Source: Millisia brevis NBRC 105863 (lineage in GTDB: Bacteria; Actinomycetota; Actinomycetes; Mycobacteriales; Mycobacteriaceae). From it: a stretch of DNA of 64,000 bases. Made by a program: the position numbers and the translations under genes. Shown piece after piece: positions 1-64,000 of the stretch. The notes beneath the pieces are model-generated. The model did not search any database, was not told where the DNA came from, and saw only the letters and a list, made by a program, of their open reading frames with translations. The DNA lies in assembly GCF_001552615.1 (NCBI RefSeq), contig NZ_BCRN01000006.1, positions 186,001 to 250,000 of the forward strand. Direction: 5' to 3'. The stretch's first letter is position 1, and every line of letters begins with the position of its first letter.

Positions 1-1160
1 ACCTGATCGTCGCGCAGGCCGACGACACCTACAAGGTGCCCGACCGGCAGATCAACTACGTCAACCGCAAGCCGATCGGTGTCGCCGGGCTGATCACGCC
101 GTGGAATACCCCGTTCATGCTCGAGTCGTGGAAGCTCGCGCCCGCGCTGGCCACCGGCAACACCGTCGTGCTCAAGCCGGCCGAGTTCACCCCGCTGTCG
201 GCGTCGCTGTGGGCCGGGATCTTCGAGGAAGCCGGGCTGCCCGAGGGCGTGTTCAACCTGGTGAACGGTCTCGGCGAGGACGCCGGCGATGCGCTGGTCA
301 AGCACCCGGACGTGCCGCTGATCTCCTTCACCGGCGAAAGCCGCACCGGCCAGCTGATCTTCGCCAACGCCGCCCCCTACCTCAAGGGGCTGTCGATGGA
401 ACTCGGCGGCAAGAGCCCGGCGATCGTCTTCGCCGACGCCGACCTCGACGCGGCGATCGACGCCACGATCTTCGGGGTCTTCTCCCTCAACGGTGAACGC
501 TGCACCGCGGGCAGCCGCATCCTCGTCGAACGGCCGATCTACGACGAATTCGTCGAACGGTATGCCGCGCAGGCGAAGCGGGTGGTCGTCGGCTATCCGC
601 ACGAGGCCGGTACCGAGGTCGGCGCCCTGGTGCACCCGGAGCACTACGACAAGGTGATGAGCTACGTCGAGATCGGCCGCACCGAGGGCCGCCTCGTCGC
701 CGGCGGTGGCCGCCCGGCCGGATTCGAGACCGGCAACTTCGTCGCGCCGACGGTCTTCGCCGACGTGCCCGCCGACGCCCGGATCTTCCAGGAGGAGATC
801 TTCGGCCCGGTCGTCGCGATCACCCCCTTCGACACCGACGCTGAGGCCCTCGAGCTGGCCAACGGTGTGAAATACGGTCTGGCCGCGTACGTCTGGACCA
901 ACGACCTCAAGCGCGCCCACAACTTCTCCCAGGCGGTCGAGGCCGGGATGGTGTGGCTGAACTCCAACAATGTGCGCGACCTGCGCACCCCGTTCGGCGG
1001 GGTCAAGGCGTCGGGACTCGGCCACGAGGGCGGCTACCGCTCGATCGACTTCTACACCGATCAGCAGGCGGTCCACATCACGCTGGGCAAGGTCCACAAC
1101 CCGACCTTCGGCAAGCAGGAACACCCGGAGCCGTCGCTCGACGATCCCGATCCGCGCTGA
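1..1160 (+). CDS. hpaE: 5-carboxymethyl-2-hydroxymuconate semialdehyde dehydrogenase (HpaE), 5' truncated by window edge
   Basis: NAD-dependent aldehyde dehydrogenase. It would oxidise the semialdehyde made by ring cleavage of homoprotocatechuate. The frame is open from base 3 and about 385 residues are visible; the N-terminus lies upstream of the window. Visible motifs are PWNTP, the glutamate motif MELGGKSP (about base 400), and the catalytic cysteine in LNGERCTAGSR (Cys codon 501-503), an arrangement typical of HpaE/BetB-type enzymes. The ring-cleavage dioxygenase, hydratase and aldolase genes follow directly, which makes the HpaE role much more likely than another ALDH specificity. The 160-base gap to the next gene carries a tandem repeat. 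Confidence 0.85.
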   Translation, partial: LIVAQADDTYKVPDRQINYVNRKPIGVAGLITPWNTPFMLESWKLAPALATGNTVVLKPAEFTPLSASLWAGIFEEAGLPEGVFNLVNGLGEDAGDALVKHPDVPLISFTGESRTGQLIFANAAPYLKGLSMELGGKSPAIVFADADLDAAIDATIFGVFSLNGERCTAGSRILVERPIYDEFVERYAAQAKRVVVGYPHEAGTEVGALVHPEHYDKVMSYVEIGRTEGRLVAGGGRPAGFETGNFVAPTVFADVPADARIFQEEIFGPVVAITPFDTDAEALELANGVKYGLAAYVWTNDLKRAHNFSQAVEAGMVWLNSNNVRDLRTPFGGVKASGLGHEGGYRSIDFYTDQQAVHITLGKVHNPTFGKQEHPEPSLDDPDPR

Positions 1161-1249
1161 CAGCGGACCGACCCTCCCTCCTCCCCCATCCGGGCACTCG
1201 TCTACGGGCTCGTCTTCGCAGCCCGCCATTGCTCCGAGCCCGCCATCAG

Positions 1250-1305
1250 GGCTCGTCTTCACAGGCTCGTCTTCACTGGCTCGTCTTCACTGGCTCGTCT
1301 TCACA
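1250..1305. repeat. Four tandem 14-bp repeats between hpaE and hpaD
   Basis: Four head-to-tail copies of ggctcgtcttcac(a/t) occupy 1250-1263, 1264-1277, 1278-1291 and 1292-1305. A fifth copy with one mismatch lies detached at 1207-1220. The array ends 15 bases before the hpaD start codon, so it probably lies in the operon mRNA leader of hpaD. There are no spacers, so it is not a CRISPR array. Slipped-strand duplication is the simplest origin. Confidence 0.9.
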
Positions 1306-1320
1306 GGCAAGGACGCCATC

Positions 1321-2487
1321 ATGACCCTCAATCCGCACACCATCGACCCCAACACCACCGGCCCCGTCGTCACCGCCGACGACCCGATTCGCGCCGCCCA
1401 TCCCCTTCCCGTACCCACGAGCCCACCGCCGGACGTCCTGCGCTGTGCCTATATGGACTTGGTGGTCACCGACCTCGCGGCCTCCCGCAGGTTCTACGTC
1501 GACGTGCTCGGCCTGGTGGTCACCGCCGAAGATGACGACGCGGTCTACCTGCGCTCCTTCGAGGAGTTCATCCACCACAACCTCGTCCTGCGGCGCGGCC
1601 CCGTCGCAGGGGTGGCCGCCTTCTCCTATCGGGTCCGCTCCCCCGAGGATCTCGACCGCGCCGAGGCGTTCTACACCGAACTCGGCTGCCGCGTCGAACG
1701 GCGCCCGGAGGGCTATACCCTCGGGATCGGCGACTCGGTGCGCGTGGAGGACCCGCTGGGCTTCCCGTACGAGTTCTTCCACGACGTTCGCCACGTCGAT
1801 CGCCTGGCCTGGCACTACGACCTGCACACCCCCGGTGCGCTGGTGCGACTCGACCACTTCAACCAGGTCACCCCGGACGTCCCCCGCGCGGTCGGCTACA
1901 TGGAGAGCCTCGGCTTCCGCGTCACCGAGGACATCCAGGACGAGGCGGGCACCGTCTACGCGGCCTGGATGCGGCGCAAGCCCACCGTGCACGACACCGC
2001 GATGACCGGCGGCAACGGCCCGCGGATGCACCACGTCGCCTTCGCCACCCACGAGAAGCACAACATCATCGCCATCTGCGACAAGCTCGGCGCCCTGCGG
2101 ATGTCCGATCGCATCGAGCGCGGCCCCGGTCGGCACGGCGTCTCCAATGCCTTCTACCTCTATCTGCGCGACCCGGACGGCCATCGCGTCGAGATCTACA
2201 CCCAGGACTACTACACCGGCGATCCCGACAACCCCGTCGTGACCTGGGACGTCCACGACAACCAGCGCCGCGACTGGTGGGGCACCCCGGTGGTGCCCAG
2301 CTGGTACACCGACGCCTCCCTGGTGCTCGACCTCGACGGCAAGCCGCAGCCGGTGGTGGCGCGCACCGACGACTCCGAGATGGCCGTGACGATCGGCGCC
2401 GACGGGTTCTCCTATACCCGCCGCAGCGACGAGCAGGAGATGCCGGAGTGGAAGCAGGGCGAGTACAAGCTCGGCGCCCAGCTCTGA
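1321..2487 (+). CDS. hpaD: Homoprotocatechuate (3,4-dihydroxyphenylacetate) 2,3-dioxygenase
   Basis: Extradiol ring-cleavage dioxygenase of the vicinal-oxygen-chelate (VOC) fold, 388 residues. It opens 3,4-dihydroxyphenylacetate to 5-carboxymethyl-2-hydroxymuconate semialdehyde. Metal ligands are visible as His179 (LDHFNQ), His238 (MHHVAF) and Glu291 (VEIYT). Relative to Brevibacterium fuscum HPCD (His155, His214, Glu267) all three sit at a constant offset of 24. The acid-base His200 of that enzyme matches His224 (TVHDTA) at the same offset. The reading frame extends further upstream, but ATG 1321 gives a normal family N-terminus and begins just after the tandem repeat. The substrate follows from the hpa neighbours as well as the sequence. 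Confidence 0.93.
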   Translation: MTLNPHTIDPNTTGPVVTADDPIRAAHPLPVPTSPPPDVLRCAYMDLVVTDLAASRRFYVDVLGLVVTAEDDDAVYLRSFEEFIHHNLVLRRGPVAGVAAFSYRVRSPEDLDRAEAFYTELGCRVERRPEGYTLGIGDSVRVEDPLGFPYEFFHDVRHVDRLAWHYDLHTPGALVRLDHFNQVTPDVPRAVGYMESLGFRVTEDIQDEAGTVYAAWMRRKPTVHDTAMTGGNGPRMHHVAFATHEKHNIIAICDKLGALRMSDRIERGPGRHGVSNAFYLYLRDPDGHRVEIYTQDYYTGDPDNPVVTWDVHDNQRRDWWGTPVVPSWYTDASLVLDLDGKPQPVVARTDDSEMAVTIGADGFSYTRRSDEQEMPEWKQGEYKLGAQL

Positions 2488-2545
2488 TCACCGGAATCTC
2501 TCGCCGACGGAATCCACTGTCGCACATGCACGTACAAGGAGAATC

Positions 2546-3331
2546 ATGATTTCGGACGGTGACGTCGTCGCGATCGCCGACGAACTGGCCGCCGCGCAGC
2601 GGGATCGGACGACCGTGCCGCTGCTGACCGCCCGCTATCCGGGGATGACCGTCGAGGATTCCTATGCGGTCCAGAATGAATGGCGGCGCCGGGCGATCGC
2701 GGCCGGGCGTCGGCAGGTCGGCCGCAAGATCGGCCTGACCAGCAAGGTGATGCAGGCCGCCACCGGCATCACCGAGCCGGACTACGGCGCGATCCTCGAC
2801 GACATGGTCTTCGAGAACGGGTCGGTCATCGAGCACGACCGCTTCTCGAATGTGCGCATCGAGGTGGAGTTGGCGTTCGTCCTCGGCGCACCGCTCGACG
2901 GACCGCACGCGACCGTCTTCGATGTCCTGCGGGCGACCGAGTACGTCGTACCGGCGCTCGAGATCCTCAGTTCCCGTATCGATATGGCCGGGCGCACCAT
3001 CGTCGACACGATCAGCGACAACGCGGCGATGGGCGGCCTGGTCCACGGCGGGAATCCCACCCCACCCACCGCGATCGACCTGCGATGGGTCGCGGCGCTG
3101 CTGTACCGCAACGAGACGATCGAGGAGTCCGGCGTCGCAGCCGCGGTGCTCAACCATCCCGCGACCGGGGTGGCGTGGCTGGCAAACAAGCTGTTCGCGC
3201 ACGGCGACCGCCTCGAAGCCGGCGAGATCGTGCTCGCGGGATCGTTCACCCGTCCGATGTGGGTGCACCCCGGCGACACGGTTCTGGCCGACTACGGATC
3301 GATGGGTACGGTGTCATGCCGCTTCGTCTGA
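2546..3331 (+). CDS. hpaH: 2-oxo-hept-4-ene-1,7-dioate hydratase
   Basis: 261 residues, close to the usual HpaH length. It adds water to 2-oxohept-4-ene-1,7-dioate in the lower homoprotocatechuate pathway. The sequence has the 2-keto-4-pentenoate hydratase core: GRKIGLTSK near residue 60, and likely divalent-metal carboxylates Glu106 and Glu108 (IEVELAF) and Glu139 (ALEILSSR). The start ATG follows AAGGAG by five bases. The 3' end overlaps hpaI by 16 bases, so the two are probably translated together. Confidence 0.9.
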   Translation: MISDGDVVAIADELAAAQRDRTTVPLLTARYPGMTVEDSYAVQNEWRRRAIAAGRRQVGRKIGLTSKVMQAATGITEPDYGAILDDMVFENGSVIEHDRFSNVRIEVELAFVLGAPLDGPHATVFDVLRATEYVVPALEILSSRIDMAGRTIVDTISDNAAMGGLVHGGNPTPPTAIDLRWVAALLYRNETIEESGVAAAVLNHPATGVAWLANKLFAHGDRLEAGEIVLAGSFTRPMWVHPGDTVLADYGSMGTVSCRFV

Positions 3332-4119
3332 GCCCGACCCTGCGGGTGGCGATCGACGCCGCCGACCGGCCGCTCTTCGGCGGCTGGATCTGCTCCGGCT
3401 CACCCGTAGCGGCGGAGATCATGGCCGGGTCGGGACTCGACTGGGTGCTGATCGATATGGAGCACGCCCCGAACGGTCTGGAATCCGTTCTGGCCCAGCT
3501 CTATGCGGTCTCCGGCTATCCGTGCACGCCGGTGGTGCGGGTGCCGACCGGCGATCCGGTGATCATCAAGCAGGTCCTCGACCTCGGTGCGCAGACGATC
3601 CTCGTTCCGATGGTCTCGACCCCCGAGCAGGCTCTCGACGTCGCCCGCTCGGCGCAGTATCCGCCCGCCGGCCGACGCGGTGTCGGCAGCGCCCTCGCTC
3701 GTTCGGCCCGCTGGAATCGGGTGCCGGACTATCTCGGGCAGGCGGTGCGGTACGTCTCGGTGATCGTGCAGATCGAAACCGCCGAGGGCGTCGAGCACGC
3801 TCGGGAGATCGCGGAAACCCCCGGGATCGACGGCGTCTTCGTCGGCCCGAGCGACCTGGCCGCGTCGATGGGATTGCTCGGTCAACAGACCCATCCCGAC
3901 GTGGTCGCGGCCGTCAAGCGGGCCTTCGCCGGCATCGCGGCGGCGGGAAAACCGATCGGGGTCAACGCCTTTGTCGCCGACCAGGCGGCCGACTATGTCG
4001 ACGCCGGAGCCCGGTTCGTCCTGGTGGGCGCCGACGTCGCCCTCCTGGCGCGCGGATCCGAGGCGCTCGCCGAACACTTCATCACCTCGGCGACCGGCGG
4101 CCCGCGCAGCAGCTACTGA
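3316..4119 (+). CDS. hpaI: 4-hydroxy-2-oxoheptane-1,7-dioate aldolase
   Basis: Class II pyruvate aldolase, 267 residues, exactly the usual HpaI length. It splits the hydrated intermediate into pyruvate and succinic semialdehyde. Residues matching the E. coli HpaI active site all lie at an offset of five: His50 (DMEHAP), Arg75 (VVRVPTG), and metal ligands Glu154 (QIETAEG) and Asp180 (VGPSDLA). The ATG at 3316 lies inside the end of hpaH. The intergenic gap after this gene contains a 15-base direct repeat (4131-4160). Confidence 0.92.
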   Translation: MPLRLSPTLRVAIDAADRPLFGGWICSGSPVAAEIMAGSGLDWVLIDMEHAPNGLESVLAQLYAVSGYPCTPVVRVPTGDPVIIKQVLDLGAQTILVPMVSTPEQALDVARSAQYPPAGRRGVGSALARSARWNRVPDYLGQAVRYVSVIVQIETAEGVEHAREIAETPGIDGVFVGPSDLAASMGLLGQQTHPDVVAAVKRAFAGIAAAGKPIGVNAFVADQAADYVDAGARFVLVGADVALLARGSEALAEHFITSATGGPRSSY

Positions 4120-4130
4120 CCGACCGCCGA

Positions 4131-4160
4131 CCGAAACAGCACTCACCGAAACAGAACTGA
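4131..4160. repeat. Two-copy 15-bp direct repeat downstream of hpaI
   Basis: ccgaaacagcactca at 4131-4145 is followed at once by ccgaaacagaactga at 4146-4160, with 13 of 15 positions identical. It lies in the 60-base gap before the alcohol dehydrogenase gene, upstream of its ribosome binding site. Confidence 0.8.
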
Positions 4161-4179
4161 CTGAACAAGGGAGTTCGGA

Positions 4180-5304
4180 ATGTCCTTCACCACACGCACA
4201 TCGGTTCTCCGGCAGGCGCCGGGACGCTACGAGACGGTCACCGTCGAACTCGACGAACCCCGCCGCAACGAGGTCACCGTCAAGATGGTGGCCGCCGGGT
4301 TGTGCCACTCGGACGATCACGCGGCCACCGGAGATATCCCGGTGGGGACCTACCCGTTCGCCGGCGGGCACGAGGGCGCCGGCGTCATCAGTGCGGTCGG
4401 CCCCGACACCCCGGACTTCGAGGTGGGAGACCACGTCGTGTTCTCCTTCCTGCCCGCCTGCGGTCGTTGCGAATTCTGTGCGCGCGGACTGTCCAACCTC
4501 TGTGATCTCGGTGCCACCCTGCTCGTCGGCTCGCGCTGGAACGATCCGACCAGCTTCCGCATGCATCTCGACGGCGTGCCGGTCGGCCAGCAGTGCGGCA
4601 TCTCGACCTTCAGCGAGTACACCACCGCCTCGGTCGCTTCGGTGATCAAGATCGACAAGTCGCTGCCGCTCAAGCAGGCGGCCCTGCTCAGCTGCGGGGT
4701 GCCCACCGGCTGGGGCGCGGCGGTCAACTCCGCCCGGGTGCGGCCGGGCGACACGGTGATCGTCGCCGGAATCGGCGGCATCGGCGCCAACGCCCTGCAG
4801 GGCGCCGTACACGCCGGGGCATCGCACATCATCGCGGTCGATCCGGTCGACTTCAAGCTGGCGAAGGCCAAGGAATTCGGTGCGACGCACTTCTATTCGA
4901 CGATCGAGGAGGCGACCGAGTTCGCCCGATCGGTCACCAACGGTCAGGGCGCGGACGCGACGATCGTGACGATCGGCGTCGTCGACGGCGAGCACGTCGC
5001 GCAGGCGCTCGCCTCGATCCGCAAGGCGGGCACGGTCGTGCTGACCGGCCTCGGCGATATCTCCGCCGCGGGCGCGCCGATCCTGCTCGGCGACCTGACG
5101 CTGATGCAGAAGCGCCTGCAGGGCTCGCTCTTCGGCGAGGCCAACCCGCGCCGCGATATCCCCAACCTGGCCCGGATGTACCAGGTCGGTCAGCTGAAGC
5201 TCGACGAGCTGATCACCCGCGAGTACACCCTCGATCAGGTCGCCGAGGCCTACGACGATATGCACGCGGGCACCAACATTCGCGGAGTTGTCGTCTTCGA
5301 CTGA
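4180..5304 (+). CDS. NDMA-dependent (mycofactocin-type) zinc alcohol dehydrogenase
   Basis: Medium-chain zinc alcohol dehydrogenase, 374 residues. The sequence closely follows the NDMA-dependent Rxyl_3153-type nicotinoprotein family: GLCHSDDH with catalytic Cys42, GGHEGAG, the four-cysteine structural zinc loop (CGRCEFC...NLC near residues 93-109) and the nucleotide-fold motif GIGGIG. In that family NAD stays bound and mycofactocin is the proposed electron acceptor; this is family knowledge, and no mft gene is in the window. It sits between hpaI and an aldehyde dehydrogenase, so the pair could oxidise an arylethanol such as tyrosol towards 4-hydroxyphenylacetate. That substrate is inferred only. 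Confidence 0.85.
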   Translation: MSFTTRTSVLRQAPGRYETVTVELDEPRRNEVTVKMVAAGLCHSDDHAATGDIPVGTYPFAGGHEGAGVISAVGPDTPDFEVGDHVVFSFLPACGRCEFCARGLSNLCDLGATLLVGSRWNDPTSFRMHLDGVPVGQQCGISTFSEYTTASVASVIKIDKSLPLKQAALLSCGVPTGWGAAVNSARVRPGDTVIVAGIGGIGANALQGAVHAGASHIIAVDPVDFKLAKAKEFGATHFYSTIEEATEFARSVTNGQGADATIVTIGVVDGEHVAQALASIRKAGTVVLTGLGDISAAGAPILLGDLTLMQKRLQGSLFGEANPRRDIPNLARMYQVGQLKLDELITREYTLDQVAEAYDDMHAGTNIRGVVVFD

Positions 5305-5391
5305 CCCGCACGCCCTCGGCCGACCCGGGCGCGTTCGACCCCGGTCGACCCCTCCGACCCCCACCCGTGCTCGACAAAGAAAGTCACGACA

Positions 5392-6804
5392 ATGACGTCA
5401 ACTCTCAGCTACGAGGACCTGCTGGCCGCGATCACCGTCGACGAGGGTCGGGAGATCCTCGACCCGGCGACCGGCGAACCGGTGGGCATCGCGCCCGACC
5501 GCACGGTCGAGGATCTCGACGCCGCGGTCGCCCGGGCCGCCGCCGCCCAACCCGGCTGGGCGGCAACCCCGGATACCGAACGATGTGATCGACTCCTGCG
5601 CGCGGCGGACGCGGTCGAGGCCGCGGGCGAACAGCTCGCGGTGCTGCTCTCGCGCGAGCAGGGCAAGCCCCTCAACGGCCCCAATGCGCGGTTCGAGGTC
5701 GGCGCCTGCGCGGCCTGGCTGCGGGCCACCGCCGCCACTCCCTACCCGCGCGAAGTGTTGATCGACGACGACGAGACGCACGCCGAGCTGACCTACCGCC
5801 CGTTGGGTGTCGTCGGCGCGATCGGGCCGTGGAATTGGCCGATGATGATCACGATCTGGCAGATCGCACCGGCGCTGCGCATGGGAAATACCGTGGTGGT
5901 CAAGCCATCCGAGTACACGCCGCTCAGTGTGCTCGCGCTGGTGCGGGTGCTGACCGCGGTGCTGCCCGACGACGTTCTGACCGTCGTGCCCGGCGGCCGC
6001 GAGGTCGGCTCCCGGCTGGCGGGTCACGCGGATATCGCCAAGGTGATGTTCACCGGCTCCACCCGCACCGGGCAGTCGATCATCAGGGACTCCGCCGACA
6101 CGATCAAGCGGCTGACCCTCGAACTCGGCGGCAACGACGCCGGCATCGTGCTGCCGGACGTCGACCCCGAGGCGATCGCCGAGAACCTGTTCTGGGGCGC
6201 GTTCATCAACACCGGGCAGACCTGCGCGGCGCTCAAGCGCCTCTACGTGCACACCGACGTCTACGACCGCGTCTGCGCGGCCCTGGTCGACGTCGCGCGC
6301 GCGGCGCCGCAGGGCCGGGGCCTCGACGAGAACAACGTGCTCGGACCGCTCCAGAACGGTGCCCAGTACGAGATCGTCCGCCGACTGGTCGACAGCGCCA
6401 CCGCATCCGGGGCAACCGTGCTGCTCGGCGCGAACCCGGACCACGACGCGCCGGGATGGTTCTATCCGACCACGCTGATCGCCGATATCGACAACGACAA
6501 TCCCCTGGTCACCGAGGAACAGTTCGGGCCTGCCCTGCCGATCGTGCGGTACTCGACCGTCGACGAGGCGGTCGCGATGGCCAACGGTCTCGACGTCGGG
6601 CTCGGCGCCTCGGTGTGGAGTTCCGATCGGGCCGCCGCCCGCGAGGTCGCGGCCCGGCTCGAGGCGGGCACCGTGTGGATCAACGCGCACGGCGGAGTCC
6701 ACCCGATGATTCCGTTCGGCGGGCTCAAGAAGTCCGGGTACGGCCTCGAATTCGGTGTGGAAGGGCTGAAATCGGTTGCGGCTCCGCAGGTGATCAACGG
6801 CTGA
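5392..6804 (+). CDS. Aldehyde dehydrogenase family protein
   Basis: NAD(P)-dependent aldehyde dehydrogenase, 470 residues. Family motifs are present: GPWNWP for cofactor binding, LELGGNDAGIV with the general-base glutamate, NTGQTCAALKR with the catalytic cysteine, and the C-terminal PFGGLKKSGYG. It belongs to a different ALDH group from the HpaE copy at the start of the window. Two substrates fit: the aldehyde made by the upstream alcohol dehydrogenase, or succinic semialdehyde released by HpaI. The sequence does not decide between them. Start ATG 5392 is preceded by an AAAGAAAG-like site. Confidence 0.85.
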   Translation: MTSTLSYEDLLAAITVDEGREILDPATGEPVGIAPDRTVEDLDAAVARAAAAQPGWAATPDTERCDRLLRAADAVEAAGEQLAVLLSREQGKPLNGPNARFEVGACAAWLRATAATPYPREVLIDDDETHAELTYRPLGVVGAIGPWNWPMMITIWQIAPALRMGNTVVVKPSEYTPLSVLALVRVLTAVLPDDVLTVVPGGREVGSRLAGHADIAKVMFTGSTRTGQSIIRDSADTIKRLTLELGGNDAGIVLPDVDPEAIAENLFWGAFINTGQTCAALKRLYVHTDVYDRVCAALVDVARAAPQGRGLDENNVLGPLQNGAQYEIVRRLVDSATASGATVLLGANPDHDAPGWFYPTTLIADIDNDNPLVTEEQFGPALPIVRYSTVDEAVAMANGLDVGLGASVWSSDRAAAREVAARLEAGTVWINAHGGVHPMIPFGGLKKSGYGLEFGVEGLKSVAAPQVING

Positions 6805-6867
6805 CCCCGGCGGGTGTGAGCACCTGCTCAGTGACTGAGATTACGGCCCAACCGCTTAACACGCCTG

Positions 6868-6873
6868 TAACCT
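6868..6873 (+). promoter_or_regulatory. Probable -10 box for leaderless mdh mRNA
   Basis: TAACCT matches the actinobacterial TANNNT -10 pattern and ends seven bases before GTG 6881. There is no Shine-Dalgarno sequence between it and the start codon. This spacing is what a leaderless transcript would show. No clear -35 was seen. Confidence 0.4.
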
Positions 6874-6880
6874 CGGCGCG

Positions 6881-7888
6881 GTGGGGAATACCGAACCGTT
6901 GACGGTCGTCGTGACCGGTGCCGCCGGCCAAATCGCCTATTCGTTGCTCTTCCGCATCGCCGCGGGTGACCTGCTGGGACCGGAGACGCCGATCCGGCTC
7001 TGCCTGCTGGACATCCCGTCCGCCGTGCAGGCCGCCGAGGGCGTCGCGATGGAACTCGACGACGGCGCCTTCCCGGCCCTGCGCGGGATCGACATCAGCG
7101 ATACCCCGACCAAGGCCTTCGACGGCGCCGACCTCGCCTTCCTCGTCGGCGCCCGGCCGCGCACCAAGGACATCGAGCGCTCGGACCTGCTCGCCGCCAA
7201 TGGCGCGATCTTCCGCGAGCAGGGCCGAGCGATCAACGAGGTCGCCGGCTCCGACATCAAGGTCCTGGTCGTCGGCAATCCGGCGAATACCAACGCCTGG
7301 ATCGCCAAGCGGTCCGCGCCCGACGTACCGGCGGAGAACTTCACCGCGCTGACCCGCCTGGACCACAACCGGGCGATCGCGCAGCTGGCGCGCCGCGCCG
7401 ACGTACCAGCGGGCGACATCCGTCGGGTCTCCATCTGGGGCAACCACTCCGCGACCCAGTACCCGGACGTCGACCACGCGACCATCGGCGGCCGGCCCGC
7501 CCGCGCGGTCCTCGACGACGATGCGTGGCTCGCCGACTCCTTCATCCCGACCGTCGCCCAGCGCGGCACCGCGATCATCAAGGCCCGCGGCTCCTCGTCC
7601 GCGGCGTCGGCGGCATCCGCGTCGATCGATCACATGCGCGACTGGATCACCGGCACGCCGGAGGGCGACTGGGTGTCGATGGCGGTGTCGTCCGACGGTT
7701 CGTACGGCGTCCCGGAGGGGCTGATCAGCTCCTTCCCGGTGACCACCGCCGACGGCCGCTGGACGATCGTGCCCGACCTGGAGATCTCCCCGTTCTCCCG
7801 GGCGCGGATCGACGCCTCGGTCGCCGAGCTCGAGGCCGAGCGGGATACCTTCCTGCAACTGAGCGACGAGCGGTCCGCGGGCGCCTGA
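6881..7888 (+). CDS. mdh: Malate dehydrogenase
   Basis: TCA-cycle malate/oxaloacetate NAD oxidoreductase, 335 residues. It shows the N-terminal dinucleotide motif [14 protein letters not shown], the [10 protein letters not shown] segment, the substrate region LTRLDHNRA and the catalytic histidine at residue 189 in [12 protein letters not shown]. It belongs to the lactate/malate dehydrogenase group resembling cytosolic MDH, as usual in Actinobacteria. GTG 6881 has no ribosome binding site and probably starts a leaderless mRNA. It faces the minus-strand SDR gene across a strong terminator. Confidence 0.95.
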
Positions 7889-7917
7889 CCTCGCCGGCGA
7901 CCGACCCACCATCGACA

Positions 7918-7962
7918 GCGGGCCGACCGCACTCCGACGCATGTCGGGTGCGGCCGGCCCGC
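7918..7962. terminator. Bidirectional hairpin terminator between mdh and the SDR gene
   Basis: A long stem pairs 7918-7938 with 7943-7962 around the loop gcat, with one mismatch and one bulged base. It lies between the convergent stops of mdh (7888) and the minus-strand SDR (7981). There is no T-run, as is common for GC-rich actinobacterial terminators. Confidence 0.75.
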
Positions 7963-7980
7963 GGCGTTCGACGGGGCAGG

Positions 7981-8769
7981 TTACTTCGGGGGCATCCGGA
8001 TGCCGCCGTCGACGCGGACGACCTCGGCATTCATGTACGAGTTGGTGATCAGCTCGACGACCATCGACGCGAGCTCCTCGGGGACGCCGAGGCGATGCGG
8101 GAAGAGCACCGACTGCCCGAGCTTGGCCTTGAACGCCTCGGAGGCCTCGCCCTCGCCGTAGATCGGCGTATCGATCAGACCGGGCGCGACGGTGTTGACG
8201 CGCACTCCGACGGCGGCGAGGTCGCGGGCCACCGGCAGGGTCATGCCGACCACGCCACCCTTGGACGACGAGTAGGCGGCCTGCCCGATCTGGCCGTCGA
8301 AGGCCGCGACGCTGGCCATGTTGACGATCGCCCCGCGCTCACCGGACGCGAGCGGCTCGTTGCGGCTCATCGCCGTCGCCGCCAATCGCACCATGTCGAA
8401 GGTGCCGATCAGGTTGATCGCGATGACCTTCTTGTAGACGTCCAGGTTGTGCGCGGAGGCGAATTCGCCGTCCTTGCCGACCGTGCGCTGGGCCCAACCG
8501 ATGCCGGCCGAGTTGACCACCGCACGCAGCGGCCCCAGCTCGGTCGCCTTGACGACGGCCTCCTCGATCTGGCCGGTATCGGTCACGTCGACCGGGACGA
8601 AGTAGCCACCCACCTCGGCCGCGAGCTTCTCACCCTTGTCGGCCTGCAGGTCGGCGATCAGGACCGTCGCCCCCTTGGCCGCGAGTCCACGGACGCACGC
8701 GGCGCCGATACCGGACGCGCCACCGGTGACGATTGCACTTGCACCATTGATATCCACGACTGCCGACAT
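7981..8769 (-). CDS. SDR, 3-hydroxyacyl-CoA dehydrogenase type II (HSD10-like)
   Basis: 262 residues. A classical short-chain dehydrogenase with [10 protein letters not shown] for NAD binding, an NSAG motif and the catalytic YSSSKGG. The run after the active site ([16 protein letters not shown]) and the insert before it resemble bacterial homologues of HSD10, which oxidise 3-hydroxyacyl-CoA or 2-methyl-3-hydroxybutyryl-CoA. It is the last gene of a minus-strand unit, 36 bases after the HMG-CoA-lyase-like gene, which fits a CoA-thioester substrate. The exact substrate is not visible. Confidence 0.8.
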
Positions 8770-8805
8770 TAGGCGTAGCTGTGATGCGGGCGACAGGGGC
8801 TCCGG

Positions 8806-9747
8806 TCAGCTCGCGGGATTCGGCGCCGTCCACTCGAAGGCGGAGGCCTGCGAACGAGCGCCCTGCACGGTTCTGGATCGGTTCGGTTCCCCGAGGTCGG
8901 CCAGCAGGGCTTCGGTGATCCCCGCCATCGTCGCCAGTGTTTCCGGGCCGAACCAGTCCGGTCGCAGCGCGAAGAGCAGATCCTCGGTCGAGGTATTTCC
9001 CGCCGCACCGGGCGCGAAGGGGCACCCGCCGAGACCGCCGAGCGCTCCGTCGACCATCGTCGCACCGGCCTCGATGGCCGCCAGGGTGTTCGCCACGCCG
9101 AGGCCCCAGGTGTCGTGACCGTGGTAGACCATCCGGCGCGGCGGCGAGCCGGCGCGGACCGCGGCGAACAGCTCGGCGACCTGAACCGGTACAGCCTGGC
9201 CGAGCGTGTCGGCGAGCACGACGTCCTGCGCGGCGACCGTCCGCGGGTCGGCCGCGATCCCGACCACCCGCTCGACGGGGACGGCGCCCTCGAACGGGCA
9301 GGTGAACGCCGTCGCCAGGCACAACTGGATGCGCCCGGAGACCTCCGCCGCCCGCTGCGCGGCCTCCGGGAAGGCCGCGACGCTCGCCTCGGTGTCGCGG
9401 CCGATATTGGCGCGGTTGTGCGAGTCGGACGCCGACAGGCAGTACTGGAAATTGCGGGCGCCCGCGGCGGCGGCCTTCTCGACGTGTCGCGGGGTGGCCA
9501 CCCAGACCCAGCAGCGCTCGAGCTCGTCGGAGGTCAACGCGCCGATCACCTCGAGGGTATTGGCCATCGGAGGGACGAGATCCCCGCGGGCGAGCGAGCC
9601 GATCTCGAGGTGCGGCACCCCGAGGTCGAGCAGGGTGCGGGCCAGTTCGACCTTGCGTTCGGTCGACAGGAGCTTGCCGGTCAGCTGCAGTCCGTCGCGC
9701 AGGGTGACGTCCCGCAGCTCGGCTGCGGGCGCGAAGGTGTACGTCAT
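8806..9747 (-). CDS. Hydroxymethylglutaryl-CoA lyase-like enzyme
   Basis: DRE-TIM family enzyme of 313 residues. The motif LRDVTLRDGLQ supplies the metal-binding aspartate and catalytic arginine, HGHDTWGLGVANTLAA supplies metal-binding histidines, and GLGGCPFAPGAAGN is the cysteine loop typical of HMG-CoA lyases. Expected chemistry is retro-aldol cleavage of a 3-hydroxyacyl-CoA to acetyl-CoA plus a ketone or keto acid. The start ATG overlaps the stop of the CoA-transferase gene by four bases, so the two act together: transferase activates, lyase cleaves. Specificity could be HMG-CoA, citramalyl-CoA or a related hydroxyacid. Confidence 0.85.
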   Translation of the reverse strand: MTYTFAPAAELRDVTLRDGLQLTGKLLSTERKVELARTLLDLGVPHLEIGSLARGDLVPPMANTLEVIGALTSDELERCWVWVATPRHVEKAAAAGARNFQYCLSASDSHNRANIGRDTEASVAAFPEAAQRAAEVSGRIQLCLATAFTCPFEGAVPVERVVGIAADPRTVAAQDVVLADTLGQAVPVQVAELFAAVRAGSPPRRMVYHGHDTWGLGVANTLAAIEAGATMVDGALGGLGGCPFAPGAAGNTSTEDLLFALRPDWFGPETLATMAGITEALLADLGEPNRSRTVQGARSQASAFEWTAPNPAS

Positions 9748-11015
9748 CGCACCGGCTCCCCCGCCGCCCGCTCCACCCGCGGGACCTCCGGCGCCGGGGA
9801 TGCGTCCGCATGCCCCCGCAGCTCGCCGAGGATCTGATCGGTGTGCTCGCCGAGGTCGGGGCCGACGGTGCGAATCGGCAACGATACGCCGCCGATCACC
9901 GGCACGATGCCGGGAAAGCCCACCCGGCGCGGGGCGGCCTCGCCGGTGTCGACGTCGAGATACTGGATCATATTGCGGGCCGCGTACTGCTCGTCGGCGA
10001 CGATATCCGCGGCGGTGTAGATCGGCCCGGACGGCACCTGCGCCTCGTCGAGCAGGCGGAGCACCTCGTCGCGGGATCGCTCGCGGGTCCACCGGCCGAT
10101 GGCGGCGTCGAGTTCGTCGCGGCGCTCCCAGCGACCGGCATTGGTCGCCAGCGCCGGGTCGTCGGCGAGGTCGGGCCGGCCGATCACCCGCATATAGCGG
10201 CCGAAGATCGCGTCGGCGTTGCCGGCGATGATGACGCTGGTGCCGTCGCTGCACGGGTAGGCGTTCGAGGGGGCGATGCCCTCCATCCGGCCGCCGACCC
10301 GTTCGCGTTGGACGTCGTAGGCCAGGTAGTCCGGCACCAGCGATTCCATCACCGACAGGATCGACTCGTTGAGCGCGACGTCGATGATGCGTTGCTTAAG
10401 CTCGATCGGCCCGGCCGCACGGCCGCGTGCCGACTCCCGCGCGAAGAGCGCCATCACCGTGCCGAAGGCGGCGTGGATGCCGGCGATCGAATCGCCGATC
10501 GACACCCCGACCCGCACCGGCGGTCGGTCGGGATCGCCGACGAGTTCGCGCAGGCCGCCGACCGCCTCGGCCACCGCGGCGAATCCGGGGCGCTGCGCGA
10601 GCGGCCCGGTCTGACCGAAGGCGGAGATCCGGGTGATCACCAGGTCGGGGTTGATTGCGTCGAGGACCTCGGGGCCGAGCCCCCACTTCTCGAGGGTGCC
10701 CGGTCGGAAGTTCTCCAGCAGCACATCGCAGGTACGCAGCAGATCGAGCACGATCGTGCGGCCCTCGTCGGAGCGCAGGTCGAGCACGATCGACTTCTTG
10801 TTGCGGTTGATCGTGCGGTACAGCATCGAGGTGTCGCCGGCGTAGAGGCGCCAATTGCGGATCTCGTCCCCGGTGACGGGCCGTTCGACCTTGATGACCT
10901 CGGCGCCGAAGTCGGCCAACATGCGACCGGCGGTCGGGGCGGCGATGTAGTTGCCGAGCTCGAGGACCCGGACCCCGTCGAGCGGTCGAATCCCACCGTC
11001 GGGCCTGTCACCCAT
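9744..11015 (-). CDS. CaiB/BaiF family CoA-transferase
   Basis: Class III CoA-transferase, 423 residues, moving CoA from one acyl-CoA to a free carboxylic acid. The N-terminal GVRVLELGNYIAAP, KVERPVTGD and NRNKKSIVLDL blocks are standard. The GDSIAGIHA segment carries the aspartate expected to form the acyl-anhydride. An in-frame GTG exists at 11030 and an ATG at 11021, but GGAGG lies eight bases before ATG 11015, so that start is chosen. It is coupled by overlap to the lyase-like gene downstream. Substrate unknown; a branched or hydroxy dicarboxylate is plausible. Confidence 0.85.
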   Translation of the reverse strand: MGDRPDGGIRPLDGVRVLELGNYIAAPTAGRMLADFGAEVIKVERPVTGDEIRNWRLYAGDTSMLYRTINRNKKSIVLDLRSDEGRTIVLDLLRTCDVLLENFRPGTLEKWGLGPEVLDAINPDLVITRISAFGQTGPLAQRPGFAAVAEAVGGLRELVGDPDRPPVRVGVSIGDSIAGIHAAFGTVMALFARESARGRAAGPIELKQRIIDVALNESILSVMESLVPDYLAYDVQRERVGGRMEGIAPSNAYPCSDGTSVIIAGNADAIFGRYMRVIGRPDLADDPALATNAGRWERRDELDAAIGRWTRERSRDEVLRLLDEAQVPSGPIYTAADIVADEQYAARNMIQYLDVDTGEAAPRRVGFPGIVPVIGGVSLPIRTVGPDLGEHTDQILGELRGHADASPAPEVPRVERAAGEPVR

Positions 11016-11037
11016 CGTCATGCCCTCCACGCGTCAT

Positions 11038-11062
11038 CGGTCGCCCGTCGGTTCGGCGACCG
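11038..11062. terminator. Hairpin between two minus-strand genes
   Basis: CGGTCGCC at 11038-11045 pairs perfectly with GGCGACCG at 11055-11062 over a nine-base loop. It lies 66 bases past the stop of the minus-strand SDR at 11128 and just upstream of the CoA-transferase start. It may end the upstream message or attenuate it. Confidence 0.45.
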
Positions 11063-11127
11063 GTCATGCCGTCGAGCATGCCCTGTTGCGCCGGGGCCGC
11101 GGCAGGGTTCCCGCAAGTCGACCGCCG

Positions 11128-11937
11128 CTAGCGACCGGTCAGGCCGTGCCTGCGGGCGACGATCGTCGAGATCAGTCCGACCGGCGCCAGCCGCTTGAGC
11201 ACGAAGACCACCGGGGCATTGCTGCCGACGGCGTAGAACTCGCGCGGCCGTTTCGCCTCGATCGCGCCGACGATCACCTCGGCGACCTTCTCCGGACGGA
11301 TGCCGGCGCGCTCGTTGGCGTCGAGCCGGTCGATCATCCGGTCGAAGTCGGCCCGGTACGGTGAGCCGTCGGCGATGTACTTGGTCCGGCGCTCCCCGAT
11401 GCCGGTCGCGATCGAACCGGGTTCGACGTGGGAGACCCAAACGTCGAACGGGGAGAGCTCCTGGCGGGCCGAGGCGGCGAAACCGCGCAGCGCCGCCTTC
11501 GCCGCGACGTACGAGCCCCGGTAGGCGAGCGGGAAACTCGCCAACATCGAGCCGACGGTGACCACCCGACCCCAGCGCTGTTCGCGCATCGCGGGCAGCA
11601 GCAGCTGCGTCAGCTGCACGGCGCCGAAGACGTTGGTCTGGAAGAGCCGATCGACCGCGTCGGCGGGGAGTTCCTCGAGGGGTCCGGATTGGCTCTCCCC
11701 GGCGTTGTTGACCACGATGTCGACGTGCCCGGCGGCCGCCGCGCAGGCGACGATGCTCTCCCGGTCGGCCAGATCGAGAGCGAGGTACTCGACGCCGGCA
11801 AGTCGCTCCGGCGTCGGGATCGCCTCGGGTCGGCGGCTGGTCCCCAGAACGCGATATCCCTTGGCGGCGAGCAGCCGCGCCACCTCGCGACCGATACCGG
11901 AGGACGCGCCGGTCACCAGCGCGGTACGGGCGGTCAT
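11128..11937 (-). CDS. Short-chain dehydrogenase/reductase
   Basis: 269 residues. A classical SDR with TGASSGIGRE for nucleotide binding, the NNAG motif, the active-site serine in VTVGSMLASFP and the YVAAK tyrosine-lysine pair. A C-terminal extension (VVFVLKRLAPVGLISTIVARRHG) is mildly hydrophobic, as in SDRs of the retinol-dehydrogenase or membrane-associated type. The frame is open far upstream, but ATG 11937 fits the family start. It follows the XRE-cupin regulator by 74 bases on the same strand and may be transcribed with it. Substrate unknown. Confidence 0.8.
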   Translation of the reverse strand: MTARTALVTGASSGIGREVARLLAAKGYRVLGTSRRPEAIPTPERLAGVEYLALDLADRESIVACAAAAGHVDIVVNNAGESQSGPLEELPADAVDRLFQTNVFGAVQLTQLLLPAMREQRWGRVVTVGSMLASFPLAYRGSYVAAKAALRGFAASARQELSPFDVWVSHVEPGSIATGIGERRTKYIADGSPYRADFDRMIDRLDANERAGIRPEKVAEVIVGAIEAKRPREFYAVGSNAPVVFVLKRLAPVGLISTIVARRHGLTGR

Positions 11938-12011
11938 CGGCCGCACCCCAACGAGATCTCCCACCACATGCCGACGACGGTAGCCGGCCGCCCGTCGAGC
12001 CCGGCGGGCGG

Positions 12012-12590
12012 TCAGGTCTCGTCGACGATCAGCAGGGCGTCCGCCGGGGCGCCGTCGACCAGCAGCCACCGCTGGCGGACGGGGGCCGGCAGGGCCAACA
12101 GATCGCCGGCGGCGAGTCGGTAGGTCGGCGCGCCCTGGACCTCGACGTCGAGCTGCCCGGAGATCACGAAGACCGTCACCCGCCCGGTCGGCGACCACCA
12201 GGTGCCCGGGTACTGGTCGCGCTCGATGCGGTACTCGATGATCCGGCGACCGCGTTCGCCGTCCTCGATCAGGATCCGGCCACTCGCGGCATCGGGACGA
12301 TCGGCGACCGGAAGCACCCGGCCCTCCCCCCGCCGCACCACCGTCGCCCGGGCGCCGGCGGAGCTCGGCAGCAGATCTCCGGGGTCGACTCCGAGCGCTT
12401 CGGCCAAACGGTAAACCGTGACCATCGACGGCATACTCAGACCGCGCTCGATCTGACTGAGGAATGGCTGGCTGATTCCCGCCTTCGCCGCAACATCGCG
12501 CATTGATTGCTGTGACTTAACTCTGAGCGAGCGAATGGCGGCACCGGTGCGCGCCGCCAACGCCTGCTCGTCCACGTCAACGTTAGACAT
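12012..12590 (-). CDS. XRE-family regulator with C-terminal cupin domain
   Basis: 192 residues. Residues about 10-70 form an XRE helix-turn-helix (MRDVAAKAGISQPFLSQIERG), and residues about 115-190 form a cupin that would bind a small effector, as in PuuR-like regulators. It is the first gene of the minus-strand unit that continues into the SDR and CoA-transferase genes, so local control of that unit is likely. The divergent oxygenase gene at 13118 is another possible target. A second XRE-cupin protein at 57102 is only distantly similar. Confidence 0.85.
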   Translation of the reverse strand: MSNVDVDEQALAARTGAAIRSLRVKSQQSMRDVAAKAGISQPFLSQIERGLSMPSMVTVYRLAEALGVDPGDLLPSSAGARATVVRRGEGRVLPVADRPDAASGRILIEDGERGRRIIEYRIERDQYPGTWWSPTGRVTVFVISGQLDVEVQGAPTYRLAAGDLLALPAPVRQRWLLVDGAPADALLIVDET

Positions 12591-13117
12591 GTTCGGCCGG
12601 CGGGCAAGTCACGAGCGATAAGTGGCGCATAGCTTCCCATCGAGTAGATCGCTGTCGACTATCGAAGTTGTGGTCGTAGACATTTGGTCCCCGAGCAGGT
12701 GACCCGTCGACCTCTCGGGCCCCCGACCCGGTTGCCGGCAATTCGCCGGCAACCGCTCGTCATCCTCGCATACAACCCGGTCCGAAACAGCACGGAGCAG
12801 CGGATTTGCGGCCGTAAACCGGCAGTGGATCAGCATTTCCGATCGATGCCCCGAGGTCGGTGCATCATCGTTTCGGCTTGCGACCTCCCCGGTGAGCGGG
12901 AAAATGGGGTGATGACCGACCCCGGTGCCGGCGGGCCCGAATACCGCGTGCGGCCGTCCTTTCGGACGGGGACGGCGCCGTCGGCGTGTCGGTACCCGGC
13001 CGCCGTGTCGAACGATGGGTCGCGCGAACCGATTACACGCGTCACCGCCGGGGGGATCACTCGGGTCCTCGGGATGTATTGGTGCACAGAACCGTCGAAG
13101 GAAGGGATCCCGTCCCC
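12591..13117. other. 527-base non-coding interval between divergent genes
   Basis: The interval separates the minus-strand XRE-cupin gene from the plus-strand oxygenase at 13118. The first 100 bases are relatively AT-rich and should hold the XRE-cupin promoter. They include TGGTCGTAGACA (12671-12682), identical to a stretch before the glutamine-synthetase-like gene. A 69-codon frame (ATG 12912 to TGA 13121) overlaps the oxygenase start as ATGA, but its translation resembles no family I know and its composition looks random. Nothing else was recognised. Confidence 0.5.
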
Positions 13118-14164
13118 ATGAGGAATCGGACATTCGAGGTCCCGGCGATCGATATCGGCGCCTGGGTCGGTGACGGCGACGCGGCGGCCCGCGCCCGGGT
13201 CGCTCGGGAGGTGGACGATGCCTGCTCCCGGGTGGGCTTCATGCAAATCCTCGGGCACGGAATCCCGAGCGTCGTGCAGGAGGGTTTTGCAGCCGCGATG
13301 GACAGATTCTTCGCGTTGGATATCGACGCGAAGAAGTCCTACCGCGTCGACGGCGCCAACCGCGGCTACAGCCCGCCGAAGAGCGAATCGCTCAGCCTGA
13401 GTCTCGGCGTCGAATCCGCCGACCGGATGAACGATTTCTTCGAGGCATTCAATGTCGGCGTCGAGGCTCGTTCGTTCACGGATCTTCAGCTGGACGAGGA
13501 CGACTACGGGATCAATCTGTGGCCGGATGTGCCGGAATTCGAAACCGCCGTACAGCGCTATTTCGCGGAAGCGGGCCGGGTGGCGCGCACCCTGACGTCG
13601 GTGTTCGCCGCGGCATTGGAATTACCCGCCGACTACTTCGACCGGCTGACCGATCATTCGATCGATGTCCTGCGAATGAACAACTACGCCCTGCCGGAGG
13701 GAACGGTCACGCTCGACGGTGGCCTGATCGGGATGGGACAGCACACCGACTTCGGCATCGTCACCGTGCTGTGGGCCGACCGGGTGGCGGGCCTGCAGGT
13801 GCTCGGGACCGACGGCTATTGGCACGACGTCGCCCCGCTCGAGGGCGCGTTGCTGGTCAACCTCGGCGATCTGACCGCGCGCATCACCAACGACCGCTGG
13901 ATGTCGACCCTGCACCGGGTGAAGCCGCCGATCATCGACGGACGGATTCGCCGGCGCCGGTCCGCCGCCTTCTTCCACGACGGCAATGTCGACGCGGTGA
14001 TCTCCACCCCGGACGCGCTGCTACCCGGCGGCGCGGCGCCCGGCTACGAGCCGATCACCGTGCGCGACCACATCGCCGCCAAGCTGGCCGGTTCGCGGCA
14101 GGGCAAGGCCAACCCGAATACCGGCGGGGAGACCGCCCGCGTGCTGGCCGCCAAGGAGCGGTAG
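13118..14164 (+). CDS. Isopenicillin-N-synthase-like 2OG-Fe(II) oxygenase
   Basis: 348 residues. A non-heme iron oxygenase or oxidase of the IPNS/flavanone-hydroxylase type. The N-terminal DIOX_N half (VPAIDIGAW ... GFMQILGHGIP) is followed by the iron motif His-x-Asp in GQHTDFGIVTVLW and the distal histidine in STLHRVKPP. The 2-oxoglutarate-binding Arg-x-Ser is likely in RRRRSAAFF. ATG 13118 follows GGAAGGGATCC, and the longer upstream frame lacks family similarity. The gene stands alone. In soil Actinobacteria such enzymes act on many small molecules, so no substrate is proposed. Confidence 0.85.
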   Translation: MRNRTFEVPAIDIGAWVGDGDAAARARVAREVDDACSRVGFMQILGHGIPSVVQEGFAAAMDRFFALDIDAKKSYRVDGANRGYSPPKSESLSLSLGVESADRMNDFFEAFNVGVEARSFTDLQLDEDDYGINLWPDVPEFETAVQRYFAEAGRVARTLTSVFAAALELPADYFDRLTDHSIDVLRMNNYALPEGTVTLDGGLIGMGQHTDFGIVTVLWADRVAGLQVLGTDGYWHDVAPLEGALLVNLGDLTARITNDRWMSTLHRVKPPIIDGRIRRRRSAAFFHDGNVDAVISTPDALLPGGAAPGYEPITVRDHIAAKLAGSRQGKANPNTGGETARVLAAKER

Positions 14165-14266
14165 CGCCGCTGCGCTTCAACGTCCGTACGTGACGCGCGC
14201 CACACTGTGGCACAGTGGTCTCAGGACGCGACCGGGGCATCGTTCGCCCCGCCGAGGAGGCCCGCG

Positions 14267-15178
14267 ATGCAGCGATTCGCCATCCGCTCGACCACGGACG
14301 GGTTGGACCCGGCCACCGAGTTCGAGCAGATAGCCCGACTGCTCACCACCCGCGAATTCGTCTGGGACATCAACCAAGCACTGAGTTTCGCGCTCTTCCG
14401 GACCTACGGGGTGCCGAGCATCGGCGGTCTGCTGTTCGATACGGGCGAATTCACCGAGCGGGTTCAGAAGCGCTACGACGACACCGCGCTGATCCTCGAC
14501 GCCGTGCTCGAGCACGGTTTCGCCTCGCCGACGGGACGCTCGGCGATCCGCCGGATGAACCGCATGCACGGCTCGTACGACATCTCCGCCGACGATATGC
14601 GCTATGTGCTGGCGACCTTCGTGGTCTGCCCGGTCCGATGGATGCGCGCGTACGGCTGGCGGCGCATGACGCATACCGAGATCGTCGGGTGGACCAATTA
14701 CTACCGTGAGCTCGGCCGGCATATGGCGATCCCGGACGTCCCGGAGACCTACGAGCAGTTCGCCGATCTGCTCGACCGGTACGAGCGCGACCACTTCGCC
14801 TTCGACGCCGGCGGTCGGGCGGTCGCCGATTCGACGCTCGATCTGATGTGCACCTTCCCGCCGAACGATCGCCTTCCGGCCGCGCTGGTGCGCCGGTTCG
14901 CCCGCGGGCTGATGGACGATCCGCTGCTCGACGCGTTCCGCTATCGACATCCCCTGCGGCTCGAGCGGTTCCTCGCGCAGGGCGCCCTGCGGCTGCGGGG
15001 TCGCATCGTGCGGCTGATGCCGCCGCGCCGAACCGCAGTCCGGACCGTCGACCTGCCGAACATCCGCAGCTACCCGAACGGCTACCGGGTGGAGCAGCTC
15101 GGGACCTTTCCGACCGGCTGCCCGGTGGGCCGGCATCCGGACGCCGCCGAACATCACGCGGAGCGCGTCTCGTCATAA
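14267..15178 (+). CDS. MpaB/rubber-oxygenase-type family protein (DUF2236)
   Basis: 303 residues. The sequence matches the ER-bound-oxygenase MpaB / latex-clearing-like family: EFVWDINQALSFALFRTYGVPSI, RMNRMHGSYDIS, and YVLATFVVCPVRW followed by a W-rich helix with GWTNYYRELG. These proteins are usually heme-binding and involved in oxidative cleavage or lipid metabolism. No signal peptide is seen. ATG 14267 is chosen because GAGGAGG lies seven bases upstream; an in-frame start at 14207 has no such site. The next gene is a DUF6670-like protein. Substrate unknown. Confidence 0.8.
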   Translation: MQRFAIRSTTDGLDPATEFEQIARLLTTREFVWDINQALSFALFRTYGVPSIGGLLFDTGEFTERVQKRYDDTALILDAVLEHGFASPTGRSAIRRMNRMHGSYDISADDMRYVLATFVVCPVRWMRAYGWRRMTHTEIVGWTNYYRELGRHMAIPDVPETYEQFADLLDRYERDHFAFDAGGRAVADSTLDLMCTFPPNDRLPAALVRRFARGLMDDPLLDAFRYRHPLRLERFLAQGALRLRGRIVRLMPPRRTAVRTVDLPNIRSYPNGYRVEQLGTFPTGCPVGRHPDAAEHHAERVSS

Positions 15179-15389
15179 GTGCGACACTCGCGTATAGGAG
15201 TGGCCAACCCCACACGACCGGAATATACGCAGGTCACTACCGCTGGTTGCGCCTGCAATCGACCGGGAAACCGGGGCGCGAGCCCGGATTTCCCGAGTCT
15301 TGCACCTATTCTCAAGAGTTGAACAATCGTGTCCATGTCGCCCGACGATGGCGACGGCGAGCCGGCCGGCCCGCTGGGACGCGAACTAT

Positions 15390-15408
15390 ATGTAACTAAA
15401 GGTTGCAT
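15390..15408. promoter_or_regulatory. Imperfect inverted repeat upstream of the DUF6670-like gene
   Basis: ATGTAAC (15390-15396) and GTTGCAT (15402-15408) pair at six of seven positions around a five-base centre. It lies in an unusually AT-rich patch 24 bases before the preferred GTG start. Size and symmetry suit a TetR-type operator. The alternative TTG start at 15403 lies inside it, which argues for the later start. Confidence 0.4.
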
Positions 15409-15432
15409 CAACTCGAGCGAGGCGGTGAGACG

Positions 15433-16527
15433 GTGGCGGGGACTCTGGCGCTCGGCAGCACACGCAGCCGCAGTCTCGATGCGCTGGGGCGGCTCTTCGT
15501 CGAATTCGCACGACCGGTGGTCGACCGCCGTAATCCGCGATCGCGGCGCCCGTTCGGCGATGCGCACATCATGCTGCCGCACCTCGAATCGCGTCGATGG
15601 GGCTGGTCGCACTACGGCTTCTTCGTTCCCGACCTGCCGGCCCCGTACCGGTACATGAACACGATGACGCTGATCGGAACCACCGGCACGATCGCCTTCG
15701 ACAACGATCTGCTCGCCGCGCCCGACGCCCGCGACAACGCGACCGTCCTCGCGTCCACCGCCTCCGGCGGCCACTACCACTACCGCGCCTACGACGCCCG
15801 CACCGACTGCGACTTTGCCGCGGACGGCTCGTCGCTGCGCTGGGGTGCCGATCTCGAGGTGACCACCGATCACCCGACGTACCGGCTGCGCGGCAACTAC
15901 GGCGACTTCGGCGCGGACCTCGAATTCACCGCGACCGAGCACGTCTCGTACTTCGTCAACATTCCGGGCTACCAGCACTTCAGTCTGCTGGCGCCCTACC
16001 GCGGCAGCATCATCGACGGCGAGCGTCGGATCGAGGTCTCCGGGGTGGGGACGGTCGACTACGCCCGCGCGATGTCCCCGCAGGTGACCAGCCGCCGTCC
16101 GCTCGCGCCGCATCGCCGGCTGCCGGTGGACTTCTTCACCTACCAGATCCTGCCGCTGCCGAACGGCGCCCAGCTGCTGCTGACCGATGTGCGGATCGCC
16201 GGGGCGTCCGCCTGCCGGCTCGCACACGTCCGTTGGCTCGACCGGCCGGCGACGGTGTACACCGACGTCAGCTTCGAGGTCCTCGAATACGGCCCTCCGC
16301 TGGACGAGCCGAACGGCGACCGGATGGCGTTCCCCCGGTTGATGCGCTGGACCATCCACGACGGCCACGACATCGTCGCGACGATCGTCGGCGATGTCGA
16401 CTCGCGGCCGCGCTACGGCCACGGCAACGGCTTCGTCGCGGCGATGAGTTACACCGGCACCTGGATGGACGACGACGTGGCCGGCACCGGCTACCTCGAG
16501 TGGATCGACTGCGAACCCATCCGGTAG
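15433..16527 (+). CDS. Conserved protein, DUF6670-like (lipocalin/CrtC-like beta fold suspected)
   Basis: 364 residues from GTG 15433 (374 if TTG 15403 is used). The pattern of short beta-strand-like segments (WGWSHYGFFVPDLP, MNTMTLIGTTGTIAFDND, a central GSIIDGERRIEVSGVGTVDYAR and a late VDFFTYQILPLPNGAQLLLTDVR) recalls DUF6670 and the hydroxyneurosporene-synthase/AttH superfamily. I cannot confirm the assignment without a profile search. No signal peptide or membrane span is seen. It follows the MpaB-family gene by about 250 bases. The GTG start has a purine-rich GAGGCGGTGAG upstream. Function unknown. Confidence 0.6.
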   Translation: MAGTLALGSTRSRSLDALGRLFVEFARPVVDRRNPRSRRPFGDAHIMLPHLESRRWGWSHYGFFVPDLPAPYRYMNTMTLIGTTGTIAFDNDLLAAPDARDNATVLASTASGGHYHYRAYDARTDCDFAADGSSLRWGADLEVTTDHPTYRLRGNYGDFGADLEFTATEHVSYFVNIPGYQHFSLLAPYRGSIIDGERRIEVSGVGTVDYARAMSPQVTSRRPLAPHRRLPVDFFTYQILPLPNGAQLLLTDVRIAGASACRLAHVRWLDRPATVYTDVSFEVLEYGPPLDEPNGDRMAFPRLMRWTIHDGHDIVATIVGDVDSRPRYGHGNGFVAAMSYTGTWMDDDVAGTGYLEWIDCEPIR

Positions 16528-16607
16528 TTCCCGCCGCTGTCGGGGACAGCCGGCACGATGGCATCGATCGACCTCACATTTGCGCGCTTGGCGTCGTCTA
16601 CCGGGTG

Positions 16608-17186
16608 ATGACTGTGAAGCAACCGTTCGACCGGGCCGTCACCGCACACGGCCCGACCGTGCTGCGGGTCTGCCGTGCGGTGCTCGGCTGCGGGCCGGAC
16701 GCCGACGATGCCTGGTCGGAGACCTTCCTCGCCGCGCTGCGCGGGTGGGACGACCTGGCCGACGACACCAATGTCGAGGCCTGGCTGGTCCGGGTGGCCC
16801 AACGCAAGGCGATCGACATCATCCGGCTGCGCGCCCGGCGGGCGATCCCCACCGACACCGTGCCGGAGACCGCCGCGCCGACGACCACCGATACCGCGCC
16901 CGGCGACATCTGGGAGGCGGTGGCCCGGCTGCCGGAACGCCAACGCCTGGCGGTCGCCTACCACTATCTGGGCGGGCTGCCGCATACCGAGACCGCCCAG
17001 CTGATCGGCGGTACCCCGGCAGCGGTGCGCCGCGCGGCGGCCGACGGGCTGCGGGCGCTGCGCGGCGACCGCGGTGTGCGGGCCCTGCACGATCCCGACG
17101 GCCGGGCCCCCGACGGCCGGGCCCCCGGCGACTCGGACCGCGTTCACGGCATCCCCGAGATCCTCTCAACGGAAGGACGCCGGTGA
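16608..17186 (+). CDS. ECF-type RNA polymerase sigma factor
   Basis: 192 residues. A sigma-70 region 2 lies at about 5-75 (LRVCRAVLGCGPDADDAWSETFLAALRGW ... WLVRVAQRKAIDIIR) and region 4 at about 100-155 (ARLPERQRLAVAYHYLGGLPHTETAQLIGG). A low-complexity tail contains the duplicated PDGRAPDGRAP made by a perfect 15-bp tandem repeat (17096-17125). It is the first gene of a five-gene chain in which every stop overlaps the next start. The operon therefore appears to carry its own sigma factor, probably giving alkylation-inducible or autoregulated expression; no anti-sigma gene is present. ATG 16608 starts the conserved region; GTG 16605 is also possible. Confidence 0.85.
   Translation: MTVKQPFDRAVTAHGPTVLRVCRAVLGCGPDADDAWSETFLAALRGWDDLADDTNVEAWLVRVAQRKAIDIIRLRARRAIPTDTVPETAAPTTTDTAPGDIWEAVARLPERQRLAVAYHYLGGLPHTETAQLIGGTPAAVRRAAADGLRALRGDRGVRALHDPDGRAPDGRAPGDSDRVHGIPEILSTEGRR
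17096..17125. repeat. Perfect 15-bp tandem duplication in the sigma factor gene
   Basis: cgacggccgggcccc occurs at 17096-17110 and again at 17111-17125. It is in frame and adds PDGRA to the tail after region 4, so it should not disturb the folded domains. Confidence 0.9.
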
Positions 17187-17803
17187 ACACCGACAACTCC
17201 CCGGGTACCGATCCCGCCGTCGCGCCGCTCTTCCCGATCGGCGGCGACGACCTCGCCCGACTGCGGGAGCGGCTCGCCCGCGATGCCCGCGACAACGACC
17301 TGCTCGACATCGCCTATCGCACCGTCGAGTCCCCCATCGGCCCGCTGCTGTTGGCCGCCACCTCCCGCGGGCTGCTGCGGGTCGCCTTCGAGCGGGAGGA
17401 CTTCGACACCGTGCTCGGCGAGCTGGCCGACCGGGTCAGCCCGCGCATCCTGAGCGAGCGCGATCGACTCGACGATGCCGCCCGCCAGCTCGACGACTAC
17501 TTCGGCGGCCGGCGGACGACTTTCGATCTGCCGCTCGACGACAGCCTGTCCGACGGCTTCCGCAAGGTGGTGCGCCACTATCTGCCGCGGATCGCCTACG
17601 GACGGACCGCCACCTACAAGCAGGTCGCCGCCTCGGTGGGCAACCCGAATGCCGTGCGTGCGGTCGGCTCGGCCTGCGCGACCAATCCCCTGCCGGTGGT
17701 GGTCCCCTGCCATCGGGTGGTCCGCTCGGACGGCGGGCTCGGCGGCTACCTCGGCGGACTCGCGGCCAAGACCGCGCTGCTGGAGTTGGAGGGCGCGGCA
17801 TGA
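17183..17803 (+). CDS. ogt: Methylated-DNA--protein-cysteine methyltransferase
   Basis: 206 residues. A suicide DNA repair protein that moves the methyl group from O6-methylguanine to its own cysteine. The acceptor is Cys176 in VVVPCHRVVRSDG, and the DNA-binding helix SVGNPNAVRAVGSACATNP comes before it. The N-terminal part (about residues 35-110) matches the usual ribonuclease-like domain. The GTG start overlaps the sigma factor stop as GTGA. About 30 extra N-terminal residues before YRTVESPIGPL are not family-conserved. Confidence 0.95.
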   Translation: MNTDNSPGTDPAVAPLFPIGGDDLARLRERLARDARDNDLLDIAYRTVESPIGPLLLAATSRGLLRVAFEREDFDTVLGELADRVSPRILSERDRLDDAARQLDDYFGGRRTTFDLPLDDSLSDGFRKVVRHYLPRIAYGRTATYKQVAASVGNPNAVRAVGSACATNPLPVVVPCHRVVRSDGGLGGYLGGLAAKTALLELEGAA

Positions 17804-18537
17804 GCGCCACGCCCGGCCCGGCCGCCACCATCACCGGAACCGCAGCGGCGGCGGCCGCCGACTGGACGGCGATCGGCGAGCGTCTCGACGACGTGGGCGG
17901 CGCCCTGTTGCCGCGCCTGATCGACGACGAGCAGGCCGCCGAAATGCGCGCGCTGTACGCCCGGGACGGCCTGTTCCGGTCGACGATCGATATGAACCGA
18001 CATCGCTTCGGCAGCGGGGAGTACCGCTACTTCGACCGCCCCGAACCCGCGGTGATCGACGAGCTCAAACATGCGCTCTATCCGCGTCTGCTCCCGATCG
18101 CCCGCGACTGGTGGACGAAGCTGCGGCGCGATCCGCCGTGGCCGGACTCGCTCGACGAATGGTTGGCGATGTGCCACGACGCCGGGCAGACCAAGTCGAC
18201 CGCGATCCTGCTGCGCTACGGCGCCGGCGACTGGAACGCCCTGCATCGGGACCTCTACGGCGATCTGGTCTTTCCGCTGCAGGTGGTCGTCATGCTCAGC
18301 CGTCCGGAGATCGACCACAGCGGCGGGGAATTCCTGCTGGTCGAGCAGCGGCCGCGGGCGCAGTCGCGAGGATCGTCGTTCACGATTCCGCACGGGCACG
18401 GCCTGGTGTTCACCACCCGCGATCGCCCGATTCGTTCGGCCCGCGGGTGGAGCGTCGCCCCGATGCGCCACGGTGTGTCCACGGTGCACAGCGGCGAGCG
18501 GGTCACGCTCGCGCTGGTCTTCCACGACGCCGCATGA
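17800..18537 (+). CDS. 2OG-Fe(II) oxygenase of the alkylation-repair operon
   Basis: 245 residues. A prolyl-hydroxylase-like iron/2-oxoglutarate oxygenase. Iron ligands are visible as His-x-Asp in NALHRDLYGD and the distal His in MRHGVSTVHSGERVTLAL, whose Arg would bind 2-oxoglutarate. It belongs to a family often found beside ada or ogt genes, but it is not a standard AlkB sequence. A role in oxidative demethylation of alkylated DNA or in protein hydroxylation is inferred from position only. It overlaps both neighbours by four bases. Confidence 0.8.
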   Translation: MSATPGPAATITGTAAAAAADWTAIGERLDDVGGALLPRLIDDEQAAEMRALYARDGLFRSTIDMNRHRFGSGEYRYFDRPEPAVIDELKHALYPRLLPIARDWWTKLRRDPPWPDSLDEWLAMCHDAGQTKSTAILLRYGAGDWNALHRDLYGDLVFPLQVVVMLSRPEIDHSGGEFLLVEQRPRAQSRGSSFTIPHGHGLVFTTRDRPIRSARGWSVAPMRHGVSTVHSGERVTLALVFHDAA

Positions 18538-18821
18538 CCGCGCCAACCGCGCCCGCCGCCGGCTATCTGCTGCTGGGCGCCGATCGGATCGCCTACCGCT
18601 CCCCCGTCCCCGGCAGCCTCGGCGGCCACCGCCGCAGCCGCATCTACGGCCGATTGGACTGCGGTGCGGCGGCCCGCGCCCTCGCCCGCGGCGGCTACGC
18701 TGCGCACCGGGTGTTCTTCGCGGACGAGGCCACCGCCGTGCGGGCCGGCTATCGCCCCTGCGGGGTCTGTCTGCCCGACCGCTATCGGGACTGGAAGATC
18801 GGGAGGGCGCAGGCGCGATGA
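18534..18821 (+). CDS. Ada-type zinc-binding domain protein lacking the methyl-acceptor cysteine
   Basis: 95 residues matching only the N-terminal zinc domain of Ada. Against E. coli Ada, whose segment reads I-F-C38-R-P-S-C42, this protein reads I-Y-G-R-L-D-C: the phosphotriester methyl acceptor is glycine. The later pair is kept as GYRPCGVC. Three cysteines therefore remain for zinc, and direct methyl transfer as in Ada looks impossible. Small stand-alone versions of this type occur in other Actinobacteria from memory; their function is not settled. It overlaps the flanking genes by four bases on each side. Alternatives: a DNA-lesion sensor, or an accessory to the oxygenase before it. Confidence 0.8.
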   Translation: MTAPTAPAAGYLLLGADRIAYRSPVPGSLGGHRRSRIYGRLDCGAAARALARGGYAAHRVFFADEATAVRAGYRPCGVCLPDRYRDWKIGRAQAR

Positions 18822-19429
18822 CCAACGATCCCGGCCTGGTCGTCGGCGACGACGGTCGAGCCCGACCGGCCTGGGCGGCGGTCGACCCGATGTTGCGCGA
18901 CTACTACGACACCGAGTGGGGCATGCCGGTGCGCGACGAGCGCGGCATGTACGAACGCATCAGCCTCGAAGCCTTCCAGGCCGGGCTGTCCTGGGCGACG
19001 ATCCTGCGCAAGCGGCCGGCATTCCGGGCGGCGTTCGACGATTTCGATCCGGACGTGGTCGCCGGTTACGGGGCCGCCGACGTCGAACGGTTGCTCGCCG
19101 ATCCCGGCATCGTGCGCAACCGGGCGAAGGTCGCCGCGGCGATCACCAATGCCCGCGCCACGATCGATCTGCGCGATCGCGGCGGGCTGGTCGATCTCGT
19201 CTGGTCGTTCCGCCCGAAGGACACCCCGCGGCCGCGCACGATCGCCGAGATTCCCACCCGTTCGGCGGAATCGGTGGCGCTGGCAAAGGCGCTGCGCCGG
19301 GAGGGATTCGCGTTCGTCGGGCCGACGACGATGTTCGCGCTGATGGAGGCGATCGGCATCGTCGACACCCACCTGCTCGACTCGCACCGCCGCGGCACCT
19401 CCGGGGTCTGGCAGGACCTGCCGCGCTAG
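18818..19429 (+). CDS. tag: DNA-3-methyladenine glycosylase I (Tag family)
   Basis: 203 residues. It excises 3-methyladenine. The core matches Tag: YYDTEWGMPVRDE, the catalytic-region SLEAFQAGLSWATILRKR with the conserved Glu and Trp, and FVGPTTMFALMEAIGIVDTH. In E. coli Tag zinc is held by Cys4, His17, His175 and Cys179. Here the first two positions read Pro/Ala and Tyr (YYD instead of YHD) and the last appears to be Ser, so the structural zinc is probably absent. It is the last gene of the alkylation-repair operon and overlaps the Ada-type gene by four bases. Confidence 0.88.
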   Translation: MTNDPGLVVGDDGRARPAWAAVDPMLRDYYDTEWGMPVRDERGMYERISLEAFQAGLSWATILRKRPAFRAAFDDFDPDVVAGYGAADVERLLADPGIVRNRAKVAAAITNARATIDLRDRGGLVDLVWSFRPKDTPRPRTIAEIPTRSAESVALAKALRREGFAFVGPTTMFALMEAIGIVDTHLLDSHRRGTSGVWQDLPR

Positions 19430-19503
19430 GTCGCGGACCTGCCCGGTCGGGCGTTGCCCGGTGCGGCCCCGCTCGGTCACGGCCCTGTCCGGTCGGGCCG
19501 CGG

Positions 19504-20325
19504 CTATCCGCCGGCCGGCGGCTGCGCGCCGAGATGCCCGACGGTGCGACCGGCCGCCGCGGTCGCCGCCCGCATCGCGTCCTGCCGATCGGCGCCGGCC
19601 GCGAGCGCGGCGGCCAAGGCGCCGCAGAACGAATCGCCGGCGCCGGTGGAGTCGACGACCTCGACCGGTTCGGCGGGAACGTACAGATCGGCCCAGGTCG
19701 CGCCGCGGGCACCGAGGGTGGTCAATACCGATGGGGCGTCGAGCCCGGCGGCGGCCAGTTGCGCGGCCTCGTGCTCGTTGACGATCAGTGGATCGGCAAT
19801 CGCGAGGACGTCCGCATCGACCGGGGCGAACGGGGCGAGGTTGAGCACCACCCGGGCGCCGGCGGCCGCCGCCCGACGTGCCGCCGCCGCGACCACCGGC
19901 AACGGAATCTCCAACTGCAGCAGCAGGATGTCCCCGGCGGTCAGACCGTCGACCGGCCCCAGATCCGCCTCGGAGACGGCATGATTGGCGCCCGGGATCA
20001 CGACGATCGAGTTCTCGCCGCCGTCGTCTACCTGGATGATCGCGGTACCGGTCGGCTCGTCCGCGACCACCGCGATGTGCTCGACCCGCACGCCGTGCGC
20101 GGCCATCGCCGCAACGCTGCCGCGGCCGGCATCGTCGTCGCCGACCGCGCCGAGCATGTCGACCGCGGCGCCCGCCACCGCCGCGGCGACCGCCTGGTTG
20201 GCGCCCTTGCCGCCGGCGGAGCGATCCAGGCTGCGACCGATCACCGTCTCGCCGGGACCGGGTAGCCGCTCGACGCCGGCCCGCAGGTCCTGGTTGATCG
20301 ATCCGACGACGAGGATGCGTCCCAC
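19504..20325 (-). CDS. rbsK: Ribokinase (PfkB family)
   Basis: 273 residues. ATP-dependent sugar kinase, most like ribokinase, with GGKGANQAVAAA near the N-terminus and the anion-hole/catalytic motif DSTGAGDSFCGALA near the C-terminus. The substrate region GSINQDL is standard. GTG 20325 is chosen because GGGAGGT lies just upstream on this strand; longer frames lack a site. No ribose transporter is nearby, so ribose as substrate rests on the family only. It diverges from the transporter gene at 20529. Confidence 0.85.
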   Translation of the reverse strand: MGRILVVGSINQDLRAGVERLPGPGETVIGRSLDRSAGGKGANQAVAAAVAGAAVDMLGAVGDDDAGRGSVAAMAAHGVRVEHIAVVADEPTGTAIIQVDDGGENSIVVIPGANHAVSEADLGPVDGLTAGDILLLQLEIPLPVVAAAARRAAAAGARVVLNLAPFAPVDADVLAIADPLIVNEHEAAQLAAAGLDAPSVLTTLGARGATWADLYVPAEPVEVVDSTGAGDSFCGALAAALAAGADRQDAMRAATAAAGRTVGHLGAQPPAGG

Positions 20326-20418
20326 CCCGAACCTCCCTGGTGTTGTGCGCGGCCCGTCCGACGCTACCGGGCGTCCGACCATCGCTCGCCGCCTTCCGGA
20401 CACCGTGCGGCGACCCGT

Positions 20419-20435
20419 TTGCCGTTCATTGGCAA
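20419..20435. promoter_or_regulatory. Inverted repeat, possible IclR operator, upstream of the MHS transporter operon
   Basis: TTGCC (20419-20423) and GGCAA (20431-20435) flank gttcatt. The 11-mer TTTGCCGTTCA starting at 20418 recurs at 23462, just before the flavoprotein operon on the far side of the IclR gene. Palindromes of this size suit IclR-family regulators. Confidence 0.45.
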
Positions 20436-20528
20436 GATCACATCGAGCGAGTGATGATGATCCTCACACTCTGTGCACCATGAGGGCCGAGTCACAGTGG
20501 TCGGCCCACCGCACGAGGGAGTGATCGG

Positions 20529-21926
20529 ATGACCATCGCGGACCCACCATTGCCCGAACGTCTCGAGCCCGAACGTCTCGAGCCCGAACGACTCGGCACC
20601 ACATCCGGTACGGCCATCGCCACAGGGCCCGAGGGTTCGCGGCCGGCCGGCCGAAAGGCCGCCACCGCAGCCTTCCTCGGCAGCATGCTCGAGTACTACG
20701 ACTTCGTCATCTACGGCGCGGCGGCGGCGCTGGTCTTCCCCACGCTCTTCTTCCCGGCCGAGAACCAGACCGTCGGTGTGGTCGCGGCCCTCGCCACCTT
20801 CGGTGTCGGCTATGTGGCGCGGCCACTCGGCGGCCTGGTGCTCGGCCACTACGGCGACCGCATCGGTCGCAAGCGGGTGCTGCTGTTCACCCTGGTGCTG
20901 ATGGGCGTCTGCAGTATGGGCATCGGCTTCCTGCCGACCTACGAGCAGATCGGCCTGCTGGCCCCGGCGCTGCTGGTGGTGCTGCGCCTCGGGCAGGGCT
21001 TCTCCGCCGGCGGTGAGGCGGCGGGCGCCAGCACCCTGACGCTCGAGCATTCACCGGTCGGCAAGCGCGGCCTCTTCACCTCCTTCACCATGTCCGGCTG
21101 CCAGGCCGGCACCCTGCTGGCCACGCTGGTCTTCATCCCGGTCGCCGCGATGCCCGACGAATTCCTGATGAGCTGGGGATGGCGCATCCCGTTCTGGAGC
21201 AGCTTCGCGGTGATCGTGCTGGCCTACGTGGTGCGCTCGCGCCTCGACGAGACACCGGTCTTCCGCGAGGAGGTCGAACACGGCGAGGTCCCGAAGCTGC
21301 CGGTGGCCGAACTGATGCGCACCCAGTGGTCCGACGTGATCCGGGTGATGTTCGCGGCGATCTTCGCGATCTTCCAGACGGTGATCACGATCTTCGGTGT
21401 CACCTATGCGGTCTCGGAGGTCGGCATCGACCGCGCCGACATCCTGTGGGTGACGGTGATCGCAAACGTCGTGGCGGTGATGATGATCCCGCTCGCCGCG
21501 ATGCTCTCCGACCGGATCGGCCGCCGACCGGTGTGGATCACCTCGGCGCTGGGCTGCTCGGTGCTGATCTTCCCGTACTTCTGGGCCATCTCGACCGGCA
21601 GTCTGCCGCTGATCTACACGATCGGTGCGCTGCTGCTGGGCTTCACGTACTCCGGCGTCAACGCGCTGTGGCCCGCCTACTTCTCCGAATTGTTCGCCGC
21701 CCCGGTGCGCTACTCCGGCTTCGCGGTCGGCAGCCAGTTCGGCTTCCTGCTCGCCGGCTTCGCCCCGTCGATCTGCTACCTGCTGGTCTCCGAGGGGCCT
21801 AACGGCTGGGTGCCGGTCGCGATCTTCGCCGCGGTCTGCGGAGTGGTCTCCGCGATCGCCGTCTTCACCGCCCGCGAGACCTACCGAGTGCCGCTGGCCG
21901 AGCTGGGACCGGTGCGACGTGGCTGA
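20529..21926 (+). CDS. MFS transporter, metabolite:H+ symporter (MHS) type
   Basis: 465 residues with about 12 hydrophobic spans. The sequence resembles the MHS group (ProP, ShiA, KgtP-like): LGSMLEYYDFVIYG in the first span, the GHYGDRIGRKR loop, and LRLGQGFSAGGEAAGA. Typical substrates are small carboxylates or shikimate-like acids. A 40-residue polar N-terminus contains the repeated LEPER encoded by a 15-bp duplication (20561-20590). ATG 20529 follows GAGGGAG. It overlaps the next SDR gene by eight bases, so it likely imports the compound that the SDR and the nearby flavoproteins degrade. Confidence 0.88.
   Translation: MTIADPPLPERLEPERLEPERLGTTSGTAIATGPEGSRPAGRKAATAAFLGSMLEYYDFVIYGAAAALVFPTLFFPAENQTVGVVAALATFGVGYVARPLGGLVLGHYGDRIGRKRVLLFTLVLMGVCSMGIGFLPTYEQIGLLAPALLVVLRLGQGFSAGGEAAGASTLTLEHSPVGKRGLFTSFTMSGCQAGTLLATLVFIPVAAMPDEFLMSWGWRIPFWSSFAVIVLAYVVRSRLDETPVFREEVEHGEVPKLPVAELMRTQWSDVIRVMFAAIFAIFQTVITIFGVTYAVSEVGIDRADILWVTVIANVVAVMMIPLAAMLSDRIGRRPVWITSALGCSVLIFPYFWAISTGSLPLIYTIGALLLGFTYSGVNALWPAYFSELFAAPVRYSGFAVGSQFGFLLAGFAPSICYLLVSEGPNGWVPVAIFAAVCGVVSAIAVFTARETYRVPLAELGPVRRG
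20561..20590. repeat. Perfect 15-bp tandem duplication in the transporter N-terminus
   Basis: tctcgagcccgaacg is present at 20561-20575 and 20576-20590, with a partial unit before it (20553-20560). In frame it encodes repeated LEPER in the cytoplasmic N-terminal tail. Confidence 0.9.
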
Positions 21927-22644
21927 TCGCACCCTGGTGATCACCGGTGGAGCCTCCGGGCTGGGGCGCGGCATCGCCGAAGCCGCCCTGGCCCGGGGCT
22001 GGGCGGTCGGACTGATCGACCGAGACGGCGACGCCGTCGAGACGGTCGCGTCCGAGATCGGCGCCAGCGCCGCGGCCGCGGACGTCACCCGGCCGGCCGA
22101 GCTGACCGCCGCCTTCGAACGGATCGTCGCGACCTACGGGCCGATCACCGGGTTGATCAACAGCGCCGGCCTCACCCGCCCGGCCCCGGCCGCGTCGATG
22201 AACCCGGACGACTGGCAGCTGGTGGTCGACGTCAACCTCAACGGCACCTTCTACGCCTGCCGGGCCGCCTTCCCGCATCTCGCCGAGAACGCCGCGGTGG
22301 TCAACATCGCGTCGATCGCCGCGACGCGTGGGCTGCCCGGCCGGGTCGCCTACTCGGCGGCCAAGGCCGGTGTGGTCGGGCTGACGCGGGCCCTGGCCGC
22401 CGAATGGGCCGAACACGGGATCCGGGTCAACGCGCTCGGCCCCTCGTGGGTCGACACCCCGCTGCTGCAGGGCATGATCCGCGACGGGATTCTGGAGGAC
22501 GACTTCAACTCCCGCGTCCCGCTGGGTCGGATGTGTTCGATCGCCGATGTGGCCGAAAGTGCGCTGCATCTGCTCTCGCCCGGAGCGCTGTTCATCACGG
22601 GCCAGACGATCTACATCGACGGCGGATATCTCTGGTCCGGCTAG
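21919..22644 (+). CDS. Short-chain dehydrogenase/reductase
   Basis: 241 residues. A classical SDR: TGGASGLGRG for cofactor binding, NSAG, serine in NIASIAATRG, YSAAKAG catalytic pair and the C-terminal GQTIYIDGGYLWSG. The GTG start lies inside the end of the transporter gene (eight-base overlap). It probably oxidises a cyclic or secondary alcohol brought in by that transporter; the substrate is unknown. Confidence 0.85.
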   Translation: MADRTLVITGGASGLGRGIAEAALARGWAVGLIDRDGDAVETVASEIGASAAAADVTRPAELTAAFERIVATYGPITGLINSAGLTRPAPAASMNPDDWQLVVDVNLNGTFYACRAAFPHLAENAAVVNIASIAATRGLPGRVAYSAAKAGVVGLTRALAAEWAEHGIRVNALGPSWVDTPLLQGMIRDGILEDDFNSRVPLGRMCSIADVAESALHLLSPGALFITGQTIYIDGGYLWSG

Positions 22645-22666
22645 AACACGACTAGGAGCAGGTGGC

Positions 22667-23500
22667 ATGGCACATTCGCCCTCGGGTGAATCCCTGATCG
22701 AACGGGTGGTCCGCATCCTCGAGTCCTTCGACGCGCACTCGCCGGTGCTGACGATCTCCGAGATCGCCCGCCGCGCCGATCTGCCCGTCACAACCGCACA
22801 TCGACTGGTCACCGACCTGCTCGATATCCGGTTGCTCGAACGCACGGGAGACCGCGGGATCCACGTCGGGGTGCGACTGTGGGAGTTGTCGGCGCGCGCG
22901 TCCGGAGTCATACGCCTGCGCGACGTCGCGTTGCCGTTCATGGAGGACCTGCACGCGGTGGTCCGACAGCACACCCAACTCGGCGTCCTCGACGGCGACG
23001 AGGTGCTCAGCATCGAGCGGCTCTCGACGCCGGGGTCGATCATCAACGCCACCCACGTGGCGGGTCGGCTCCCGGTGCACGCCTGTTCCGCGGGCCTGGT
23101 GCTGTTGGCCTACTCCGCGGAGGAACGCCGCGAGGAGCTGCTGGCGCAGCCGCTCGAGCGCTATACCGCCAGGACGATTGTCGATCCGACCAAGCTGCGG
23201 GCCATCTTCGCCGACATCCGTGCGCGCGGCCACTTCGTCGCCGATCGGATGACGATTCCCGATGCCATCGGCGCGGCGGCGCCGGTCTTCGACGCGAACG
23301 GGCAGATCGCCGCGGCGTTGACCATCGTGCTGCCGTCCGATGCCGAACGGGTGGTCGGGCACGTCCCGGCGTTGATGACCGCCGCGCGCGGGATCTCCCG
23401 CAGTCTCGGCGGCAGCGCATCGCTGATGGATTCCGCGCAGCCGGCAAGCGATCCCCGGTTCTTTGCCGTTCAACGGAATAAGCGCCGTTCCAAACACTGA
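22667..23500 (+). CDS. IclR-family transcriptional regulator
   Basis: 277 residues. An N-terminal winged helix (residues about 10-70, LTISEIARRADLPVTTAHRLVTDL) and a C-terminal IclR effector domain (HVAGRLPVHACSAGLVLLAY ... IGAAAPVFDANGQIAAAL). It lies between the transporter-SDR pair and the flavoprotein operon and is the natural candidate to control both. The sequence TTTGCCGTTCA before the transporter recurs inside the last codons of this gene, just ahead of the next operon. ATG 22667 follows AGGAGCAGG. Confidence 0.9.
   Translation: MAHSPSGESLIERVVRILESFDAHSPVLTISEIARRADLPVTTAHRLVTDLLDIRLLERTGDRGIHVGVRLWELSARASGVIRLRDVALPFMEDLHAVVRQHTQLGVLDGDEVLSIERLSTPGSIINATHVAGRLPVHACSAGLVLLAYSAEERREELLAQPLERYTARTIVDPTKLRAIFADIRARGHFVADRMTIPDAIGAAAPVFDANGQIAAALTIVLPSDAERVVGHVPALMTAARGISRSLGGSASLMDSAQPASDPRFFAVQRNKRRSKH
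23462..23489. promoter_or_regulatory. Possible second IclR operator, overlapping the end of the IclR gene
   Basis: TTTGCCGTTCA at 23462-23472 is identical to the sequence before the transporter operon. GCCGTTC recurs at 23483-23489, 18 bases after the first GCCGTTC. The site lies 60-90 bases upstream of the flavoprotein start at 23551. It is within coding sequence, so conservation by chance cannot be excluded. Confidence 0.35.
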
Positions 23501-23550
23501 CCCTCGGGCACAGTGATCCACGTAACAGTCGCACCGAGCGGAGGAGAACC

Positions 23551-25044
23551 GTGGATATCGAAACCCAGTACGACTATGACGTAATCGTCGTTGGCGGTGG
23601 GGGTTCCGGACTCGCCGCCGCCGTCTCCGCCGCCGAGTCCGGCGCCCGGGTGCTGGTCCTGGAGAAGGGCGAGGAGCTGATCGGCAGCACCGGACGCTCG
23701 GTGGGCTCGATCGCCGCCTCCGGCACCCCGGATCAGCGGCGTATCGGGATTGTCGACGACGCCGACAGCCACCTCGCCGACTACCGCGTCCTGTCCGGAC
23801 CGCTGGCCGACACCGAAAGCGCAGACCTGGCAAGGGTATTGACCCACAACGTCACCGATACGCTCGCCTGGTTGCGGTCGATGGGGATGGAGTTCTTCGG
23901 CCCGGTCGGTGAGCCGCCGCACTCGGCGCCGCGACTACACAACATCCTGCCCGGCTCCCGCTCCTACATTCACCACCTCGCCCGGCGGGCCCGCGATCTG
24001 GGCATCGACATCGAACTGCGCACCGGCGTATCGCGTCTGGTCGTCGTCGACGGCGGTCGCGTCGCCGGCGTCGAGGCCGCGGTCGACGGCGGCACGGTCA
24101 CCTACCGCGCCGGCCGCGGCATCATCCTGGCCACCGGCGACTTCTCGGCGAGCACCGACCTCAAGGCGCGCTGGATCAACGATCGGGTGGCGAGCTTCCT
24201 TCCGGTCAACCCGCACGCCGAGGGCGACGCCCAGCGGATGGGCATCGACCTGGGCGCCCGGGTCCTGAACGCCGAGGTCTTCGACGTGCCGAGTATGCGG
24301 CTCGCCCCGCCGCCGTCCGAAGGCATCTACGGTCTGCTGCAGAAGGTTCCGCCGCGCCGCGCCCTGACCCGCACGATCCGCTGGGGTCTGCGGCATCTGC
24401 CGGATCGGGTGATCCGTTCGCTGATGATGGGCTTCGTCACCACCTACCTGTCGCCGCGCGAGCAGCTCTTCACCGACGGTGCGCTGCTGGTCGACGGGGA
24501 CGGCGCGCTGCGCTCGAATACCGACGAGAACATCAACCTGGTGGTCGCCGAGCTCGGCGCGACCGGCGGCTACCTGATCGGTGACCGGGAGCTCTACGAG
24601 AAGTACTCGGCCGCACCGCACTACGTGGCGACCGCGCCCGGCGTCGCGTTCGCGTATATGGACGACTTCCGGCGCTCACGGCGGGACGTCTTCACCGAAG
24701 CCGCCACGATCGACGAGCTCGCCCGCGGGATCGGGGTCTCCCCCGAACGGCTCGCCGCGTCGGTCGCCGAGGCCGGAACCTGCCGCGTCGGACCGTACTT
24801 CGCGTTGGGCCCGATCCGCGCCTACCTATTGCAGACCAACGGCGGGCTCGCCGTCTCGACCGACCTCGAGGTCCTCGACGGGGCGGGCGCCCCGATCCCC
24901 GGCCTCTACGCCGTCGGCAATGCCGGCCAGGGCGGGCTGGCCCTCTTCGGCCACGGCCACCACCTGGGCTGGGCGTTCACCTCCGGGCGCCTCGCCGGTA
25001 GGCACGCCGCACACGCGCAGACGCACGCCGCCTCGGCCGTCTGA
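23551..25044 (+). CDS. FAD-dependent dehydrogenase, fumarate-reductase/KstD type (first of two)
   Basis: 497 residues. The N-terminal FAD motif VIVVGGGGSGLAAAVSAAESGARVLVLEKG and the C-terminal GLYAVGNAGQGGLALFGHGHHLGWAFTSGRLAGRHA place it with fumarate-reductase-like flavoproteins, which include 3-ketosteroid delta-1-dehydrogenases and cyclic-ketone desaturases. No heme or quinone subunit is nearby. GTG 23551 follows GGAGGAG. A YciI-like gene, a second flavoprotein and an SDR follow on the same strand. Two different desaturases in one unit suggest stepwise desaturation of a ring ketone; this is inference. Confidence 0.8.
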   Translation: MDIETQYDYDVIVVGGGGSGLAAAVSAAESGARVLVLEKGEELIGSTGRSVGSIAASGTPDQRRIGIVDDADSHLADYRVLSGPLADTESADLARVLTHNVTDTLAWLRSMGMEFFGPVGEPPHSAPRLHNILPGSRSYIHHLARRARDLGIDIELRTGVSRLVVVDGGRVAGVEAAVDGGTVTYRAGRGIILATGDFSASTDLKARWINDRVASFLPVNPHAEGDAQRMGIDLGARVLNAEVFDVPSMRLAPPPSEGIYGLLQKVPPRRALTRTIRWGLRHLPDRVIRSLMMGFVTTYLSPREQLFTDGALLVDGDGALRSNTDENINLVVAELGATGGYLIGDRELYEKYSAAPHYVATAPGVAFAYMDDFRRSRRDVFTEAATIDELARGIGVSPERLAASVAEAGTCRVGPYFALGPIRAYLLQTNGGLAVSTDLEVLDGAGAPIPGLYAVGNAGQGGLALFGHGHHLGWAFTSGRLAGRHAAHAQTHAASAV

Positions 25045-25142
25045 GTTTCACCTCTTCACATCCGTTGTGCCACCGGTCTATTCAACCTGCGGCCGCCACG
25101 AGTTTCGATCGTCACAACCCTCCGAACACGAAGGACATCACC

Positions 25143-25439
25143 ATGGCTGTATTCGCGATCACCTATGTCTACGCCGACGGCAGCGAGAGCGGACGCAATG
25201 AGCACCGACCGGGCCACAAGGAGCACATCTCGGCGCTGGCCGACCGCGGCTCGGTGCTGATGTCGGGGCCCTGGGGTGCCGACGAGACCCCCGGCGCGCT
25301 GATCCTGGTGCGGGCCGACTCGAAGCAGGACGCCCTGGCGCTCACCGACGCCGACCCCTTCCGGCTCAACGCACTCGTCGCGGACGTCACCGCCACCGAG
25401 TGGGTTCCGATGCTCGGCCGGCTCGCGAGCGAGGTGTGA
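25143..25439 (+). CDS. YciI-like protein
   Basis: 98 residues with the ferredoxin-like YciI fold pattern: MAVFAITYVYAD, a histidine-rich RPGHKEHISAL with the residues expected at the active site, GSVLMSGPWGAD and a final hydrophobic strand. Relatives include muconolactone-isomerase-like and dehydrochlorinase-like proteins that handle small ring intermediates. It lies between the two flavoprotein genes, four bases before the second, so a role on the same intermediate is likely. Confidence 0.75.
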   Translation: MAVFAITYVYADGSESGRNEHRPGHKEHISALADRGSVLMSGPWGADETPGALILVRADSKQDALALTDADPFRLNALVADVTATEWVPMLGRLASEV

Positions 25440-25443
25440 TCCG

Positions 25444-27228
25444 ATGGTGACCTTCAACACCGATGTGCTGGTGGTCGGGTCCGGCTCGGCCGGTATGGCC
25501 GCCGCGATCGCCGCTGGCGCGCAGGGGCATTCCGTGCTGGTCGTCGAGAAGGACGAATACCTCGGCGGGACCAGCGCGATCTCCGGCGGCTGGCTGTGGG
25601 TACCGGGCAATGCGCCCGGGATCGCGGACGGCGACACCCGCGCCGACGCCGAAGCCTATATCCGGGCGCTCGCGGGCGAGTCCTACGACGCCGCGGCGGT
25701 CGCGACCTTCCTCGACACCGTCCCGGAGGCTATGGACTTCTTCGAACGGCGCACCGACGTCGAGTTCGTCTATCCGGAGGCGGCCCCCGACTACCGGATG
25801 GAAGCCCCCGGCGCCCGGCGCGGCGGCCGGGCGGTGACCGTGCGACGGGCCGACGCGCGGATCCTCGGTGAGGATCGACTGCGGCTGCGCCCGTACCTGT
25901 ACAGCTTCACCGTCTTCGGCTACATGCCGGAGATCGGCAAGGAACTGTCGACCTTCCTCGACGTCAACCGGTCGGTGCGGGCGACCGGCTACGTCGCGCG
26001 GGCGCTGCTGCGCACCTGGTACGAGACGCTGCGTCATCGGCGCGCTTTCACCCGGACCAATGGCAACGCCCTGATGACCGGGCTGGTGGCGACCGCGCGG
26101 CGGATGGGCATCCCGATGTGGACGTCGAGCCCGGTGACCGAGCTGTTGACCGACGCCGACGGCGCGGTGATCGGTGCCCGGGTCGGCGGCAGCAAGCCCG
26201 GCGTGATCGAGGCTCGGCTCGGAGTGGTACTGGCCGCGGGCGGATTCGGCGGCGATCCCGCGGTCCGCCGGCGCGTCTTCGCCCACGACCGCGCCGAGGA
26301 CGACCACGTCACCCCGACGGTCGGCCAGGACGGCGACAGCTATCGCCTCGGCACGGCGGTCGGGGCGGACTTCACCACCCGCCCGCACCAGCCGGCGTCG
26401 TGGGCCCCGGTGACCCACTTCCGCACCCTGCGGGGCAAGCGGCGCGTCTTCCCGCATCTGCGGGCCTTCGGGCTGCCGGGCCTGATCGCGGTCAACCGGC
26501 ACGGCAAGCGGTTCGCGAACGAGTCGCTGTCGTACCACGACTTCGGTACCGCCCTGATCGCCGACAACGCCGACGAGAACGGCACCTACGGGTACATCAT
26601 CGCCGACCGGAAGGCCATGCGCCGCTACGGGATCGGGTACGCCAAGCCGTGGCCGCTGCCCACCTGGTACTACCGTCGGGTCGGCTATCTGACCGCCGCA
26701 CCGACCGTCGCCGAGTTGGCCGGAAAGATCGGACTGCCCGCGGAGGCTTTGCAGACGACGCTCGACGAGTTCAACGCCGACGCCGAGCGCGGGGTCGACT
26801 CGCGCTTCGCCCGCGGCTCGACGTGGTTCCACCACTTCAAGGGCGATCCGAAGCACACGCCGAACCCCAATCTCGCCCCGTTGGACACCGGCCCCTACTA
26901 CGCGGTGCGCATCGGCGTCGGCGATCTGGGCACCTACGCCGGCCTCTCCGTCGACGCGGACGGCCGGGTCCTCGACGCCGCGGGCGCCACGATCCGGGGT
27001 CTGCACGCGGTGGGCACCGCCGCGGTCAGCGTCTTCGGCGGGGCCTACCCCGGATACGGCGCGAACATCGGCCCGGGCATGGTCCTGGGCTACCTGGTCG
27101 GGCGGGATATCGCTACCGGGACAAGCGCATCCGGAGACACGTCCGTCCGCGATACCTCCACCGACACCGAATCACCCGCCGCGGTCACGTCGATCACCGA
27201 GGCGGCACGAAGGAGCAGGGCATCATGA
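25444..27228 (+). CDS. FAD-dependent dehydrogenase, KstD-like (second of two)
   Basis: 594 residues. DVLVVGSGSAGMAAAIAAGAQGHSVLVVEK for FAD, GGTSAISGGWLWVPGN as in KstD-like enzymes, AAGGFGGDPAVRR in the middle, and GVGDLGTYAGLSVDADGRV ... FGGAYPGYGANIGPGMVLGYLVGRDIA at the end. It is longer than the first flavoprotein and not a recent duplicate of it. The last 35 residues are polar and not conserved in the family. It overlaps the next SDR by four bases. Likely reaction: desaturation next to a ring carbonyl; substrate unknown. Confidence 0.82.
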   Translation: MVTFNTDVLVVGSGSAGMAAAIAAGAQGHSVLVVEKDEYLGGTSAISGGWLWVPGNAPGIADGDTRADAEAYIRALAGESYDAAAVATFLDTVPEAMDFFERRTDVEFVYPEAAPDYRMEAPGARRGGRAVTVRRADARILGEDRLRLRPYLYSFTVFGYMPEIGKELSTFLDVNRSVRATGYVARALLRTWYETLRHRRAFTRTNGNALMTGLVATARRMGIPMWTSSPVTELLTDADGAVIGARVGGSKPGVIEARLGVVLAAGGFGGDPAVRRRVFAHDRAEDDHVTPTVGQDGDSYRLGTAVGADFTTRPHQPASWAPVTHFRTLRGKRRVFPHLRAFGLPGLIAVNRHGKRFANESLSYHDFGTALIADNADENGTYGYIIADRKAMRRYGIGYAKPWPLPTWYYRRVGYLTAAPTVAELAGKIGLPAEALQTTLDEFNADAERGVDSRFARGSTWFHHFKGDPKHTPNPNLAPLDTGPYYAVRIGVGDLGTYAGLSVDADGRVLDAAGATIRGLHAVGTAAVSVFGGAYPGYGANIGPGMVLGYLVGRDIATGTSASGDTSVRDTSTDTESPAAVTSITEAARRSRAS

Positions 27229-28082
27229 CCATCGAACAGACCGTCACCGTCGACACCGATCCCCGCGCGGGTCGCGACTGGCTGGGCCTGCGGGACCGGG
27301 TCGCGGTGGTCACCGGCGCCGGCAGCGGTATCGGCGCCGCGATCGCCATGGAGTTCGCCGCCTGCGGTGCGCACGTCGTGGCCCTGGACGTGCACGTCGC
27401 GGGCGCCGTCGAGGTGGCCGATCGGGCCGCCGGTCTCGGCGTCGAGACCCTCGGCGTCGGCGCGGACATCACCGATCCCGATGCGGTCAACGCCGCCGCG
27501 CAGCAGGCGCTCGAGCGGTTCGGCCGGATCGACGTGCTGGTCAACAACGCCGGGATCATGCTGCCGGGTGAGCTGGCCGCGATCGACCTGGCGGACTGGC
27601 AGCGGGTCTTCGACGTCAACGTCACCGGATATCTGTTGTGCGCGCGGGCCTTCGGCGCCGATATGCGGGCCCGCGGCAGCGGATCGATCGTGCACATCGC
27701 GTCGATCTCCGCGTCGAATCCGCAGTCCTCGTCCGGCGCCTACTCGCCGAGCAAGGCCGCGGTGTCGATGCTGTCCCAGACCCTGGCGGTCGAATGGGGT
27801 CCGGCCGGGGTGCGCTCGAACGTGCTCTCCCCCGGTATGACCCGCACCCCGTTGACCGAGAGCTTCTACACCCAGCCCGGGGTGACCGAACGGCGCAGCG
27901 CCGTCGTGCCGATCGGCCGGGTGGGGACGCCGCAGGATCTGGCGAACGCCGCGATGTGGTTGGCCGGCGATCGGGCCGGCTACGTCACCGGCCAGGACAT
28001 TCAGGTCGACGGCGGCTTCTGTCGGACCCTGATGAACCACGTCCCGCGACCGGGTTACGAGGCCGCACCGACCGCGGACTGA
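27225..28082 (+). CDS. Short-chain dehydrogenase/reductase
   Basis: 285 residues. TGAGSGIGAAIA, NNAGIML, serine in IVHIASISASNP, YSPSKAA and the terminal GQDIQVDGGFC are classical SDR features. About 20 additional N-terminal residues come before the Rossmann fold. It overlaps the upstream flavoprotein (ATGA), follows it as the last gene of the unit and ends before a strong hairpin. Probable role: alcohol to ketone oxidation preparing a substrate for the flavoproteins. Confidence 0.85.
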   Translation: MTIEQTVTVDTDPRAGRDWLGLRDRVAVVTGAGSGIGAAIAMEFAACGAHVVALDVHVAGAVEVADRAAGLGVETLGVGADITDPDAVNAAAQQALERFGRIDVLVNNAGIMLPGELAAIDLADWQRVFDVNVTGYLLCARAFGADMRARGSGSIVHIASISASNPQSSSGAYSPSKAAVSMLSQTLAVEWGPAGVRSNVLSPGMTRTPLTESFYTQPGVTERRSAVVPIGRVGTPQDLANAAMWLAGDRAGYVTGQDIQVDGGFCRTLMNHVPRPGYEAAPTAD

Positions 28083-28103
28083 TCGGCACCGCGCCGATCA
28101 CCT

Positions 28104-28131
28104 GCCGGGCGCCGACTCCACGGCGCCCGGC
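28104..28131. terminator. Bidirectional hairpin terminator
   Basis: An 11-base perfect stem, GCCGGGCGCCG (28104-28114) with CGGCGCCCGGC (28121-28131), flanks a six-base loop. It lies between the convergent stops of the SDR (28082) and the siderophore-interacting protein (28140) and can serve both. Confidence 0.85.
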
Positions 28132-28139
28132 GGATTCCG

Positions 28140-29030
28140 CTAGAGCCCGGCCTTCTCCAGCGCCGCCTCGTAGAGATCGGCGGCCTCCTGCGCGCTGTTC
28201 CCGGCGGCCAGCGCGTCTTGATATACCTGTACCAATTCCGGCCGCTTGGCCTCGAAATCCTTGGTCCACTGGTCGGCGTTCTGCCGCCAGTAGCCGACGA
28301 TCGTGTAGCGGTCGCGCGTCCAGCCCAGCGATCGCAGATGCTTCTTCGCCGCGCGGATATCAGCGGCCTCCCCCGCGAACCAGCAATAGGTGTCGTCGTC
28401 CAGCTCGACATGCGTCAACGCCTCGGACAGGCGCGTCGGGGTCACCCCATTTCCCGAACCGATCACCTCGACGATCTCCAGGTTGGGATGCTCGGGCAGA
28501 TACGACAGGTCGCGCCGGTCGAGGATCTCGACGATCGCGGTGATCCGGGTGGCCGGGTCGGTCCCTTCGACGATCCGCGCCAGCGCCGGCAATGCCGCGA
28601 GATCACCGGCGAGCACGTGCCGAACCGTTGTGGTTGGTGCGTACCAGGAACGCGGTCCGGCCATCAGCAGCCGCCATCCCGGCTCCGCGGCCCGGAACCA
28701 TTCGATCGCCGGACCGTGCCCGTGTTCGGCGATGTCGACCACCATCTCGCGGGTGTCCGGATCGTAGGAGCGAACGGTGAAGTTGCGGTGCCCGATGCCG
28801 CGATCCTCGTCGGTGATTTCCCAGCCGTCCGTCGCCTCCGGGTCGTCGCTGGTGCGAGCCTGCAAGGGCGTGCCGTCGGGTGAGTGATAGAACGCGATCG
28901 ACTCGTCGCCCGGCTCGATCGGCAGATAGCCGGCCGCGGTGCCGTCCCCGATCTCGAATCGCAGGCGCAGCAGATGCGTGCCCACCCGTTCGCGGCCGAC
29001 AAAAGTTCCGACGAAATTCTCCCAGCGCAT
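28140..29030 (-). CDS. Siderophore-interacting protein (flavin ferric-siderophore reductase)
   Basis: 296 residues. A cytoplasmic FAD enzyme that would release iron from imported ferric siderophores. The FAD-binding RNFTVRSYD, the loop VDIAEHGHGPAIEWFRAAEPGW and the C-terminal NAD-domain segment DDTYCWFAGEAADIRAAKKHLRS-LGW match ViuB/SIP proteins. A 50-residue tail (NADQWTKDFEAKRPELVQVYQ...) is predicted helical and is longer than in ViuB. It diverges from the TetR gene, whose operators are about 80 bases away and could also affect it. Confidence 0.9.
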   Translation of the reverse strand: MRWENFVGTFVGRERVGTHLLRLRFEIGDGTAAGYLPIEPGDESIAFYHSPDGTPLQARTSDDPEATDGWEITDEDRGIGHRNFTVRSYDPDTREMVVDIAEHGHGPAIEWFRAAEPGWRLLMAGPRSWYAPTTTVRHVLAGDLAALPALARIVEGTDPATRITAIVEILDRRDLSYLPEHPNLEIVEVIGSGNGVTPTRLSEALTHVELDDDTYCWFAGEAADIRAAKKHLRSLGWTRDRYTIVGYWRQNADQWTKDFEAKRPELVQVYQDALAAGNSAQEAADLYEAALEKAGL

Positions 29031-29108
29031 TAGCCCATCCTAACCTCACTTGTCGCCGGCGCCGGGGGCTCCATCCGCCGACGCGGGTCCGCCGCGCCCG
29101 CATCGTTG

Positions 29109-31465
<2,357 letters not shown>

Positions 31466-31471
31466 CCCTGG

Positions 31472-31500
31472 GCGCTGTGCAACCATCTTCCGCACAGCGC
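31472..31500. terminator. Hairpin terminator after the efflux gene
   Basis: GCGCTGTGC (31472-31480) pairs perfectly with GCACAGCGC (31492-31500) around an 11-base loop, seven bases beyond the stop of the MFS gene. Confidence 0.75.
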
Positions 31501-31520
31501 TGCCGAGGAGATTATCGACG

Positions 31521-31559
31521 CGGTGGCCCGCTCCGGGGAATCCTCGGCGCGGGCCACCG
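31521..31559. terminator. Hairpin terminator after the minus-strand E1 gene
   Basis: CGGTGGCCCGC (31521-31531) pairs perfectly with GCGGGCCACCG (31549-31559) around a 17-base loop, starting three bases past the stop of the minus-strand dehydrogenase gene. Together with the hairpin at 31472 each convergent gene has its own terminator. Confidence 0.75.
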
Positions 31560-31561
31560 TC

Positions 31562-33778
<2,217 letters not shown>

Positions 33779-33822
33779 GCGTCCCAGCTTTCCACGACAC
33801 CCGGCGCGAACCGGCCGCGCGG

Positions 33823-34998
33823 TCAGACGATGTTGACCTCGCCGGCGGCGACCACCCGATCGAAGCGGCCCAGTCGAAAGTCCTCGATGTCGTAGGTCGG
33901 TGTGCGGTCGAGCACCAGGTCCCGGACGATCTCCCCGGTGGCCGGTCCCATCAGGAAGCCGTGGCCGGAGTAGCCGGTGGCGATGAACAATCCGTCGACG
34001 ACGGTCGACCGGTCGATGATCTGGTTGGCGTCCGGGGTGACCTCGTAGAGACCCGCCCAGCCGGTCCGGATGCCCTGCTCGAGCAGGATCGGCACCCGCA
34101 CCCCGGCGATCGGGGCGACCCCGGCCAGCCACCCCTCGAGGTCGAAGCGCCGGTTGAAGCCGACCGGCTCATCCGGGTCCGACCAGCCGAACAGCAATCC
34201 CCCGCCCTCCGGATGGAAGTAGAAGGTCGACGGAAAGTCGATCGTCAACGACGGCGACACCGGCGGCAGGTCCGGGATCGGTTCGGTGAAGGCGATCTGT
34301 CGCCGGACCGGCTGTACGGGAATCGGAACGCCGACCATGTCGCCGATCGCCGCGGACCAGGCGCCGGCCGCGCAGACCACCCGGGAGGTGCGGATGGCGC
34401 CGTCGGGCGTGCGCACCTCGGTGATCGTCCCGCCGGAACTGGCGATGTCGGTCACCTCGCAGTGCCGGATGATCCGGGCGCCGTGCCGCCGGGCCGCCGA
34501 CGCGTAGCCCTGGACCACCGACTCCGGGGTGGCCTTGCCGTCCGCGGGCGACCAGGAGGCGGCCAACAGCCCGTCGGTGGCGATCAGCGGGGAGAGCCGC
34601 TGCGCCTCGGCCGGGTCGACCATGCGGCTGGGTACCCCACAGCTGTTCTGCACCGCGACGCTCTCGGTGAAGACGCCGACGTCGTCCGCGTCCGACAGCA
34701 GGTAGAGGTAGCCGTCGCGACGGAAGTCGATCGGCTGCCCGTAGAGCTCCTCGAAGCGGGAGTAGATCTCCAGGCCGCGCAGGCCGAGCGCGATATTGGC
34801 GGGATTGCTGAACGTCGCGCGCACCCCGCCGGCGGCCCGACTGGTCGACCCGGCCGCCAGCTCGTCCCGTTCGAGCAGGACGACGTCCGGTACACCGGCG
34901 CTCGCCAGGTGATAGGCGATGCTGGTGCCGATGACACCACCGCCGATCACCACCACCTCGGCCCGTTCGGGAAGCTCTCGTATCGGTGCGGCAGACAT
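33823..34998 (-). CDS. DadA/sarcosine-oxidase-beta-like FAD oxidoreductase
   Basis: 391 residues. VVVIGGGVIGTSIAYHLASAGVPDVVLLERDELAAGSTSRAAGG for FAD, a middle substrate domain, and FIATGYSGHGFLMGPATGEIVRDLV at the end are typical of the D-amino-acid dehydrogenase / sarcosine and dimethylglycine oxidase family. It would oxidise an N-methyl or secondary amino acid. It comes 44 bases before the E1 gene on the same strand, so a shared amino-acid degradation role is possible. It is related to, but distinct from, the flavoprotein at 55859. ATG 34998 is preferred to GTG 35046. Confidence 0.82.
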   Translation of the reverse strand: MSAAPIRELPERAEVVVIGGGVIGTSIAYHLASAGVPDVVLLERDELAAGSTSRAAGGVRATFSNPANIALGLRGLEIYSRFEELYGQPIDFRRDGYLYLLSDADDVGVFTESVAVQNSCGVPSRMVDPAEAQRLSPLIATDGLLAASWSPADGKATPESVVQGYASAARRHGARIIRHCEVTDIASSGGTITEVRTPDGAIRTSRVVCAAGAWSAAIGDMVGVPIPVQPVRRQIAFTEPIPDLPPVSPSLTIDFPSTFYFHPEGGGLLFGWSDPDEPVGFNRRFDLEGWLAGVAPIAGVRVPILLEQGIRTGWAGLYEVTPDANQIIDRSTVVDGLFIATGYSGHGFLMGPATGEIVRDLVLDRTPTYDIEDFRLGRFDRVVAAGEVNIV

Positions 34999-35069
34999 AT
35001 CAGCGACGGTAGTACCGGTGGGCGATTCGGGCGGCTCGAGCGCCACGGGGTGCGCTTAGACTCGGCACC

Positions 35070-35762
35070 ATGGCCGATGACCAGGTAGCCGGCGGGCCGT
35101 CCGAACCGGCCGCCGCACCGACACCGCTGCAGAAGTCCACACCACCGGCCGCACCGGCCGCCGAGATCGCACCCGGGCCGTCCGCCCCGGTCGAGACCAC
35201 CCCCGGGGCACCGGTCGACCCTGCTCGCCTCGCCGAGGGGCCGGCGCAACCGACCTTCCGCGATCGCCTCGATCACTGGATGAAGCGCGGCATCGCGGTA
35301 CTGATCACCGCGATCGTCGCGGTGATCGTCTACTTCCTGCTCGCGGCCTTCCTCCCCCGCTGGTGGGCGGGCTGGATCGGCTCGATGGTCGGCGGCTCCT
35401 TCGGCCGCGGTATCGGCACCGGCCTGACGATCGGCCTGCTGTGCACCCTGGTGCCGCTGCTGCTGATCGGCTTCGCCTTCCTCAGCCGCGGGCGCCTCAA
35501 GAACATCCCGGCGCTGACGCTCTGCGGCCTCGGCGTCCTGGTCTCGATCCCCAACCTGCTGACCCTCGGTGTGGTGCTCGGCACCAACAACGCCTCGCAC
35601 GCCGGGCAGCGGATCCTCGACGTCGACGCGCCGGGCTTCCGGGCCGCATCCCTGTGGGGCGCGATCTTCGGTGTGCTGATCGCACTGTTCGTCGGATGGT
35701 TCGTCTGGGGCTACCGCCGTCGCGGTAAGAAGGTCAAGGAGTACCAGGCACACGGCGGCTGA
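35070..35762 (+). CDS. Integral membrane protein of unknown function
   Basis: 230 residues. The first 60 are Pro/Ala-rich and disordered. Four hydrophobic spans follow: ITAIVAVIVYFLLAAFL, the glycine-rich GTGLTIGLLCTLVPLLLIGFAFL, LCGLGVLVSIPNLLTLGVVL, and SLWGAIFGVLIALFVGWFVWGY. The C-terminus is basic (RRRGKKVKEY). No catalytic or transport motif is recognised. It is divergent from the flavoprotein gene and stands alone. Confidence 0.75.
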   Translation: MADDQVAGGPSEPAAAPTPLQKSTPPAAPAAEIAPGPSAPVETTPGAPVDPARLAEGPAQPTFRDRLDHWMKRGIAVLITAIVAVIVYFLLAAFLPRWWAGWIGSMVGGSFGRGIGTGLTIGLLCTLVPLLLIGFAFLSRGRLKNIPALTLCGLGVLVSIPNLLTLGVVLGTNNASHAGQRILDVDAPGFRAASLWGAIFGVLIALFVGWFVWGYRRRGKKVKEYQAHGG

Positions 35763-35889
35763 GCGACACGTCGGTCCGGCGGAGCGGGCCATCGGGATAA
35801 ACGGGACGGTCACAAGGTATACAGGATTGGGACCGAACGTATATCCAATCGGAACGTGACCGTTTCCGATGAAGCCGCTCGGAGGAACG

Positions 35890-37134
35890 ATGCGGGCACG
35901 TAGGGCGACGCGCGGCAATCGCGGTACCGCCGTCGCGTTGCTGCTGCTGGTCCTGACCGGTGCCGCGATCACCGCGGGCACGGACCTCGCCGTCACCGAA
36001 CCCACCTTCACCGTCGCCTCCGATGTCGGCGCCGTCGACCCCGCCACCGATCCGACCCCGCCGACCGACAGCGTCGACGCGCAGACCGCGGACGCGGACG
36101 TACCGGGAAAGCTCCTGTCGTGGGAAGCCGTGCAGTGGGGCGGCCTCGATCGCGTCGAGCGAATCGTCTACCGCACCCGCGGCCCGGATGGCCTGCCGAC
36201 CACCGCTTCGGCGCTGGTGCGCCTCCCCGCGGGGGCGGCCGAGGTGGCGACCCTGCCGATCGTCGCCTGGACCCACGGCACCTCGGGGATGGGCCAGAAC
36301 TGCGGGCTGCTCGGCACGGCCGGCCTGGCGAACGGCAACGCCCCGATCGTCGCCCGCTTCTCCGACGCCGGCTACGCGGTGGTGATCCCCGACTACCTGG
36401 GGCTGAGCCCCGACTCCCCCGGCCCGCATCCCTATCTGCACCGGCAGACCGAGGCGACCGCCACGATCGATGCCGTCCGCGCGGCCCGGGCCCGATACGA
36501 CGTCCTGTCGAGCACATGGATGGTCGCCGGCCACTCGCAGGGTGGGCATGCGGCCCTGTCCACCGGCAACCTCGCGCCGACGTACGCGCCCGAACTCGAC
36601 CTGCGCGGGATCGTCGCGCTCGCCCCGACGTCCAACGTCGAGAGCGTCTACGCGCTCGCCGCGCCGCAGATGCCGAGCCTGCCGTTCTTCCCGCGGCGCA
36701 ATTTCGCGGCGGTACTCAACTCGGTGCGCACCACTCATCCGCAGCTCGACGTGAACTCCTACCTCTCCCCGGTCGGTCGGGATCTGGTCGACCGGGTGGC
36801 GACCGCCTGCTACGGGCAGTGGCCGGACATCATCGGCAATCGGTCGCCGGGAGAGCTGCTGTCCCGACCGCTCGGCACCCCCGAGTTCGAGACCGCGTTG
36901 CGCGAACACCTGGCCGTTCCGACCGCCGACTACCGCGATCCGATCCTGATCGTGCACGGCAGCGGCGATCGCACGGTCCCGCTGTGGCTGACCGAGAAGC
37001 TGATCGGCGAGTTCGCCGCGGCGGGCACCCCGTACGAGTTGCGGGTGCTCGACGCCCAGCACGGCGACCTCGCCGTGCGCGGCGGCATCGACCTGGCTCT
37101 GGATTTTGCCGGGCGCGTGCTGCCCCCGGTCTGA
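35890..37134 (+). CDS. Secreted alpha/beta-hydrolase, secretory lipase (LIP) type
   Basis: 414 residues. An arginine-rich N-terminus and the hydrophobic VALLLLVLTGAAITAG form a likely Sec signal or anchor. The catalytic serine is Ser216 in AGHSQGGHAA; aspartate in HGSGDRTVPLW and histidine in DAQHGDLAV complete the triad. The WTHGTSGMGQNC block is typical of actinobacterial secretory lipases. It should hydrolyse esters outside the membrane. GGAGG lies just before ATG 35890, which is chosen over ATG 35869. Confidence 0.85.
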   Translation: MRARRATRGNRGTAVALLLLVLTGAAITAGTDLAVTEPTFTVASDVGAVDPATDPTPPTDSVDAQTADADVPGKLLSWEAVQWGGLDRVERIVYRTRGPDGLPTTASALVRLPAGAAEVATLPIVAWTHGTSGMGQNCGLLGTAGLANGNAPIVARFSDAGYAVVIPDYLGLSPDSPGPHPYLHRQTEATATIDAVRAARARYDVLSSTWMVAGHSQGGHAALSTGNLAPTYAPELDLRGIVALAPTSNVESVYALAAPQMPSLPFFPRRNFAAVLNSVRTTHPQLDVNSYLSPVGRDLVDRVATACYGQWPDIIGNRSPGELLSRPLGTPEFETALREHLAVPTADYRDPILIVHGSGDRTVPLWLTEKLIGEFAAAGTPYELRVLDAQHGDLAVRGGIDLALDFAGRVLPPV

Positions 37135-37298
37135 GCCGGCCCGACCCGCCCGAGGCGGTAGCCGGATTTGTCCGAGACCACCACCACAGGATCAGGCTGC
37201 GGCGAACCCCCGATCCGGAGACATCCGGCGGTTACCGTGGATGAGGTCACATCCGACGACGCCACCGGTCGTCGGGTTCGGGAAAAGGGGTTTCGGTG

Positions 37299-37850
37299 AT
37301 GGTGAAGGCATCCGACGATGCGACGCTCGAGGGTTCGATGGCGGCGGCACCCGCCGTCGACGCGCGCACGATGCGCGACGTGCTCGGCCACTTCGCCACC
37401 GGCGTGGTGGCGATCACCGCCGTCGGCGAGGACGGATCGACGCCGGTCGGATTGGCCGCCAACTCGTTCACCTCGGTATCGCTCGATCCCCCGCTGGTGG
37501 CCTTCTGCGTCGCCCTCACCAGCACCTCGTGGCCGCGGGTGCGCCCGGCCGAGCGGTTCGCGATCAACGTGCTCTCCGACGGCCAGGCCGACGTCAGCCG
37601 CCGGCTCGCCGTCCGCGGGCCCGACAAGTTCGACGGGATCGACTGGACGCCGTCGCCGTCCGGCGCCCCGGTGATCGACAACTGTTTGGCCTGGATGGAA
37701 GCCGACCTCTACGCCGAACACGTCGCCGGCGATCACACGATCGTCGTCGCGCGGCTGCACCACCTGCACGCCAACGACCTCGAGCCGCTGCTCTTCTTCC
37801 GCGGTCGCTACGGCCGGGTCGACCTGACCTCGAGCCTGCTCGGCGACTGA
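37299..37850 (+). CDS. Flavin reductase family protein
   Basis: 183 residues. RDVLGHFATGVVAITA, PVGLAANSFTSVSLDPPLVAFC and ERFAINVLSDGQ match the flavin:NAD(P)H reductase family that supplies reduced FMN or FAD to two-component monooxygenases such as HpaBC and HsaAB. No oxygenase partner is adjacent, and the hpa operon is more than 30 kb away, so a specific partner cannot be named. ATG 37299 is preferred; GTG 37296 lies directly before it. Confidence 0.85.
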   Translation: MVKASDDATLEGSMAAAPAVDARTMRDVLGHFATGVVAITAVGEDGSTPVGLAANSFTSVSLDPPLVAFCVALTSTSWPRVRPAERFAINVLSDGQADVSRRLAVRGPDKFDGIDWTPSPSGAPVIDNCLAWMEADLYAEHVAGDHTIVVARLHHLHANDLEPLLFFRGRYGRVDLTSSLLGD

Positions 37851-37870
37851 TCCCGCGACTGCGGACCCGG

Positions 37871-37892
37871 CCGGTGCGGCCGGTGCGGCCGG
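37871..37892. repeat. Short 9-bp tandem repeat before the phosphodiesterase gene
   Basis: ccggtgcgg is repeated twice and followed by a partial copy (37871-37892), 12 bases before ATG 37905. Non-coding. Confidence 0.7.
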
Positions 37893-37904
37893 CAAGCTGA
37901 CCCT

Positions 37905-39062
37905 ATGACCGATTCGGCCGCACTCCCGGACCTGCCCCGCCTCCCCGACGATCCACACCTCGCCGACGTGGTGCCGAGCATCCTGGCGGCGATGGGGGTG
38001 CCGGATACCGAACGGCGCATCGAGGTGCCCGACCACGTCACCGGCGCCTGCATCCTGCTGATCGACGGACTCGGCGCGGAACAACTCGACGAGTTCGCCG
38101 ACGACGCCCCGGTCCTGACCGCGCTGCGACGTGGCCGCGTCCAGGTCGGCTATCCCTCGACCACCGCGGCCGGAATCTCCGCGGTCGGCACCGGCCGCCG
38201 ATCGGGTGAACACGGCATGGTGGGCTACACCTTCCGCCCGGCGGAGGACGCGCGGGTGCTCAACGCGCTGCGCTGGTGCCGCCACCCCGACGGCGAGGAT
38301 CTGCGTACCGAACTGCCGCCCGAGCGGTTGCAGCCGCTGCCGACCACCTTCGAACGCGCGGCCGCCGCGGGCATCGACGTCAGCGTGATCAACTACGCCC
38401 GGTTCGCCGGGTCGGGGCTGAGCCGGTCGGTGCTGCGCGGCAGCACCTACGTCGGCGTCCACGCGGCGGGCGATCTGATCGCCGGGGTCCGCCGCTCGCT
38501 GGCCGACGGCGGTTTCTGCTACGGCTACCACAGCGATCTGGACACGATCGGGCATCTCTACGGGCCGGGATCGCAGCCCTGGCGCATGCAGCTGCGCCAG
38601 GTCGACCGCCTGGTCGAGTCGGTGGTCGAGGACCTGCCCGCCGGTCGACTGGTCGCGGTGGTCTCCGATCACGGCATGGTGCGCACCGACCCGGAGCGGA
38701 CGATCGACATGGACGGCGACCCGCGGTTGACCGCCGGGCTCGACGCGGTCGCCGGCGAGGCGCGGGCGCGCCATCTGTACACCACCGAGGGTGCTCTCGC
38801 CGATGTGGTCGCGGCCTGGCGGGAGGTCCTCGGCGAGTTGGCCTTCGTGGTCGAGCGGGACGAGGCGATCGCCGCCGGGTGGTTCGGGGATACCGTCCGC
38901 GACGCGGTACGTCCACGCATCGGCGATGTCGTCGTCGCGGCGCGCGGCCGGTCCGCCGTCATGCGCCGTACCGCCGAACCGCACGAGTCGGCGCTGCCGG
39001 GCCATCACGGCTCGTTCACCTCGGCGGAGCTGTACGTGCCGCTGGTGCTCGCCGGGGTATAG
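37905..39062 (+). CDS. Type I phosphodiesterase/nucleotide pyrophosphatase-like protein
   Basis: 385 residues of the alkaline-phosphatase superfamily. Metal and nucleophile segments are visible as CILLIDGLGAEQL, YPSTTAAGISAVGTG (probable catalytic threonine), YHSDLDTIGHLYG and VVSDHGMV, with a late GHHGS. No signal peptide is seen, so it is probably cytoplasmic, as for its mycobacterial relatives. The next gene follows after 32 bases and may be co-transcribed. Confidence 0.8.
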   Translation: MTDSAALPDLPRLPDDPHLADVVPSILAAMGVPDTERRIEVPDHVTGACILLIDGLGAEQLDEFADDAPVLTALRRGRVQVGYPSTTAAGISAVGTGRRSGEHGMVGYTFRPAEDARVLNALRWCRHPDGEDLRTELPPERLQPLPTTFERAAAAGIDVSVINYARFAGSGLSRSVLRGSTYVGVHAAGDLIAGVRRSLADGGFCYGYHSDLDTIGHLYGPGSQPWRMQLRQVDRLVESVVEDLPAGRLVAVVSDHGMVRTDPERTIDMDGDPRLTAGLDAVAGEARARHLYTTEGALADVVAAWREVLGELAFVVERDEAIAAGWFGDTVRDAVRPRIGDVVVAARGRSAVMRRTAEPHESALPGHHGSFTSAELYVPLVLAGV

Positions 39063-39094
39063 AGCGACCGAGGCGGGCCGGTACCGTCGCAGGG

Positions 39095-39985
39095 GTGGAG
39101 GTCGAGATCCTGGAGGCGGCGCGATGGCGCGCGGCGGTGCGGGCGCACGAGGCCCGGATGGCGCCGGCGATCGAGCCGTACCTGGAGCGCCGCCGGACCG
39201 GGGCGACCCACCCCGTGGACGACTTCCTGTTCTCCTATTACTCGTTTCGCCCGGCGCAGTTGCGTCGGTGGCATCCCGGGTACGGGATCGCGCTCGCCGA
39301 CGCCGACGAGTACGCCGAGGTCAAGGGATACGAGGTCGACGGCGGTGTCGCCCGCGTTTCCGTCGCCATGCTCGACGCCCGGCGGGGTCTGCTCGCCGAT
39401 ATCCGGCGGCTGCTGATCGCGACGCTGCAGCGGCCCGCCCAGTTCGGCTGCTTCGGGATGCACGAATGGGCGATGGTCTATCGGCTCGACCCGTCGGATA
39501 CCCGGCATGCGTCGTGGCCGCTGCGCCTCGGCCACGACGGCACCGATCGGGTGGTCGAGACCCACCGGATCGCCTGCTCGCACTACGACGCGTTCCGCTT
39601 CTTCACCCCGCCGGCCCGCTCGTTGAATCTGCTCCAGCCGCAGCGCGACGATCGGCCGGACTTCGAACAGCCGGGCTGCCTGCACGCGGGGATGGATCTG
39701 TACAAGCACGCCTTCCGGCTCGCGCCCCTGGTCGACTCGGAGCTGATCGCCGACTGCTTCGACCTCGCCCGCGATATCCGCGAGCTCGATATGCGCGCGT
39801 CCCCCTACGACCTGAGCGCTCTGGGATACGAGCCGGTGGCGGTGGAAACCCCGGAGGGAAAGGCCCGCTACGCGCACTGCCAGCGCGAGTTCGCGCAGCG
39901 CGCCCAGCCGCTGCGCGAGCGGTTGATCGAACGGGTCGATCGGCTGCTCACCGCGTCCGCGCCGGTCGAGGCCGGCCGGCGGTAA
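39095..39985 (+). CDS. Conserved actinobacterial protein, often labelled 3-methyladenine DNA glycosylase
   Basis: 296 residues. The strongly patterned HPVDDFLFSYYSFRPAQLRRWHPG, FGCFGMHEWAMVYR, THRIACSHYDAFRFF, QPGCLHAGMDLYKHAFRLAPL and LDMRASPYDLSALGY belong to a family common in Actinobacteria. Databases often call it 3-methyladenine glycosylase, but I see no helix-hairpin-helix or AlkA/MPG signature, so that name is doubtful. Many conserved His, Cys and Trp suggest an enzyme. GTG 39095 follows the phosphodiesterase stop by 32 bases. Confidence 0.6.
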   Translation: MEVEILEAARWRAAVRAHEARMAPAIEPYLERRRTGATHPVDDFLFSYYSFRPAQLRRWHPGYGIALADADEYAEVKGYEVDGGVARVSVAMLDARRGLLADIRRLLIATLQRPAQFGCFGMHEWAMVYRLDPSDTRHASWPLRLGHDGTDRVVETHRIACSHYDAFRFFTPPARSLNLLQPQRDDRPDFEQPGCLHAGMDLYKHAFRLAPLVDSELIADCFDLARDIRELDMRASPYDLSALGYEPVAVETPEGKARYAHCQREFAQRAQPLRERLIERVDRLLTASAPVEAGRR

Positions 39986-40024
39986 CCGAGGCGGGTCCCG
40001 GTCGCGCCGTCAGAGGTAGCGCCG

Positions 40025-40771
40025 TCACAGGTCGACGACCACCAGGCGGTAGCCGGCGTCGTAGTCGTCGAGGTCCAGCAGATCGGCATACCGCCGGCGC
40101 CATCGGCCGCTGTCGATGTCGTCGCGCAGCCGGTCGAGTCCCTCGACGGTCGTTCCCGGGTCGGTGCGCGCGAACATCGACATCCCGGCCCGCACCTCGG
40201 GATCGAGGTAGGCGTCGGGACGTCGCCAATAGGCCGCCCCGAAGCCGTCGGTGCAGTCGTGCGGAATCAGGACCGTTTCCACCCGGCCGCCGAGGGCCGT
40301 CGTAATCCGATCGAGCGGGACGGCGTAGCCGCGGTCGGTGCGGGCCGCGGCCCGCACGTAGTCCCGGACCAGCCAGAACGTTTCGTAGACGTCGGCGTCC
40401 CAGGTCATGATCACCACCCGGCGCCGAGCGATGCGCCGCAGTTCGGCCAGGCCGCTCTCGAGATCGGGCCAGTGGTGGATCGTCAGGACGGCGAGGGCGG
40501 CGTCGACCGCCGCATCCGCGATCGGGAGCGCCTCGGCCACCCCGAGCACGGCGGGCGCGGCCGTCGCGGCGCGCTGCGCGGTCATCACCCGGCTCGGGTC
40601 GACCGCGATTCGCGTGGTGATCGGCTCGTACGAACCGGTTCCCGCGCCGACGTTGGCCACCGACCGCATCCCGGACAGTGCCGCATCGATCTGCGCAGCG
40701 ATCCGCGGATCGGGCCGTCGGGTGACGCCGTAGCCGCGACCGAACCTGTCGTAGCCGCCGCTACCGGTCAC
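40025..40771 (-). CDS. Class I SAM-dependent methyltransferase
   Basis: 248 residues. The AdoMet-binding motif SVANVGAGTGSYEP, the acidic IAVDPSRVM and the motif LAVLTIHHWPDLESGLAELRRI match Methyltransf_11-type enzymes. The N-terminus (YDRFGRGYGVTRRPDPRI) is usual for small-molecule methylases. Its GTG start lies four bases after the end of the metallo-hydrolase gene, indicating one transcription unit. Substrate unknown. Confidence 0.8.
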   Translation of the reverse strand: MTGSGGYDRFGRGYGVTRRPDPRIAAQIDAALSGMRSVANVGAGTGSYEPITTRIAVDPSRVMTAQRAATAAPAVLGVAEALPIADAAVDAALAVLTIHHWPDLESGLAELRRIARRRVVIMTWDADVYETFWLVRDYVRAAARTDRGYAVPLDRITTALGGRVETVLIPHDCTDGFGAAYWRRPDAYLDPEVRAGMSMFARTDPGTTVEGLDRLRDDIDSGRWRRRYADLLDLDDYDAGYRLVVVDL

Positions 40772-40774
40772 CGG

Positions 40775-41779
40775 TCAGCAGACGCGGACGAATACCGCCG
40801 GATCGCTGCCGCCGACGCGGGCGACGTCGCAGCAGGCGACCAGATGCCGCAGATGGGCGGACGCCTCCGACAGGGCGAGCATCCGGCCCATCGGCGACAT
40901 CTCCTTCCACGGCTTGTACCAGGTCATCCGCTTGGTGACCTGCCAGAGCGTCAGGTGGTCCTCGCCGAAGGCGTCGACCATGTCCGACAGCCGTTCCTCG
41001 TGGTGTTCGATCACCTCGCCCGCCCGGCCGGCGACGCAGTCGATCGGCAGACCGTGTGAGCCGAGCCCGCGAATGCCCGTCGAGGTCCCGACGCGCTGCA
41101 GGGATTCGATGAATTCGGCCAGGACGTCGTGCTTCTCGAGCGGGAAAATGAAGGAGCCGACGTGCGGAGTGGTCTTCTGCAGGACGTGATCGCCGGTGAA
41201 CATGATGTCGTTGTCCACCAGCTGGAAACAGACGTGACCGGGGCTGTGACCGGGGGTGAAGACCGTGCGCAGGGAACGGCCCGCCAGCGGGATCTCCTGG
41301 CCGTCGACCAGGACCCGGTCGGGGGCGGACCGCGCGGTGGTCGGCGGATCGTGCGGGGCGGCCTCGAAGGCGGCGAGTTCCTTGGCGGAGGCGCCGGCGC
41401 GGGCCAGGTTCTTCAACTCCCCGGCCAGCCAGTTCTCGTCCCGCGGCTCGACCATCTGCTCGAACATCGGGATATCGGCCTCGTGCATCGCGATCCAGGC
41501 CCCGGATTCCTCCCGGATCCGGCCGCAGAGGCCGGTGTGATCGGGGTGGAAGTGGGTCAAGACGACGCCCTCGACATCGGTGATCGAGTGTCCGACCGCC
41601 CGCAGCCCCGAGGTCAACCCCTCCCAGGCGTTCTCGTCGTCCCAACCGGCGTCGACGAGGATCAGACCGCCAGGTGATTCCACGGCGTAGACCAGGGTGT
41701 GTCCGAGCGGGTTGTCGGTGATCGGGACGGGAATCCGAAGGATTCCGTTGCCGATCGGCGCCGCGTCCGTGTCCTGCAT
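40775..41779 (-). CDS. MBL-fold metallo-hydrolase
   Basis: 334 residues. The zinc motif THFHPDHTG, further ligands in FTPGHSPGHVCF and GDH, and a C-terminal winged-helix-like extension (ERLSDMVDAFGEDHLTLWQVTKRM...) define a beta-lactamase-fold hydrolase like those acting on thioesters or lactones (LACTB2-like). ATG 41779 is chosen; the longer frame is not conserved in style. Substrate unknown. Confidence 0.85.
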   Translation of the reverse strand: MQDTDAAPIGNGILRIPVPITDNPLGHTLVYAVESPGGLILVDAGWDDENAWEGLTSGLRAVGHSITDVEGVVLTHFHPDHTGLCGRIREESGAWIAMHEADIPMFEQMVEPRDENWLAGELKNLARAGASAKELAAFEAAPHDPPTTARSAPDRVLVDGQEIPLAGRSLRTVFTPGHSPGHVCFQLVDNDIMFTGDHVLQKTTPHVGSFIFPLEKHDVLAEFIESLQRVGTSTGIRGLGSHGLPIDCVAGRAGEVIEHHEERLSDMVDAFGEDHLTLWQVTKRMTWYKPWKEMSPMGRMLALSEASAHLRHLVACCDVARVGGSDPAVFVRVC

Positions 41780-41858
41780 CAGGACAATGTAACTCTCCGG
41801 CCGAACCCGGACGAAAGGTGTTGCCAACCGGTTGCCGAAACGTTCCCGGAGGGGGTGA

Positions 41859-42398
41859 TCAGTCGTGCGGCGCGCGCTCCCGCGGCTGGGTCGACCGGCG
41901 TGCGATCGCCTCGCCCACACCGACGCAGGCGGACCGGATCATCCGGCCGTAGGCGTCGTCCCCGAGGTCGTCGAGCCCGATCCGGGCGCGGTCGAGATGG
42001 TCGGCGGCCGCGGCGAAGGCGCCGAGGCGGCGCAGCGCGTCCGCGAGGTTGAGATGTAGGGAGGCGCGGAACCCGGCGGGCCGCAGGCTGTGGTGATAGC
42101 GGGCGGCTCGTTCGCCGGTGAGCGCCTCGACCGCATCGAGCGCGCGCACGTCCCAGACCAGTTCCTCGGCCGGGTGGTCCATCAGGTCGGCGAGATAGTG
42201 CGCGAGGGTGAACCGGTGGAGGGCATCGTCGGCGCGGGCGACCGCCTCCCATTCCCGCTCGAGCGCGGCCCGCGCGCCGGCCCGGTCGCCGTCCCGGCCG
42301 GCGGCCACGGCGGCGGTGATGCGATCCATGACCGGGTCGGATACAGGGGTCGGGTCGAATACAGGGGTCGGGTCGGACACGGGGGTCTGCTGCGGCAC
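41859..42398 (-). CDS. TPR-like helical protein of unknown function
   Basis: 179 residues from GTG 42398, which has GAAGGAG five bases upstream on this strand. The N-terminus holds a repeated Pro-Val-Ser/Phe-Asp-Pro encoded by an 18-bp tandem repeat. The rest is helical with TPR-like spacing (ALHRFTLAHYLADLMD, FRASLHLNLADALRRLGAFAAAADHLDRARIGLDDLG). It is likely a protein-interaction module. No function is assigned. Confidence 0.65.
   Translation of the reverse strand: MPQQTPVSDPTPVFDPTPVSDPVMDRITAAVAAGRDGDRAGARAALEREWEAVARADDALHRFTLAHYLADLMDHPAEELVWDVRALDAVEALTGERAARYHHSLRPAGFRASLHLNLADALRRLGAFAAAADHLDRARIGLDDLGDDAYGRMIRSACVGVGEAIARRSTQPRERAPHD
42333..42387. repeat. 18-bp tandem repeat (about 2.7 copies)
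   Basis: Units resembling gggtcgggtcgaatacag repeat with a period of 18 bases and few mismatches. On the minus strand they encode the N-terminal PVSDPTPVFDPTPVSDP of the TPR-like protein. Confidence 0.8.
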
Positions 42399-42580
42399 GT
42401 GATCTCCTTCGGTGGGGGCGATGGCCTCCACCGTCGGGGTTGCGGTAACCCGAAGGTCAGCCCCGGCCGGTACCGAACCTCGAATGTTCACCCTCGAACC
42501 GCCCGGTTGAGCCACCGGAGACGGCTCGGAACCCTATCGTCGAGGGCACGAGCGATCCCGGAGTTGGAGCGGAGGACCCG

Positions 42581-43429
42581 ATGACGTCGACGATCCCCTA
42601 TACGCACGCCCGGTCGTGGTTGCTCGTCTCCGCGGCTCGACCCGAGAAGTTCCTCCCGGCGGTCGAGGGGCCGGCCGACGCGGTCCTGCTCGACCTCGAG
42701 GACGGGGTGGTCCCCGCGGCGAAGGCCGCCGCCCGCGAAGCGGTTGTCGCCTTCCTCGGCGACGCCGACGACGCCGGGGAGCACGGCCGCGCCTGGGTGC
42801 GGATCAACGATACGAGTACGCCCTACTGGGCCGACGACCTCGCCGCGCTCGACGGTCTGCCCGGCTTGGCCGGAATCATGTTGGCCAAGAGCGAATCCGG
42901 CAGCCAGGTGGACGACACCTCCAAACGCCTGCGGGCGGGTGTGCCGATCATCCCGCTGATCGAGTCCTCGCGGGGTATCGAATTCGCCTTCGAGACCGCC
43001 TCCGCCGACGCGGTGGTGCGCCTCGCCTTCGGGAGCGGCGACTTCCGGCGCGATACCGGTGCCGGCGCGAACGCCGCCGCATTGGCTTATGCGCGAGGCA
43101 GATTGGTGGTCGCGGCCGGCGCCGCGAACCGCGCCGGCCCGATCGACGGACCGACGCCGAGCTCCGACAGTTCGGTCCTCGCAGCCGATCTCGCGGTCGC
43201 CCGGACGATGGGCCTGTCCGGCAAGCTCTCGCTGCGCGCCACCCAATGCCCCGACATCAACCGCGCCTTCAGCCCCGCCCGCGACGACATCGCGTGGGCG
43301 ACGGATGTCATTGCGACACTGGGGATCGACGGCGAGCACGTCCGCGACGGCAGCGATCTGCCACGGCTGGCGCGGGCCCGGCGCATCCGTGCCCTCGCCG
43401 ACGTTTTCGGTGAGGATTCGACCGACTAG
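42581..43429 (+). CDS. HpcH/HpaI-type CoA ester lyase (CitE-like)
   Basis: 282 residues. ADAVLLDLEDGVVPAAKAAAR carries the conserved metal-binding acid pair, and IIPLIESSRGIEFAFE the next glutamate; LAFGSGDFRRDTG and a late SLRATQCPDINRAF complete the CitE-like pattern. Family members cleave malyl-, citramalyl- or citryl-CoA. It has its own terminator and probably does not belong to the following amine operon. It is not the HpaI of the hpa operon. GGAGG lies before ATG 42581. Confidence 0.8.
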   Translation: MTSTIPYTHARSWLLVSAARPEKFLPAVEGPADAVLLDLEDGVVPAAKAAAREAVVAFLGDADDAGEHGRAWVRINDTSTPYWADDLAALDGLPGLAGIMLAKSESGSQVDDTSKRLRAGVPIIPLIESSRGIEFAFETASADAVVRLAFGSGDFRRDTGAGANAAALAYARGRLVVAAGAANRAGPIDGPTPSSDSSVLAADLAVARTMGLSGKLSLRATQCPDINRAFSPARDDIAWATDVIATLGIDGEHVRDGSDLPRLARARRIRALADVFGEDSTD

Positions 43430-43441
43430 GACCCGCCCCCG

Positions 43442-43462
43442 ACGGTCGCTCGACGCGACCGT
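43442..43462 (+). terminator. Hairpin terminator after the CitE-like gene
   Basis: ACGGTCGC (43442-43449) pairs perfectly with GCGACCGT (43455-43462) around tcgac and is followed by a short TTT. It separates the CitE-like gene from the cupin-led amine operon. Confidence 0.7.
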
Positions 43463-43509
43463 TTCCGCAGGATCGGCCGGTGTCGGCCGACCGGAGTGTC
43501 CACTACCGA

Positions 43510-43556
43510 TAAACAACGATTCACGATAATAAACACGCATGTCACACCTCTGTAAC
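43510..43556 (+). promoter_or_regulatory. Probable control region of the cupin/N-demethylase operon: GlnR-like box and shared motif
   Basis: GTCAC (43541-43545), six bases, GTAAC (43552-43556) fits the actinobacterial GlnR pattern gTnAC-n6-GnAAC, and TAAAC at 43530 extends it as AC-n9-AC-n9-AC. Just upstream, TAAACAACGATTC (43510-43522) matches 12 of 13 bases of TAGACAACGATTC before the glutamine-synthetase-like gene at 51327. Nitrogen-dependent and amine-dependent control are both plausible. The promoter itself was not identified. Confidence 0.5.
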
Positions 43557-43616
43557 GCACGATTGGTGGACTGAATTCGTCAGCGTTTTCGCACCTCGTA
43601 AGCCATCGGAGGAATC

Positions 43617-44021
43617 ATGACGACCAGCCCCACCACCCCCGGGACCGAAGCCGCCACCCCGACGCCGTTCCGGGTGACCGCCGAGGCCTGGAAGGACCTG
43701 CCCAAGATGCCGGATGCGGAGTACCCCGGCACCGACGGATATATCGGCGACGTCTACGTCAATCCGGACGGCAGCACCATGTGCTCGGGCTTCTTCGAAC
43801 TGCGCCACACCGACCCGGCCCTGGTCTACGAGTACACCTACGACGAGATGAAGGTCGTCCTCGAGGGCGAGTTCCTGCTCGAGAACATCGACACCGGCCA
43901 GAAGACCGTCGCCAAGGCCAAGGACGCGATCTTCTTCCCGAAGGGTTCGCGCATCGCGTTCACCACGCCGTCCTATGCGCTCGCCTTCTACACCGGTGAC
44001 CGCAACGGCGACTCGCTCTGA
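43617..44021 (+). CDS. Small cupin protein (EutQ-like) leading the N-demethylase operon
   Basis: 134 residues. A single cupin domain: MCSGFFELRHTDPALVYEYTYDEMKVVLEGEFLLEN and KAKDAIFFPKGSRIAFTTPSYALAFY. The first cupin motif has tyrosines where metal-binding histidines are usual, as in EutQ-like proteins. It lies 57 bases before the first DmmA-like gene and after the operon's promoter region. A role as accessory or scavenging protein for the demethylases is inferred from position only. Confidence 0.7.
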   Translation: MTTSPTTPGTEAATPTPFRVTAEAWKDLPKMPDAEYPGTDGYIGDVYVNPDGSTMCSGFFELRHTDPALVYEYTYDEMKVVLEGEFLLENIDTGQKTVAKAKDAIFFPKGSRIAFTTPSYALAFYTGDRNGDSL

Positions 44022-44078
44022 GCCGACCGGATTCCGCCGATCCGTCGATCCACCTCCACTCGGAAAGGGTGAGCGGTC

Positions 44079-44651
44079 ATGAGTGTCGAAACGACCACCG
44101 AACCGGCCCCCGGACTTCCGGTCTGGCCGATCGAGCCCGAACCGGTCGATCCCACCGCGGCGACCTACCTGATCATCGCGATCGGGACCGACCCGGCGAC
44201 CGCGGAGGTGGCCCGCTCCTGGGTCGCCGCCGCGGAGCACCGGGCGCCAACCCGACTCGTCGTGGCCGATGGCGTCGAATCCGATGCTGCCGGCCATGAC
44301 TCGGCAGGCATCGGCCGTGCCGACATCGTCACCGCTCTGCAGGCGGCTCGCGTGGGCGTGCGCATCATGGTGGTGGGCGGTCAATACGACGTCCTGACCA
44401 CCCTGGCGATCGCCCGCGCGCGGGGAGCGGGTGAAGCCGAGTTGCGGTGCTTCGTCATCGACGCCGAAGCACCCACGGTGGACCTGCCGGTGTACTGCGC
44501 GCACTGTCGGGCCACCCATCGCATGCACACCAGCCCGGGCGGTAGCGCCGTCTGCCCGGGGTGCGGGCGCCGGCTCGAGGTGCACGAGCACCACTCGGCG
44601 GCCCGCGGCAGCTTCCTGGCCTCCGACGCGGAAGCGAGGGATCTCCGGTGA
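44079..44651 (+). CDS. dmmA: DmmA-like subunit of N-demethylase, set 1
   Basis: 190 residues. The N-terminal 120 resemble a nucleotide-fold domain (TYLIIAIGTDPATAEVARSWV ... GVRIMVVGGQYDVLTTLAIARARG). The C-terminal part is a zinc-ribbon-like segment, VYCAHCRATHRMHTSPGGSAVCPGCGRRLEVHEHHS, with two CxxC pairs. This layout matches the small DmmA subunit of dimethylamine monooxygenase. The flavin/iron-sulfur and heme subunits follow with four-base overlaps. A second, diverged copy lies at 46704. Confidence 0.8.
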   Translation: MSVETTTEPAPGLPVWPIEPEPVDPTAATYLIIAIGTDPATAEVARSWVAAAEHRAPTRLVVADGVESDAAGHDSAGIGRADIVTALQAARVGVRIMVVGGQYDVLTTLAIARARGAGEAELRCFVIDAEAPTVDLPVYCAHCRATHRMHTSPGGSAVCPGCGRRLEVHEHHSAARGSFLASDAEARDLR

Positions 44652-45673
44652 GCGCACCCACCGAATCGCGCGCCTCGCTGCATCAGCACCCCATCTACCG
44701 TATCGAGGCGCGGATGCTGACCGTGGCGGCGATCACCGACCTCACCCCGACCATCCGCCAGGTGGTCTTCACCGATCCGACCGGGCGCCCGCTGCCCTCG
44801 CACGAGCCCGGCGCGCACGTCGTGGTCACCACCCATCCGGGTACCGAGCGGCAGAGCCGCAACGCCTACTCGCTGACCGGGGACGGCGTCCTGCCCCGCG
44901 ACTATCGAATCTCGGTGCTGCGCAAGAGCGCCGAGGACGGCGGCCGGGGTGGCTCGGAATGGGTCCACACCCTGGGCGTCGGCGACCTCGTCGAGATCGA
45001 GGGGCCGCGTTCGCATTTCGCTCCACGCCACGATCAGCGTCACGCCCTGCTGGTCGCCGGCGGCATCGGGATCACCCCGATCCTGTCGCACGCCCGGGCG
45101 CTGCGGCGCTGGGCGGGCACCGCCGAGGTGCTCTACGCCTACCGCGAGGGATTCGGCGCGCACCTCGACGATCTGGCCGAACTCGGCCGGTCCCCGGGCA
45201 TCACCGTGCATCTCGCCACCGGCGAGTCGGAGATGCTCGACCTGATGACCTCGCGGTTCGCCGATCAGCCCCTCGGCACGCACGCCTACGCCTGCGGCCC
45301 GGCGGGTCTGCTCGAGACCTATCAGCAGGTGGGTCGGGACGCAGGCTGGCCCACCGACCGCATGCATCTGGAGCGGTTCGCCGCACCGGAGCTCGATCCC
45401 GGCGCCCCCTTCACCGCGACGGTGCTCTCCACCGGCACGCGCGTGGACGTCGCCCCCGGGGTGAGCCTGTTGACCGCCCTGCTCGAAGCCGGGGTCGCGG
45501 TACCGAATCTGTGCCGACAGGGGGTCTGCGGCGAATGTCTGATCCCCGTCCGGTCGGGTGAGGTCGAGCACCGTGACTTCGTTCTGTCCGAAGACGAGCG
45601 CGCCGTTGGGGATCGCATGCTGTGCTGCGTCTCCCGCGGCGTCGAGAACGTCGAATTGGAGGTCGACCTGTGA
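44648..45673 (+). CDS. Reductase subunit of N-demethylase (PDR/VanB type), set 1
   Basis: 341 residues. A phthalate-dioxygenase-reductase-like protein: FMN domain (RNAYSLTGDGVLPRDYRISVLR), NAD domain (LLVAGGIGITPILSHARAL ... THAYACGPAGLLE) and a C-terminal plant-type 2Fe-2S domain with Cys near residues 289, 294 and 297 (LCRQGVCGEC) and a fourth in RMLCCVSR. It would pass electrons from NAD(P)H to the heme subunit. The GTG start overlaps the DmmA-like stop. An approximately 20-residue N-terminal extension is absent from the set 2 copy. Confidence 0.85.
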   Translation: MSAPTESRASLHQHPIYRIEARMLTVAAITDLTPTIRQVVFTDPTGRPLPSHEPGAHVVVTTHPGTERQSRNAYSLTGDGVLPRDYRISVLRKSAEDGGRGGSEWVHTLGVGDLVEIEGPRSHFAPRHDQRHALLVAGGIGITPILSHARALRRWAGTAEVLYAYREGFGAHLDDLAELGRSPGITVHLATGESEMLDLMTSRFADQPLGTHAYACGPAGLLETYQQVGRDAGWPTDRMHLERFAAPELDPGAPFTATVLSTGTRVDVAPGVSLLTALLEAGVAVPNLCRQGVCGECLIPVRSGEVEHRDFVLSEDERAVGDRMLCCVSRGVENVELEVDL

Positions 45674-46707
45674 CCGCTGTAACCGTTGCGACCGAGGCGG
45701 TCCCCGCCCCCATCGAAGCGGCCCCGATCCAGGGGCATACCGCCCGCCTGCCCTGGCCCTTCCCCGACGATCTGTCGGCATTCCGTTATTCGGTCAACGT
45801 CGAGCCCGGGCGCAGCCCGCACCGGACCGCCGCCGGGCAGTGGGGCGCCCACATCGTCGACCTCGGCGGTGAGGAGTACGGGGCGATCATGGCCGAGCGG
45901 CGCCGCATCCTCGACGCCGACCCGCAGCGCCTCAAGATGATGCCCGGCATGATGCCGGCGGCCTGGGATCTGTTGCTCTACTACCTGCGCGATCTGTCGC
46001 TGTCCTATCCGGCGATCATGTCGCTGGAGGAGGACGGCGACCGATTCCATTGGCGCAACCGGGCGCTGGGCACCGACCAGGCATTCGTGCTCGGCGACCT
46101 CGACAGCCTGCCCTACGACCCGATGACCTTCCTCGGCCGCGAGATCCCCGACGATCTGCTGCTGGTCAAGGAGCGCGACGGCAAGTTGCACTTCGACGCG
46201 GGGCTGGTGACCTTCGCGGCGGCGTGGTCGGTGTCCTTCGACGTCGGCATGAGCATGTACGAGATCCACAGCCCCGTCCCGCGGATGAACCGCGAACGGA
46301 TCACCGCGCGGGCCGAACAGTTCCTCTCCCATCTGCCGGCCGATCAGGTCTACCGCCGGGTGAACTGGACGTTGTCGGCATCGGGCTCGCGCAAGCTCGA
46401 CGTCAGCCTCGAGGAGCTGCCCGAGTGGGGTACCGACATCGCCGAACTCGTCCGGGACAAGGATTGGGGCCGGCTGCAATTGCGGATCGAGGTCGAACAC
46501 TTCATCCGACTGCCGATGACCGGGGCGGTCACCTTCAACATCCGCACGCATATGAGCTCCCTCGAGGAGATCAAGCGCATCCCGGCCTGGCGCGATCAGC
46601 TCGCCACCGTCGTCCTCGAGCTTCCGGAGGATCTGGCCGCCTACAAGGGTTTCCTCGACTACCGACAAGACGCCATGGCCTGGTTGACCGACGGGAGCGC
46701 CTCGTGA
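45670..46707 (+). CDS. Heme-dependent oxidative N-demethylase catalytic subunit (DUF3445), set 1
   Basis: 345 residues. The sequence fits the DUF3445 family, whose characterised member (HODM alpha subunit from Pseudomonas mendocina) is a PAS-fold heme enzyme oxidising dimethylamine to methylamine plus formaldehyde. Signature blocks are FHWRNRALGTDQAFVLGDLDSLPYD, MYEIHSPVPRMN, VYRRVNWTLSASG and LRIEVEHFIRLPMTGAVTFNIRTHM. GTG overlaps the reductase stop. The exact substrate may differ between the two copies in this operon, which differ at many positions. Confidence 0.85.
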   Translation: MTAVTVATEAVPAPIEAAPIQGHTARLPWPFPDDLSAFRYSVNVEPGRSPHRTAAGQWGAHIVDLGGEEYGAIMAERRRILDADPQRLKMMPGMMPAAWDLLLYYLRDLSLSYPAIMSLEEDGDRFHWRNRALGTDQAFVLGDLDSLPYDPMTFLGREIPDDLLLVKERDGKLHFDAGLVTFAAAWSVSFDVGMSMYEIHSPVPRMNRERITARAEQFLSHLPADQVYRRVNWTLSASGSRKLDVSLEELPEWGTDIAELVRDKDWGRLQLRIEVEHFIRLPMTGAVTFNIRTHMSSLEEIKRIPAWRDQLATVVLELPEDLAAYKGFLDYRQDAMAWLTDGSAS

Positions 46708-47249
46708 AGCCCAACTACACCAGCGTGCCCGGCTGGGCCCGCTCCGCCGCGGTCGAGGCGGCCGATCGGCGCGGACGCTCGCATACCGTATTGGCGATCG
46801 GGGGCGGCGACGCGCTGGGCGTCGCCGACGCCTGGGTGGCCGACCTGGCCGACACCGGGGCGCAGATCCGCCGACACGACTGCCCGGACGTCGACGCCGC
46901 GCGGGCGGCGCTCACCGACGATCTGAGCGCGGCGACCGTGGGCCATCGCGTCGCGGTGGCCGGCCCGGTCCGCGACTGCCTGGCGCTGCGGGCGGCGGCG
47001 ATCGCCGCCGGCCTGGCGGACGACGAACTGCGCTTCGGGGTGGTCTCCGTCGCCGAACGCAGCGTCTGGTGCGTGCACTGCCGGGCGGTGACCGAGGCGA
47101 CCGTCGAGATCGAGGCGACCGTGCCGTGCAGCGGCTGCGGCCGGGAGCTGGTGGTCTACCCGCATATCTCGCGTCGCATGGGCCACCACCTCGGCTTCAT
47201 GGTCGACGCCGAGGATCAGCCCTACGAGCAGCCGGAGGTATCGGCATGA
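46704..47249 (+). CDS. dmmA: DmmA-like subunit of N-demethylase, set 2
   Basis: 181 residues with the same two-part plan as set 1: a nucleotide-fold-like N-terminus (TVLAIGGGDALGVADAWVADLAD ... VGHRVAVAGPVRDCLALRAAAIAAG) and a CVHCRAVTEATVEIEATVPCSGCGRELVVYPHISRRMGHHLGFM tail with two CxxC pairs. The tail looks closer to standard DmmA than set 1 does. It starts the second A-B-C triplet, overlapping the first heme subunit as GTGA. Confidence 0.8.
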   Translation: MKPNYTSVPGWARSAAVEAADRRGRSHTVLAIGGGDALGVADAWVADLADTGAQIRRHDCPDVDAARAALTDDLSAATVGHRVAVAGPVRDCLALRAAAIAAGLADDELRFGVVSVAERSVWCVHCRAVTEATVEIEATVPCSGCGRELVVYPHISRRMGHHLGFMVDAEDQPYEQPEVSA

Positions 47250-48244
47250 GCGTCGGAAGCGATCGGCTCGACCTGGTGGTCGCGGCCGTCTCCGAGGAGG
47301 CGCCGGGCATCCGGCACGTGCGCATGCGGCGTGCGGACGGCGGCGCCCTGCCGCCGTTCACCCCCGGCAGCCACATCGTGGTCGAGATCCCGGCGGGCAG
47401 GGGCCGCGCGCGCACCCTGGCGAACGCCTACTCGTTGACCGGCGAACCGCGCGAGCCGGTCGACTACGAGATCTCCGTGCTGCGCTGCCCCACCGCCGAC
47501 GGCGGTGCGGGCGGCTCGGAGTGGATTCACGAACTGGCGGTGGGCGATCCGGTCACCGTCCTGCCGCCGCGCAGCTCCTTCCCCCCGATCCGCTTCGCCC
47601 GCAAGCACGTGCTGGTCGCCGCCGGGATCGGGATCACCCCGCTGCTGTCCCATCTGCGCTCGCACGCCCGGTGGGGGCACGAGGTCGAGGTGATCTACCT
47701 CTATCGGGACGGCATGGGCGCGCACGCCGACGAGGTGGCACGGCTCGGCGGTGACCGCGTCACCGTGGTGCACGACCGCGCGAGCTTCCTGGAACTGCTG
47801 CCCGAGCGTCTGAGCGGGCAGCCGATCGGTACCCATGTGTACACCTGCGGGCCGGCGAGCTTCATGGACACCGTCGTCGACATCGCGGTCGACACCGGAT
47901 GGCCGGATAGCCGAATTCATCTGGAACACTTCGGCATCGACGCCCTCGATGCCGGCGACCCGTTCACGGTGACCGTCACCGACGGCCCGACGTTCGAGGT
48001 GGCATCGGGTACCAGCCTGCTCGAGGCGCTCGAGGACCACGGGATCGCCGTGCCGAATCTCTGCCGACAGGGCGTCTGCGGCGAATGCCGGGTGACGGTG
48101 GTGCCGTCCGACGACGGTGGTCCGCTGCACCGGGATCTGTATCTGTCCGAGGAGGACAAGGCGTCCGGGTCCTGCCTGATGGCCTGCGTCTCACGAGCCC
48201 TGCCCGATGCGAACGGGCGCGCACATCTGGAGGTCAAGCCATGA
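47246..48244 (+). CDS. Reductase subunit of N-demethylase (PDR/VanB type), set 2
   Basis: 332 residues. Same architecture as set 1: LANAYSLTGEPREPVDYEISVLR for flavin, VLVAAGIGITPLLSHLRSH and THVYTCGPASFMDT for NAD, and a C-terminal 2Fe-2S domain with LCRQGVCGEC plus CLMACVSR. ATG overlaps the DmmA-like stop and its own stop overlaps the heme subunit start. Keeping its own reductase suggests the second demethylase is a complete enzyme and not a spare catalytic chain. Confidence 0.85.
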   Translation: MSVGSDRLDLVVAAVSEEAPGIRHVRMRRADGGALPPFTPGSHIVVEIPAGRGRARTLANAYSLTGEPREPVDYEISVLRCPTADGGAGGSEWIHELAVGDPVTVLPPRSSFPPIRFARKHVLVAAGIGITPLLSHLRSHARWGHEVEVIYLYRDGMGAHADEVARLGGDRVTVVHDRASFLELLPERLSGQPIGTHVYTCGPASFMDTVVDIAVDTGWPDSRIHLEHFGIDALDAGDPFTVTVTDGPTFEVASGTSLLEALEDHGIAVPNLCRQGVCGECRVTVVPSDDGGPLHRDLYLSEEDKASGSCLMACVSRALPDANGRAHLEVKP

Positions 48245-49272
48245 CGATCACCGACCACGACGCGGCCGCGGCGGGCTATCGGTCCGCCCCGGATCTCGTC
48301 CGGGGTTTCCCCTTCCCGTTCCCCAACGAGATCTACCGCTACTCGACCAATGTCGAGCCCGCCCCCGCCGCGGTACCCACCCCGGCCGGCCAGTGGGGCG
48401 CGGCGGCGGTCGACGTCGACTCCGAATACCTCCACGAACTGGCCGAGCGGGCGGAGGTCCTGCGGCGGGATCCGAGCCGCTACGCGCTGCTACCCCATAT
48501 GGACGTCGCCGCCTGGGACGCGATGCTCGTGCTGATGCGCGAGCTGGCCGCCACCCATCCGGAGGACTTCGAGCTGACCCTGCTCGAGTCGGGTACCCGA
48601 CCCCGATACCACTGGCGCAACGCCCTTCTCGATATCGACCACACCTTCACCCTCGGCGATCCGAGCACCCTGCCCGCCGAACCTCTCGCCTGGATCACCA
48701 GCCAGGTGCAGGAGGATATCGTGCTGCTCGATCAGCGCGACGGGGTGCTCTACGGCGATGCGGGCGTGGTCACCTTCGCGGCCGACTGGTCCTTCGGCTT
48801 CGACGTCGGCATGACCTTCCTCGAAATCCACGGCCCGGTACCGCGTCTGCACAGCGAGGGCGTGATCACCCGGGCCCACGAATTCCTGCTGCGCCTGCAG
48901 CCCGGCCAGTGCTACCGCCGCACCAACTGGACGCTGACGGTCGGGCGGCGCCTGGACGTGTCGACCGAGGTCTACCACGAATGGGGACCCGACCGGGAGA
49001 TGATCCAGACCGTCGACGACGAAACCTTCGGGCGTCTGGTGCATTTGCGCGTCGAGGTCCAGCATCTGATCCGCCTGGCGGAGTCCGGCGCGATCATGTT
49101 CCTCATCCGGACGTACATGTTGCCCTTCGCCGATCTCGCCCGGATCGAACCGTGGAAAAACCGAACGGCCGATATTTTGGAGGAGTTGCCGGAGGATATG
49201 GCCGACTACAAAGGGATCATCAAGTTTCGCGGACGAGCAGCCGAATGGCTCAGAGCGGCGCCCGGCGCCTGA
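48241..49272 (+). CDS. Heme-dependent oxidative N-demethylase catalytic subunit (DUF3445), set 2
   Basis: 343 residues. Matching blocks to set 1 are YHWRNALLDIDHTFTLGDPSTLPAEP, FLEIHGPVPRLH, CYRRTNWTLTVG and LRVEVQHLIRLAESGAIMFLIRTYM. Overall the two copies are clearly paralogous but well diverged, so they are not a recent duplication. The segment after RL in the late motif (AESGA against PMTGA) is one of several differences that could alter substrate choice. It is the last gene of the six-gene overlapping chain; the ammonium transporter follows after 206 bases. Confidence 0.85.
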   Translation: MTITDHDAAAAGYRSAPDLVRGFPFPFPNEIYRYSTNVEPAPAAVPTPAGQWGAAAVDVDSEYLHELAERAEVLRRDPSRYALLPHMDVAAWDAMLVLMRELAATHPEDFELTLLESGTRPRYHWRNALLDIDHTFTLGDPSTLPAEPLAWITSQVQEDIVLLDQRDGVLYGDAGVVTFAADWSFGFDVGMTFLEIHGPVPRLHSEGVITRAHEFLLRLQPGQCYRRTNWTLTVGRRLDVSTEVYHEWGPDREMIQTVDDETFGRLVHLRVEVQHLIRLAESGAIMFLIRTYMLPFADLARIEPWKNRTADILEELPEDMADYKGIIKFRGRAAEWLRAAPGA

Positions 49273-49318
49273 CTTGTCGGACTCTTCGGGCCGAAATGTC
49301 CGGTCGCGCAACGACGGT

Positions 49319-49373
49319 GTAACCGTTCCGGTCTCATCACGAAACCGTCGTCCGTTTTCATCCCAGTAGACAA
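49319..49373 (+). promoter_or_regulatory. Candidate control region upstream of amt
   Basis: GTAAC (49319) and GAAAC (49341) are 22 bases apart, the spacing of alternate half-sites in GlnR boxes, but the intermediate half-site is not matched. GTAGACAA (49366-49373) resembles the start of the motif before the glutamine-synthetase-like gene. Both are weak alone. Confidence 0.3.
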
Positions 49374-49478
49374 AGTCCATTCTCTTGATCATTTCTTTCT
49401 CCGGCGATCAGCACCGTTGGTGATCACCGTGTCCCTGTAGGCGATCGTGTCGATCGCATTCTCGTCCTGGAGGCATTA

Positions 49479-50843
49479 GTGACACCCGACGACGCCCTGG
49501 TGGCCATGGAGTCGGTCCTGACCGACTTCTTCTACTGGGTCTCCACCGCTCTGATGATCTTGATTCACGCCGGCTTCCTCGCCTACGAGATGGGCGCATC
49601 GCGCTCGAAGAACGTGCTGGCGACGGCGATGAAGAACCTGCTGACCTTCGCGGTCACGATCGCCGCCTTCTTCTTTGTCGGGTGGTGGTTCTACAACGCC
49701 TTCTACCGCTTCCCCGTCGATGCGATCGACCCCGCGACCGCGGCCCTGCCGTGGAGCGAGGACATGGGACCGAACATCACCTCGGTCACCGGCATCTTCT
49801 GGGCCGCCTTCGCCCTGTTCGCCGCGACCACCGGCTCGATCATGTCCGGCGCGGTTCTGGAACGTATCCGCACCAGCGCCTTCCTGATCCTGTCGACCGT
49901 GCTCGGCGCGGTCGTGTGGATCATCGGCGCCTCCTGGGCCTGGCACGGCTCGGGCTGGCTGTTGACCGAATGGGGCTGGCACGACTTCGGCGCCGCCGGC
50001 GCGGTGCACCTGATCGCCGGCGCCTTCACCCTCGGCGTGCTGATCAACCTCGGGCCGCGCATCGGACGCTTCGTCAACGGCAAGGCGGTCACCATCCGCC
50101 CGCACAACCTGCCGCTGACCATGCTCGGCCTGATGCTGATCTTCGTGGGCTTCTTCGGCTTCCTGATGGGCTGCGTCGTCTACACCAACACCGGCTACTT
50201 CACGATCTTCGGCTCGCCCACCTCGCTCTCCGCGGTCGCCTTCAGCACCCTGATGGGTCTGGCCGGCGGCATCATCGGCTCGTACATGAGCTCGCGCGGT
50301 GAGCCGTTCTGGACGATCTCCGGCGGCCTGGCCGGCGTCATCTCCGTCGCCCCCGGTATGGACCTGTACCACCCGGCGGTCACCTTCATCATCGCGCTCG
50401 TCGGCGGCTTCATCGTTCCGTTCATCGGCAAGCTGCTCGAGCGCTTCCAGCTCGACGACGTGGTCGGCGCGGTGGCCGTCCACGGCGGCTGCGCGATCTA
50501 CGGTCTGGTCGTCTCCGGATTCGTGCTGTGGGGTATCCCGAACGTCGAGCTGGAGGGCTTCGGCACTCCCCCGGATATCAACCCGCTCGGCCAGATCGGC
50601 GGCATGGTCGTGATGGCCGCCCTCGGCTTCATCCCCGGCTACCTGCTCTCGCTGCTGCTCAAGCGCCTCAAGGTGTTGCGCATCCCGGCGGAGATCGAGG
50701 AGATCGGCCTCGACCTGAGCGAGGTCCCGGCCACCCCGTACCCCGAGGGCATCCCGGTGACCGCGATGAACGGTTCCTCGAACGGCAGCTCCAACGGCGT
50801 CTCCAGCAACGGAGCCGTGGCAACCAAGGAGGTATCGGCATGA
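49479..50843 (+). CDS. amt: Ammonium/methylammonium transporter
   Basis: 454 residues with about 11 membrane spans. The twin pore histidines are His177 (GAVHLIAGAFTLG) and His335 (VAVHGGCAIYG). GTG 49479 follows GGAGG. The C-terminus ends in a Ser/Asn-rich linker. In this setting methylammonium uptake is as likely as ammonium uptake; Amt proteins are known to carry both. Unlike the common amtB-glnK-glnD arrangement, no PII gene follows; the next gene is a 71-residue membrane protein. Confidence 0.92.
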   Translation: MTPDDALVAMESVLTDFFYWVSTALMILIHAGFLAYEMGASRSKNVLATAMKNLLTFAVTIAAFFFVGWWFYNAFYRFPVDAIDPATAALPWSEDMGPNITSVTGIFWAAFALFAATTGSIMSGAVLERIRTSAFLILSTVLGAVVWIIGASWAWHGSGWLLTEWGWHDFGAAGAVHLIAGAFTLGVLINLGPRIGRFVNGKAVTIRPHNLPLTMLGLMLIFVGFFGFLMGCVVYTNTGYFTIFGSPTSLSAVAFSTLMGLAGGIIGSYMSSRGEPFWTISGGLAGVISVAPGMDLYHPAVTFIIALVGGFIVPFIGKLLERFQLDDVVGAVAVHGGCAIYGLVVSGFVLWGIPNVELEGFGTPPDINPLGQIGGMVVMAALGFIPGYLLSLLLKRLKVLRIPAEIEEIGLDLSEVPATPYPEGIPVTAMNGSSNGSSNGVSSNGAVATKEVSA

Positions 50844-51055
50844 GCCATATCGACACGTACGACGGCGCGACCTGGGTCTACACCTTCGGACCGGGCAGCT
50901 TCATGACCGTCCTGTTCGTCATCCTGGCCATCGCATCCGTGATCGGATTCCTGGCGATGATGACCCGTCACGAGAATCACGCCTACGCCGCGATGCTCGC
51001 CCACGAGCCCGTGGAGCCCGGTCCCGCCGTCGAAGGCGAACCGCAGGCCTACTGA
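50840..51055 (+). CDS. Small single-span membrane protein, coupled to amt
   Basis: 71 residues. One strong hydrophobic span at about 21-41 (FMTVLFVILAIASVIGFLAMM), a short acidic N-terminus and a polar tail with EPVEPGPAVEGEP. ATG overlaps the amt stop (ATGA), so the two proteins are made together. It matches no family I recognise. A partner or stabiliser of the transporter is a reasonable guess. A strong terminator follows. Confidence 0.75.
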   Translation: MSHIDTYDGATWVYTFGPGSFMTVLFVILAIASVIGFLAMMTRHENHAYAAMLAHEPVEPGPAVEGEPQAY

Positions 51056-51089
51056 TCGCCCGGCCCTTCGGCTCTTCCCACATCTCGGC

Positions 51090-51127
51090 ACGACGCCGCC
51101 CCGCCGCCATCGGCAGGGCGGCGTCGT
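51090..51127 (+). terminator. Hairpin terminator after the amt operon
   Basis: A perfect 12-base stem, ACGACGCCGCCC (51090-51101) with GGGCGGCGTCGT (51116-51127), around a 14-base loop. It separates the amt pair from the glutamine-synthetase-like gene, which must have its own promoter. Confidence 0.8.
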
Positions 51128-51199
51128 TCATGTTCGGCCGTGTTTCCCGGATCCGGGGAGAACGTGACGCGTCCGTAAAGCTCCCGAAACACGAGAGCG

Positions 51200-51224
51200 G
51201 TCTACTGGTCGTAGACAACGATTC
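51200..51224 (+). promoter_or_regulatory. Candidate operator before the gmaS-like operon
   Basis: GTCTAC, five bases, GTAGAC (51200-51216) is a perfect inverted repeat. Its right arm begins TAGACAACGATTC (51212-51224), nearly identical to a site at 43510 before the N-demethylase operon. TGGTCGTAGACA (51206-51217) also occurs before the first XRE-cupin gene (12671). The XRE-cupin protein at the end of this operon is the obvious candidate to bind here. Confidence 0.5.
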
Positions 51225-51326
51225 CTATCAGTTAACATGGTGGTCGACACCCGATCACCGGCATCCACTGCCCCGCAGTCCACCCGATGCGCTGCCCCCG
51301 CAGACCAACCACGGAAGGCGATACCG

Positions 51327-52727
51327 ATGACCCGAGTGACCGCCGACAGCACCACGAACGGTCGGGTCGACGCCGACCCCACCGCCGTGGCCCGCCCCGA
51401 TGACCTCGCCGCGCTGGCCCATGCTTCCGGGACCACCTTCATCCTCGCGCTCTTCGTCGATCTCAACGGCAAGCCCTGCGCCAAGCTGGTGCCGGTCGAG
51501 GCGGTCGAGGAATTGCAGAACGATGGTGTCGGCTTCGCCGGCTATGCCGTCGGCGCGATGGGCCAGGAACCGAAGGATCCCGATCTGATCGCCCTGCCGG
51601 ATCCGTCGTCGTTCACTCCGATCCCCTTCGTGCGGGAGGGCCTGGCGATCGTGCACTGCGATCCCCACGTCAACGGCACGCCGTGGCCGTACGCGCCGCG
51701 CGTGATCCTGCGCAATGTCCTCGATCGTCTGCGGACCGAGCAGGGCCTCGAGGCCTACGCCGGCGCCGAGGTCGAGTACTTCCTGGTGCGCCGGGATGCC
51801 AGTGGGAAGCTGGTCACCGCCGATCCCGGCGACAACGCCGCCCAGCCCTGTTACGACGCCCGCGGCGTCACCCGCATGTACGAGCACCTCGCCGCGGTCT
51901 CGCGGGCGATGAACACGCTCGGCTGGGAGAACTACGCCAACGACCACGAGGACGGCAACGGCCAGTTCGAGCAGAACTTCGCCTACGCCGACGCGATGAC
52001 CACCGCCGACCGGGTGATCACGCTGCGCTACCTGCTGTCGATGATCGCCGAGGAACGCGACATGATCGCGACCTTCATGCCCAAGCCCTTCGCCGATCGG
52101 ACCGGATCCGGGCTGCACCTGCACCTGTCGCTGTGGCGCGACGGCGCTTCGGCCTTCCCCGACGCCGCCGACGAGCGCGGACTGGGACTGTCCGAGGTGG
52201 CCTACGAGTTCACCGCCGGCATCCTCGAGCACGCCGGAGCCCTGCAGGCGATCCTCGGACCGTCGGTGAACTCCTACAAGCGCACCGGTGCGGTCAGCAC
52301 GACCTCCGGCGCCTCCTGGGCGCCGCGCTTCCCCACCTACGGCGGCAACGACCGGACCCACTTCATCCGCATCCCCGACGGCCACCGCATCGAGCTGCGC
52401 GGCGGCGACGGGTCGGCCAACCCCTACCTGGCGATCGCCGCCTCGGTCGCGGCCGGCCTCGACGGGATCACCCGCTCGCTCGATCCCGGCACGGTCGGCG
52501 GTGACAACGGCACCTCGCGCGCCGCGCTGCCGCAGACCCTGCTGCACGCGGTCGACGCCCTCGACGCCGACCCGGTCATCCGCGGCGCCCTCGACGCGGC
52601 GACGGTCGAGCCGGAGGAGACCAAGTCGGTGGCCGACTACTTCAGCCGGATCAAGCGCGAGGAGTTCTTCTCCTGGCACTCGACGGTCGGCTCCTGGGAG
52701 CTCGACCGGTACCTGACCGCGTACTGA
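51327..52727 (+). CDS. gmaS: Gamma-glutamylmethylamide synthetase-like glutamine synthetase family protein
   Basis: 466 residues. Glutamine synthetase fold: AGAEVEYFLV, DHEDGNGQFEQNF, MPKPFADRTGSGLHLHLSLW, SVNSYKR and HRIELRGGDGSANPYL. The length and the GNGQFEQN/MPKPF..TGSG pattern match the GlnT/GMAS group that ligates methylamine or other amines to glutamate, not the housekeeping GlnA. No adenylylation tyrosine loop typical of GlnA-I is apparent. The following mgsABC-like genes strongly favour gamma-glutamylmethylamide synthesis. ATG 51327 follows GGAAGG. Confidence 0.8.
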   Translation: MTRVTADSTTNGRVDADPTAVARPDDLAALAHASGTTFILALFVDLNGKPCAKLVPVEAVEELQNDGVGFAGYAVGAMGQEPKDPDLIALPDPSSFTPIPFVREGLAIVHCDPHVNGTPWPYAPRVILRNVLDRLRTEQGLEAYAGAEVEYFLVRRDASGKLVTADPGDNAAQPCYDARGVTRMYEHLAAVSRAMNTLGWENYANDHEDGNGQFEQNFAYADAMTTADRVITLRYLLSMIAEERDMIATFMPKPFADRTGSGLHLHLSLWRDGASAFPDAADERGLGLSEVAYEFTAGILEHAGALQAILGPSVNSYKRTGAVSTTSGASWAPRFPTYGGNDRTHFIRIPDGHRIELRGGDGSANPYLAIAASVAAGLDGITRSLDPGTVGGDNGTSRAALPQTLLHAVDALDADPVIRGALDAATVEPEETKSVADYFSRIKREEFFSWHSTVGSWELDRYLTAY

Positions 52728-52775
52728 TCGCCCTGCCCATCCCTTCGGAACGCACCTCTTCGGGAAAGGAATCTC

Positions 52776-53714
52776 ATGTGCGGAATCGTCGGGTTGCACC
52801 TGCGCAACCCTGATCTTCACCCGCGGCTCGGTGAGCTGTTGACCGGCATGCTGGTCGAAATGCAGGACCGGGGGCCCGATTCCGCGGGCGTCGCGGTCTA
52901 CGGTGATCCGCGCTGGTCGCCGGCGGGAACGGTCACCGTATCCTTCGTGCCCGATCCGGCGTCGACGTCGATCGTCGCGCCGGCCCCCGCCGCCGAGGTC
53001 GCCGCCACGCTGACCGCGCTGCTGGGCGCCGAGGTGACGGTCGTCGACGCCGGGCCGACCCTGGTCGCTCATACCCCGATCGGCGACGACGCCGCGGCCA
53101 CCGTGGCCGCCCTGCGCGCCGCGGTTCTGGAAACCTACCCGGACGCACTGATCGCCGGATTCGGCGAGTCGGTCGCGGTGCTCAAGGGCGTCGGGCATCC
53201 CCGCGTCCTGGCCGATGCCTACGACCTGCCGTCGGCGCAGGGCTGGCAGGGGGTCGGACATACCCGGATGGCCACCGAGTCGGCGGTCACCGCCGGCGGC
53301 TGCCATCCCTACGCGGTCGGCCCCGACCAGTGCCTCGTGCACAACGGATCGTTCTCCAACCACGCGACGATCCGCCGCGATCTGCTCGCCCGCGGCGCGG
53401 AATTCGACTCCGAGAACGACACCGAGGTCGGTGCCCGCTTCGTCGCCGACCGGCTCGCCGCCGGCGCCGACGTCGAGGTCGCGCTCAAGGAACTGTGCGC
53501 ATCGTTCGACGGCTTCTACACGCTGCTGGTCTCGAACGCCTCCTCCTTCGCGGTGGTCCGCGACGCGATCGCCTGCAAGCCCGCGGTGATCGCCGAGACC
53601 GACGACTGGGTGGCGATGGCCTCCGAGTACCGCGCCCTGGTGGGGCTTCCCGGAATCGACACCGCCCGTATCTACGAGCCCGAGCCCGAAAGGATCTACG
53701 TATGGACGCGCTGA
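52776..53714 (+). CDS. mgsA: Class II glutamine amidotransferase, N-methylglutamate synthase subunit A-like (GlxB)
   Basis: 312 residues. Ntn hydrolase beginning MCGIVGLHL, with nucleophile Cys2 exposed after removal of methionine. DRGPDSAGVAVY, VGHTRMATES and LVHNGSFSNHATIRRDL are glutamine-amidotransferase blocks. In N-methylglutamate synthase this subunit would release methylamine from gamma-glutamylmethylamide. It overlaps the next gene by 13 bases, giving the fixed order A-B-C. Confidence 0.85.
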   Translation: MCGIVGLHLRNPDLHPRLGELLTGMLVEMQDRGPDSAGVAVYGDPRWSPAGTVTVSFVPDPASTSIVAPAPAAEVAATLTALLGAEVTVVDAGPTLVAHTPIGDDAAATVAALRAAVLETYPDALIAGFGESVAVLKGVGHPRVLADAYDLPSAQGWQGVGHTRMATESAVTAGGCHPYAVGPDQCLVHNGSFSNHATIRRDLLARGAEFDSENDTEVGARFVADRLAAGADVEVALKELCASFDGFYTLLVSNASSFAVVRDAIACKPAVIAETDDWVAMASEYRALVGLPGIDTARIYEPEPERIYVWTR

Positions 53715-54442
53715 GCACGGACCCGCTGACGGAGGTCGCCGGAGCGGTGCGCGAGGTCGACCTGGCCGTCACCCCGCTGCGCTCGATCAACACCTGGCTG
53801 CACGGCCGACCGACCGACGATCTCGCCCCATTGGCCGAAACCGATGCAGTCACGATCCGCAATCCGCGCGGCGCCCACGCGCTGGCGGTCGGTCTCGACT
53901 CCCCCCGTCGGGTGGAGATCGCCGGACACGTCGGCTACTACGCGGCCGGGATGAACAAGGCCGCCGATGTCGTGATCACCGGCAACGCCGGTGTCGGCGT
54001 CGGCGAGAACATGATGAGCGGCTCGGTCACCGTGAAGGGCAACGCCTCCCAGTCCGCCGGTGCCACCGCACACGGTGGGTTGCTGGTGATCGAGGGCGAC
54101 GCCTCGGCGCGGTGCGGGATCTCGATGAAGGGTGTCGACATCGTCGTCGGCGGGTCGGTCGGCCACATGAGCGCCTTCATGGCGCAGGCCGGTCGACTGG
54201 TGGTGCGCGGCGATGCCGGTGAGGCACTGGGCGACTCGATCTACGAGGCCCGCCTCTACGTGCGCGGTTCGGTCGCCTCCCTCGGGGCGGACTGCATCGC
54301 CAAGCCGATGCGCGAGGAGCACCGCGAGGAGCTGGCCCACCTGCTCAAGGCGGCCGGCTTCGAGGACGACGACCTGTCGGCCTATACGCGGTACGGCTCG
54401 GCGCGCACGCTGTACCACTTCCACTCGGACAACACCTACTGA
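53702..54442 (+). CDS. mgsB: Glutamate-synthase alpha-like domain protein, N-methylglutamate synthase subunit B-like (GlxC)
   Basis: 246 residues. Repeated glycine-rich turns (ITGNAGVGVGENMMSGSVTVKGNA ... GDASARCGISMKGVDIVVGGSVGHM ... GDAGEALGDSIYEARLYVRGSV) form the right-handed beta-helix (GXGXG) of the glutamate synthase C-terminal domain, here a separate protein. Its role is structural, joining the amidotransferase to the FMN subunit. A stable hairpin lies between this gene and the next. Confidence 0.85.
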   Translation: MDALSTDPLTEVAGAVREVDLAVTPLRSINTWLHGRPTDDLAPLAETDAVTIRNPRGAHALAVGLDSPRRVEIAGHVGYYAAGMNKAADVVITGNAGVGVGENMMSGSVTVKGNASQSAGATAHGGLLVIEGDASARCGISMKGVDIVVGGSVGHMSAFMAQAGRLVVRGDAGEALGDSIYEARLYVRGSVASLGADCIAKPMREEHREELAHLLKAAGFEDDDLSAYTRYGSARTLYHFHSDNTY

Positions 54443-54448
54443 CGGCCC

Positions 54449-54477
54449 GTCCGGCCCGGGCACCCGCCGGGCCGGAC
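54449..54477 (+). terminator. Strong hairpin inside the mgs-like operon
   Basis: GTCCGGCCCGG (54449-54459) and CCGGGCCGGAC (54467-54477) form a perfect 11-base stem with a seven-base loop in the 73-base gap between the B- and C-type subunit genes. It could end some transcripts or protect a processed end, changing subunit levels. There is no T-run. Confidence 0.5.
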
Positions 54478-54515
54478 CGCGTCGACGCCCACCCGACATC
54501 CATGCAGGAGCGACC

Positions 54516-55862
54516 ATGAACGACGATCTCGCGCACCGCGGGCTGCGCCCCTCGGCAACCTTCGATCCGGCGACCGTGCACGCGATCCAGCGGGCCGCGA
54601 CCACCGGCATCTACGACATTCGTGGCGGCGGCGCCAAGCGGGCGCTCCCCCACTTCGACGATCTGCTCTTCCTCGGTGCCAGCATGTCGCGCTACCCGCT
54701 GGAGGGCTACCGCGAAACCTGCGGTACCGACGTGGAATTGGGCACCCGCAATGCCCGCTTCCCGCTGCACCTCGATATCCCGGTGACGATCGCCGGGATG
54801 AGCTTCGGCGCGCTGTCCGGCCAGGCGAAGGAAGCCCTCGGCCGCGGCGCCTCCGAGGTCGGCACGTCGACGACCACCGGTGACGGCGGCATGACGCCCG
54901 AGGAGCGGGGCCAGTCCAAGCACCTGGTCTACCAGTACCTGCCGAGCCGCTACGGGATGAACCCCGACGACCTGCGGGCCGCGGACGCGATCGAGATCGT
55001 GCTGGGCCAGGGTGCCAAGCCCGGTGGCGGCGGCATGCTGCTCGGCCAGAAGATCAGCGAGCGGGTCGCCGGAATGCGCACCTTGCCCGAGGGTATCGAC
55101 CAGCGCAGCGCCTGCCGCCATCCCGACTGGACCGGCCCGGACGACCTCACCATCAAGATCAACGAGCTGCGTGAGATCACCGACTGGGAGAAGCCCATCT
55201 ACGTCAAGGTCGGAGCCTCGCGCACCTACTACGACGTCAAGCTCGCCGTCCACGCCGGCGCGGATGTCGTGGTGGTCGACGGGATGCAGGGCGGTACCGC
55301 CGCCACCCAGGACGTCTTCATCGAACACGTCGGCATCCCCACCCTGGCGGCGATTCCCCAGGCGGCGCAAGCGCTTCGGGAACTCGGTGTACACCGGGCG
55401 GGCAAGGACGGCGTCCAGCTGATCGTCTCCGGAGGTATCCGGCACGGCGCGGACGTCGCCAAGGCCCTCGCCCTCGGCGCGGACGCGGTGTCGATCGGCA
55501 CCGCCGCCCTGATCGCCCTGGGCGACAACGATCCCCGCCTCGACGAGGAATACCGCAAGATCGGCTCGGCCGCCGGGTACTACGACGACTACCAGGACGG
55601 GCGCGACCCGGCGGGCATCTCCACCCAGGATCCCGAGCTGGCGAAGCGGCTCGACCCGGTCGCCGCCGGTCGGCGGGTGGCGAACTTCCTGCGGGTGCTG
55701 ACGATGGAGGCGCAGACGATCGCCCGCGCCTGCGGCAAGGCGCACGTCACCCACCTCGAGCCGGAGGATCTGGTGGCCCTGACCATCGAGGCCGCCGCGA
55801 TGGCCCGTGTCCCGCTCGCCGGAACCGACTGGGTCCCGGGCCGGCCCGGGGCGGGCTGGTGA
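54516..55862 (+). CDS. mgsC: FMN-binding glutamate-synthase-like subunit, N-methylglutamate synthase subunit C-like (GlxD)
   Basis: 448 residues. The FMN barrel of glutamate synthase: IAGMSFGALSGQAKEALGRGA, GQGAKPGGGGMLLGQK, IYVKVGASRTYYDVKLAVHAGADVVVVDGMQGGT, and IVSGGIRHGADVAKALALGADAVSIGTAALIALGD. The cysteine cluster that holds [3Fe-4S] in full-length glutamate synthase (CxxxxxCxxxxC) is not seen after GTAALIALG; GlxD-type proteins appear to share this. It would couple methylamine to 2-oxoglutarate giving N-methylglutamate. GTG of the flavoprotein overlaps its stop. Confidence 0.85.
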   Translation: MNDDLAHRGLRPSATFDPATVHAIQRAATTGIYDIRGGGAKRALPHFDDLLFLGASMSRYPLEGYRETCGTDVELGTRNARFPLHLDIPVTIAGMSFGALSGQAKEALGRGASEVGTSTTTGDGGMTPEERGQSKHLVYQYLPSRYGMNPDDLRAADAIEIVLGQGAKPGGGGMLLGQKISERVAGMRTLPEGIDQRSACRHPDWTGPDDLTIKINELREITDWEKPIYVKVGASRTYYDVKLAVHAGADVVVVDGMQGGTAATQDVFIEHVGIPTLAAIPQAAQALRELGVHRAGKDGVQLIVSGGIRHGADVAKALALGADAVSIGTAALIALGDNDPRLDEEYRKIGSAAGYYDDYQDGRDPAGISTQDPELAKRLDPVAAGRRVANFLRVLTMEAQTIARACGKAHVTHLEPEDLVALTIEAAAMARVPLAGTDWVPGRPGAGW

Positions 55863-57049
55863 GCACCGAGACCGCCGACGTCGTCATCGTCGGCGGTGGC
55901 CTCGAGGGCAGTTCCGCGGCCTATGCGCTGTCGCAGTTGGGCATCACCGATGTGGTCATCGTCGAACGCGGCACCGTCGGATCCGGCATGACCGCGAAGT
56001 CGAGCGGCATCGTGCGGTGCCACTACGGCGTACCGTCCCTGGCCGCGATGGCCACCGACAGCCTGGACACCTTCGAGAACGCCGAGGAGATCTTCGGCGC
56101 GGACATCGGCTTTCGGCAGATCGGCTACGTCGTCGGGGTCGGGTCGCCGAATGTCGAACCGTTCCGCGCCAGCCTCGCCGCCCAGCAGGCGGTCGGTGTG
56201 CTGACCGAGGAGGTCGACGCCGGCGCGGTGGCCGATCTCTGGCCGCAGGCGGACCTGTCCGACTTCGCCGCCTTCGCCTACGAGAAGCGCGGCGGCTACG
56301 GCGACGCCTATATGACCGCCCAGGCCTTCGCCGGTGGGGCCCGCGCCGCCGGGGTGCGGCTGCGCCAGCAATCCCCGGTCGTCGATCTGCTGGTCGAGGG
56401 CGACCGGGTGACCGGGGTGCGGCTCGCGGACGGCTCGACGATCTCCGCGAACACCGTGGTCGTCGCGACCGGCGCGTGGACGCGAGGGTTCCTGGCGCCG
56501 TTCGGATTCGACATCCCGATCCGGGTCCACCGCGAGGAGATCGTCATGGTCGCCCCGGGCGCCGACCTCGGCCCGGTACCGGTCTTCTCCGATCTGGTGT
56601 CGCTGCAGTACGTGCGCCCGGAGGTCGGTGGGGACATCCTGTTCGGCAACAGCGATCTGCAGCAGATCGAGGACGCGGATCCGGACGGCTACTCCAACCG
56701 GCTGACCGAGACGATTCGGGATATCGCGGTCGACAAGATCGGCACCCGATTCCCGGATCTGACCGAGGCGGCGATCAGCGGGGGTTACGCCGGCTGCTAC
56801 GACGTGACGCCCGACTGGAATCCGATCATCTCGCGGATGCCGCTCGACGGGCTGGTGCTCGCGGCCGGCTTCTCCGGGCACGGGTTCAAGATCTCGCCCG
56901 CGGTCGGACGCCTGATCGCCGACCTGGTCGTCGAGGGGCGCTCCCGCGATCCGCGTATCCCGGAGCGGGACTTCCGCTTCGAGCGGTTCGCCGAGAACGA
57001 TCCGCTGACCACGGCTTTTCCGTACGTCGGCGCCGGCGAGATGCGGTAA
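55859..57049 (+). CDS. Single-chain FAD amine oxidoreductase, candidate N-methylglutamate dehydrogenase/oxidase
   Basis: 396 residues of the DadA / sarcosine-oxidase-beta family: DVVIVGGGLEGSSAAYALSQLGITDVVIVERGTVGSGMTAKSSGIVR at the start and LVLAAGFSGHGFKISPAVGRLIADLVVEG at the end. It is translationally coupled to the N-methylglutamate synthase subunits (GTGA). The pathway needs an enzyme turning N-methylglutamate into glutamate plus formaldehyde, usually four-subunit MgdABCD, and no other mgd-like genes are present. This chain alone, as an oxidase or passing electrons to an unknown carrier, is the best candidate. Substrate is inferred from context. Confidence 0.75.
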   Translation: MSTETADVVIVGGGLEGSSAAYALSQLGITDVVIVERGTVGSGMTAKSSGIVRCHYGVPSLAAMATDSLDTFENAEEIFGADIGFRQIGYVVGVGSPNVEPFRASLAAQQAVGVLTEEVDAGAVADLWPQADLSDFAAFAYEKRGGYGDAYMTAQAFAGGARAAGVRLRQQSPVVDLLVEGDRVTGVRLADGSTISANTVVVATGAWTRGFLAPFGFDIPIRVHREEIVMVAPGADLGPVPVFSDLVSLQYVRPEVGGDILFGNSDLQQIEDADPDGYSNRLTETIRDIAVDKIGTRFPDLTEAAISGGYAGCYDVTPDWNPIISRMPLDGLVLAAGFSGHGFKISPAVGRLIADLVVEGRSRDPRIPERDFRFERFAENDPLTTAFPYVGAGEMR

Positions 57050-57088
57050 CCACCGGGGTCAGCGTTTCCCCATAGTGGACAGTGCCCG

Positions 57089-57094
57089 TACAGT
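57089..57094 (+). promoter_or_regulatory. Possible -10 box of a leaderless XRE-cupin mRNA
   Basis: TACAGT fits TANNNT and ends seven bases before GTG 57102; no Shine-Dalgarno sequence intervenes. If real, the regulator has its own promoter besides read-through from the flavoprotein gene. Confidence 0.35.
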
Positions 57095-57101
57095 ACGTCA
57101 G

Positions 57102-57752
57102 GTGCCCGACGAGACCCCGCTGCTGCGCAACCAATCCGGAACCGCCCGGTTCCGCGATCCCCGTGACCCGGTCGAGGAGCTCGAGCTCGAGACGGCGATC
57201 GCCCGGAATGTTCGACGGCTCCGGCATCAGATGGGCCTGTCGGTCGGGGATATGGCAGCGCGGGTCGGCATCTCCAAGGCGATGCTCTCCAAGATCGAGA
57301 ACGCCCAGACCTCCTGCAGCCTCAGCACGCTGTCGCTGCTCGCCCGCGGGCTCGACGTGCCGGTGACGTCGCTGTTCGGCGGGGCGGAGGGCGAGCGACC
57401 GGCGTCGTTCGTCAAGGCCGGGCAGGGGGCGCGCATCGCCCGCGAGGGCACCAAGGAGGGACACGAGTACCAGATGCTGGGCTCGCTGCGGGGCGAGCAC
57501 AAGCGCCTCGAATGCCTCGAGGTCACCCTCTCGGAGCGCAGCGAGACCTATCCGATGTTCCAGCATCCGGGTACCGAGTTCATCTACATGCTCGACGGCA
57601 TCATGGACTACCAGCACAGCCGGTCGGTATTCCGCCTGCACCCGGGTGACTCGTTGCAGATGGACGGCGAGGGCGCGCACGGTCCGGCGGACCTGGTCGA
57701 GCTCCCGATCCGTTTCCTGTCGGTGATCGCCTTCCCCGACTCGACCGTCTGA
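57102..57752 (+). CDS. XRE-family regulator with cupin domain, amine operon
   Basis: 216 residues from GTG 57102 (225 from GTG 57075). The helix-turn-helix covers about residues 35-90 (LSVGDMAARVGISKAMLSKIENAQTSCSLSTLSLLARGL), and the cupin about residues 120-210 (SETYPMFQHPGTEFIYMLDGIMDYQ ... LHPGDSLQMDG), where the effector, perhaps N-methylglutamate or gamma-glutamylmethylamide, would bind. It follows the flavoprotein by about 50 bases. The palindrome at 51200 is a candidate operator. Confidence 0.85.
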   Translation: MPDETPLLRNQSGTARFRDPRDPVEELELETAIARNVRRLRHQMGLSVGDMAARVGISKAMLSKIENAQTSCSLSTLSLLARGLDVPVTSLFGGAEGERPASFVKAGQGARIAREGTKEGHEYQMLGSLRGEHKRLECLEVTLSERSETYPMFQHPGTEFIYMLDGIMDYQHSRSVFRLHPGDSLQMDGEGAHGPADLVELPIRFLSVIAFPDSTV

Positions 57753-57880
57753 CCCGCGCGCACCTGCCGATCGGTCCCCGCGGCCGGGAACCTGTGCGTG
57801 GGTCTTCCTCAGCGCAGCGCCGAGACGATAATCTCCTCGGCCACGCCCTGAGGAGGATGGGCGCACGCCACACGACAAGG

Positions 57881-57920
57881 CACAGGGCCGCGCCACCGAT
57901 ATCGGTGGCGCGGCCCTGTG
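57881..57920. terminator. 40-bp perfect palindrome, bidirectional terminator
   Basis: The halves 57881-57900 and 57901-57920 are exact reverse complements with no spacer, and an outer pair (cacga 57871-57875 with tcgtg 57921-57925) extends the stem. It lies between the convergent XRE-cupin (57752) and cutinase-like (57947) genes. A perfect stem of this kind would work on both strands. Confidence 0.85.
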
Positions 57921-57946
57921 TCGTGGTGGAGATCCGGACCGTTCCG

Positions 57947-59707
57947 TTACGGGATCGGCACCGGGGTGGTGGTCGTCAGGGTCGGCAGCGTCGGGGGCAC
58001 CGATCCGTCCGGCGCGGTGCTCGACGCGGTCGTCGCCTCACCGGTCGGGGTCGACGCGACCGACGGGGTCTCGACCGGGGCGGCCGCCTGCTGCTCGAGG
58101 GCCGCGGTGGGTGCGGGGGTAACGGCCGGCGCGGGGGTACCGGCCGGGGTGGACGAGCTCGAGCCGGCCGACGAGGACGCGGCGGAGCTGCTCGATGCGC
58201 CCGGAGTCGTCGAACCGGACGCCGCCTCACTCGACGTCGTGCCACCGGTGGTGGTCCCGCTCGTGGTCGAGCCGGTGGAGGTGGTCGTGGTGGTCGACGC
58301 CGCCGAGGACGCCGCCGCCGTCCGTGCGCTCGCCGCCGCGAGGGTGCGGGTATCCCGGTTGTCCGCTTCGCGGGCGAGCTGGGTGAGCCAGTCCGCCGCG
58401 TACTGCCCCGAGCTGACCGGCTGACCGTTCGCCGGATCGGCGTCCGACCAGTAGTCGAAGTGCTTGCCGTCCGGTCCCAGGGTCTGGCCGTAGGGGTCGC
58501 TCATCGCGACCGGGATCGTGTTCTGGTTGTCGGCCACGAAGCCGACGACCTCGTCGCGCACCTTCTTGGGCAGGTAGCTGATGTTCTGCAGCTGGTTGAA
58601 CGCGATCGCCACCGGCTGCACGTCCTCGAGCGGCATCGCCGGCTGGTAGTCCGGCGCGGACACCTTGACCAGGACGTCGAGGAAGGTCTGATCGCTCGCC
58701 ATCCAGTTCTCCTGGGAACCGATCTCCGCGAAGGCCAGCATCGAGATGTGGCCGATCACGCCGGCCATGTCGAGCGCCGTCGGCACGGTCAGCCCGTCGC
58801 GCTCGTAGGCGTCGACGTCCATCTGTCGACCGACGTTGACCGCCAGCTGCAGCAGCGCGATGCTCTCCGGCGCGTCGCAGGTCAGATCGCCCTGGACGCA
58901 GAAGGAGGCCACCTTGCCGTCGAGGGCGCCGAAGCTGCCGCCGGTGTCCGGCATGGCACCGCCACCGGACGCCGAGACCGCGCCCGTGCGGTAGTCGGTG
59001 GTGTAACCGTCGGGGTGGGTCGCGCTGCTCGAGCCGGGGAAGGCGCCCTCGCCCGGCGCGCGGCCGGCGTCGGCGAAGACCACGACGCCGACGACGTTGT
59101 TCGGATCGACGATGTCGTAGGAGCCGTCCGAGCCGGCTTCCTGGTTCCCCACGTCCATGGCGACCCGGCGGGCGACATCCGCGCCCTCGCTGTAGCCGAC
59201 GATGGCGAACTGGGTGTTGGGGCAGTTCTGTCGGATCGAGTTGATCACCGACTTGGTGTTCGTCACGCCGGTGTCGACCGCGTCCTCGTAGGAGGACATG
59301 TTCGCCGGGTAGTCGATGTAGATCGCCGCATAGGAGTCCGGATCGACCGCGCCCTTCGGCTGGTTGACCACCGGGTCGAGCCAGCGGCTGCTGTAGTTCG
59401 AGGAATCGACCGCGGGCATCGGGTTGCCGTTGGCGTCGATCAGGCGGGGCTTGTCGGCACCGGCGACGTCGTTGCGTCCGGCGATCGAGATGCTGACCAT
59501 GTCGTAGCACGGCATCGTGTCACCGGTCGCGGTCAGCGCGGTGCCGATCGTCGAGGGCAACGACGGGTTGATCGCCAATGCGCTGCCGACCACCGCCAGC
59601 ACGCCGATCGCTCCGATGGCCACCACCCGCTTGCCGTCGGAGCGCCGCCACCACCGCCGCCGCTCGGCGGGCGGTGTGTCCACCGACGTCGATTCCTGAA
59701 AATCCAT
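57947..59707 (-). CDS. Cutinase-like serine esterase with long Ser/Thr-rich C-terminal tail
   Basis: 586 residues. A basic N-terminus (ERRRWWRRSDGKR) and one hydrophobic span (VVAIGAIGVLAVVGSALAI) act as signal or anchor. The cutinase-family domain (about residues 60-430) has CPNTQFAIVGYSEGADVARR with nucleophile Ser173, a cysteine pair around FCVQGDLTCDAPE with the probable aspartate, and a late histidine in GKHFDYW. The last 120 or so residues are Ser, Thr, Ala and Pro repeats, likely a wall-spanning or glycosylated stalk. GAGGAG lies before ATG 59707. It should act on lipid or polyester esters at the cell surface. Confidence 0.82.
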   Translation of the reverse strand: MDFQESTSVDTPPAERRRWWRRSDGKRVVAIGAIGVLAVVGSALAINPSLPSTIGTALTATGDTMPCYDMVSISIAGRNDVAGADKPRLIDANGNPMPAVDSSNYSSRWLDPVVNQPKGAVDPDSYAAIYIDYPANMSSYEDAVDTGVTNTKSVINSIRQNCPNTQFAIVGYSEGADVARRVAMDVGNQEAGSDGSYDIVDPNNVVGVVVFADAGRAPGEGAFPGSSSATHPDGYTTDYRTGAVSASGGGAMPDTGGSFGALDGKVASFCVQGDLTCDAPESIALLQLAVNVGRQMDVDAYERDGLTVPTALDMAGVIGHISMLAFAEIGSQENWMASDQTFLDVLVKVSAPDYQPAMPLEDVQPVAIAFNQLQNISYLPKKVRDEVVGFVADNQNTIPVAMSDPYGQTLGPDGKHFDYWSDADPANGQPVSSGQYAADWLTQLAREADNRDTRTLAAASARTAAASSAASTTTTTSTGSTTSGTTTGGTTSSEAASGSTTPGASSSSAASSSAGSSSSTPAGTPAPAVTPAPTAALEQQAAAPVETPSVASTPTGEATTASSTAPDGSVPPTLPTLTTTTPVPIP

Positions 59708-60020
59708 GTACAGACTCCTCGATGTTCCGGGTCGCGCCTGACGCCGCGATTACCCCGACGCATTCACCGGTGGGTCTGTCGTATGCGAATAGAGGTTCGT
59801 TACACGGACCAATCCCGCCGACACGGGTCTGTCCATCGATCGTGCGACGACCGGTAGTACCCGGCCTGACCTGCGCCTACCGGTTCCGCCATAGGGTTTG
59901 TCGGCAATGCGAGCCGCATCGTTACAGAATTCACGGACTTTCAACAGAATCGAACGGGCCGACCCGGAATACGACGACAATTCCGACGCGATATGCCGGA
60001 ATTCTGTGAGAATGCTGAGA
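59708..60020. other. 313-base interval between two minus-strand genes
   Basis: It lies upstream of the cutinase-like gene and downstream of a TetR gene. It contains several inverted repeats: ACAGAATTC (59924-59932) with GAATTCTGT (59999-60007), and CGGAAT (59965-59970) with ATTCCG (59980-59985). The AT-rich 59920-60020 part follows the TetR stop and may hold its terminator plus promoter elements for the cutinase-like gene. No gene is recognised. Confidence 0.5.
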
Positions 60021-60692
60021 TTATCCGGATGCGGGCGAGGTGACCGTATCGAGCAGGAAGTCCAATCCCCGACGCAGATCGGCCGCCGGCTCGTCGCCGC
60101 GCAACTGCCGGATGAGGGTGTGCTGGAACAACCCGTCGAGCAGGGCGTACAACAGCTCGGGTTCGACGACCAGTCGTCGCTGCGAGAGCGCCGCATAGCG
60201 CGTCACGATCCGCAGCATCAGATCGCCGATCCCGGCGTCCAACTCCGCCACGTCGGCCGCGAGCGACCGCTCGAACATCGCCTGACTGCGCAGGTCGTAC
60301 CAGAGCCGCTGCATGTGGGCGTCGTCGATCAGGGTGGAGACCATCGCATCGGCGAAGGTACGCCGCAAGTCCTCGACGGTGGCGCTCGGCAGGACCGCGC
60401 CCTCGTACCGCATCACGCAGCGCTGCTTGTACCGCCGCACGCAGTAGGTGATCAGCTCGGACTTGTCGTGGAAGTAGTAGTGCAGCACGCCGTGGGTGAA
60501 GTCGGAGTTCTCGGCGATATCGCGGAGGCTGGTCTGCGCATACCCGCGCTCGGCCAGCGTGGCGAGGGCGACATCGGCCAACTCCTCGCGGCGCACCTCG
60601 AACTTGTGCGCCCGACGCTTGCTGCGCTCGGGTGTCGACGTCGCCTCGGTCTGCCCGGCGACCGTCTGCTTGGCGACCTGCTTGGTGACCAC
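60021..60692 (-). CDS. TetR-family regulator
   Basis: 223 residues from GTG 60692, which has GGAG six bases upstream; a GTG at 60728 is also in frame. The helix-turn-helix is clear: YAQTSLRDIAENSDFTHGVLHYYFHDKSELITYC. The long Lys/Thr-rich N-terminus before it (KQVAKQTVAGQTEATSTPERSKRRAHKFEVRRE) is unusual for TetR and could add DNA contacts. It could control the cutinase-like gene downstream or the CHAP-domain gene upstream. Ligand unknown. Confidence 0.85.
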   Translation of the reverse strand: MVTKQVAKQTVAGQTEATSTPERSKRRAHKFEVRREELADVALATLAERGYAQTSLRDIAENSDFTHGVLHYYFHDKSELITYCVRRYKQRCVMRYEGAVLPSATVEDLRRTFADAMVSTLIDDAHMQRLWYDLRSQAMFERSLAADVAELDAGIGDLMLRIVTRYAALSQRRLVVEPELLYALLDGLFQHTLIRQLRGDEPAADLRRGLDFLLDTVTSPASG

Positions 60693-60787
60693 GGTGCTCC
60701 GCGCTCCCTCCCCCGGTACCCGCCTCACCGCCGGACTCTACTCCGACGCCCGGCCGAAACTCCGGCATTGTGGATCGGGCCCGGCGA

Positions 60788-61426
60788 TCATCCGGCGATC
60801 GCGGGGCCCTCCGGCAGCTGCCCGAAGCCGATGACCGCCCCGTCGTCCTCCCAGCGCAGCCGATGCAGCCGGACCGCCCCCGTCTCGTTGCCGCCGAGGG
60901 TGATCGCGGTGCCCGTCTGCGGATCCGCGGACACGACCATATTGGTGTGCTCGCTGCCGAACGGTGAGATGTAGAGGACGACGTCGCCGGTGCGCGGCAC
61001 GTACCCGGTGTCGGCCGGGACGAAGCGCTGCTCTCCGACGAAGTAGTCGTGCAGCGTCCAGACGCCGGGGATGCGCCAATGCCCGGAGTTCGGGTTGACG
61101 TAGGGCGCGCCGGCGCGGGACATGATCCAACTGACGAAGTTGGCACACCAGGCCTGGGTGACACCCTCCGAATAGAACGGCCCCGATTGCGGGTCCCGAT
61201 ACTGCTGCTCGAGCTCGTCGAGGACGCGGCCCTGCAACGGCGTCAGAGCGCTGCGATCGACCTCCGGAAAGGCGACGGTATTCCACGGGACGTACCGTTC
61301 CGGCACCAATCGAGGTACCAACAAACCGCCGGCGACAACGGCGAGCGCCAGCACCACCGCCACCCCGATCAATGGTCGAGGGATTCGGCGGCGGGCAGCG
61401 CGAACCGGTGGCTGCGAAGCGGACAT
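60788..61426 (-). CDS. Exported CHAP-domain protein
   Basis: 212 residues. An N-terminal basic stretch and LIGVAVVLALAVVAGGLLV form a signal anchor. The CHAP (NlpC/P60-like) amidase domain has catalytic Cys in QAWCANFVSWIMSRAG and His in GSEHTNMVVSAD, with a late GGNETGAV. It probably cleaves or binds peptidoglycan outside the membrane. It diverges from the thioesterase gene. Confidence 0.82.
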   Translation of the reverse strand: MSASQPPVRAARRRIPRPLIGVAVVLALAVVAGGLLVPRLVPERYVPWNTVAFPEVDRSALTPLQGRVLDELEQQYRDPQSGPFYSEGVTQAWCANFVSWIMSRAGAPYVNPNSGHWRIPGVWTLHDYFVGEQRFVPADTGYVPRTGDVVLYISPFGSEHTNMVVSADPQTGTAITLGGNETGAVRLHRLRWEDDGAVIGFGQLPEGPAIAG

Positions 61427-61547
61427 TCCTCCATCGTATGGGCGCCTGCCACGGCGGGGCGGCCGCGCGAACCGCCGATCGCTGCCGGCCGACCGTCGGT
61501 GCCGGTAACGTCCAGCGCCGAACGAGCGGGCGGACAGGAGCGTCGAG

Positions 61548-62453
61548 ATGACCGTGACATCCGGAACACCGGCCTACTACGAACGGGACGGCGATCGACT
61601 CGTCCCGTTGCCGCCGGCGCTGAGCGCCTGGTCTCCCCGCGACGTCCACGGCGCCGCGGTCTGCGCGGTGGTCGGCCGCGCCCTCGACCCCCACCTTGTC
61701 CTCGACATGCCCGTTGTCCTCGACATGCCCGGCACAGACCCGACGGGCGACCCTGCCGGCGATGCGGAGCCGGCGGTCTTCGTACCCGCCCGGGTGACCG
61801 TCGACCTCTTCCGCGCCGTGCGCGCGGAGCCGCTCGAGACCCGCACCGAGGTCGTCCGCGACGGCAATCGCATCCGGGTGGTCGACGTGACGGTCCACCA
61901 ACTCGGCGGCGTCGTCGCCCGGGCCACCGGTGTCTTCCTGCGCCGGTCCGCCCATCCGGTCGGCGAGATCTGGCAGCGCCCCTACCGGCCGAGCCCACCG
62001 CCGGAGGCCGATGCGGCCGCCCCGACCGAGCGCCCCTGGTACGGCAGTGACGCCGCCGGATGGACCCGCAGCATCGCCGACCACCAGAACGCCAGCCGCA
62101 AGCGGCTCTGGGCGCGCCATATCGCCGCGGTCGCCGGCGAGCCCGCGACCCCACTGATCCGCGCGGCGGCGGCGGCCGAGTCGACCAGCCTGCTGACCAA
62201 CTGGGGCAGCGAGGGTATCGGCTTCATCAACGCCGACCTGAGCCTGGGCCTGGCCCGGCTGCCGGTGGGCGCCGAGATCGGGATCGAGGCCGACAGCCAG
62301 GTCGGCGCGGACGGAATCGCGGTCAGCACCACCACGCTCTACGACCGGGACGGCGCCTTCGGCAACGGGATGGTGATCGCGGTGTCGAACGCGGCTCGGC
62401 AGATCGACTTCACCGTGCCGCGCGAGATGCGCGGCGCCCACACCCGGCTGTAG
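61548..62453 (+). CDS. TesB-like acyl-CoA thioesterase family protein
   Basis: 301 residues. Two hotdog-like halves are suggested: HGAAVCAVVGRAL ... PARVTVDLFRAVRAEPLETRTEVVRDG and, later, TSLLTNWGSEGIGFINADLSLGLARLPVGAEIGIEADSQVGADGIAVSTTTLYDRDGAFGNGMVIAV. The latter resembles the TesB C-terminal half with its final DxxGxxGxG-like turn. It may hydrolyse acyl-CoAs; specificity is unknown. An 18-bp duplication (61696-61731) adds a second LDMP in a loop of the first half. Confidence 0.75.
   Translation: MTVTSGTPAYYERDGDRLVPLPPALSAWSPRDVHGAAVCAVVGRALDPHLVLDMPVVLDMPGTDPTGDPAGDAEPAVFVPARVTVDLFRAVRAEPLETRTEVVRDGNRIRVVDVTVHQLGGVVARATGVFLRRSAHPVGEIWQRPYRPSPPPEADAAAPTERPWYGSDAAGWTRSIADHQNASRKRLWARHIAAVAGEPATPLIRAAAAAESTSLLTNWGSEGIGFINADLSLGLARLPVGAEIGIEADSQVGADGIAVSTTTLYDRDGAFGNGMVIAVSNAARQIDFTVPREMRGAHTRL
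61696..61731. repeat. Perfect 18-bp tandem duplication in the thioesterase gene
   Basis: ttgtcctcgacatgcccg is present at 61696-61713 and 61714-61731, in frame, encoding repeated VLDMP in a probable surface loop of the first hotdog half. Confidence 0.9.
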
Positions 62454-62454
62454 C

Positions 62455-63432
62455 TCACCGCCCGGCGAGCGGCTCGTCGGGTGGGGTCACCACCCCGGTC
62501 GGCTCCCCCGCGGCGTAGGCCAGGATCGCGTCCGCGGCCGACCCGTAGAGGGTCTCGAGCACCCCCCACTCGACGTATCCGAGGTGCGGGGTCGCGGTGA
62601 CCTGCGGCAGCGCGATCAGGGGGTCGGTGGCCCCGAGGACGGGTTCGTCGTCGAAGACGTCGATCGCCGCACGGCCGGGGCGCCCCGCGGCGAGCGCCGC
62701 CGCCAGGGCGCCCGGAGCGACCAGCCCGGCCCGCGAGGTGTTGACGAACAGTGCGCCGGGTTTCATCCGGGCCAGGTGGTCCGCCGTCACGATGCCCGCG
62801 GTCGACGCGTTGAGCGGCAGATGAACGGTGAGCACGTCGCTGCGGGTGAACAGGTCTGCGGTGTCGGCGGCGACCGCGTAACCGGCCGCGGCGGCCCGGT
62901 CGGCCGAGCCGGCCCGCCCACCGACCAGCACCTCCATCCCGAAGGCGGCCCCGACGGCCGCCACTCGGCCGCCGATGCCCCCGAGTCCGAGGACCCCGAG
63001 CGTCGTGCCGATCAGCCGGGTGCCGACACTGCCCTGCCAGGACCCGGCGCGCAGTCGAGCGACCTCGTCCGGCAGCCCGCGCAGCGCCGCCAGGATCAAC
63101 CCCCAGGTCAACTCGGCGGTCACCGCCGGGGTCCCCGACCCGACGGCGCTGACGACGATGCCGCGCTCGGCGAGCGCGCGCAGATCGAGGTGCGCGGTAT
63201 GCCGGCCGGTCTGGGCGATCATCCGCAGGGTGTCGAGGCACTCGACCACCTCCCGCGGCAGCGCGGTGCGCTGCTGCAGCAGGATCGCGGCCTCGCAGCC
63301 GTGCAATCGCTCGATCAGCGCGGCCCCGCGCACCGAGTCGCGGAACACCACGACCTCGTGATCCCCGAGCCGACGTGCGGCGTCCAACGCGCCGAAAGCT
63401 CCCTGATAGTCGTCCAGGACCGCAATCCGCAT
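62455..63432 (-). CDS. D-2-hydroxyacid dehydrogenase family protein
   Basis: 325 residues. NAD domain motif TLGVLGLGGIGGRVAAVGAAFGMEV, catalytic-region ALFVNTSRAGLVAPGALAAAL with the Arg, DVFDDEPV with the Glu, and TPHLGYVEWG with the His. It reduces 2-oxoacids or acts on phosphoglycerate-like substrates; no specificity marker was recognised. ATG 63432 follows AAGGAGG. The stop lies one base beyond that of the convergent thioesterase gene, leaving no room for a separate terminator. Confidence 0.88.
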   Translation of the reverse strand: MRIAVLDDYQGAFGALDAARRLGDHEVVVFRDSVRGAALIERLHGCEAAILLQQRTALPREVVECLDTLRMIAQTGRHTAHLDLRALAERGIVVSAVGSGTPAVTAELTWGLILAALRGLPDEVARLRAGSWQGSVGTRLIGTTLGVLGLGGIGGRVAAVGAAFGMEVLVGGRAGSADRAAAAGYAVAADTADLFTRSDVLTVHLPLNASTAGIVTADHLARMKPGALFVNTSRAGLVAPGALAAALAAGRPGRAAIDVFDDEPVLGATDPLIALPQVTATPHLGYVEWGVLETLYGSAADAILAYAAGEPTGVVTPPDEPLAGR

Positions 63433-63570
63433 TCGTCCCTCCTTAGAGCGCGTCCCACATACCTTCGTCCGGCAAACGCGACCCAACCCGAATGGTCGCC
63501 ACAAACCGCCCACCAGGGCGGTAGTCTGAGTCGGAAATCAATCGGGTCGGGACCGATACGAGAATGGCAC

Positions 63571-64000
63571 GTGGAACAAACCGGGCAGAAACCTCTTCCG
63601 GTTCCGTCTGTGGTGTCCGGGACCGGTAGCAGTACCCTTTCCGACTCCCGGGCGGCCGGGGCGCAGGCGGTCGACGTCGCGCTGTCGGCTCTCGGCGGAG
63701 CCGCACCCGACCTCGTGATCGTGCACGCATCCCGCGAGCACGATCTGCGCGAGGTCGTCGCCGCCGTGCGCGCGCGTACCGGCGCCGCGGAGGTGGCCGG
63801 GGCGAGCTGTGATCGCGCGTTCGCCGACGGCGTCCTCAACCCGCCGAGTGGAGGTGTCATGGTCGCGGTGCTGACCCGTGGCCCCTACCGTTTCGGGGTC
63901 GCCTCGACCGTTGTCGACCCGACGGCGGGGACCTTCCAGGCCGCGGCCGCGACCGCCCGCACCGCCCGGGACAACGCCCGGTCCGCGCTGCCGTACGCCG
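63571..64000 (+). CDS. FIST N-terminal domain sensor-type protein, truncated by window end
   Basis: An open frame runs from GTG 63571 to the window edge (143 codons, no stop). The translation has the FIST_N pattern of strand-helix repeats: PDLVIVHASREHDLREVVAAVRARTG, AEVAGASCDRAFADGVLNPPSGGVMVAVLTRGPYRFGVAS. FIST domains bind small molecules in signalling proteins. An ATG at 63564 is out of frame and soon stops. The gene diverges from the dehydrogenase; no ribosome binding site was seen. Confidence 0.7.
   Translation, partial: MEQTGQKPLPVPSVVSGTGSSTLSDSRAAGAQAVDVALSALGGAAPDLVIVHASREHDLREVVAAVRARTGAAEVAGASCDRAFADGVLNPPSGGVMVAVLTRGPYRFGVASTVVDPTAGTFQAAAATARTARDNARSALPYA

Follow-up and report, generated by a model that had tools for sequence, protein, structure and literature searches.

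Two adjacent gene sets of the HODM family in Millisia brevis

The window, a 64,000-nucleotide stretch of Millisia brevis NBRC 105863 (NZ_BCRN01000006.1, positions 186,001 to 250,000), carries at 44079-49272 two complete gene sets, each running from a small subunit through a reductase to a heme subunit (Table 1). As described in the original prediction, the order DmmA-like protein, PDR/VanB reductase and DUF3445 heme subunit is repeated, all six genes are intact, and they overlap by 4 nt at five of five junctions (GTGA at 44648, 45670, and 46704; ATGA at 47246 and 48241). A cupin gene was also correctly placed at the head of the operon, though it is separated from the first set by 57 nt and does not overlap it. 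Both sets are followed by amt, gmaS, and mgsABC, genes of the pathway that leads from methylamine to glutamate. A consensus search for promoters and terminators, uninformative at such GC content, found none.

Table 1. Features of the double gene set and its downstream neighbors (positions in the window)
Feature	Coordinates	Strand	Profile match or other evidence
EutQ-like cupin, first gene of the operon	43617..44021	+	PF06249 52.8 bits (cut-off 21)
Set 1 small subunit G1, DmmA family, zinc-ribbon-like CxxC...CxxC C-terminus	44079..44651	+	PF22289; NF041259 91.9 bits (cut-off 60)
Set 1 reductase B1, NAD(P)/flavin + C-terminal 2Fe-2S ferredoxin	44648..45673	+	PF22290; PF00111 (Fer2)
Set 1 heme subunit A1, HODM alpha	45670..46707	+	PF11927 194.7 bits (cut-off 25)
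Set 2 small subunit G2, DmmA family	46704..47249	+	PF22289; NF041259 107.9 bits
Set 2 reductase B2	47246..48244	+	PF22290 67.8 bits; PF00111 (Fer2)
Set 2 heme subunit A2, HODM alpha	48241..49272	+	PF11927 214.5 bits (cut-off 25)
Amt-type ammonium (possibly methylammonium) transporter	49479..50843	+	PF00909 214.6 bits
71-aa small protein, overlaps amt stop	50840..51055	+	counterparts in Nocardioides-type loci (56-61% identical)
gmaS-like type III glutamine synthetase (gamma-glutamylmethylamide synthetase)	51327..52727	+	TIGR03105 589.6 bits (cut-off 469.6); in order with mgsABC
mgsA-like glutamine amidotransferase	52776..53714	+	PF13522, PF13537
mgsB-like GXGXG protein	53702..54442	+	PF01493 33.6 bits (cut-off 32.5)
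mgsC-like glutamate synthase domain	54516..55862	+	PF01645 299.5 bits
FAD-dependent amine oxidoreductase (DAO), candidate N-methylglutamate oxidase (inferred role)	55859..57049	+	PF01266 215.5 bits
HTH-cupin regulator, PuuR-like	57102..57752	+	PF01381 + PF07883

Profile searches matched all components of both sets. Both heme subunits matched PF11927 (HODM_asu-like, formerly DUF3445) far over the cut-off; a failure to match this family, named beforehand as evidence against the prediction, was not seen. The small subunits of both sets scored over the NF041259 cut-off for the DmmA type, and both reductases combine an NAD(P)/flavin part with a C-terminal 2Fe-2S ferredoxin and are encoded beside the alpha subunit. 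Four 2Fe-2S cysteines were seen in B1. The sole solved relative of A1 and A2 is the HODM of Pseudomonas mendocina (5lte/5lth), with no other significant PDB match; 5lte was retrieved with E=1.3e-70 by A1 (about 41% identity) and E=4.5e-95 by A2 (about 47%). The fold and the PAS heme domain are alike over the whole length, the AlphaFold model of A1 reaching a Z score of 34.0 over 314 residues against 5lte. It is almost certain that the operon encodes two HODM systems, each of which would have its own PAS-fold, heme b-carrying subunit, flavin/2Fe-2S reductase, and DmmA-type small subunit, with a presumed electron flow among them.

Divergence of the two sets and residue signature of A1

Within the window, the two sets share 36% identity between small subunits, 48% between reductases, and 45% between heme subunits. 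The A1 clade of the alpha tree has a support of 100/100 and a stem of 1.32, and set 1 likewise forms its own clade in the reductase tree (29 rows, support 1.0) and the small-subunit tree (30 rows, support 0.999). A2 sits in a broad actinobacterial HODM clade whose members also occur alone. Because of these identities and the separate deep clades, a recent tandem duplication, the second outcome that would have counted against the prediction, was rejected, and the two sets are indeed diverged copies that each keep their own reductase and small subunit. Purifying selection acts similarly on both (omega about 0.07-0.14).

Signature positions, given in A2 numbering, were compared across 39 A1 superclade rows, 29 of them core A1. 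Q157P, Q274E, H268 to Q/R, and the loss of Y245 were found in 39/39 rows, and Q155E in all 29 core rows. The canonical-invariant H86, Q157, and Q274 are kept by A2 and are G, P, and E in A1; with respect to the P. mendocina HODM, a single-set system, A1 is altered at each of the canonical H86, Q155, Q157, Y245, and Q274, the corresponding A1 residues being G93, E158, P160, L250, and E276 in its own numbering. Because these invariant residues are replaced, set 1 is classed as a paralogous HODM-family clade of its own rather than as a DMA monooxygenase. The substitution of H86 by Gly in 29/29 core A1 rows could also mean that set 1 is catalytically dead and either serves as a heme sensor or is decaying. 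We regard this as highly improbable, since H200 of A1, the only His common to every clade, is retained, the three-gene set is conserved whole, and omega is about 0.1.

Pairing of set 1 with set 2 in other genomes

Set 2 was found alongside 24/24 complete set-1 loci of other genomes, in three gene arrangements (set1-set2, set2-set1, and divergent), and the array is therefore not a chance assembly. Among Gordonia, 31/59 species carry set 1, with A2 within about 3 kb in 31/31. These genomes and the 24 other loci rule out a pairing peculiar to M. brevis, and across both samples core set 1 was never seen without set 2, while set 2 alone also occurs and is widespread. The double set is also present in many Nocardioides and Cryobacterium, where in the latter the set-1 partner belongs to a different canonical subclade, in a methanotrophic Mycobacterium, and in further bacteria. 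Consequently, the earlier statement of a single set in known systems is true of characterized enzymes but not of genomes. No match was found in viral contigs. Plasmid tblastn, used to look for set 1 in Proteobacteria, reached no more than about 41% outside Actinomycetes. The double-HODM module thus looks widespread in Actinomycetes; an earlier description of it was not found in open-access papers. We also looked for a published six-gene HODM precedent in metformin N-demethylation and found none, the described metforminase being a hydrolase.

Obligate pairing is broken by A1b, the sister group of core A1. In genome G432 an A1b set occurs while both A2 and gmaS are missing, locus L076 keeps A1b next to an A2 reduced to a 56-aa remnant, and L071-L074 are five-gene relatives with A2, A1b, and a single reductase. 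This single reductase, together with the nearly constant linkage of the pair, would fit a single mixed enzyme of A1 and A2 or a shared electron supply. Such an arrangement is very unlikely, however, given the state of A2 in G432 and L076 and the separate reductase and small subunit that accompany each alpha in the window.

Methylamine gene context and predicted substrates

The genes adjoining the array follow the order of the N-methylglutamate pathway (GmaS-MgsABC), with GATase, GXGXG, and Glu_synthase domains in gmaS-mgsABC order, but a single DAO oxidase comes next instead of mgdABCD. The DmmABC(D) systems of Ruegeria pomeroyi and Paracoccus aminophilus (PMC5520151, PMC4543880) have a like order of small subunit, reductase, and heme subunit and rely on GmaS/Mgs for MMA. 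In contrast to these, the M. brevis array has two sets rather than one, lacks dmmD and Tmm/Tdm, and falls into actinobacterial clades of its own. No dmmD (GcvT-type) gene turned up at 42.6-57.8 kb, the span in which genes were typed; activity in E. coli does not depend on dmmD (PMC5520151).

Nearly all checked A2-bearing genomes contain gmaS, and in G592, G615, G634, and G651 the alpha gene found within about 5 kb of it is A2 and not A1b. On account of this tight link, the set-2 substrate is inferred to be dimethylamine (DMA), and set 2 is probably a dimethylamine monooxygenase that converts DMA to MMA (predicted: DMA + O2 + NAD(P)H -> MMA + formaldehyde). MMA would then pass through GmaS-MgsABC and the adjacent DAO oxidase to glutamate and a C1 unit.

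The original prediction took the two sets to suggest two substrates. Two complete, anciently diverged HODM systems are indeed kept together, different substrates are likely, and we are confident that the sets are non-redundant in role. Their common fold, universal His, shared operon, and similar purifying selection would suit a pair of DMA isozymes tuned to affinity, oxygen level, or expression. This reading is unlikely in view of the long divergence of all three components, the fixed charge-changing substitutions, the occurrence of set 2 but never core set 1 alone, and the tracking of gmaS with A2 rather than A1b.

The best explanation, to which we give about an even chance, is that two separate N-demethylases of the HODM/DmmABC kind work in series, with set 2 acting on DMA and set 1 most likely on trimethylamine (TMA). 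Set 1, an ancient paralogue, would demethylate a different N-methylated amine, with TMA -> DMA + formaldehyde as the leading prediction, and is put forward as a tentative candidate TMA demethylase. The proposed combination of a tertiary and a secondary methylamine would be in keeping with gmaS-mgsABC lying downstream and with Tmm/Tdm being almost absent. A possible but rather less probable role is N-demethylation of another N-methyl amine. Examples would be ethylmethylamine, a diamine or amino acid bearing an N-methyl group, or a bulkier tertiary amine; set 2 would then complete the DMA or MMA branch. The strong divergence of the A1 superclade (H86G, Q157P, Y245L, Q274E), the varied neighbors of A1b loci, and the persistence of A1b in G432, where DMA formed from TMA would be a dead end, favor such an amine. 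Core set 1, however, always lies in a cupin/amt and usually gmaS/mgs setting, and its loci show no additional gene that would serve the breakdown of a bulky substrate.

Relation to the Tmm/Tdm route

The TMA-TMAO route (Tmm flavin monooxygenase plus Tdm) would yield DMA, the same product as proposed for set 1, whose chemistry would instead be direct heme demethylation. In the M. brevis genome, full-length Tmm was not found (best match 25% over 150 aa) and Tdm gave partial matches only, mainly to its GcvT part; nearly all set-1 genomes likewise lack the route. Across the family, Tmm occurs in 14/43 solo-A2, 0/32 core-A1, and 1/14 A1b genomes (Fisher p=1.1e-4, shared ancestry ignored), and restricted to genus g161, the comparison keeps its direction but gives p=0.27. 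Tdm was detected in 3/401 genomes, all three solo-A2, and in 0 of 24 pair genomes tested. Because most solo-A2 genomes also lack both genes, and because Tmm in Gordonia excludes any HODM, solo HODM included, the absence of Tmm/Tdm does not single out TMA. The A1-Tmm mutual exclusion in Gordonia (p=2e-4) was dropped as proof for the same reason. Cryobacterium luteum (pair + Tmm) and G601 (A1b + Tmm) are exceptions.

If set 1 acts on TMA, TMA would therefore be used without the Tmm/Tdm (TMAO) route. Set 1 might then found a new functional class, a heme PAS-fold tertiary-amine (TMA) N-demethylase that with its DMA partner lets aerobic Actinomycetes convert TMA to MMA from one operon without passing through TMAO, although we propose this with reservation. 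Since the pair is retained in many related bacteria of soil and marine habitats, the results suggest that each copy removes a different methyl group, toward nitrogen and carbon for the cell. TMA and DMA oxidation in Gram-positive bacteria is poorly defined, a gap that a double-HODM module would fill; a 2015 genome survey found neither a candidate DMA monooxygenase nor a Tdm close to the Tmm genes in its strains (PMC5023230). The module would also supply markers, overlooked by current dmm/tmm/tdm surveys, for methylamine turnover in soils and the sea, and it offers a paired natural experiment on substrate change in one heme PAS enzyme.

Conserved neighbors of the array

No NCBIfam match was found for the 71-aa protein encoded after amt. 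A cupin precedes the array in every locus not interrupted by a contig end, and Amt follows it in most loci; in Gram-positives, cupins of the EutQ type have been noted before next to genes for methylated amines (PMC5023230). The DAO gene has 72-74% identical counterparts at the equivalent position in Gordonia loci, and the HTH-cupin regulator is conserved in the neighborhood of the Gordonia and Cryobacterium arrays.

Two diverged HODM gene sets in one array

The array comprises six intact genes in the order G1-B1-A1-G2-B2-A2 (G, small subunit; B, reductase; A, heme subunit) with 4-nt overlaps at all five junctions, bearing out the original prediction of two full three-gene sets in an overlapping operon. 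The cupin said to head the operon is EutQ-like and does come first, but a 57-nt gap separates it from G1. Profile searches placed G1 and G2 in PF22289/NF041259 (Pfam, NCBIfam), B1 and B2 in PF22290 plus Fer2 (Pfam), and A1 and A2, the product named DmmC in the Paracoccus literature, in PF11927 (Pfam), as anticipated for DUF3445 heme subunits. In a structure-sequence search, the only solved relative of A1 (E=1.3e-70) and A2 (E=4.5e-95) was heme-dependent oxidative N-demethylase (HODM; 5lte/5lth/5lti). The AlphaFold-predicted structure of A1 (mean pLDDT 82) matched 5lte with Z 34.0 and rmsd 3.0 over 314 aligned residues, and 5lth, with dimethylamine (DMA) bound, nearly equally; the next-best structures were PAS domains (Z <=7). 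It is near certain that the array encodes two HODM-type enzymes.

Features of the array, its surroundings and related loci
Feature	Location	Coordinates	Remark
EutQ-like cupin	window	43617-44021	first in operon
G1-B1-A1-G2-B2-A2	window	44079-49272	
Amt	window	49479-50843	
71-aa protein	window	50840-51055	overlaps amt stop
FAD oxidoreductase	window	55859-57049	adjoins mgsC
Third HODM alpha	L087, own genome (contig C3, about 206.3-207.4 kb)	8307-9350	
A2-type alpha remnant	L076, A1b operon	8686-8853	56 aa

In the heme-subunit tree, A1 forms a single deep clade (100/100, stem 1.32), A2 lies within a wide actinobacterial clade whose members also stand alone, and a third clade comprises the enzymes characterised from P. 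aminophilus and P. mendocina. Because the reductase and small-subunit trees split likewise, the three-gene enzyme diverged as one unit; the copies are, as predicted, diverged rather than recent. The cassette clusters with Nocardioides, yet its genome belongs to the same family as Gordonia, so it was probably transferred as a block. Elsewhere in this genome lies a third alpha, very divergent (end branch 2.69; 44% identical to A2), together with a reductase (39%). Genes for a molybdopterin oxidoreductase and FdhD adjoin them, and a sarcosine-oxidase / dimethylglycine-type cluster (L088) is about 20 kb off.

Recurrence of the pair across genomes

A genome scan with A1 as the query returned 25 loci, from Nocardioides, Pimelobacter, Aeromicrobium, Cryobacterium, Gordonia and unplaced Actinomycetota. 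Both heme subunits were present in 24; the sequence of the other (L021) ends inside A1. Set 1 precedes set 2 in loci of the window's type, the order is reversed in Gordonia and relatives, and Cryobacterium carries the sets as divergent operons. Among 395 sampled genomes of the class, 41 encode a PF11927 protein and 5 an adjacent pair; the pair occurs in 31 of 59 Gordonia genomes, A2 being within about 3 kb in all 31. A1 and A2 are under purifying selection of similar strength. Cryobacterium pairs A1 with a canonical partner from another subclade, an argument for selection on the pairing itself. On a plasmid of Candidatus Mycobacterium methanotrophicum (L058, NZ_CP097321.1), both sets are present but split by transposons, and a search of the plasmid for the set-1 reductase found no intact copy.

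The window organism's family includes two genera, g161 and g157, that carry A1b, a sister group of core A1 (53-58% identity to A1). Four loci (L071-L074) share a five-gene operon, cupin-G-B-A2-G'-A1b, a natural case of two heme and two small subunits sharing the electron supply of a single reductase. In other g157 genomes A2 is absent from the A1b operon, one of which retains an A2-type remnant between B and G', and in the 99%-complete genome G432 A1b was found with no A2 or gmaS. Since such operons exist, A1-type sets can probably function on their own. The presence of gmaS goes with A2 and not with A1b: in four genomes gmaS lies within about 5 kb of A2 with A1b elsewhere, and among A2-bearing genomes checked, G436 (230 contigs) alone lacked a gmaS match at the cut-off used.

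Predicted functions of the two sets

Set 2 would be a DMA monooxygenase, given the clade it belongs to, its occurrence as a lone enzyme and its association with gmaS; a division of labor between the sets is likely. Tmm, of the route from trimethylamine (TMA) to DMA via TMAO, was found within the family in 0/32 core-A1 and 1/14 A1b genomes versus 14/43 solo-A2 genomes (A2 without A1), in a test that ignores phylogeny; Tdm, of the same route, was found in solo-A2 genomes only. TMA is therefore the leading candidate substrate for set 1, a tentative assignment somewhat short of even odds because phylogeny is ignored, many solo-A2 genomes also lack both genes, and C. luteum, G601 and G432 are exceptions. 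Action of set 1 on some other, unspecified amine is a slightly less probable reading. Neighboring Tmm and Tdm genes, rare in the family, occur in three solo-A2 genomes (G291, G283 and G739; L067, L085 and L086); at L067 an adjoining ORF matches the EutQ-like cupin, while in G283 two stops interrupt the Tdm frame.

One histidine is invariant in all clades (A1 H200, A2 H197, HODM H194) and, lying within the PAS domain (residues 155-290 of 5lte; PMC8694187), is a natural candidate for the heme ligand. Q157P, Q274E and loss of Y245 are common to all 39 A1-superclade members (core A1 plus A1b), in which H268 is replaced by Q or R; H86G and Q155E occur in addition in the 29 core A1 members. In canonical clades H86 and Q274 are never replaced, and the other signature residues only in a few cases. 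If these positions line the pocket, losing bulky and gaining acidic residues would be in keeping with a substrate that is larger or more cationic.

DmmABC, which works in E. coli without DmmD (PMC5520151) and is required by P. aminophilus for growth on DMA (PMC4543880), is a single set in both cases, whereas the window has two. No account of double HODM operons turned up in the open-access literature searched; this two-enzyme variant is real, widespread and apparently undescribed. Table 2 of PMC5023230 lists a proposed 'Tmd' in Arthrobacter strains whose gene number is two away from that of EutQ and likewise two from that of Mao. As its described ferredoxin, flavodoxin and NAD(P) motif would fit an HODM reductase, the DMA monooxygenase that had been missing in Gram-positives may have been encoded alongside.

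Methylamine genes downstream of the array

EutQ-like cupins have been reported adjoining methylated-amine genes in Gram-positive methylotrophs (PMC5023230). On the same strand, the array is followed by amt, a 71-aa protein gene, a gmaS-like ligase gene and mgsA-, mgsB- and mgsC-like genes, then by genes for an FAD amine oxidoreductase and an HTH-cupin regulator. The gmaS/mgs-like genes constitute the N-methylglutamate route for monomethylamine. The single FAD oxidoreductase occupies the place expected for mgdABCD and may be a one-subunit N-methylglutamate oxidase. The Amt slot after arrays (the window, L006, L010, L014, L015 and L024) holds two distant subfamilies, about 80% and 25-28% identical to the window's Amt, with a PII gene added in Cryobacterium (L014). 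The 71-aa protein has a single apparent hydrophobic stretch and occurs only together with the Nocardioides-type Amt.
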